From positions 1 to 30,070 of IMG/VR virus record IMGVR_UViG_3300042402_006460: a stretch of 30,070 nt of DNA, one strand, 5' to 3'. Positions 1-30,070 of this stretch are shown here, one piece after another. Position 1 is the stretch's first letter. Every line of letters starts with the position of its first letter. The notes beneath the pieces are model-generated. The model saw only the letters and a program-made list of their open reading frames with translations. It did not search any database and was not told the origin of the DNA. Both the position numbers and the translations under genes were made by a program. This DNA is from a virus.

Positions 1-1025
1 ACCCAAGTTCCTCCAGTCAGTGTTGCATTTTGTAGAAGTTGCCAATAAACATTCGTATTGTCATCAGTTGCTGCCTGTAATGATCTCAAGAGCATTACAC
101 CAGTTAGATTATTAGATTTCAAACGAAGACTTATAATTGGATAGAATGTATTTGCGGATGTCATCGTTGTCCCTGTGATGGGATTTGATATGCTCAAAAG
201 AGTTCCAAGTTTCTCTGGTTCTCCTTCCTGAATAAGAGAATTAGAACCCTGATACATGTAATGAGTTCCTGCAACACCAGTTACATTTTCTATTTCAAGT
301 CTAATTGGTAAGAATGGAGTAGAACACCAAACTCCTGGATTGGTATTTGAGTTCTCAAAAGTATGAGATGCAATAGTCTCATTCTTCATTAACCAAGCAA
401 ATTGAATTATACCTGCACCATACCATTCATAATTGATAGAAATCATTTGTTGTTTTGTTGGATCTGCAGTTACTCCAGTCCAACCATTTCCATCAAACTT
501 TTCACCATTCCAATCATCTCTGAATACTCTGGTTTCTGTAACAATTCCAGTTACACTACTGCGAATTACATAAGAATATGTCCCCCCATCATCCTCAAAA
601 TAAACACCATTATTTTCATCAAACAATCCAAATCTTCTGCGAATACCTACCTGTGGTGTATCAAGACGAATTGCGAATGCGAGTGTTGCACCTCTACCGG
701 GAATGTATCTCATTACATTCTTGGTTTGGCGAATTACTTTGCTTCCTGTAGTGGAACCAACTTCCATTATAATATTACTGGCATTTGCATTAAATGATGC
801 AGTTCCAACTCCAACTACTCTTTCATCCCATACATCAGTCTCTTTACCATACTGAAAGGTATTGAAAAATACTGTTTGATATGGAGATATTTTGAATCTG
901 TTGTTGTTGGTAAATTGAGGTCTCCAATCTGTCTGGTTGCCCCAATGGTCAGCAATATTAAATGTTTCAAAAAGACTTCTTTCTTGATTTAAAAAGTCTT
1001 GGGTAGTCTTATTCCACTGTGCCAT
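1..1025 (-). CDS. Conserved marine T4-like virion structural protein, 3' end outside window
   Basis: Open frame of 341 codons from an ATG at 1025-1023 running off the left edge without a stop, so the C-terminus is missing. The N-terminus begins MAQWNKTTQDFLNQERSLFE. The body has beta-rich segments with conserved-looking stretches such as VMRYIPGRGATLAFAIRL, GIRRRFGLFDENNGVYFEDD and WYGAGIIQFAW. I recognise this as a structural protein family common in marine T4-like phages, usually found between the portal/prohead-core genes and the prohead protease region. Its biochemical role is not known to me. It starts 3 bases after the 106-aa gene and is probably co-translated with it. It carries one GVGT-type pentapeptide of the kind scattered through the giant tail proteins. 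Family placement is from memory of related phages; a virion surface role is inference. Confidence 0.75.
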   Translation of the reverse strand, partial: MAQWNKTTQDFLNQERSLFETFNIADHWGNQTDWRPQFTNNNRFKISPYQTVFFNTFQYGKETDVWDERVVGVGTASFNANASNIIMEVGSTTGSKVIRQTKNVMRYIPGRGATLAFAIRLDTPQVGIRRRFGLFDENNGVYFEDDGGTYSYVIRSSVTGIVTETRVFRDDWNGEKFDGNGWTGVTADPTKQQMISINYEWYGAGIIQFAWLMKNETIASHTFENSNTNPGVWCSTPFLPIRLEIENVTGVAGTHYMYQGSNSLIQEGEPEKLGTLLSISNPITGTTMTSANTFYPIISLRLKSNNLTGVMLLRSLQAATDDNTNVYWQLLQNATLTGGTW

Positions 1026-1028
1026 TTA

Positions 1029-1349
1029 TCAATCAATCCATTCTAGTTTTGATGGATGGTATCTTTGTGCGTTTTTGATATTTAAATTCTTCTCTATTAC
1101 GGGATAAATCTGATGAACAACCGCTCCGGGATAATTAGACTGCAATTGCTCACCAAGTTCTCTTGTTGAAGGAATTCCTGTTTTAGTAACTAATTCCATT
1201 CTGTAAAGACTTCCGTTCCACAGCACATCTGCAACGTATCCTTCACCAACAGATTGTTGCTCTGGTTGGGAAGAATTAATGTAAAGATTTCCGGTAAAGT
1301 CTCCAGAAATATTTACAGACTCTGAGATGAACTGCTTAAAAGATTTCAT
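1029..1349 (-). CDS. Conserved 106-aa prohead-region protein (gene 68 position)
   Basis: Encodes 106 residues starting MKSFKQFISESVNISGDF, a leader style seen in prohead-associated proteins of marine T4-like phages. Residues 38-83 form a compact alpha/beta-looking module with LW-G-x-x-Y, then PS and LQ-x-x-YPG, which recurs inside the 651-aa protein encoded at 8064-10019. The C-terminus ends in RYHPSKLEWID. The ATG overlaps the stop of the preceding gp67-like gene in an ATGA junction, so translational coupling is likely. In T4 the same place (after genes 20 and 67) is held by gene 68, a prohead core protein. I see no clear sequence match to gp68, so the role is positional inference only. Conservation among marine relatives is from memory. 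Confidence 0.7.
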   Translation of the reverse strand: MKSFKQFISESVNISGDFTGNLYINSSQPEQQSVGEGYVADVLWNGSLYRMELVTKTGIPSTRELGEQLQSNYPGAVVHQIYPVIEKNLNIKNAQRYHPSKLEWID

Positions 1350-1504
1350 TCTTCTTCTGTTTCGCTATTGAACATTGAATTTGCTACTGCAGGTCGAAAA
1401 TCATCAATTTTTTCCGCTGCTTTTGCAAACAAAAGATCTTTGATCTTATCACTAATCTGAGAAGGTGATTCGTCAGTAGCAATCATATCCAGTAAATCAT
1501 CCAT
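1346..1504 (-). CDS. Small gp67-like prohead core protein, 52 aa
   Basis: Short gene read from the gap between portal and the 106-aa gene. The ATG at 1504 opens a 52-codon frame beginning MDDLLDMIATDESPSQISDK and ending in the acidic tail NSETEEE, with a TGA at 1346-1348. The helical middle (IKDLLFAKAAEKIDDFRPAV) resembles the short core proteins that follow gene 20 in T4-like phages, where gp67 is a small prohead core component. The ATGA overlap with the next gene and a perfect late-promoter octamer 29 bases upstream support it being real. Its start is the only ATG near the frame opening. Assignment rests on position, size, helix plus acidic tail, and remembered similarity to marine homologues, so it is moderate. 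Confidence 0.65.
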   Translation of the reverse strand: MDDLLDMIATDESPSQISDKIKDLLFAKAAEKIDDFRPAVANSMFNSETEEE

Positions 1505-1532
1505 TGTTAAGATTCCAATTAGTAATCGTTTT

Positions 1533-1540
1533 TATTTATA
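1533..1540 (-). promoter_or_regulatory. T4-type late promoter TATAAATA before gp67-like gene
   Basis: A perfect TATAAATA (minus strand) begins 36 bases before the ATG of the 52-aa gene and contains the stop codon of gp20. It matches the late promoter octamer recognised by the gp55-type sigma factor in T4-like phages. It would start a transcript for the prohead core block. Confidence 0.65.
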
Positions 1541-3224
1541 TCTCACCACCCTTGGGCATTTCCATTGCTTTTGCATTAACTTCATTTGCCTTTTCTTGAT
1601 TTCTCAAGTCAGGTTCCATTACTGGTTGACCAAGATCCATTTGAGCAGTTTGATCTAGTGGAAGTCCTGTTTGTGGATCAACTGGTTGGTTTGGATCTGG
1701 AATTAAACCTTCTTCAATTTCTTTTTTGATAAGAGCATCTTGCTCAATAATTTCCATGTCAGTTTGACGAAGAATCTTACGTCTCACATAATCTTGGGAA
1801 AAATACTTACCAACATAAGGTTCTGCAACCTGAACCATACCCAGTCTTTCGTTCAATAATTCTGCATCCTTAAGTTCTGCAAAGTGATTATCATATAGGA
1901 AGTCATACTGAATATGCTCATCCATCTTTGCCCAATCTTCTGGTGTAATGATATTTTTGAGAATCAATTGAGTTCTAAGCATATCACTAAACATATATGA
2001 GAATCTCTTTCTCAAACGAGCAACAAACTTACTAAACTTAACTTCATCTCTCAGAATTTCTGATGAGCGACCAAGATTAAATCCACCTTCTCCATCCATT
2101 CTTGATGGTGGAACATTTAGAGAACGATAAAGTTTCTTTTTGAAGTACTCAATATCAGTAATCTCTCCAAGGTTCTGTCCACCAGGAAGTGTTGAGATTT
2201 CAGTTCCTCTACCACCTTCTCTTCTTGGTAACCAGAAATCCTCAAGCATTGCCATAAATTTCTTATCATCACGAACTTCGCCTGTACTTGCATCATATAC
2301 AAGTTTATTGCGATATCTCATCATAACATCTCTGAGATATTGCTCTGCTTTTACCTTTGGAAGATTGCCTACATCAATGTAGAAAATTCTTCTTTCAGGG
2401 GCACGAGATAAACGATAGATGACGAGTGAATCCTCAATCATACGAAGTTGATTAAGTGATTTGATTGCTTTATGAAGATATGAAAGAGTTGATCCCTTAT
2501 TTCTATCTACAAGACCCGATGTACAATAAGTAATCGAATCTTTTGTCATCTTGACGCCAGCATTTGAACCACCCAAAGTTCCAGGAGCTGGTGTTCCTGT
2601 TGGATAGGTCATTTTTGGCTCATAGATGAAGTATTCTTCAATCTCAGGAAAAGCATAATCCATTGGATTATCAATATTTCTATTTGAGACTCTGTATTTG
2701 TTATCTTCTTTTTTAATTGCCTGTCGAACATAACGCATTTTCATTGCGTCGATGTATCTCAGTTCTTGTATTCCTGCCTCAGGATTCTTTAAATCTACAA
2801 CTTTGTGATAGTAAAGTCTTCCATCAACATACCAGTTTCTATAGATTTCGTGAGACTTTTTATCAAAATCTAAAAGTTCTAAGATGTATTTAAATTCTTG
2901 TCTAATTTTTTTCTTGATACCGTCACTTGCGTTTAGATTATCTAAATCAATCTGAACGGGACTATCATTAGTATCTGATACAATTGCCTCATTTACAATA
3001 TCTTCAATAGCACTGTCACACTCAGGATGAAGTGCCATCTCACGATATCTTTTAATAAGATCAAATTCTGTTCTATATACCCCTTCAATATCTACATACG
3101 AACCAAAAAAACCACTACTCAGGTAATGATCAACCCCGTCCTCATTATTTGGAGGAACGGGGGAAACAACACCGGGAGATAATGGTTCGTTATCTTCAAT
3201 CGAAAAACCAAACAGTTTCGCCAT
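1536..3224 (-). CDS. 20: Portal vertex protein gp20
   Basis: Protein of 562 residues, close to T4 gp20 (524). It forms the dodecameric portal at the capsid vertex, nucleates prohead assembly and is the DNA channel for the terminase. Diagnostic stretches include HPECDSAIEDIVNEA (about 66-80), the arm region WYVDGRLYYHKVVDLK (131-146), RLSRAPERRIFYIDVGNLPK (271-290), EDFWLPRREGGRGTEISTLP (328-347) followed by GGQNLGEITDIEYF, and KLYRSLNVPPSRM (364-376). The C-terminal 50 residues are rich in Pro, Gln and acidic residues. An AATAAATA late-promoter-like box lies 30 bases upstream. The short leader before the ATG shows no clear Shine-Dalgarno sequence, unlike gp19. The stop codon sits inside a TATAAATA promoter for the next gene. 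Confidence 0.96.
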   Translation of the reverse strand: MAKLFGFSIEDNEPLSPGVVSPVPPNNEDGVDHYLSSGFFGSYVDIEGVYRTEFDLIKRYREMALHPECDSAIEDIVNEAIVSDTNDSPVQIDLDNLNASDGIKKKIRQEFKYILELLDFDKKSHEIYRNWYVDGRLYYHKVVDLKNPEAGIQELRYIDAMKMRYVRQAIKKEDNKYRVSNRNIDNPMDYAFPEIEEYFIYEPKMTYPTGTPAPGTLGGSNAGVKMTKDSITYCTSGLVDRNKGSTLSYLHKAIKSLNQLRMIEDSLVIYRLSRAPERRIFYIDVGNLPKVKAEQYLRDVMMRYRNKLVYDASTGEVRDDKKFMAMLEDFWLPRREGGRGTEISTLPGGQNLGEITDIEYFKKKLYRSLNVPPSRMDGEGGFNLGRSSEILRDEVKFSKFVARLRKRFSYMFSDMLRTQLILKNIITPEDWAKMDEHIQYDFLYDNHFAELKDAELLNERLGMVQVAEPYVGKYFSQDYVRRKILRQTDMEIIEQDALIKKEIEEGLIPDPNQPVDPQTGLPLDQTAQMDLGQPVMEPDLRNQEKANEVNAKAMEMPKGGEI

Positions 3225-3253
3225 AATTTATTTTTTAACTTTAATCTTTAGAC

Positions 3254-3261
3254 TATTTATT
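3254..3261 (-). promoter_or_regulatory. Late-promoter-like box AATAAATA before gp20
   Basis: AATAAATA on the minus strand, 30 bases upstream of the gp20 ATG and in the only non-coding gap there (50 bases). It fits the relaxed NATAAATA late consensus of marine T4-like phages. In such AT-rich DNA a chance match is possible; position before a major late gene supports it. Confidence 0.5.
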
Positions 3262-3274
3262 ATAAAAATAAACC

Positions 3275-3859
3275 TTATGAAGAAGCAGTTGTTTCTGCAA
3301 CAGCACCAAGAGGAGTCCAGTATTGAACTTGGAACTCTACAGTAAACTCTTCGATGGTATCAGAGGAGTCATATGAAAGATCAATAGCAGCAATATTTGT
3401 TGGAAAAATATCATAGAATTTGTAGTTTGCTGCAACTTCTAATCCAGAACCAAATGGGGTATTAAATCCTACATTTGACTTCCCTCTCTTAAACTGTTTA
3501 ACAAAAGCAGTTGACATGTAATCTGCTGGATCTGTAAAACCACTTCCATCACCATATTGACCAATTGATTGCATCCACCTTTCCATTGCATTTCTAATAT
3601 TGAAATCTTGGTCGTTGATAATAGTAACAGTCCAAGTGTCAAATGTTCTGTCACCAGCAACTTTAAAAATTCTCCCTCTAAAGGGAACATCAATTGATGC
3701 AATGTTTGATGCTGGCAGAGCTGCTGCCTTACATAAGATTGGGAAATCTTCAGTAAGGTTTACTCCTGCAGGTGGAGATGGGATTGTTACCTCAAATAGA
3801 TTGGGGCGTGCTCCGCCACCATTGAGTGCTGATTTAAAATCCTGAATAGTGTTTGCCAT
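3275..3859 (-). CDS. 19: Tail tube protein gp19
   Basis: Protein of 194 residues (T4 gp19 is 163) that stacks as hexameric rings to make the inner tube of the contractile tail. The family signature VAGDRTFDTWTVTIIND is at 67-83, preceded by ARPNLFEVTI (17-26) and CKAAALPA (43-50). The C-terminal YKFYDIFPTNIAAIDLSYDS and FQVQYWTP match the T4 end (WPTNVGELQLDWDS, ALDYWE). The start is fixed by an excellent AAGGAGG ribosome-binding site about 9 bases upstream, the strongest in the window. That fits one of the most abundant virion proteins. It lies directly after gp18 with a 35-base gap, in T4 order. Confidence 0.96.
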   Translation of the reverse strand: MANTIQDFKSALNGGGARPNLFEVTIPSPPAGVNLTEDFPILCKAAALPASNIASIDVPFRGRIFKVAGDRTFDTWTVTIINDQDFNIRNAMERWMQSIGQYGDGSGFTDPADYMSTAFVKQFKRGKSNVGFNTPFGSGLEVAANYKFYDIFPTNIAAIDLSYDSSDTIEEFTVEFQVQYWTPLGAVAETTASS

Positions 3860-3868
3860 TTTTTAGTT

Positions 3869-3875
3869 CCTCCTT
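3869..3875 (-). promoter_or_regulatory. Strong ribosome-binding site AAGGAGG of gp19
   Basis: AAGGAGG lies about 9 bases before the gp19 ATG, a near-perfect Shine-Dalgarno sequence. It fixes the start codon and contrasts with gp20, whose leader has none. This fits the high copy number of tail tube subunits. Confidence 0.8.
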
Positions 3876-3894
3876 GTTTTTGTTTTAATTAAAA

Positions 3895-6093
3895 TCAAAC
3901 AGTACCAGCAACTTCTTCAAATGCAACACCAGTTCTTGTTGCAACAAAAGTAAGAGTTACATAGTTAATAGACTTGGCAGGTTTCAGGAAAATGTCTGCT
4001 CTAAATTCATTGTTGTCAATAACATCAGGTGTGTTGTTTGATGCATCGCAGACTACTAAGAATCCATAAAGACCACGCTTTGCCTGAACATCGCGGAGGT
4101 ATGGTTCAACAATGTTTCTAAAGTTTGCTCTTGTAATTTCGTCGTTGAGTTCGAAGAGTTGTGCCTGAGCAGATCTTTGAAGTGCTTGTTCAACGGTAAG
4201 GAATAGGCGACGAACGTTGATTCTGTCGAATGCTGAAGCATATCCAAGAGCAGTTTTGTCACCAAAGAGGAGAATACCAATACCAGGTTGATTAACGATT
4301 GCGTTAATTCTTTGTGGATAAAGTTGATCTCTCTGTGCTTTGTTTGGATTGTATGCAAGTTTGATTGCATTGTTTAAGATACCTCTCTGCTGACCTGCAG
4401 GAGAGAACCAAGGATAAGCAACAATAGAAGTTCTTACACAGAGACCAGCAACATCTGGGTTGCAAGGAATCCAACGGAACCTATTGTTAAATCTATCAAA
4501 TGTGTACTTATAACCAGAATCAAATATTGCATAAGATGAAGAAGGAAGTGATGAGAAGAACTCTAGAATATTATCTGTTTGAGTATCTGAATTGGTAATA
4601 TCAATAACATCAACACGATGAGGAGAAATTACTGCAATACAGTCCTTTCTTGAATTTGCAATAGAAATCAAATGTTGTGCTTTTGCTTGAGACTCAAACT
4701 TATTACCCAAACCAGGACCCATGATTAAGTAATCAACTTCAATTTCATCCTTATTAGAGAAGAGATTATATGCAGTAAACAGATCTCCAAGAGATGCTGT
4801 CATTCCACCATTATCAGCATAATCTTTGCCACCATTTAGGGTGTAAGTTACGTTTCCAAGGGCACTGTAGGTTTTATCTTGAACATCCTTGTTCCAAAGA
4901 CCTTGAGAATTTGTATATTCGGTAAATGCAGTAGAGAATCCTGTTGCAACAACAGGCTCATTTAAGTTCAGTTCATCGGATGGGTTGTCTCCAACATAAA
5001 CATAACTTGAATAAACTGCAAGATAATTTTTCCACCAGATTTTTTGTGGCGAATTGACCGCAGAAATAGCATCAGTTGCCTTGGAAAGTCCAGTGAACTT
5101 TTCGAGAAGGTTTCCTTGAATTCCAGTAACTGTTCCGGTATCATCTACAACTACTACGTGAATCTCATCACTCTTTCCATTTCTATTTGCTGCATATTGT
5201 GACGTACCGGGTTTTGGTGCAATTGAGTTCCAGAAAATTGCAGTATTTTCTAACTGCAGTACTTGTTGATCATACCAGTCACGGATTGGATTAGTACCGG
5301 TATTGATTGTGGTAGAAGTTGTTGCAACACCTGCACTAGTAATAAGACTTACCGTTAAATTACCACCACCAGTTGCTGCTTTAAATGACTGCAGTTGTGA
5401 CTTTGGTGCATAAGTTATTGGAGTCTCTGTACCAGTAGTAGAAACTAAAGAGGTAATCTTTACATCAACTGTGCTAGCACCAACGCCAGTAATAATACCT
5501 TTTAGATAACCATTGAAGTTTGATGTTGTACCAATTCCAGCAGAGGGTACATTAGTAAGAGTCGTTGTAAGACCCATACCAACTGTTGCCATTGTTGTAA
5601 CTGCAGATCCAACTGTTAGAATCTGATCTGCTTTATCATCAATTACACAGACTTTAAGATTGTTTGCCCAAGAACCTGGATTTTTTGCAGCAAAAATGTA
5701 ATTTGCAATATCATCGGCATAGTTTGCCTCATAGTCATCAAAGTTCTTGATTTTAAGTAAAGGTTCTCCTGCTGTAGAAACACCAGAGGAGTTGCGAATT
5801 GCGTTAGCGTTGACTAAATTATCGCCATCAACTCTTGCAACTTTAAGTACTCCACCGTAACTTAAGAAAGAGGAGCAACTCATCCAGTACTCATACTGAG
5901 CATCTGTTGAAAGAGGTTTTCCGAATACTTTAATTAGTTCGTTTTCTGTGGTAATATCAATTGCATCTTCAACTGGACCAAGTGCGAAAGGACCTGCAAT
6001 TGCTCCAATGTTATCTAGTACATTATCAGCTCTTCCTACCGTTAAATCAACCTCCCTGACTAATACGCCTGGAGATAGTAGAGGAACAGACAT
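3895..6093 (-). CDS. 18: Contractile tail sheath protein gp18
   Basis: Protein of 732 residues (T4 gp18 is 659). It forms the contractile sheath around the gp19 tube. The N-terminus MSVPLLSPGVLVREVDLT is typical of sheath proteins, whose termini join neighbouring subunits. The C-terminal third (GYKYTFDRFNNRFRWIPCNP, WFSPAGQQRG, QPGIGILLFGDKTA) is the conserved sheath core used in subunit packing. Residues about 155-268 look like an inserted, Thr/Ser/Gly-rich beta domain containing the pentapeptides GIGTT and GVGAS. T4-type core resumes at DWYDQQVLQLEN. A GGAG ribosome-binding site lies 6 bases before the ATG and an AATAAATA late-promoter-like box lies upstream. Identity is secure; the insertion's exact limits are by eye. 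Confidence 0.96.
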   Translation of the reverse strand: MSVPLLSPGVLVREVDLTVGRADNVLDNIGAIAGPFALGPVEDAIDITTENELIKVFGKPLSTDAQYEYWMSCSSFLSYGGVLKVARVDGDNLVNANAIRNSSGVSTAGEPLLKIKNFDDYEANYADDIANYIFAAKNPGSWANNLKVCVIDDKADQILTVGSAVTTMATVGMGLTTTLTNVPSAGIGTTSNFNGYLKGIITGVGASTVDVKITSLVSTTGTETPITYAPKSQLQSFKAATGGGNLTVSLITSAGVATTSTTINTGTNPIRDWYDQQVLQLENTAIFWNSIAPKPGTSQYAANRNGKSDEIHVVVVDDTGTVTGIQGNLLEKFTGLSKATDAISAVNSPQKIWWKNYLAVYSSYVYVGDNPSDELNLNEPVVATGFSTAFTEYTNSQGLWNKDVQDKTYSALGNVTYTLNGGKDYADNGGMTASLGDLFTAYNLFSNKDEIEVDYLIMGPGLGNKFESQAKAQHLISIANSRKDCIAVISPHRVDVIDITNSDTQTDNILEFFSSLPSSSYAIFDSGYKYTFDRFNNRFRWIPCNPDVAGLCVRTSIVAYPWFSPAGQQRGILNNAIKLAYNPNKAQRDQLYPQRINAIVNQPGIGILLFGDKTALGYASAFDRINVRRLFLTVEQALQRSAQAQLFELNDEITRANFRNIVEPYLRDVQAKRGLYGFLVVCDASNNTPDVIDNNEFRADIFLKPAKSINYVTLTFVATRTGVAFEEVAGTV

Positions 6094-6125
6094 GTTTTTC
6101 TCCGTAGATCTCAGTTAACTAAAAA

Positions 6126-6133
6126 TTATTTAT
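6126..6133 (-). promoter_or_regulatory. Late-promoter-like box AATAAATA region before gp18
   Basis: The minus strand reads TTAATAAATAATT here, giving an ATAAATA core about 33 bases upstream of the gp18 ATG, inside the longest intergenic gap (81 bases). This is a suitable place for a promoter driving the abundant sheath and tube proteins. Exact octamer phase is uncertain by a base. Confidence 0.5.
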
Positions 6134-6174
6134 TAAAAACACACTTTACGTGGAAGGAAACATGACGTGAACAT

Positions 6175-6405
6175 CTACCAATCAGGATATTCTGGTTCTG
6201 TAGGGTATAGATTGATTTTTCTTGAGTTAACTATTCTTTTAATTGTGCATTCTTTACATTCATAAGAATATGAAGACGCGACTGGACCTCTATCTTTTCT
6301 TGTCCTATAAAATTCTCCAACCAAGTTCTTCATCTCACTGCAGGTTCTACACTTTCTGTCTGTTAATAATAAATGACCTAATCTTATCTGCTTATCAATA
6401 TCCAT
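6175..6405 (-). CDS. Small CxxC/CxxC putative zinc-finger protein, 76 aa
   Basis: The likely start is the ATG at 6405-6403, which overlaps the gp17 stop in a TAATG junction and gives 76 residues. A GTG at 6420 would add five residues but lies inside gp17. The sequence contains a CRTC pair near residue 19, then FYRTRKDRG, and a second CKEC pair near residue 50. This is the C-x2-C...C-x2-C spacing of a small zinc-ribbon or treble-clef knuckle, seen in many tiny phage proteins with a KxCxxC...CKxC layout. The second pair is followed by a basic IKRIVNSRK stretch, so nucleic-acid binding is plausible. It sits between large terminase and sheath genes and is probably translationally coupled to gp17. 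I do not know a function. Confidence 0.7.
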   Translation of the reverse strand: MDIDKQIRLGHLLLTDRKCRTCSEMKNLVGEFYRTRKDRGPVASSYSYECKECTIKRIVNSRKINLYPTEPEYPDW

Positions 6406-8048
6406 TATAGATATTCCCACATATATGCACGATCTCCGTATTCATCTGTATACCACCTATCGCCATCGTTATCAATAAAACTAGTTTCGTCGAGTCCATC
6501 AGAAACAAATCCAAAAGGTGCCATGTCTTGTTCGATTTGATTTTTTTGCTCTTCATATAAACGCTTTCTAACATCTTGGTCAGTAAGTTCTTTGAAATAA
6601 TCCTGGGCAACTAACCAAGCATAGATTACAAGACACATTGCTAAGTCATCATTACAACCTTCTTCTGCCTCAAAGGAGTTATGCTTTTGAATAAAAGTTG
6701 TAAGTTCACTCATTATCTCATAATCTTTGAAAAGAAGTTTACTCTCTTCAATCATTGTTTTGAGGTTAAGACATCCAACTTTTTTAACAGTCTTGGACAT
6801 CTTAACTCCAAGTTGAGTTTTCTTTCCTGAAAATCCTTGACCAACAATTTGACCTGCTCTTCCTCTCATTGAACACATAAGAAGATTATTGTATTCAAGG
6901 TCATAGTGAATAATTGATGCTACTTGATCTCCAACATCATTAACTTCGCATAAGATATAAGCATTATTATAATTTTTTGCTATATCTACAACAATGCTTG
7001 GAAAAAGCATTGGTTTGATTTCATTATTTCGATATTTTGCAACTACTTGATGAGGAAATGTAGTGATATCAACTACAGTAAATGCTGAGTAATCGTTTCC
7101 TACGCCTCTAGCAACGTCCACAGTCATTAGGTAGTCGTGATTGTCTATAGGATCATCATGAACGTCTAGACCGCCGCTACTGGTCTTTGGGTGGTCATAT
7201 ACAAGAGACCTGAGTTTACTTGGTGCAATGAGAGTATCAACTGATCCAAGGAATTCGCACTCAAACTCAACTTTGAACTGCTGTTCACTGGTGTTTGCAA
7301 TAGTTTGTTTTTTCCACTCTTCATCTCTTCCTGGAACTTCGGACCAATGAACATCAGTAAAGACATATTCATTTTTACCTTTCTCCGCATCATGCCACAT
7401 TCGGTAAAAATGATTCATACCGTGTGGAGTGGAAACTATAATAACTTTGGTTTGTTTACCAGAAGTGATTGTAGGATAAACAGATGCAAAGAAGGAATCT
7501 GCGATATGGTTCGGAACGAAAGCGAATTCGTCCAAGAATAGAATGTTGAATGACATTCCTCGAACAGCAGATGCAGAGGTAGATGCTGCTAGGATCTTTG
7601 ATCCGTTTTCAAGTTCTAGAGAACCTTTATTCCAAGAAATAATACCTTGTTGCATCCATTTTGGAAGATTCTCATAAGCAGTTTGTAATCTATCCAAAAG
7701 TTCTCTTGCAGTTGCTGCTTTGTTTGCAAGAATACCAATATTTACGTTGTCATTAAAAACAGCATAGTGCAATAAAAAGGAAACTACGGTTGTAGACTTT
7801 CCAGTCTGTCTAGGCATTTTACAGATATTAAATCTGTTTTTATGAAAGTTATTAATTAACTTTTCCTGGAAATGATATGGTTTAAAAGTTTGTAAACCGT
7901 GATCCAGAGTTACGATCTTTACATAATTATTTGCAAAGTAAACTGGATCGTCTTTACACTTAACAAACTCAAGAATTTGCTCCTGTGTAAATTCAATTGG
8001 AGTATTTGCCTTTTTAAGGAGAGGGTTACCAAGATATACGTCACTCAT
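6405..8048 (-). CDS. 17: Terminase large subunit gp17
   Basis: Protein of 547 residues that docks on the portal, pumps DNA with its N-terminal ATPase and cuts concatemers with its C-terminal nuclease. ATPase motifs: T4-type Walker A PRQTGKST (79-86, K84), Walker B ILFLDE (169-174, D173/E174), and coupling motif VSTPHG (205-210), followed by MNHFYRMW as in T4. RNase-H-fold nuclease acidic residues: D311 in MTVDVARG, E368 in YILCEVN, and D467/D468 in GCNDDLAM. All key residues are present, so the enzyme should be active. It follows the 651-aa gene by 15 bases, and its stop overlaps the start of the small CxxC gene. T4 gp17 is 610 residues, so this is slightly shorter. Confidence 0.97.
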   Translation of the reverse strand: MSDVYLGNPLLKKANTPIEFTQEQILEFVKCKDDPVYFANNYVKIVTLDHGLQTFKPYHFQEKLINNFHKNRFNICKMPRQTGKSTTVVSFLLHYAVFNDNVNIGILANKAATARELLDRLQTAYENLPKWMQQGIISWNKGSLELENGSKILAASTSASAVRGMSFNILFLDEFAFVPNHIADSFFASVYPTITSGKQTKVIIVSTPHGMNHFYRMWHDAEKGKNEYVFTDVHWSEVPGRDEEWKKQTIANTSEQQFKVEFECEFLGSVDTLIAPSKLRSLVYDHPKTSSGGLDVHDDPIDNHDYLMTVDVARGVGNDYSAFTVVDITTFPHQVVAKYRNNEIKPMLFPSIVVDIAKNYNNAYILCEVNDVGDQVASIIHYDLEYNNLLMCSMRGRAGQIVGQGFSGKKTQLGVKMSKTVKKVGCLNLKTMIEESKLLFKDYEIMSELTTFIQKHNSFEAEEGCNDDLAMCLVIYAWLVAQDYFKELTDQDVRKRLYEEQKNQIEQDMAPFGFVSDGLDETSFIDNDGDRWYTDEYGDRAYMWEYL

Positions 8049-8063
8049 AATAAAATCTACCTA

Positions 8064-10019
8064 TTAGTTACAATTCCAACGACGAAGTGCTTTATTGATA
8101 TTGCTATCTGGATCTCTCGCAGTTTCTGCTGAGGTAAGTTTGGATTTCATACCTTTCATACGACGGCAGAATGAAGTACGACGTTTTGCTCTTTTTCCCT
8201 CTGGATTTTTTTCAGTAACTGCAGTTTGAAGTTTTGAACCTGGATTTTCTCTACGATATGCAGAAACAGCGGCTTTACTCAATCCTGCAGTTTTATCTTG
8301 ACGATTGACTTTTTGCCAGTCCTCATCAATCTCAACCTCTTCTCCCATTGTTTTTACATAATTTTTACTTGGTCCTGGTTTTGCTGAACTTCCACCTTGA
8401 GGACCAAATGCTTGGATAATGGGTTCCCCAGAAGTGAAGTCAGATACTGTATGATAAACTACTTTTGATCCAGGATAAACTTTTTGAAGTTCGTCATTAA
8501 TTTCCTGACGTGATGGAGTTTTGATTTGGGGGAAGAACATTTTCAGTGAATAATATTTTCCTCTCCACAGAAGCGTTACTGCTACAACATTTCCAGTTTG
8601 TGCCTGAAGTCTTGTTGCCTCATCTACTTGAGATTTAAATCCTTTGATTGGTTCTGGATGAATTAAATCAACTACTTCAGCAAAAGTATTTCCATCAGCA
8701 TCTTCGATAGTTACATCTTCTGCTTTTACGCAGTTTGGATAACGCTTTCCAAACATTGTCTTCATACCTTTCTTTTTATAACCAGGCCAGCATTTTTCAG
8801 ATAAAACTTCATCCATAATTTTATCAACTAATTTCTGCTCCTCCATTTCTCCACTTGCAATATAATCCGCTGCTGTATCAATATAGTCTGCTGCTTTGGT
8901 AATCTTTGACTGAACCCATGCTTCAAGATCTCCTTCACCTTTACCGACTTTTGCCTTAAGTCTTTTCACTGCATCCTCAATTGTCTTGAGTTCCGATCTT
9001 GCCATTGAATATTCTTCATCCTTTACGGAAACCTTATCCCAGACTTTGCCACCATAAGCACATTCGGATCTTGTTTCCCTTTTATTACACATTGGACAAT
9101 ATCTTTCTTCTTCGTTCATTTGAGTTTCCTCCGTTTTAGTTCCCCAGTTTGCAGCACCAACTTTACGGCATTTTACAAGTGCTCCCGATGCATATGCACT
9201 TGGCCAGACATCATATCTAGACTTTACTTTATGGTAACAAGCGTCTTTTTTTCCACTACCTTTTCCTGGTTTGTCCTTGACTTCTTGTAAATCCATCTCT
9301 TCAGTTCTTACGTTAGTTGGTTTTGCTCCACCAGTTTTTTGTGGTTGGTTTGGATCTTGTATATTTTTTCTACGTCTTGCTGCTTCCTCTTCATCTTTAG
9401 AAAGTGCTCTTTTCATCTTAGAACTTCCACACTTTGGTGTTGAAGTTTGCCCAGGTTGACGAGCGCAAGGCTTCCCTGCCCATTTTCCCCCAAGTTGAAC
9501 CCACCCACTTTTACCATCTGATGATTTTGATTTACCAAACCAATCACGAAGACCTTCATCTCCAGATTTAGTTTCTTCTTCTATATTTTTTACCCAGTTA
9601 TCTGGAGTTTTATTGTGCTTTTCGACGAAGGAATTGTGAAGTTCCTTTGCAGTCATATCATGTTTTTTCATAATACGACGCATAAGTTTATCTATAGAAT
9701 CATAAGAAGTGTTGTTTAGTTTTTTAAGACCAACTTCAAGTTCATTAATCGCATTTTTATCACAGTTGCATTCCTCTTTTACATCTTTGAATTTTTTATG
9801 ATGCTTCTTTGCATCTGCTTCCATTTTTTTCAAACGAGTATAATAATCTGGAATTTCATCAAGATGCTGAAGAGCAATATTCATTGCAAGTTCATGATCT
9901 TTAGTATGTTCATGTTCAATAGGTTCTCCCATATCAAGTTGCTTTTGTATGAAAGAAACATCAAGACGATGCTTCTTTGCAATTTGCTCAACTGTTTTAT
10001 GTGACTTGATCTTGGGCAT
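8064..10019 (-). CDS. 651-aa multi-module cysteine/basic-rich protein between terminase genes
   Basis: Not a T4 protein. It reads as a string of short modules: a DUF5661-like segment (about 30-66, EHEHTKDHELAMNIALQHLD); RDWFGKS to GGKWAGKPCAR (158-187); KGSGKKDACYHKVKSRYD plus WPSAYASGALVKCRK (253-286, DUF5872-like); a CPMC...C knuckle (308-320); EAWVQSKITKAADYIDT (366-382); CWPGYKKKGMKTMFGKRYPN (410-429); a YPG module (466-525) shared with the 106-aa prohead-region protein; and a C-terminal AYRRENPGSKLQ/SFCRRMKGMK/ALRRWNC domain (567-650, DUF6321-like). Family names are from memory. Linkers are charged and low complexity. Its start overlaps the 51-aa gene stop (TAATG). Composition suggests nucleic-acid binding or a packaged internal protein; this is inference, and no enzymatic motif was seen. 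Confidence 0.85.
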   Translation of the reverse strand: MPKIKSHKTVEQIAKKHRLDVSFIQKQLDMGEPIEHEHTKDHELAMNIALQHLDEIPDYYTRLKKMEADAKKHHKKFKDVKEECNCDKNAINELEVGLKKLNNTSYDSIDKLMRRIMKKHDMTAKELHNSFVEKHNKTPDNWVKNIEEETKSGDEGLRDWFGKSKSSDGKSGWVQLGGKWAGKPCARQPGQTSTPKCGSSKMKRALSKDEEEAARRRKNIQDPNQPQKTGGAKPTNVRTEEMDLQEVKDKPGKGSGKKDACYHKVKSRYDVWPSAYASGALVKCRKVGAANWGTKTEETQMNEEERYCPMCNKRETRSECAYGGKVWDKVSVKDEEYSMARSELKTIEDAVKRLKAKVGKGEGDLEAWVQSKITKAADYIDTAADYIASGEMEEQKLVDKIMDEVLSEKCWPGYKKKGMKTMFGKRYPNCVKAEDVTIEDADGNTFAEVVDLIHPEPIKGFKSQVDEATRLQAQTGNVVAVTLLWRGKYYSLKMFFPQIKTPSRQEINDELQKVYPGSKVVYHTVSDFTSGEPIIQAFGPQGGSSAKPGPSKNYVKTMGEEVEIDEDWQKVNRQDKTAGLSKAAVSAYRRENPGSKLQTAVTEKNPEGKRAKRRTSFCRRMKGMKSKLTSAETARDPDSNINKALRRWNCN

Positions 10020-10174
10020 TACTCAACTGGTTTTGATTTAGTCTGCTCACCTTTTGCTCTTTTTCTTCTCGCTGCACAGTGAGCGCGTTGAGAAAATCCT
10101 TTTGGATTTGAGCAATCAATACTCTTTTTATATTTATTACTCCAGTCTTCTTGAAACTGTCTAAACGTTTTCAT
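10019..10174 (-). CDS. Small basic protein, 51 aa, overlapping gp16
   Basis: Short frame found by translating the gap between gp16 and the 651-aa gene. The ATG at 10174 gives 51 residues starting MKTFRQFQEDWSNKYKKSID, then CSNPKGFSQRAHCAARRKRA and a Lys-rich tail ending KPVE. The DCSNPKGFSQRAHC motif with two cysteines followed by RRKR is a short module I recall from several marine phage proteins, standalone or fused. The gene overlaps gp16 by 14 bases, and its TAA overlaps the ATG of the 651-aa gene (TAATG), which strongly suggests a real, coupled gene. It resembles in style the Cys/basic modules of that downstream protein. Function unknown; nucleic-acid contact is plausible from charge. Confidence 0.75.
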   Translation of the reverse strand: MKTFRQFQEDWSNKYKKSIDCSNPKGFSQRAHCAARRKRAKGEQTKSKPVE

Positions 10175-10595
10175 CTTCTGTTTGTTGCTTTAGAAATTTT
10201 GCTAAGTCTGCAGTCGATCCAACAAAAAGTGCATTGTTAACTGTTGTGGGCCCTTTTCCTACTTTTTCTTCTTCAATATCTTTAAGTTTCTTTTGAAGAT
10301 CCATTAACTTATCTGTTGCATCAGCGACATTCTTAATCAATTGCCCAGCAACTTCATAAGCACGAGGCATCTCACTTTCTTGTGCTAACTCAAGAATTCC
10401 ATTAATCGCCTCCTGACCCTTTTCAATGAGTGAATATAAATTACCACGAGTATAATCATAATCTTTTTTAATATCATCAACTGATGTTGATATCTTTTCT
10501 ATTTTTTCAATAACAGTTTCCGATTCAACAGGAACTATCTCCCCATCTACATTGAAAGTCTCATTGAGTTTATCAAACTTCTTTGTCATTTTCAT
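10161..10595 (-). CDS. 16: Terminase small subunit gp16
   Basis: Protein of 144 residues (T4 gp16 is 164), the small terminase that recognises packaging substrate and regulates gp17. The central helical pair MPRAYEVAGQLIKNVADATD and LMDLQKKLKDIEEEKVG (about 76-113) matches the T4 SPRHMEV...KEMKDITSEQVG region that forms the oligomeric coiled coil. Residues 120-134 (NNALFVGSTADLAKF) match T4 NATVFMGSPTEL, the C-terminal segment. Two ATGs lie at the start (10595 and 10589); the first is taken. It starts 6 bases after gp15 and is followed by an overlapping 51-aa gene. The small and large terminase genes are separated here by about 2.1 kb instead of being adjacent as in T4. Confidence 0.94.
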   Translation of the reverse strand: MKMTKKFDKLNETFNVDGEIVPVESETVIEKIEKISTSVDDIKKDYDYTRGNLYSLIEKGQEAINGILELAQESEMPRAYEVAGQLIKNVADATDKLMDLQKKLKDIEEEKVGKGPTTVNNALFVGSTADLAKFLKQQTEDENV

Positions 10596-10601
10596 AACTT
10601 A

Positions 10602-11603
10602 TCAAAAAACACTTCCACTAAATCCAAAATCATCTCCATCTTCAACAAGTGCATTATCTGCTGCAGTTATTGATTTGATTGGAGAACCTGCTAAGTGTGA
10701 TGTAATTGTTGTATTGTCTCTACCGCGATCCACGGTAAGAACATTTCCAGACTTGGCAGTTACGTAAACCTCTTCTCCTTCCAAATCAAGATAAGTATTG
10801 ACAGAAATTGCACTCGCATCATTTACTGTAATTAAATTATCCTCATTTGTAATATCATTGGATAGGTTAGTAATAATGGTGCCAGTATAATTTTGAATTG
10901 CTCTTGGTTCTACAGAGTATACAATTTCTCTTGTTGGTGAAGAAGTGAGATCTCCAGCAACATAACCAATATTTGCCTTTTTGATAATATCCTTGGTCGC
11001 AGAGGAAACAGGTCCAAAGATGTAAGTCTTTGCAGTAAATCTTAAAGTATAAATTAAAACTCTTCTTGTTGTAAAATCACCTTCATAATCATCCTGCATT
11101 GTTATATTTTCAAGAATCACAGGAATGTCTCTTTTTTCATTGATAGTTTCAACCAGATCAACAGTCATCGTGTAAGCAGGTTGAAAATATGGAAGAATTT
11201 GTTCAACAATTTGAAGAGCATCATCATTTAATTTACACATAATGCTCAACTCAAATTGCATATTATATGGAACTGGAAGATATGCTTTTTTTGTTTCTGT
11301 TCCGTCTGCTACTGATTTTGCAGTAAAATATTGTGTTGTAGTTGATTTTCTTCCTGAATCATAAGTTAGTCCAGTAAATTCAAATGACATTCTTGGTAAT
11401 GTAATTTGAACTGGTTTATTCAAATTAGGTGATTGGTTTAATCTTGCAAGAAACTTTTGAGTTGGTCCATATGCAAGAGGGACCTTAATCACACTAACAG
11501 TCTGATTAGAATTATTAGTATGTTTGATGCTTATATCATTAAATAACGAACCAAAAGCAATAACAGTTCTTCTTAAAATTTCGTGATAAAAATACTCAAA
11601 CAT
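10602..11603 (-). CDS. 15: Tail completion / sheath stabiliser gp15 with C-terminal extension
   Basis: Protein of 333 residues (T4 gp15 is 272). The hexameric ring gp15 caps the tail tube and sheath and joins the tail to the neck. The N-terminus MFEYFYHEILRRTVIAFGSL parallels T4 MFGYFYNSSFRRYATLMGDL, and DDALQIVEQILPYFQPAYT (127-145) matches the T4 signature exactly around IVEQILPYFQP. DIPVILENI and TTRRVLIYTLRFTAKTYIFG continue the fold. Residues about 243-308 are an added beta module ending in LTVDRGRDNTTITSHLAGSP, similar to segments in the two giant tail proteins. The normal-looking tail ALVEDGDDFGF follows it. A perfect TATAAATA promoter lies 45 bases upstream. Confidence 0.95.
   Translation of the reverse strand: MFEYFYHEILRRTVIAFGSLFNDISIKHTNNSNQTVSVIKVPLAYGPTQKFLARLNQSPNLNKPVQITLPRMSFEFTGLTYDSGRKSTTTQYFTAKSVADGTETKKAYLPVPYNMQFELSIMCKLNDDALQIVEQILPYFQPAYTMTVDLVETINEKRDIPVILENITMQDDYEGDFTTRRVLIYTLRFTAKTYIFGPVSSATKDIIKKANIGYVAGDLTSSPTREIVYSVEPRAIQNYTGTIITNLSNDITNEDNLITVNDASAISVNTYLDLEGEEVYVTAKSGNVLTVDRGRDNTTITSHLAGSPIKSITAADNALVEDGDDFGFSGSVF
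10680..10877 (-). repeat. Third shared beta module, C-terminal part of gp15
   Basis: Residues 243-308 of gp15 contain LITVNDASAISVNTYLDLEG, then EEVYVTAKSGNVLTVDRGRD and TSHLAG. The pattern resembles EVIKYTSVSANSLTVSERGV in the 2621-aa protein (15370-15609) and DDEIMKVISVGVGSTNIFVV in the 2084-codon protein (26324-26545). Confidence 0.6.
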
Positions 11604-11647
11604 ACTTCTAACTTATGGTACTACTATTTAATCAAATTAATAACTAG

Positions 11648-11655
11648 TATTTATA
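11648..11655 (-). promoter_or_regulatory. T4-type late promoter TATAAATA before gp15
   Basis: A perfect TATAAATA on the minus strand in the 56-base gap between gp14 and gp15, with its 3' edge 44 bases before the gp15 ATG. It would drive the gp15-gp16-651aa-gp17 packaging block separately from the neck genes. Confidence 0.65.
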
Positions 11656-11659
11656 TGAT

Positions 11660-13072
11660 TTATGGCATTCCAAAAGGATTGGTTTCGTCAAAATCAATAA
11701 TATCGTCTGCTTCTTCTTCAATTTCCTCATTCGCAGCGTATCCATCTCTTGCAGGAAATACATCAATGGATCGTAAGTATTGAGATGCACTTGATGCAGA
11801 ACCTACAATATTTTCTCCAATTTTAAATTCACCATTAATGTTTGAAACTTGAAGAACTTTTGTAGTGGAATTCCAAGATTTAACTCTTGCGGTAACTCCA
11901 CTCTGAGATCCAGTTACAATCTCATTAAATACGAAATTACCAGTTGAAGTAAGTAATGGATTTGATATTGTAATTGTTGGAGCGACAGTGTACCCAAGTC
12001 CAGCATTTGTAATTCTAATTGAGGTAATTGTTCCAGCAGCAGAAACAACTGCTGTCGCTGCAGCAGATACTGTAGATATTCCTGTAAATGTAATTGTTGG
12101 TGGAACTACATATCCAGATCCTCCACTTGTGACTGTAATAATACCAACGACACCATCACCTATAGATGCAATACCAGTTGCACCTTTACCTCCTCCACCA
12201 ATAAACCTTACTTGAGGAGCAACTGTATATCCAAATCCTGCATTGGTAATTTCAACACTTTGAACAGATTGTGCTGATGGATTTATATTATTATTACAAT
12301 CAACTATTCCACTAATCATCTTAGCAATTGCAGTTGTTGTTTTACCTCCAGCTGGTGCAGAAGAAATTCCAACCGTAGGTGTACTGGTGTAACCACCACC
12401 ACGATTTGTAACAGTTATAAACCTCACTCCACCATTTACAATTGCTGCGGTAGCCGTTGCAGTAACACCAACTCCAGCCATAGTAAGATTTACGATGTTT
12501 CCAACTGGAACTTTATCAGAATCGGTGGAGTCGTTTCCTCCAATAAGTTCATCAATTTCATCAATACTTGTGTCTATCAGTTCATCTTCATATCTGAAGA
12601 GCTCACATCTGAGTTGATATGTATATAATCCTTGAAGTTGATAGAATGGTTTTTCGTGCTCTACATATTTAACTTCAAATAATCTTTTACCCAGAGGAAA
12701 ATAGATTATATCCCCCTCTTTTGGTCTTGATGATACTTTTATATTTGGTTGATTTTGAACTAAAGGTGAAATATAATTTTTAAATCTTTCTCTTGAAATA
12801 ATTAAAGTTATTTCATTCAGTGCTTGAATTCCAAATTTTGATAAAATAGTAGGATTATCACTGTATCCATCATAAGTGTCTACATATGCTTCAATTGGAT
12901 AAGCACTGTTAAACTCAGATTCTATAACCTCTCTCAATACTGTTTTTTCTGTGATAAATTGTCTAGGTAAATAGTGAACCTCAACACCATACATCCTCAA
13001 TTGCTCATTAATCAGATCTTGAATGAGACTCTGTTCTGTTTTAGAACCTTGAAGAAAGAATGGATTAAGCAT
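11660..13072 (-). CDS. 14: Neck protein gp14 carrying a large beta-repeat insertion
   Basis: Protein of 470 residues; T4 gp14 is only 256. gp14 sits with gp13 in the neck that closes the filled head and receives the tail. Residues 1-165 follow T4 gp14 closely: LRMYGVEVHYLPRQFI (26-40), KEGDIIYFPLGKRLFEVKYV (118-137) and KPFYQLQ. The end, FDETNPFGMP, mirrors T4 SNPFDNDFMD. Between them lie about 190-440: four repeats of the type ITNAGLGYTVAPTITI (217-235, 273-290, 311-329, 351-369), then a module with VKSWNSTTKVLQVS (398-410). The extra length is therefore an internal insertion, not a fusion at an end. It starts 4 bases after gp13, in T4 order. Confidence 0.93.
   Translation of the reverse strand: MLNPFFLQGSKTEQSLIQDLINEQLRMYGVEVHYLPRQFITEKTVLREVIESEFNSAYPIEAYVDTYDGYSDNPTILSKFGIQALNEITLIISRERFKNYISPLVQNQPNIKVSSRPKEGDIIYFPLGKRLFEVKYVEHEKPFYQLQGLYTYQLRCELFRYEDELIDTSIDEIDELIGGNDSTDSDKVPVGNIVNLTMAGVGVTATATAAIVNGGVRFITVTNRGGGYTSTPTVGISSAPAGGKTTTAIAKMISGIVDCNNNINPSAQSVQSVEITNAGFGYTVAPQVRFIGGGGKGATGIASIGDGVVGIITVTSGGSGYVVPPTITFTGISTVSAAATAVVSAAGTITSIRITNAGLGYTVAPTITISNPLLTSTGNFVFNEIVTGSQSGVTARVKSWNSTTKVLQVSNINGEFKIGENIVGSASSASQYLRSIDVFPARDGYAANEEIEEEADDIIDFDETNPFGMP
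11765..11944 (-). repeat. Second shared beta module (G-x-SG...SW...L.V) in gp14
   Basis: Residues 377-436 of gp14: a segment of the form F-x-EIVTGSQSGVTARVKSW, then KVLQVSNINGEF and IGENIVGSAS. Similar half-repeats occur in gp8 (22506-22613) and in both giant proteins (19440-19617 and 28612-28790). It follows the GGxGYT block directly. Confidence 0.6.
11957..12424 (-). repeat. Four GGxGYT-type beta repeats inside gp14
   Basis: Residues 217-372 of gp14 hold four units of the pattern (V/I)T-N/S-x-G-x-GY-T/V-x-x-P-x-(V/I), spaced about 38-56 residues. They run from TVTNRGGGYTSTPTVGI to RITNAGLGYTVAPTITI. T4 gp14 lacks this region. The same unit recurs in gp8 and both giant proteins. Confidence 0.75.
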
Positions 13073-13076
13073 ATGA

Positions 13077-13931
13077 TTAACCTATCATATCCAGAGGAGG
13101 AAGTTCATAAGTGCTAGACATTTTTTCCATTAAAATATCAATCTCTCTTTGTCCGTCATCATACATTTGTCTTCCATTTAACTCAACACCACCAGGAAGT
13201 TTAACACCAGTAAATTTCATCATATTTTGACCCCACTGCTTCTTAATCAAGGAAGTTAGGTATGGTTTTAGAAAAGAATCGTTCCAAACTCTTGAATAAT
13301 CATTTGGATCAAGAGTTGAGTAACAATCAATAACAAAAAATTGATCTGCTCTTACAGATCCCCAATCAATGTCTAAGTATAATCTGTCTTGTCTTTTATT
13401 GAATCTTATTTGTTTCTGAGTATTCAAGAGAAAATCAAGATCTTCTAAGTATGTCTTAACCATTGCATAACTTAGAAGTTCTGTAGTACCCCAATAGTAA
13501 ATATCGTTTAAAAACAATTGATACTTCACACTAAACATATTATTAGTAATAGTGTTTGCTCCGTCGAAAGTAAAAATCTTATTTACACCAATGATATTTG
13601 GTGGCATTTGTAGATAATTACTATTTTCATAGAAATTGAATGTGGTTGCAGTTCCCACTATATTTGCTGTCGCTGAAGTACTTGCAATTCCTACAGTGCT
13701 TGATGAATTACCTGCGGTTCCTGCTTTTCCTCTATCGATATCTGCTTGAGTTACTTTATACTTATAAAATGTAGGGTATACTCCATCAAAGTGTCTTTCT
13801 TGGAAAAATTGGACGGCATCATCCACCAAATCTTCAATTTGTTCATCTGCAACGTTAATTTCTAAAACCGGAGCACCCAGTTTTCTCTTGCAATAATCAA
13901 TGAGTTCTTGTCGAGTAGATGGTTGTGCCAT
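13077..13931 (-). CDS. 13: Neck protein gp13
   Basis: Protein of 284 residues (T4 gp13 is 309), a head-completion protein that binds the portal and gp14. Matching features with T4: the N-terminal RQELIDYCKRKLGAPVLEIN with helix DEQIEDLVDDAVQFFQERHF then DG (about 7-50), and the C-terminal KLPGGVELNGRQMYDDGQRE with ELPPLDMIG at the end, mirroring T4 [20 protein letters not shown] and DPPFGILVG. Residues about 68-97 are a Ser/Thr/Gly-rich insertion with GIASTSATANIVGTATT, similar in style to the pentapeptides of the giant proteins. Its ATG overlaps the stop of the 56-aa gene (TAATG). Confidence 0.95.
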   Translation of the reverse strand: MAQPSTRQELIDYCKRKLGAPVLEINVADEQIEDLVDDAVQFFQERHFDGVYPTFYKYKVTQADIDRGKAGTAGNSSSTVGIASTSATANIVGTATTFNFYENSNYLQMPPNIIGVNKIFTFDGANTITNNMFSVKYQLFLNDIYYWGTTELLSYAMVKTYLEDLDFLLNTQKQIRFNKRQDRLYLDIDWGSVRADQFFVIDCYSTLDPNDYSRVWNDSFLKPYLTSLIKKQWGQNMMKFTGVKLPGGVELNGRQMYDDGQREIDILMEKMSSTYELPPLDMIG

Positions 13932-14101
13932 TAGATTTTAAACCCTGCAACTACTTCTTGTTGTTTAAAGTACAGTTTGATATAAGATTTCGCTAGATTT
14001 CTCAAAGTTTCAATATCTTCTATACTATCTATATCTCTAGAAAGTTTTTCATATTCAAATAACTTACTCATGTTTTCTAGAGATATTTTATCAGGATCCA
14101 T
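13931..14101 (-). CDS. Conserved small helical protein, 56 aa
   Basis: Short frame read from the gap upstream of gp13. The ATG at 14101 gives 56 residues: MDPDKISLENMSKLFEYEKL, then SRDIDSIEDIETLRNLAKSY and IKLYFKQQEVVAGFKI. It looks fully helical and charged. I recall a similar conserved small protein ahead of gp13 in marine T4-like phages, with the same FEYEKLSR and LAKSYIKLY features, but no function. The start overlaps the end of the 74-aa gene by 11 bases, and the TAA overlaps the gp13 ATG. This gives a tight three-gene coupling that supports it being translated. Possibly a neck or baseplate assembly accessory, from position only. Confidence 0.75.
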   Translation of the reverse strand: MDPDKISLENMSKLFEYEKLSRDIDSIEDIETLRNLAKSYIKLYFKQQEVVAGFKI

Positions 14102-14315
14102 TTGCTAAATTCCTCAATAAGTTTTTAATTTCATTCAAATCATTTTTCATTTCACTTACATCATTTTCAAGATTTTTAATTTTCTGCGATTCATTATATG
14201 CTTTTTTATAACTTTGAATATAAGCATTGTAACTTTCGGTATCAGTACTTACTATTCCTTGAGAATAGCAATCTCTAACCAAATGATCCTTATCTTTTAC
14301 TTTAATATAATCCAT
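14091..14315 (-). CDS. Conserved small coiled-coil protein, 74 aa
   Basis: Protein of 74 residues: MDYIKVKDKDHLVRDCYSQG, then an acidic/polar middle and a C-terminal heptad-like helix (about 44-70, KIKNLENDVSEMKNDLNEIK followed by NLLRNLANGS). The hydrophobic spacing (L, V, M, L, I, L, L) suggests a coiled coil. I recall homologues with the VRDxYS and LRxLxNGS ends at the same place in marine T4-like phages, before the 56-aa gene and gp13. In T4 the trimeric coiled-coil fibritin (wac) lies just before gene 13. This protein is far too short to be fibritin and I do not claim homology. It starts 3 bases after the 2621-aa gene. Confidence 0.8.
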   Translation of the reverse strand: MDYIKVKDKDHLVRDCYSQGIVSTDTESYNAYIQSYKKAYNESQKIKNLENDVSEMKNDLNEIKNLLRNLANGS

Positions 14316-14318
14316 ATT

Positions 14319-17300
14319 TTATACTCTTGGTTTTACAGTAGCAATTGCTCTCAACTGTCTAATCAGAGGAGGCATTGCTTGATTTTCTGCTGCCATTACA
14401 ATTTTGATTGAGAATGCATCAAAATCAGGTAAATCATCAACAGAATACTCATAATCCAAGAAAGATCTATCTGAAGTAAATTCTACTTTAGAGTCTGCAG
14501 ATCCATCATTTTGAGATTTATCAATAACTCTCTTAATTCCTTGTCCATCAACTTGATAATTCTTATAACCCGGGAACAACTCATAATTCTGAGAAATTCC
14601 TGGAGCATCTGCTCTAAAGAGTCTATAAAGAACTCTTACATCATTCATATCTGTATGACTTGCTGAGAGAAGAACTTTGATAGAGTTTGCAGGAATCTTC
14701 AATCTCACTGCCTTAGAAATGTAGACCATTTCATGCTTATCATCAAATAGAGATCTAACTGAATCATCATCTGCATAAGTTGAATTTTCATTCAATCCAT
14801 TTGGGCTGTTGATCAGATTAGAAGTTAGAACAGCATTAACTTTTATCAAATCAATAACTGGAGATACTCTCGTATCTGTTGTATTCATCAAGAATTCCAT
14901 AGTAAATGATCTGCTTCCTGGAGACTCTGTTATAAATTCTTGTTCATTTACTTCAGAACAAATTAATCTCGGAGAATCAAAATAAAATGTTGAGTTTAGA
15001 GGAATTGTAGTAAATCCTTTATCAGTGAAAGATTTCTCTGATCCACTAATACTTGTTCCAGTAAATGTTCTGACTCTTGCATTTAAGTTAGTTTTTCCTG
15101 GAATAATATAAGAAACATTTGGAGTAATTGCTTCAAATTGGATATTACTTGTAAGTACAGTTCCTGGTTCACCAGATTGTGCTGTTTCTGTGAAGTATAG
15201 ATCATTTGTACGATCTGATCCAATTCCAGTATTATTATAATCAGTATCAGAAGGATCTATTCTAATATGATAAGAATTAAGTGTTATAGGATGAGTTCCA
15301 ACTGGAAGATTTGTATCAACTTCGGCAAAATTATGAACCTTATTAATTCTTCTTAATGAGAATCCATTAAACTCATACTTATAAACAGGAACATTTGCAT
15401 CATAAGGTTGTGCTTGAGTTCCATCAACACCTCTTTCAGATACTGTCAGAGAGTTTGCACTTACAGATGTATATTTAATAACTTCATAACCAATAATTGC
15501 ATATCCAGGATTTGATACACTAACTGTAACTCCTTCAAAAGTTTCAAATCCAGCAGAGGAAACTACAGGAATTGATAATGCACTACTTGTAACTGCATCG
15601 GTTAGTCTTGAATTGACTCCATTTTGTGGAGGTCTCATCTCACTGATTTTTACATAATTTTCTGTAGAGTGCATACCATGATTAATTTGATTAATCTTCA
15701 TATGCAGTCCATCATAATAAGCATCAGGAATAATAGTTCCGATTGTTGCACCAGTAGAAACTGTACTTCCAATAGAATTTACATAAGTTAATGAATTAAT
15801 TCCAACACTAAAGTTTCCTTGAACATTATCTAAAATAAATGCATTTGGTATAGCAGAGGTTCCAGTAACTGTAAGTTTCCCACCAAATCCAACATTAAGA
15901 CCAAATTCCTTTTCCGGAATAATTAAAGAATCTCCTTGTAGATATCCAAATCCACCATTGGTAATGCTAACCGCAGAAATACCTGAACTTGAAACGGTAA
16001 TGTTTGCTTGAGCACCAAAACCAACTCCAGTTTCACTTTCTAAAGAAACTCCTGTAAAGGTTCCATTCGTATATCCAATACCAGTATTTGCGATACTGAT
16101 TGCTGTGATACTACCTGCAAGACCAACTAGTTTACCAGTTGCTGCTCCTTGTTTAATTGTAAGTCCGTTGGTGATTCCTGTTGTACTATATCCTGTAGAA
16201 CCAAGACCAACAGTAATTTTCTTAGCAAGAGGTAGGAATTGATTGCTACCGGTTACAGTAACTTTTTTGTTACCAAGAGAAAGTTTTGGATTATAGAATC
16301 TAACAAGACCTTCTGGAACAAAGTCTGCTCTATAAAGTCTATACTTTAAGTCCTCAAGTTGAGCAGGTGACCAAGTTGATCCATTTTGTGATTTGAATAG
16401 ACTTCCGAGTGTTGGTTGTACAGATATTTTAATTCCTGTTCCAAAATTAGGACTATCTCCAGGTAATATGGCATTTTGTCCAAGTTCAGAAATAAAGACT
16501 CTATACTGTGGACTCCCTGATAGTAAAACTATACTAAACTCAGAGGTTTGTTGACTTCCAACAGGAGCATTACGAACTTCAAGTTGTTGAGGACCTGGTA
16601 AATATACAGGAGATGGAAAAGTAAATCTTGTTGGAATGGTTGCATCCGGTGAAAGATTAATTTGATCAGGATCTAAAGTAACTTCAGAGAAAGGAACAAC
16701 CATATTACTTGGAACACCTGCAATCATAGGTCTAATTTGAAGTGTTACAGGTATAACCTCATCCTTTGTTTCAAAGAAAACTTCAACTGCAGTTATGAAA
16801 ACTCCAGTATTATCGCGAACATAGAATGATTGTGCAAGTGGATCGTGATTTTCCCATACTCTAAATTGATCTTGTCCAGAAGTACCTGTTTGTGTTCTTG
16901 TTACTGTAGTTGTATTTGTTGTTGTATTCGTAATTGTTGTTGTGTTTATATTAAAACTTTCTAGAATTGTTATATTTCTAGTTGTGAGAATATTGGTTGC
17001 TGTAACATTTGCAATTGCAGATGAAGAGAAGTCCTCTTGAGCAGAACTTTCATTAACTCTTGTATTTGAAATAAACTCTTGATAAGTTCTTCCAAGATCT
17101 TGTAAGTTTGGAGTATCAATAACAGTAAATGTGTTTCTTCCATTAACCCACTGAGGATTTCCTGGAACGTTTGGATCTGGAATAAACAATGAACCTACGA
17201 GTCTTCCACTATTATCAGAAAGAAGTCTAATATTAGTGATTCTTGCAACTGCACCTGAGGTCTTCCCGATCAGTTTCATATCTTGACCAATCTGACCATA

Positions 17301-20300
17301 AAACTCTACTTCTGATGGAAGTTCAAGTGCTCTTGTATCTACATTTAAGAATGTTGATGATTCACTATAGTCATTTGGAATTGGTTGTAAGTTATAAGGA
17401 TTTAATATGAAAACATCAGGTTTTGGTAGTGTTGCTGGATTTTGTGGTAAAACTTGACCTGTTGTAAAATCAACTATAGGTACTGGATTTGTAAATGTTG
17501 ATGGATCTGAACCATCAAAAGGTCCAGTTCTATGATTTGGTTTGCAAAGTCTAAATCTTATTTTTGCTGATGGAAAATGAGGATCACTTTCTACGGTTTC
17601 TCCAATTTCGAACTTACCTGAAACCATTTCAATTTCAAGTAATTTTGGAATTATGTACTTAGCGACATCAATTCCTTGGAAGAAACTATAGAATCTTGTG
17701 CGAGGTCTTAATCCTTTTACATCAAATTCAATATTTCTACTTCTTAAATATCTTACTGGTTCTGTATAATTGGAAATTGACTCTGAAGTAGTATCTGTAG
17801 TGATAATTTCTTCAGGAACAATAATAGTATTAGTATTGCTAGTAGAAGATGTGGTTGTTGTAGTATCTCTTGTTTCTGTAACAGATACGCTACCAGTTCC
17901 TGGAACAAAATTAATTACCGATCTTGCATTAGAATTTATTGTACCAATTGAAGTTAAAAACTGTCTAGCAATATCTGGTGGTAAAAGTTGATTAATTAAA
18001 TTTCTATCTGCTTGAGTTACACTTCTCTTAAATACATTTAACTGAATTACATCACGACCAATTACGTTTGCTCTTTCACCCACACCAGCAGTGGTAATGT
18101 TACTTGCTGTTTTGTTGTTATCTATTCTAACAGGTTGTCCACCGATGCTTGTTACACCAGTTAAGAGAGTTCTTGCATTTCCAATCCAATCAAAAGGATT
18201 AATTCCTGTTTGTTGATTTGGAGGATTGTTAACAAATACATCTCTATTGATAGTATCGTTAATGGTAATTGTTGAATTCTGATCTGGTCTATCTACTATA
18301 TTTCTTATTTCATTAAAACTTGTTGTAGTAATTGCTATTTCATCAATCCAACTATCTTCTGGTGGATTGAGTGTAATGATTCCAGTCCAATATCTAACTA
18401 AGAATGGAGTAACGCTTTCAGTTTTAGTTGCATAAATTTGCTCAAAATAAAGAACTTCATTATAATTAAGTGTGAGTAAATCTCCAGTTTTTCTGATATT
18501 TGGTGATCCTAAATCAGAAACATAACTTTGGTCTACATTTGGATTGAATGTTTGCCCAACTCCACTAATTGCCTCAGAACCAAGTTGTAAGTCTAAAGCA
18601 GTTGTGTAATGTAGAGGTCTTAGAGTATTGGAACTTGTATCCATACAAGATTTAAATGCTGGATTTTGAAGATCATTGTACTCATTAGAACTAAAATTAT
18701 CAACAAAGAATCCACACTTAAATCTATCTAATCCAGTTTCTGCATCTTTAATCGTAAAGTTTTCAGTTTTACTTTCAAGCATTGAAAGAGTAGTAAATCT
18801 TTCAACTCTTTCAATTCTATTTTCAAGTAATGCAATGTCCGTCATTCTATATCTCTTGTATTCAGACATATCAACGTTTACATTTTTTACATCATAAACA
18901 TAAGGACCGATGAATACGGTTGCAATATCTAATGAATTACTCTTTAATGGCGGTGGAATTGGACTTGATGATGGATTTCCTTGAACAACCTCAAATGTTC
19001 CATCGCTATTTAAGAAGACTCTATCAATTCTTCCAACATAATATGAGTATGATAAGAATAGATTTTCTCCTGGTGCAAGAATATATTCTGAGTACTGACC
19101 ATCACTCGCAAAGTTTCTTGAATCAAATTCAAATGGAGACTTTGAAGTACCTGAATATGGAGCAACTCTCGGACGAATATCAATAAAGTCTGTTAATCTT
19201 CCTCCATTATAGAAAGGAACATTGGTTTTAAAGTCATTTTCGCTGTAACTATTAACTGTAATAATCTCTCCGGTATCTGTAGAATCAATCGTATAGTTTT
19301 GGAATATAATTTTTAATTTTCCTTTTGGTTCTCCTATATTATTTTTTCTAATGATTCTTGAGAAATCATAATAAGTGTCTCTTTGTCCATCATCAAAGAT
19401 AAAGTTCTGAGTGATGTTCTTATCACCTAAAGTTTTATTCGCAATAATTGCTTCTTCTTTAGAATCTTGTCCAATAACAACTTCGTTTAAATCAAATTGA
19501 ATAGTATTCAAATAAGTATACTCTAACTTATCTGAATTAATCTTTGCAGTTATAAGAGCAACGGCACCAGAAGTTTTACCTTCAATTTGCTCACCAATTA
19601 CATATTTTGTATTTCCTGCTGGATTTCCTGTAATTTGTAGTGTTGGAAGACTTGGATTAGTAATTCCGTTAGACTCATAAACAGCAAGAACTCTTACAAC
19701 ATCAGGAACATTTAAACTAATCTCTTTATCTTGAACTCTTGTTCCATAGACTTGACTATAAGTTAGTCCATCATTAAGAGTTGTTGTTCCAATTCCAGAT
19801 GAAACTGATTTGGAATTGGAAACTACAATTGAAGATACTTTGTTTAACTTTTTAGTTTTTGAATTAACTCTAATGTTCTTAACGGTTGCAATTAATTTTG
19901 CATTTGAACCACTTGCTTTTGTTAATCCATTAAATGTTAAAGTTTTTCCATCCAAACTTACATTATATTTGTCTGATCTCATAGGTTCTATAGAACCATC
20001 ACTATAGGTAATAACAAATCTATCCTCATCAAACGAATCAAAGAAAACATCAACGTCTGCTGGATCAATTGTTACTGAAATTGAATTACCAGAGAAAGAA
20101 GAAATATTATAAGAACGTCTTTGAAGTACTTCGTTACCTTCTAAAGTAATCGAGGAAATATTATCTGGATATAATCTTGTCAGAAGTGAAGAATCTTCTA
20201 TATTAATAGAAGATGCTACTCTGATTATATTTGAAACCTGGAATGATCCAGTCTGCAGTTTTCCATTGCAGACACCAGAGACTGTTGTAATTCCTGTGAT

Positions 20301-22184
20301 TGTGAAGTTGGTGCCACCAGCACCAACAGCAGTAACCTTATTATAAATTGGATCTCCACTGAAAGTGGTACTTGCATATGAAACAATATCACCAACTTTT
20401 ACGATATTAGTAAATACATTTTCGAGACCTGCTGATACAAGTCCATCATTAACATTGAAGGTAGTTCCTGGTTTTGCAATATATGACCTTCTCGATAAAA
20501 CTATATCAGCATTAAATGTTGTTACTCCAACTTGAGAATAAACTGATTTAATATCGGATATAGAATAATCAGTTACTGAATCAATTAATCTACCATCATC
20601 AATTCCATTAATTATAATTTGCTCATTTTCTAAGAAATTACCAGATGTTTGATATAAAGTTAATATAGTGCTTCCTGCCGAAACAGTGCTCTTTAGGTAT
20701 CCAGTTGCTTTACTTTTCTTTCCTTCAATAAAGGTAGGTACAGTAAGATCTAAAGTAAAGGATGTTGTAAGACCTAGTTTAGTAAACGTTTGGATATCAA
20801 AAAGTCTGAGATTCAAACGACTTGTATCATCAACATAGTCACTTTCTGGAACAAAATCATATATTCTTGCAACACCAATAGTTGTTCCAGTAGCAACATA
20901 TGCGGTTTCTCCAATACGAGAATCCATTAAACTTATTGTAGCATCGGTTCCAAGTCCGATCGAAGGAGCACCATATGCATTATTAAGAACAACTAAATTA
21001 CCTGCACTATATGGAATAACCTGATTCTCTATAGTTTCAGTTGTTCTTGGTTTTGGAACATCTAAAAGTCTTGGCGCAATGGTTTCTACATCATATCCAT
21101 TTACATATGCTTTTCCTGGCCCAATCTGATAGATCATCAAATCTTCAGATGGATTATTTCCTTGAACAGTCTTTTGATCTTTAAAGAATACACCTTGGTT
21201 CAAAACTCTATCATTTAAACTATCTCTAACAAATAGTGTAAATGGAGAAACAAAGTAGTTACCAGACTCATCAAAAGTTCTTCTTGCTAACTCGTCTCTA
21301 ATTAGATTATATTGTGGATTCTTATTGAAAAACTGAGGAACACCATTTTCAACTCTTAAAATTTCTACGAAATTATCAGTTTCTGTATCATCTATAGATT
21401 TTTTGGATAGTTCTAATGTAATCTTAAATCTATCTGCGCCTGGCGCTGCGAAGTTAGAAAATCCTTGAGCATTATCAAACAAAGTAGGATCTTCGTCTGA
21501 AGTTACAACCTCTTCAATAATATCAAATCCAACTTTATATGATGGTGCAGTAGAGTACTGATCAAGAATAATAGTCTGATCTACTACTCTTGCAAAAAAT
21601 CCTCTTACAAAATAAATACCACTTGCTACTGATACTGCAGAACCTTCAGAAATAGCGTTTGCTGATATTGTATTACAGATACCCTGTCCAACTTGAATTG
21701 TAAAGTTTCCATATGTTAATGGAGTTTCAAGTGTTAGAGTCTCAGAATTTTGAAAGGTTCTATTTTCAAAATCTGCTCCACCACTTTCTAGATATTTTAG
21801 ATATAAAGTATAGTTTCCTCTTTCAGATTCGGTATTTTTGAGTAAGAAAACAACCTCAGCAGAAACTCCACTTACCGATCCTCTAAGTTTCTTACCTAAG
21901 ATTTGATCAAAGTAAAGTGAAATTGGAGCGCCATTAAAAGCAGGTTCAATTTCTACAGCATAAAGAGGATTTTCATATCTTAACTGACCTGGAATTACAA
22001 CAGATCCCTCTTTAAAAATATGTTTACCATATTGTTCAATTTGATTTTGAAGAATTGACTGTAAACCAGTTAATTCTCTTGCTTGAATTGGATATCCGGG
22101 TTTAAATAAAACCTTATAATAGTCTTTATTTGTATCAAAATCGTCAAAATATGGAGAGACGTTGAGGTTAGTTTCCTGTGGCAT
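14319..22184 (-). CDS. Giant DUF4815-type baseplate/tail structural protein, 2621 aa
   Basis: The N-terminus (LNVSPYFDDFDTNKDYYKVL, then FKPGYPIQARELTGLQSILQ) marks the DUF4815 family of myovirus tail structural proteins. About 1110-1180 is a helical stretch (IALLENRIERVERFTTLSML) followed by GLDRFKCGFFVDNF. About 1775-1830 has the family motif DPLAQSFYV with GVFITAVEVFFETKDE and IPVTLQIRP, a beta domain. Two Thr/Asn-rich linkers lie near 1435-1470 and 1744-1765. Further on are GGxGY repeats (15905-16140) and an EVIKYTSVSANSLTVSERG module (15370-15609). In T4 this interval holds genes 9-12 and wac. One gene here fills it, so it probably contributes outer baseplate or fibre-attachment parts. 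DUF name from memory; T4 equivalence is inference. The frame is uninterrupted, with its start 6 bases after gp8. Confidence 0.85.
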   Translation of the reverse strand: MPQETNLNVSPYFDDFDTNKDYYKVLFKPGYPIQARELTGLQSILQNQIEQYGKHIFKEGSVVIPGQLRYENPLYAVEIEPAFNGAPISLYFDQILGKKLRGSVSGVSAEVVFLLKNTESERGNYTLYLKYLESGGADFENRTFQNSETLTLETPLTYGNFTIQVGQGICNTISANAISEGSAVSVASGIYFVRGFFARVVDQTIILDQYSTAPSYKVGFDIIEEVVTSDEDPTLFDNAQGFSNFAAPGADRFKITLELSKKSIDDTETDNFVEILRVENGVPQFFNKNPQYNLIRDELARRTFDESGNYFVSPFTLFVRDSLNDRVLNQGVFFKDQKTVQGNNPSEDLMIYQIGPGKAYVNGYDVETIAPRLLDVPKPRTTETIENQVIPYSAGNLVVLNNAYGAPSIGLGTDATISLMDSRIGETAYVATGTTIGVARIYDFVPESDYVDDTSRLNLRLFDIQTFTKLGLTTSFTLDLTVPTFIEGKKSKATGYLKSTVSAGSTILTLYQTSGNFLENEQIIINGIDDGRLIDSVTDYSISDIKSVYSQVGVTTFNADIVLSRRSYIAKPGTTFNVNDGLVSAGLENVFTNIVKVGDIVSYASTTFSGDPIYNKVTAVGAGGTNFTITGITTVSGVCNGKLQTGSFQVSNIIRVASSINIEDSSLLTRLYPDNISSITLEGNEVLQRRSYNISSFSGNSISVTIDPADVDVFFDSFDEDRFVITYSDGSIEPMRSDKYNVSLDGKTLTFNGLTKASGSNAKLIATVKNIRVNSKTKKLNKVSSIVVSNSKSVSSGIGTTTLNDGLTYSQVYGTRVQDKEISLNVPDVVRVLAVYESNGITNPSLPTLQITGNPAGNTKYVIGEQIEGKTSGAVALITAKINSDKLEYTYLNTIQFDLNEVVIGQDSKEEAIIANKTLGDKNITQNFIFDDGQRDTYYDFSRIIRKNNIGEPKGKLKIIFQNYTIDSTDTGEIITVNSYSENDFKTNVPFYNGGRLTDFIDIRPRVAPYSGTSKSPFEFDSRNFASDGQYSEYILAPGENLFLSYSYYVGRIDRVFLNSDGTFEVVQGNPSSSPIPPPLKSNSLDIATVFIGPYVYDVKNVNVDMSEYKRYRMTDIALLENRIERVERFTTLSMLESKTENFTIKDAETGLDRFKCGFFVDNFSSNEYNDLQNPAFKSCMDTSSNTLRPLHYTTALDLQLGSEAISGVGQTFNPNVDQSYVSDLGSPNIRKTGDLLTLNYNEVLYFEQIYATKTESVTPFLVRYWTGIITLNPPEDSWIDEIAITTTSFNEIRNIVDRPDQNSTITINDTINRDVFVNNPPNQQTGINPFDWIGNARTLLTGVTSIGGQPVRIDNNKTASNITTAGVGERANVIGRDVIQLNVFKRSVTQADRNLINQLLPPDIARQFLTSIGTINSNARSVINFVPGTGSVSVTETRDTTTTTSSTSNTNTIIVPEEIITTDTTSESISNYTEPVRYLRSRNIEFDVKGLRPRTRFYSFFQGIDVAKYIIPKLLEIEMVSGKFEIGETVESDPHFPSAKIRFRLCKPNHRTGPFDGSDPSTFTNPVPIVDFTTGQVLPQNPATLPKPDVFILNPYNLQPIPNDYSESSTFLNVDTRALELPSEVEFYGQIGQDMKLIGKTSGAVARITNIRLLSDNSGRLVGSLFIPDPNVPGNPQWVNGRNTFTVIDTPNLQDLGRTYQEFISNTRVNESSAQEDFSSSAIANVTATNILTTRNITILESFNINTTTITNTTTNTTTVTRTQTGTSGQDQFRVWENHDPLAQSFYVRDNTGVFITAVEVFFETKDEVIPVTLQIRPMIAGVPSNMVVPFSEVTLDPDQINLSPDATIPTRFTFPSPVYLPGPQQLEVRNAPVGSQQTSEFSIVLLSGSPQYRVFISELGQNAILPGDSPNFGTGIKISVQPTLGSLFKSQNGSTWSPAQLEDLKYRLYRADFVPEGLVRFYNPKLSLGNKKVTVTGSNQFLPLAKKITVGLGSTGYSTTGITNGLTIKQGAATGKLVGLAGSITAISIANTGIGYTNGTFTGVSLESETGVGFGAQANITVSSSGISAVSITNGGFGYLQGDSLIIPEKEFGLNVGFGGKLTVTGTSAIPNAFILDNVQGNFSVGINSLTYVNSIGSTVSTGATIGTIIPDAYYDGLHMKINQINHGMHSTENYVKISEMRPPQNGVNSRLTDAVTSSALSIPVVSSAGFETFEGVTVSVSNPGYAIIGYEVIKYTSVSANSLTVSERGVDGTQAQPYDANVPVYKYEFNGFSLRRINKVHNFAEVDTNLPVGTHPITLNSYHIRIDPSDTDYNNTGIGSDRTNDLYFTETAQSGEPGTVLTSNIQFEAITPNVSYIIPGKTNLNARVRTFTGTSISGSEKSFTDKGFTTIPLNSTFYFDSPRLICSEVNEQEFITESPGSRSFTMEFLMNTTDTRVSPVIDLIKVNAVLTSNLINSPNGLNENSTYADDDSVRSLFDDKHEMVYISKAVRLKIPANSIKVLLSASHTDMNDVRVLYRLFRADAPGISQNYELFPGYKNYQVDGQGIKRVIDKSQNDGSADSKVEFTSDRSFLDYEYSVDDLPDFDAFSIKIVMAAENQAMPPLIRQLRAIATVKPRV
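15905..16140 (-). repeat. Two GGxGYT-type repeats in the 2621-aa gene
   Basis: Units ITAISIANTGIGYTNGTFTG and ISAVSITNGGFGYLQGDSLI, about 40 residues apart, the same unit type as in gp14, gp8 and the other giant protein. Confidence 0.65.
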
Positions 22185-22190
22185 AATTCT

Positions 22191-23741
22191 TTAGAATTGC
22201 AAAATGACTTTGATATCTTCTTTTTGGTTTTGTGATCTAGTAATTGATGGTCTATTATCGACGTAAATAATATTTCCTGAGTATTTTTTAACCTCTGGAT
22301 TTGCTACACCACCAATAAAAGACTGTCCAAGATTATATGTTCTATTATTTAGTGTGGTTGATACGCCTGTAAATGCGGTATCAATATAAAGATTTGTACC
22401 TGTTATGAAAGTTGTTCCTCCAGTTCCAACAGAATTTGTAAATCTATTCAATTGAATTCCATAGGTTGGAGAGGCATTTTGAGAACCATCTGTGTTAAAT
22501 CCTACAAGACTCTTATCTTGCCAGTATTTTAAAACACCTGTATTTGTATCATAAGATACAACTCTTCCTACTGCTGTTGTTCCTGTGCTTATGGTTTGAG
22601 TAAATGTCGAATTTGCAGTAAAAGTTGCAGTATCAAATCCGGTTCCAGCAAGTTTCAATGCATAAACTGCACTTGCTTTATCTAAATCCAATAAAGAGGA
22701 AGAATTGAATGCCTGTGGATTTTCTACAAGACCAACTCTTGCAATTTTATTTCCAGTAATAAAGTCTGGATTCTCTAAGTCATTTTCAATTCTAGAATAA
22801 ATTAAAACGTTATATGCTCCAAGTTCTCTATAAATATCTGCACCGTGACCTCCTTTTGGTGGTATAATAACATCAAAAGTTGGTGTTACTGCTCCTGTTG
22901 GAACATTACCACCAATTAAATCAACAGTTCCATAAGTATAACCAGAACCACCAATAGAAACTGTAACTGATTCAACTTTAGAATCATTATTAACGACTAT
23001 GGTTGCTTTTGCTCCTTGCCCATCACCTTTAATTGGAACATTTGTATAAGTTCTATTCGCTGTTCCTACACCGACTCCACGATCTGTGATCGTAATGATC
23101 TTAAGTTGATTATTAGTAATAGCAGCATTAGTTCTAATTGCTGCACTCTCAGAACTAGTTTCCCAATCTTTTGGAACAGGTATAAAATTAACAGTATCGA
23201 ACTTTATGACCTCGCTTGGTTTGATTGTATAAAGATATTTCCAAATATAACCATCACCACTATCTCCAGCTGCTTTTGGTTCTAAATCAGTAAAAGTTGG
23301 TTCATCAAGAGATGGTCTTCCTGCTGGATTTTCTGGATCTGTACCATTTTGAAGACAGATATAAACTCTATAATCACTATTGATTACATAATAATTTGAT
23401 GAATATAGACTGGTTGCTCCAGATGGTAGTGATGTATTTGTTCTACTAATATCATGACGATACATATCATAAATTGATCCAGACGACCAAGTTATTTTAC
23501 GAATAACTTGATTTACATCACTTGCTTTAATTTTCTTCAAAGCAACCATAGTGTCCCAATAATCGTTTTCCTGCTCAAAACTATCTTTTGGTGCTGGAGG
23601 ATTATTTTCCCAGTTAGAAGCATAATCAGTTGCATTAGTTAAACCAACAAAAGAATAATAAGAATTTGAAGAAGAAGTCGCTGCTGCAACAAAATTCTTC
23701 GCATTCAAAATTCTTAACTGATCAGTTATAATTGCAGACAT
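22191..23741 (-). CDS. 8: Baseplate wedge protein gp8 with inserted beta modules
   Basis: Protein of 516 residues (T4 gp8 is 334). gp8 is a dimeric component of the baseplate wedge, assembled onto gp7/gp10. Matches to T4: the N-terminal MSAIITDQLRILNAKNF, then YWDTMVALKKIKASDVNQVI (61-80), DYRVYICLQN (123-132), SGDGYIWKYLYTIKP (161-175; T4 GDGYVWEYLFEIPP), FIPVPKDWE (186-194), and the end GNIIYVDNRPSITRSQNQKE plus DIKVILQF (489-516; T4 EMIYMENRPPIIMAMDQTEE then INILFTF). Extra material lies at about 208-300 (repeat with VSIGGSGYTYGTVDLIG) and 372-425 (TAVGRVVSYDTNTGVLKYW), the same module types found in gp14. A CATAAATA box just upstream may be a late promoter. Confidence 0.92.
   Translation of the reverse strand: MSAIITDQLRILNAKNFVAAATSSSNSYYSFVGLTNATDYASNWENNPPAPKDSFEQENDYWDTMVALKKIKASDVNQVIRKITWSSGSIYDMYRHDISRTNTSLPSGATSLYSSNYYVINSDYRVYICLQNGTDPENPAGRPSLDEPTFTDLEPKAAGDSGDGYIWKYLYTIKPSEVIKFDTVNFIPVPKDWETSSESAAIRTNAAITNNQLKIITITDRGVGVGTANRTYTNVPIKGDGQGAKATIVVNNDSKVESVTVSIGGSGYTYGTVDLIGGNVPTGAVTPTFDVIIPPKGGHGADIYRELGAYNVLIYSRIENDLENPDFITGNKIARVGLVENPQAFNSSSLLDLDKASAVYALKLAGTGFDTATFTANSTFTQTISTGTTAVGRVVSYDTNTGVLKYWQDKSLVGFNTDGSQNASPTYGIQLNRFTNSVGTGGTTFITGTNLYIDTAFTGVSTTLNNRTYNLGQSFIGGVANPEVKKYSGNIIYVDNRPSITRSQNQKEDIKVILQF
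22914..23105 (-). repeat. GGxGYT-type repeat block inserted in gp8
   Basis: Residues 213-276 of gp8: KIITITDRGVGVGTANRTYT followed by VESVTVSIGGSGYTYGTVDL. Absent from T4 gp8 and placed between its conserved FIPVP and YNVLIYSRIEN regions. Confidence 0.65.
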
Positions 23742-23757
23742 TTTACGGTTTTTTATC

Positions 23758-23765
23758 TATTTATG
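23758..23765 (-). promoter_or_regulatory. Possible late promoter CATAAATA before gp8
   Basis: CATAAATA on the minus strand overlaps the stop codon of the upstream giant gene, about 17 bases before the gp8 ATG. It fits NATAAATA but would leave a very short leader, so support is weak. Confidence 0.35.
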
Positions 23766-26700
23766 AGGTTGAATAACCAATATACTTTAATTTATTGTAT
23801 CTTTGAACTATTGGAGAAGATGAAATTCCTGCAATATTTGCATAAGTTGTAAATTGTTGAGGATCAACACGAGTTGGTGTTGAAATTCTTCCCCAACTAT
23901 ATTCTCCATAAAAATCACTAAATCCAAGTCCAGTTAAACCATTATATCCAGATACACTTACAGTTACCTTAGCAACATTAGTAACACCAACACCAGGAAC
24001 TGCAGTTTGAGCAATAGAAACAGCAGCGACTTGGTAGATATTGTCTATGAAGGTTGTTCCTACACCAACGATACCGCCTGATGAACCAAGAGAAGTTACT
24101 CCTTTTCCTACATTTGATTTGTTTATTACAAAATAATAACCAGTTTGAATACCACTAATTCCTGTTGTTGCGATACCAACTTTTACAGTTTTACCATCTC
24201 TTAAAACTGAATTATTAGGAATATAGAAATCAAATATAATTCCAGTTGATGCAACTCCAACAGAAGTTGTATTGATTCCTGTAATTAATCCAAAGTCGCC
24301 TTGATAAGAAACTTTATCAATAGTTTCATAATTAAATGCTGGTGATTCAATTAAAACAACAGGTGGTTCCGATGAAGTATAACCAACTCCAGCAACTGTT
24401 ACTGCAATTCCTGTTACAACTCCTCCAGATATGGTTGCAGATGCTTTTGCGGTGTTTTGTGCTGCAGTCGTTCCAAAACCAATCGGACCTGAAATTGTAA
24501 TTATAGGCGTGGTTGAATATCCAACTCCACCATCAGAAATAACAATTGAAGATATAGTTCCTGATGCTGATACAACGGCAGTTGCAGATGCAGAGACTGT
24601 GGAATCTTGAGATATGATTAGAATTTTGTTCTGTGGTTTTTCATTAGTTCCGTCACGAACATATTCTCTTTCACTATCAAAGAATGCTTTAACACTTTCT
24701 ACAAAAATTGCAGTAGATCCAATACCAATATTTTGAATAATATTAGTTGTAGGTTGAATATAAGGTTCATAAAGAGTTCTATCTTTACCAACCACTTGAC
24801 CATTTACAACTAAATCTTCAGTCTGTCTACACCACTTAAGTGGTCTTGATAGATTCTCATCTTCAGTAATTCCAGGACCAGGATATAGATTTGTTTCGAG
24901 AATATCTGAAGAAATTATCTGAGTGACTAATCTGCTATTTTCGGTAAGTTTAATATCATCACTATTTAAAGTTACAGTATCACCAACTTTAATAGTTTCT
25001 AAAATATCTACATTTAGAGTATCAACATCACTAGTTCCTCTGTAGAATATAATTTTAGATCTATCACCCTCTTTAGGTGCTTCTGTAAACCTTATAATAC
25101 TTCCTCCCTTGAATATGTATGCCTTACCTGGAACTTGTAAAATATCGTTGATGAAAATCAGGAGAGTTGCTTGAACATCAATGTTTGATCCTACTTTTGA
25201 TCTAATCGTAGTTTGATTTCCATCAATTCTAATTGGAAATGCCTTTCTACTTCCATCAAATAGAGAATCAATAGGATCAATGACCTGAAGAGAACCAACA
25301 GTCCATGCTGCAAATTTATCGGAATAAATGTTATCAACAGAAATTTGGAACTCCGAGAAACTCAGAGAAGTGTTTGTAGGAATTCCAGTAGTTCCCCCTC
25401 TCGAAACCGTTAAGATTTCACTTCTATTGTATCCATAACCAAGATTTTTCAACTCAAACGAAATTACACTAGATCCTTGTCCAACAACAATATCAATAAC
25501 TGCTCCAGTACCAACACCTGCTGATGACTGAGAACTGTAAACTAAAGGAATATTTGAATATGATAATGGATCATCAAAAATTACAATTGGTGGATTAGAT
25601 GAGGTATATCCAACACCTGGATTGGTAATTGCAACACTTACAATACGTCCACCACTAACTGCTGCTGTTCCAATAAACTCTATATTTGGAATTCCAGTGC
25701 TTGAAGTTGCAACACCAACGTTTACAATTGTTTGTACTCCAGATCTATATCCAGATCCACTATTTCCAATACTGATTGACTGAATTGTTCCTGCAGATGA
25801 AACAATCGCAGTTCCACCAGCTGCAACTAATGGTTGATATCCAAATCCTTGAGTTGATGCAACAGAAAGAATAATACCACCTCTAGGAATACTTGCAGTA
25901 TTTACATCATAACTTGTTGAAGTTGCAGTTCCAGTAAATGATATTGTAGTAATTCCAGCGTTTTCAGTTAAGTCATAATCATTTGTAGTGAGAAGAGTAT
26001 TAGGACCTTGGAATACATCATTAATTAATACAATTGCATTATCAGTAGATATTCCAGTCACATTAGAACCACTAGATTTTAATGTAAAGGTTTTATCAAT
26101 TCCATCAAAATGGTCTGAGACATCATCAAAAATATAGTTACTTGAGTATGACTCATTTACATCGTCGGAGATACCAGATCTCAAGAATATTCTTCCGCTA
26201 AATGATGATCCAGTTGCAATTCCAATATAATCTTGCTCATCTGCTCTATCTGATAGATTTGCAAATGGAACCTTTCCATAAGGTGCTTCAGAGAAATAAA
26301 TTTTATTCTCAACAATATTATAATTTCCATAAACCTTTGTAACCAAAGAAGATGAAGAATGTGTAGATAATCCAGTTCCTATCCAAGGTCTATTTACAAC
26401 AAATATATTTGTACTTCCAACACCAACAGAAATAACCTTCATAATCTCATCATCAATTTTAATCAAATCCCCACCATAAATTGAACCGATTCCAGAAACA
26501 TAGACTTCAGAATTGAAGAATCCTAAGTTTTGTGTTAAAGTTGTTGTAACTGAAGTTGAAACTATTGGAGTTTGAATGATATTATCAATTCCAATTATTC
26601 CTTTTTTATTTTGATTTTTGGAAGTAAACAGGTGAGAACTTCCTATCCCCACGGAAGTTAGGTTTAAAACATTTGGAATTGACTTGAGTGCTTCAGATGC

Positions 26701-29700
26701 AGATGCAGAAACTTTTATGTCTAAGTCATTTAATCTAACGACGTATAAAGTCGTAGGAAGTTTATCAGTTGTACCAATTCCAGCAATAGAGGTTGTTGCT
26801 ATACCAATTGCATGAGTTGTACCAACTCCTGGATAAGAATATGTTATTTCTTCACCAGTAACATAGAAATTATTTGGAATTCTAATAATATCCTTATCAA
26901 CATTCACTACACTTGTACTGCTTGCATCAAAATATCTTTGGAAAATTTGTATATTTTGATGTGTTAAATTAAATTCTTTCTTAATATCATTGTCTGTACC
27001 AGTGTAACTACCATGATCATATTCTATAGTTCCATTTGTTAAAGATAATGTATCAAAATCGTTACTCAAACCAATATTGGCAAAAAATACCTTAACATCA
27101 ACATTAATGTTTTGATTGGGAGTAAAATATATGTTTGTGTTTGATCCAGAAATTCCAGCAGTAGTTATACCAAGAGAAGAATCTGTCTGTAAAGTTCCAA
27201 ATTCTGTAATGTAACATTCATTTTCAAAAGAATTTGTTGCTACTAAAAATTCAGAAACTTGATATCTTAGATTAGTTTTATCCTCAACGCTAATAATGCA
27301 ATATGAAGAATTATAATCCGTATTCGAATAATTTGATATTGTATTTGCTATGGGAGAAGTACTAGAAGCAATTGATACTGACGAAGAATTAATAGAAGCT
27401 CCACCAATAATTTGAGTTCCTATTCCAGATGCGGCAGTATTTGCTATCGAAACATTAAAAGTATTAACAACATAATCAACAGAAGTTGAAGAATCAGGTA
27501 TTAAATCAATTTTAACTTCAGATCCCGATAGATATGCATTATAAGTTCCAATTCCTGAAGATGATTGTGAAATAAAATTATCTGTGGTTATTTGCCCATA
27601 ATCAATAATATGAACTTCTGTTCCTGTATTAAGTATAGTTATTTCATCTACTTCATAATAAGATGAATCTGTCGCTCCAATTTGAACTAGAACTTTTGAT
27701 GATCTATAGGTAGAAGCAATTCCTACAATAGTCGTAGAAATTGTAGTTCCTTGTGGAATCGTTGTAGTGTTAGTATTGACACGAACAGAATCGCCCAAAT
27801 CTACTGTTCCAACACCACTGATTATATCATTCAGTGAGAATGAGAAAAGTTCTAAATGGTAATTATTGAACTTTGTTTTTGTTGGATAGAATAAAAGATT
27901 TCCAGAATTTCCAGAAACACTAAAGTCAAATGTTCCCAACTCTCTAGGATTTGTTGTGTTTAATCCATATTGGTTTATAAATCCAACATTATTATCGTGA
28001 AGTAATACTATTAGACTAAATTGTTTTTCATTTACAAATTTTTTATCCTGTATCAGTGCAAAATATTTTTTAGTTCTATAGTCATTTAGTGTAAAAGATT
28101 CTACTATGCTGAATCTTGTTGGTCTTGGATTGCTATTGAATTGATTAGAAATATCATCAATCATCAAAACTCTGTTTCCAACGGATTCAATATAATCTTG
28201 AACAATTCTAGAATCAAGCAAAATTTCATTCGATCTAATATTGTTATCAACAAGTATATTATTTTCTCTTGCAAGATCAAAATCATAAACACAGTTTAAA
28301 TCAACAACGCTTGATAAATCTGAAGTTCCAGAAAAATCACCATTGTTTTGATCTGTAGAAATTCCAGAATTAGTTGGTGTTGATTCAACAATTAAATCAC
28401 TAAACTTCTTAAATCCTGCAGTGTGGTTCAAAGAACTGACTGGATTATTCCAAGTATTAAAATCTTTTTGTGATTTTAATGAATATGAAAAATATTGATA
28501 ATAATCACTATCTTGAACTCTTTGGAAACTATTGTTTAAGAATCCTGTTTCTCTATTCCAACCTTTTCTTGAATTCGAAGTTGCATCTACTTTATAATCA
28601 GCCTCAAAACTTATAAGATTTTTGATAATACCCACAGAACTTGAAGTTTCTCCTCTTACAGACTGATTGATAATAAAGTCATCAATTGTAGAAACTTTAA
28701 GATATTGATTATCTGAATCCCAAGATTCAACTTTTCCACTTGAAGATGAAGAATAAACTGTTTCTCCTGTATAAAACTCATTTCTCTTAAGAACAGGATT
28801 AAAAATAGGAAAATGTGCTTCTGGAACTATTTTACCAGCAGACAGAGAACTATTAAATGTTCCTGGAATTTCGCCATTCTGTAGATAAGATGAAAGATTG
28901 AAAGTAACAACTCCAACTGCTCCTCCAAGATTTGGATCAACGGCAGTTAATGTAAACAGAGCATAATCATAATTTGATGAGTTATAACCCTTTGCTGTAG
29001 ATGCAATTCCAACACTTATGCCTTCAATTAATACTCTACTTCCAACTATAAATGGATAATCTTGAGGATCACTAAAACTTGCACCTAAGGTTACTGTTAC
29101 ATCTTTAGTTGAACTGTTGAATACTATATTTTGAATTTTAATTCCATTAGAATTATTAGTTGGAATAATCTTAGGAGTTACGTTACTAATTGATGTGCTA
29201 TTTTTCCTTATAGTAACTCTAGAATCTCCAAGTTCATAATATAATTCTACATCACTAATAACCTTATCAGTTAAACCATCAACAACTACAAGTGATGGTG
29301 CGGAATTATAATTTCTTCCAACTGAAGTAATTCCAATATAATCAAAAGATGAAAGAGATTCAAGAACCAATATAGTTGGAAGTTTAGCAGTTGGTCTAAT
29401 GCTATAGTCTGCAGAGTATTCAAAACCAATATCTTGTATTTCAGTTGAAGTAACTCTTCCTATTTTACTGGTTTCTAAATTGATTATTGAGTCAGTTCCT
29501 GAATCAGATTCTATTGAAGAAACAAAAGGTAGTGAAGAATAATTCTTCCCTTTACTTAATACTTTAACCTGTTTTATCGGTCCTTTTGCTGAAGTAGAAC
29601 TGTCTGTGTAGTATTCTATACCTTGATTGTATGAAGATATTTCTGGAGTATCTAGAATATTATAACTAAATGAAGTTGAAGAGATTCCAACAATCGTATG

Positions 29701-30070
29701 TCTTCCTGAATAAACACTATCGGTTAAAGTAATTTTATTAAATCCTAATACATCACTATCAATGATGATATCTTTTTTTGTTTGTGAATTTACATTAATA
29801 TTAACAGGTACTAACTTATAATATAAATTAGTAGGAACATTATCATTAAGGTTTATTGAAATACTTGCTGTAGAATCAATTCCAACCTTTCCAACTCTTG
29901 TTACTTCAAACGCTTGAGAAGATTTTGTAGAATCAAACTCTTCGATAAATTTCTCATCTTTATAGAATTTTAAATCAAAAGCAGAATATGAAACTGAATT
30001 ATTAATAAATTTCAATGAAGAATCTGATAAATCAAAGATTGCTTTTTGATTTTTTATGAAACTTAATGGA
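23761..30070 (-). CDS. Giant beta-repeat virion protein in the gene 7 position, 5' end outside window
   Basis: Open frame of over 2100 codons. A TTG at 30015 could be proposed as a start, but the frame stays open to the window edge (PLSFIKNQKAIFDLSDSS precedes it), so the true start is probably upstream. The protein is Ser/Thr/Gly/Ile/Val-rich and beta-like, with no catalytic motif seen. Recurring elements: GGxGYT modules at about 29275-29590, 25395-25830 and 24335-24603; a KVESWDSDNQYLKVS module (28612-28790); a DDEIMKVISVGVGSTNIFVV module (26324-26545); and many pentapeptides of the type GIGTT. It ends YIGYSTS. It directly precedes gp8, the place of T4 gene 7 (a 1032-residue wedge protein). 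Homology to gp7 is not visible, so a wedge or fibre-network role is positional inference. Confidence 0.8.
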   Translation of the reverse strand, partial: PLSFIKNQKAIFDLSDSSLKFINNSVSYSAFDLKFYKDEKFIEEFDSTKSSQAFEVTRVGKVGIDSTASISINLNDNVPTNLYYKLVPVNINVNSQTKKDIIIDSDVLGFNKITLTDSVYSGRHTIVGISSTSFSYNILDTPEISSYNQGIEYYTDSSTSAKGPIKQVKVLSKGKNYSSLPFVSSIESDSGTDSIINLETSKIGRVTSTEIQDIGFEYSADYSIRPTAKLPTILVLESLSSFDYIGITSVGRNYNSAPSLVVVDGLTDKVISDVELYYELGDSRVTIRKNSTSISNVTPKIIPTNNSNGIKIQNIVFNSSTKDVTVTLGASFSDPQDYPFIVGSRVLIEGISVGIASTAKGYNSSNYDYALFTLTAVDPNLGGAVGVVTFNLSSYLQNGEIPGTFNSSLSAGKIVPEAHFPIFNPVLKRNEFYTGETVYSSSSSGKVESWDSDNQYLKVSTIDDFIINQSVRGETSSSVGIIKNLISFEADYKVDATSNSRKGWNRETGFLNNSFQRVQDSDYYQYFSYSLKSQKDFNTWNNPVSSLNHTAGFKKFSDLIVESTPTNSGISTDQNNGDFSGTSDLSSVVDLNCVYDFDLARENNILVDNNIRSNEILLDSRIVQDYIESVGNRVLMIDDISNQFNSNPRPTRFSIVESFTLNDYRTKKYFALIQDKKFVNEKQFSLIVLLHDNNVGFINQYGLNTTNPRELGTFDFSVSGNSGNLLFYPTKTKFNNYHLELFSFSLNDIISGVGTVDLGDSVRVNTNTTTIPQGTTISTTIVGIASTYRSSKVLVQIGATDSSYYEVDEITILNTGTEVHIIDYGQITTDNFISQSSSGIGTYNAYLSGSEVKIDLIPDSSTSVDYVVNTFNVSIANTAASGIGTQIIGGASINSSSVSIASSTSPIANTISNYSNTDYNSSYCIISVEDKTNLRYQVSEFLVATNSFENECYITEFGTLQTDSSLGITTAGISGSNTNIYFTPNQNINVDVKVFFANIGLSNDFDTLSLTNGTIEYDHGSYTGTDNDIKKEFNLTHQNIQIFQRYFDASSTSVVNVDKDIIRIPNNFYVTGEEITYSYPGVGTTHAIGIATTSIAGIGTTDKLPTTLYVVRLNDLDIKVSASASEALKSIPNVLNLTSVGIGSSHLFTSKNQNKKGIIGIDNIIQTPIVSTSVTTTLTQNLGFFNSEVYVSGIGSIYGGDLIKIDDEIMKVISVGVGSTNIFVVNRPWIGTGLSTHSSSSLVTKVYGNYNIVENKIYFSEAPYGKVPFANLSDRADEQDYIGIATGSSFSGRIFLRSGISDDVNESYSSNYIFDDVSDHFDGIDKTFTLKSSGSNVTGISTDNAIVLINDVFQGPNTLLTTNDYDLTENAGITTISFTGTATSTSYDVNTASIPRGGIILSVASTQGFGYQPLVAAGGTAIVSSAGTIQSISIGNSGSGYRSGVQTIVNVGVATSSTGIPNIEFIGTAAVSGGRIVSVAITNPGVGYTSSNPPIVIFDDPLSYSNIPLVYSSQSSAGVGTGAVIDIVVGQGSSVISFELKNLGYGYNRSEILTVSRGGTTGIPTNTSLSFSEFQISVDNIYSDKFAAWTVGSLQVIDPIDSLFDGSRKAFPIRIDGNQTTIRSKVGSNIDVQATLLIFINDILQVPGKAYIFKGGSIIRFTEAPKEGDRSKIIFYRGTSDVDTLNVDILETIKVGDTVTLNSDDIKLTENSRLVTQIISSDILETNLYPGPGITEDENLSRPLKWCRQTEDLVVNGQVVGKDRTLYEPYIQPTTNIIQNIGIGSTAIFVESVKAFFDSEREYVRDGTNEKPQNKILIISQDSTVSASATAVVSASGTISSIVISDGGVGYSTTPIITISGPIGFGTTAAQNTAKASATISGGVVTGIAVTVAGVGYTSSEPPVVLIESPAFNYETIDKVSYQGDFGLITGINTTSVGVASTGIIFDFYIPNNSVLRDGKTVKVGIATTGISGIQTGYYFVINKSNVGKGVTSLGSSGGIVGVGTTFIDNIYQVAAVSIAQTAVPGVGVTNVAKVTVSVSGYNGLTGLGFSDFYGEYSWGRISTPTRVDPQQFTTYANIAGISSSPIVQRYNKLKYIGYSTS
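24335..24603 (-). repeat. GGxGYT repeat pair near the 3' end of the giant gene
   Basis: Two units, ISDGGVGYSTTPIITISGP and VTVAGVGYTSSEPPVVLIES, about 45 residues apart. The first is part of a 40-residue segment matching gp14 residues 333-372 at 27 positions by eye. Confidence 0.7.
25395..25830 (-). repeat. Three GGxGYT-type repeats in the middle of the giant gene
   Basis: Units IGNSGSGYRSGVQTIVNVG, ITNPGVGYTSSNPPIVIFDD and LKNLGYGYNRSEILTVSRGG occur in sequence. The first is preceded by TAIVSSAGTIQSIS, which repeats the lead-in of the 24484-24603 unit. Confidence 0.7.

Follow-up and report, generated by a model that had tools for sequence, protein, structure and literature searches.

Does a short beta-repeat that recurs in several virion proteins of one T4-like phage represent a single unit, and if so, what is its likely role? 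The question was raised by the window, a stretch of 30,070 nucleotides (positions 1 to 30,070 of IMG/VR virus record IMGVR_UViG_3300042402_006460), for which the original prediction described one unit scattered over at least four virion proteins as a mobile domain, copied between genes, that decorates the neck and baseplate. The unit is about 39 residues long, carries a G-x-G-Y-T-x-x-P signature and frequently occurs in tandem. Structure prediction gives each unit two strands and a short third, with G-x-G-Y-T-x-x-P placed at a turn.

The four proteins and their parts are listed in Table 1. The stopper domain of gp14 is homologous to T4 gp14, as indicated by the PF11649 match together with the fold of the model, whose residues 27-162 align to T4 gp14 (9lu4) with Z 10.0 and rmsd 3.6 over 102 residues. 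By its PF09215 match, the window gp8 belongs to the T4 gp8 family. Profile and protein matches identify the 2621-aa protein as VrlC/DUF4815 and the 2084-codon ORF, which runs off the window edge, as the C-terminal half of gp7. The latter corresponds to residues 1980-4063 of the 4063-aa gp7 of relative L269 (first 600 aa aligned, 83%).

Table 1. Coordinates of the repeat-bearing proteins, the units and the barrel modules in the window
Feature	Position (nt)	Strand	Basis
gp14, neck/head-closure protein, 470 aa, four units	11660..13072	-	PF11649 E=2.1e-28; phrog_460
gp14 stopper domain, aa 1-178, common to T4	12539..13072	-	model match to T4 gp14
gp14 barrel module, likely first strand, aa 191-200, upstream of units	12473..12502	-	inferred
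gp14 unit 1, aa 203-240	12353..12466	-	unit HMM and leave-out test
gp14 unit 2, aa 257-295	12188..12304	-	unit HMM and leave-out test
gp14 unit 3, aa 297-334	12071..12184	-	unit HMM; missed by leave-out test
gp14 unit 4, aa 335-372	11957..12070	-	unit HMM and leave-out test
gp14 barrel module, remainder, aa 375-440	11753..11950	-	barrel HMM source; present in other phages' gp14
VrlC/DUF4815 protein, 2621 aa	14319..22184	-	PF16075 2e-59; phrog_358
VrlC unit 1, aa 2013-2050	16035..16148	-	unit HMM and leave-out test
VrlC unit 2, aa 2056-2093	15906..16019	-	unit HMM and leave-out test
VrlC barrel module, aa 859-915	19440..19610	-	iterated barrel HMM, 47 bits
gp8, baseplate wedge, 516 aa	22191..23741	-	PF09215 1.6e-17; phrog_438
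gp8 unit a, weak, about aa 204-236	23034..23132	-	weak in window; iterated profile in relatives
gp8 unit b, aa 243-281	22899..23015	-	unit HMM and leave-out test
gp8 barrel-like region, about aa 352-459	22365..22688	-	barrel HMM aa 371-406, 11 bits
gp7 baseplate wedge initiator, C-terminal half	23761..30070	-	phrog_2885; L269 gp7; S-SM2 annotation
gp7 degenerate unit group, aa 142-247	29275..29592	-	scored only in relatives L270, L272, L273
gp7 barrel module, aa 413-465	28621..28779	-	iterated barrel HMM, 39 bits; gp14-only profile, 18.6 bits
gp7 unit, aa 1398-1435	25711..25824	-	unit HMM and leave-out test
gp7 unit, aa 1446-1483	25567..25680	-	unit HMM and leave-out test
gp7 unit, aa 1504-1542	25390..25506	-	unit HMM; missed by leave-out test
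gp7 unit, aa 1807-1845	24481..24597	-	unit HMM and leave-out test
gp7 unit, aa 1855-1892	24340..24453	-	unit HMM and leave-out test

A unit HMM was built from twelve window units and used to scan the window proteins. In a leave-one-protein-out test, the scored protein was excluded from training and its best score was compared with the highest score among 500 residue shuffles of the same sequence. The best score exceeded all 500 shuffles for each of the four proteins, with 39.4 bits against a shuffle maximum of 6.6 for gp14, 17.7 against 6.1 for the gp7 fragment, 14.8 against 8.1 for VrlC and 11.0 against 6.4 for gp8, the weakest of the four; two of the twelve copies, one in gp14 and one in gp7, were not recovered by this test (Table 1). 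The shortness of the unit and the small lead of gp8 are what one might expect if glycine-, serine- and threonine-rich beta proteins simply converged on a similar pattern. However, composition-preserving shuffles never reached the best leave-out score (0 of 500 per protein), and when the 448 panel ORFs were shuffled once, no unit and no barrel was called, compared with 130 units and 64 barrels in the real ORFs, on which the unit and barrel profiles were partly trained. Convergence of composition is therefore highly improbable, and sequence comparison confirmed the repeats of gp14, gp8, VrlC and gp7 as one homologous unit, as had been predicted. Two-unit arrays were the commonest in 80 cellular-genome loci (67 of 153 arrays), where the query was itself a two-unit consensus, and single calls were the commonest in the phage panel (40 of 70). 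A preference for pairs is accordingly put forward only tentatively.

All four units expected in gp14 were called, and T4 gp14 and T4 gp8 gave no significant call, in agreement with the claim that they lack the unit. The possibility that the C-terminus of T4 gp14 retains a vestigial unit was rejected, the faint similarity being equalled by 59 of 1000 shuffles; a single 5.6-bit call in a T4 sheath fragment was judged to be noise. The gp14 units sit within a second shared module, probably a small beta-barrel, and depending on the lineage they are found at two different loops of it. In the predicted model this module aligns to aIF2-gamma, archaeal EF1-alpha and ATP-synthase barrels and to a JBD30 baseplate protein (Z 5.3-6.3, rmsd 2.5-4.0, 55-74 aligned residues), Z values below 8 being in the range of common arrangements. 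The VIA-align rows concerned extend over gp14 aa 190-442 approximately and, with just 55-74 aligned residues, cannot cover the units; together with an alignment to the insert-free Syn19 protein, they were used to place the likely first strand. Weaker calls of the iterated barrel HMM were obtained in VrlC at aa 485-524 (28 bits) and aa 96-151 (13 bits), and the gp8 model, a poor one with a mean pLDDT of 44.4, gave VIA-align matches that fall mainly in the barrel-like stretch (Z no higher than 4.2). None of the fold rows listed from the PDB for gp14 clearly matches the unit region, which does not imply a new fold, and none names an Ig domain, which excludes nothing. Foldseek returned 71 matches at E<=0.001 among predicted viral structures; the 50 listed include wedge proteins of phiM9 and Bellamy, the latter a wedge initiator, and their TM-scores are low. 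For a third shared motif the support is partial.

The unit had been predicted to occur once or twice in gp8. The copy at aa 243-281 was recovered in the leave-out test, and the second is probable but weak in the window, where the seed profile gave a weak call at aa 213-224 and the extra copy reached 5.0 bits in the leave-out test, not above its shuffle maximum. The iterated profile found two units in 43 of 43 aligned gp8 proteins, and the stricter seed profile one unit in 80 of the 82 gp8-sized ORFs having a match; gp8 thus probably carries two units. In gp8 the unit is old: each of the eight panel gp8 proteins other than that of T4, the window's included, gave a call. Both units expected in VrlC were recovered, and VrlC units were present in 55 of 57 homologous regions scored. 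For gp7, at least five units and a degenerate group had been proposed: the five were found, but the unit profile was not significant over the group (29275-29590) in the window itself. The same stretch gave a 9.9-bit call in L270 and L272 and a 21.6-bit call in the distant L273, and no call where aligned in L269 and L271; the group is taken as putative decayed units.

Variable copy number in relatives, also predicted, was found across 21 phages, whose gp14 has 4, 2 or 0 units, but not in the window's close relatives, where the number is constant in gp14 (80 of 80) and gp8 (43 of 43), so that the units may be structurally needed there. Close gp14 relatives that differ in unit presence occur among other phages. 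Syn1 gp14 (0 units) and S-RIM32 gp14 (2 units) are 81.5% identical (238 of 292 aligned residues) and differ by an 80-aa two-unit block, and S-SSM4 gp14 (0 units) is 75.3% and 75.0% identical to those of S-RIM12 and S-RIM4 (2 units).

These pairs bear on the idea that the repeat is machine rather than decoration, in which units and barrel would widen and lock the joint between gp14 and gp15 as well as the wedge interfaces of gp7, gp8 and VrlC. According to a preprint (PMC12270204), aa 178-256 of T4 gp14 lack order when the neck is isolated but touch gp15 in the virion; since this C-terminal segment binds gp15 in T4, the units may act where neck and tail join. The constancy among close relatives and the presence of at least one unit in each of the eight non-T4 panel gp8 proteins also favour reinforcement. 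The partners, however, show no gap or notable length difference with or without the gp14 block. In Syn1 and S-RIM32, gp15 is 266 aa long in both (85.7% identical, gapless), and so is gp13 at 276 aa (88.0%, gapless; one pair tested), while gp15 of S-SSM4 has 260 aa against 261 aa in S-RIM12 and S-RIM4 (73.4% and 75.3%). Moreover, among eight phages compared, gp15 length did not correspond to gp14 unit number: S-SM2 (333 aa) and P-SSM2 (280 aa) both have 4 units, and Syn19 (343 aa) has none, like Syn1. The repeat thus looks like a swappable accessory rather than core machinery, and reinforcement is rather unlikely as its main explanation.

The claim that units were copied between genes fared less well, as no recent copying was seen, in a partial test. 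Ten of 13 window units were nearest to their positional counterpart in S-SM2 when compared with S-SM2 and P-SSM2 units, the exceptions being the gp7 aa 1446 unit and both VrlC units. When gp14 inserts from four further phages were compared with the panel ORFs, they were nearest to one another's, although the panel held little of those genomes (an own-genome part for S-RIM32 only, 28 kb). Positional matching of this kind would fit an ancestral scatter by old duplication, after which units were only kept or lost by lineage and never moved laterally. The near-constant VrlC units agree with such a history, and the direction of the Syn1/S-RIM32 change is not fixed by a tree. It does not readily account for two distinct insertion loops in one barrel, nor for the inserts of S-CAM4 and S-RIM12, which are 76.1% identical over stopper domains 42.3% identical. 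Between the two clades the remaining barrel and C-terminus are likewise better conserved than the stopper, at 63-68% (54-57% in insert-free pairs), so that what looks like transfer may in part reflect slower evolution of this region.

Loss without lateral movement is also difficult to reconcile with the occurrence of the unit on several unrelated virion proteins, in unrelated phages or prophages, and in cellular proteins. Unit pairs are present in annotated tail sheath proteins; the L209 protein matches the full TTP_11 tail tube profile over aa 19-266 with a pair inside, and in the L225 protein a pair follows a TTP_17 tail tube match. One unit-bearing protein matches a sheath profile and another a minor head profile, and the unit lies inside hub, wedge and fibre profiles of PHROG. 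This wider spread rests on profiles and a consensus query; direct tblastn with gp14 aa 190-375 gave just 15 phage records at E<=1e-5, the name-annotated ones being neck proteins; plasmids searched with the same region gave no match at E<=1e-5. We therefore regard a history of duplication and loss alone as quite unlikely. The domain proposed to decorate neck and baseplate does behave as a module, but it is not confined to these structures.

Taken together, these features suggest that the repeat is probably, though far from certainly, an accessory and exchangeable beta-module of virion proteins. The unit would be inserted in loops or linkers that tolerate added mass, so that the conserved assembly surfaces could still function; in gp14 it is nested in the probable barrel module, within the C-terminal segment that docks on gp15 in T4. 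Gain and loss could proceed by recombination between homologous structural genes. The structure models are of single chains; on the particle, the units would be placed on the outside, about 24 of them on gp14 if it is present in six copies as in T4. By analogy with phage Ig-like domains, they might serve to make many weak contacts with material on the host surface, or to add stability. Since with/without pairs exist naturally in named Synechococcus phages, an effect on adsorption or stability is directly testable.

The results also carry a warning for annotation. Profiles of gp14, gp8, gp7 and fibres cross-match through the repeat, the window gp14 alone matching 19 PHROG families at E<=0.01, so that annotations transferred in this way may be mistaken. 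The unit has no convincing Pfam, NCBIfam or PDB-sequence match: two Pfam models each matched one of eight repeat regions (E 0.043 and 0.088), NCBIfam gave no model and the best PDB match by sequence had E 0.91, while PHROG families contain the unit inside longer profiles. The barrel with its two loops, the Syn1/S-RIM32 block and the unit in sheath, tube, head, hub, fibre and cellular proteins are new beyond the original prediction.

Ig-like domains, the promiscuous domains of tailed phages reportedly treated by Fraser et al. in 2006, are the best-known accessory domains traded between tailed-phage virion proteins. We take reference 72 of PMC9230969 to be that paper. In PMC9230969, from which this picture partly comes, the idea of weak carbohydrate binding is quoted with that reference. 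Like those domains, for which weak adhesion has been proposed, the repeat occurs as an accessory beta-module in virion proteins that are unrelated to one another, appears to be exchanged between phages and is missing in some close relatives. Unlike them, it has about 39 residues, is often in tandem, bears G-x-G-Y-T-x-x-P and can nest in another module, and no Pfam Ig model matched the eight repeat regions at E<=1. PMC9230969 also describes additional sheath domains, extra beta domains on a conserved core and away from the tube, with stability or adhesion proposed. Unit pairs likewise occur in annotated sheath proteins, but the domains described there are mostly Ig-like beta-sandwiches, and the repeat is not named in the passages concerned. 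As for the RIFT-related domains of tail and neck proteins (PMC10684548), the alignments of the gp14 second module given above suggest a possible link, which is our own, at Z<8, and which concerns the barrel and not the repeat. With about even chances of being right, we propose that tailed-phage particles have, alongside the Ig-like domains, a second class of plug-in module that has no name yet, and that the unit represents it. This often paired beta-repeat would occur in unrelated phages on proteins of the head, neck, tube, sheath, baseplate and fibres, would also be found in proteins of bacteria and archaea, and would at times be nested in a barrel, so that virion surfaces would be stacks of interchangeable parts. 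If true, the repeat would be an independent example of a traded accessory domain, one without a named family.

The window, a single virus record of 30,070 bases, carries on its minus strand a structural cassette of a T4-like phage that includes the C-terminal half of gp7, gp8, VrlC/DUF4815, gp13 and gp14, among others. The top gp14 match in tblastn was Synechococcus phage S-SM2 (Kyanoviridae, 62.8%), whose record labels the neighbouring genes gp7, gp8 and VrlC. The 2084-codon protein is a fragment of gp7, since the window ORF covers residues 1980-4063 of the 4063-aa gp7 of a related locus (L269). A pattern search with the first 600 aa of this fragment (window 28216-30015) yielded five viral-contig relatives, one of them partial; gp8 and gp14 had at least 80 each. 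Gp7 seems far more variable than these two.

A profile built from twelve window copies of the ~39-residue β-repeat unit picked up four units in gp14, five in gp7 and two in VrlC; gp8 yielded one clear unit and a weak one. When the tested protein was removed from profile training, the best scores exceeded the maximum of 500 residue shuffles in gp14 (39.4 vs 6.6 bits), gp7 (17.7 vs 6.1), VrlC (14.8 vs 8.1) and gp8 (11.0 vs 6.4, the weakest of the four), in agreement with the original prediction that one unit occurs in at least four virion proteins; 2 of the 12 window copies were not recovered by these leave-out profiles. Across 448 ORFs of the window and the phage panel, 130 unit and 64 barrel calls were made, vs none of either in one shuffled set, a consistency check because the profiles were partly trained on those ORFs, the leave-out test being the independent one. 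The degenerate group also predicted in gp7 (29275-29590) scored only in the relatives L270 and L272 and in the distant L273; it was not significant in the window and had no score in L269 or L271.

In the AlphaFold2 model of gp14 (80 aligned sequences, mean pLDDT 72.2), every unit is predicted to form two strands and a third, shorter one, and ten-residue blocks of the repeat region (aa 201-370) had pLDDT values of 85-94, except for 63-68 at 251-270. The gp8 model was poor (mean pLDDT 44.4); its unit b has predicted strands at 245-250, 256-263 and 269-273 (blocks at 60-81), in the same order as in the gp14 units. The stopper domain of gp14 (aa 1-178) matched T4 gp14 (9lu4; Z 10.0, rmsd 3.6, 102 aligned). 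Fold matches spanning about aa 190-442 aligned only 55-74 residues to small β-barrels (Z 5.3-6.3). These are too few to include the units, which fits units inserted within a barrel.

This recurring second module is probably a small β-barrel with a GETVTGSTSGATA-like signature. A profile made from residues 375-440 of gp14 and iterated over the phage panel called it elsewhere in the window, scoring 39 bits in gp7, 11 bits in gp8 and 47, 28 and 13 bits at three places in VrlC. In the VrlC homologue of Syn19 (ORF residues 1930-1982), barrel calls and no unit were obtained near the site of the window's unit pair; judged from these sequences, the two modules may replace each other.

Barrel modules called in the window with the iterated barrel profile
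Feature	Position	Strand	Basis
gp14 barrel, remainder	11753-11950	minus	iterated barrel profile
VrlC barrel	19440-19610	minus	iterated barrel profile
gp8 barrel, weak	22365-22688	minus	iterated barrel profile
gp7 barrel	28621-28779	minus	iterated barrel profile

A candidate third shared motif, L.V.RG..GT, was noted at the C-terminus of gp15 (window 10602-11603, assigned by position and length), at about aa 2205-2275 of VrlC and at about aa 1160-1225 of gp7. The gp15-VrlC similarity narrowly exceeded all 500 shuffles in each direction, that of gp7 and gp15 was marginal (8 and 6 of 500 shuffles as good), and that of gp7 and VrlC was unsupported (184 and 104 of 500).

Among 21 phages, window included, gp14 had four units in the window, S-SM2, Bellamy, B23, S-SRM01, S-T4, P-SSM2, AG-345-F15 and S-B05, two called units in ACG-2014f, S-RIM32, S-CAM4, S-RIM12 and S-RIM4, and none in Syn1, S-RIM44, Syn19, S-SSM4, HTVC008M, T4 and phiM7. 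The units are not uniform in gp14 homologues, and their predicted absence from T4 gp14 was confirmed. The barrel alone was called in Syn1, S-RIM44 (gp14 99.3% identical to that of Syn1), Syn19 and S-SSM4, and was not called in gp14 of HTVC008M, T4 or phiM7. In the window group the units follow the first barrel strand and precede the remainder of the barrel; in S-RIM32, S-CAM4, S-RIM12 and S-RIM4 they occupy the next loop. Of 292 residues aligned between Syn1 and S-RIM32 gp14, 238 are identical, and a two-unit block of 80 aa distinguishes the two proteins. Their gp15 (266 aa both, 85.7%) align without gaps and their gp13 (276 aa both) are 88.0% identical.

In a stopper-domain tree, in which five of all 18 inner branches have good support, these four second-loop and four barrel-alone phages formed two four-member clades, each mixing both states. 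Between the clades the inserts were 65-76% identical and the stopper domains 40-42%. The rest of the barrel and the C-terminus also reached 63-68% (54-57% between members lacking the insert), so part of this difference may reflect slower evolution; the change between states may have run either way.

The predicted variability in copy number holds across the 21 phages and not among the window's close relatives, where the iterated profile found four gp14 units in 80/80 proteins (window and 79 of 80 fetched relatives) and two gp8 units in 43/43 (window and 42 of 80), counts that take in the closest relatives and are not representative of distant ones. With the stricter seed profile, four units were found in 62 of 83 matching gp14-sized ORFs and one in 80 of 82 matching gp8-sized ORFs. 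Of 57 homologous regions scored at the VrlC site, 55 carried a single unit or two. Ten of the 13 window units were nearest to their S-SM2 counterpart, the exceptions being gp7 aa 1446 and both VrlC units. Within the few genomes compared, the proposed copying between genes, if it occurred, therefore looks old.

The units extend beyond the neck and baseplate, where the original prediction had placed them. In plain tblastn at E<=1e-5, gp14 aa 190-375 matched 15 phage records, all Synechococcus or marine phages, and no plasmid. In profile comparisons, which reached further, eight gp14 repeat regions matched 18 PHROG families at E<=0.001; among these are families of head closure, wedge and tail fibre proteins, a lysozyme-bearing hub and unnamed virion proteins. 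A two-unit consensus matched 319 of 50,697 phage records (E<=1e-3), 285 of them named Synechococcus, Prochlorococcus or cyanophage by first word; among the 60 matches listed, tail sheath annotations came from Stenotrophomonas, Xanthomonas and Pseudomonas phages. The Mendera and PPpW-3 tail sheaths bear two units each.

Bacterial and archaeal genomes gave at least 591 matching stretches and at least 229 relatives, of which all 80 examined had unit ORFs. Eight of their proteins, chosen partly for phage-like appearance, gave two tail tube, one tail sheath and one minor head match among PHROGs. The tail sheath-family protein had no Pfam match, and in a Pseudomonas tail tube protein the full TTP_11 profile matched on either side of the unit pair. 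Unit pairs were seen inside or terminal in such proteins at L209 (3614-4414), L225 (3380-4222), L229 (3584-4939) and L263 (3518-4534), bacterial loci that are probably prophages. Because Pfam matches of ten proteins included three multicopper oxidases, one set of molybdopterin-binding models and one glucanase, the unit is, by sequence, not only viral.

According to a preprint (PMC12270204), residues 178-256 of T4 gp14 are disordered when the neck is isolated and touch gp15 in the virion. In the window gp14, barrel and units occupy the equivalent segment, which appears to tolerate the module, its presence or absence going with no visible change in gp15. Tolerated in this way and repeated on tube, sheath and baseplate proteins, the unit module is best interpreted as an accessory component of the virion. 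Among the open-licence papers listed in literature searches, no title or abstract opening described the repeat. For Ig-like and extra sheath domains, weak host-surface contact or added stability has been proposed (PMC9230969). By analogy, we infer that the units might make weak contact with host-surface material or add stability.
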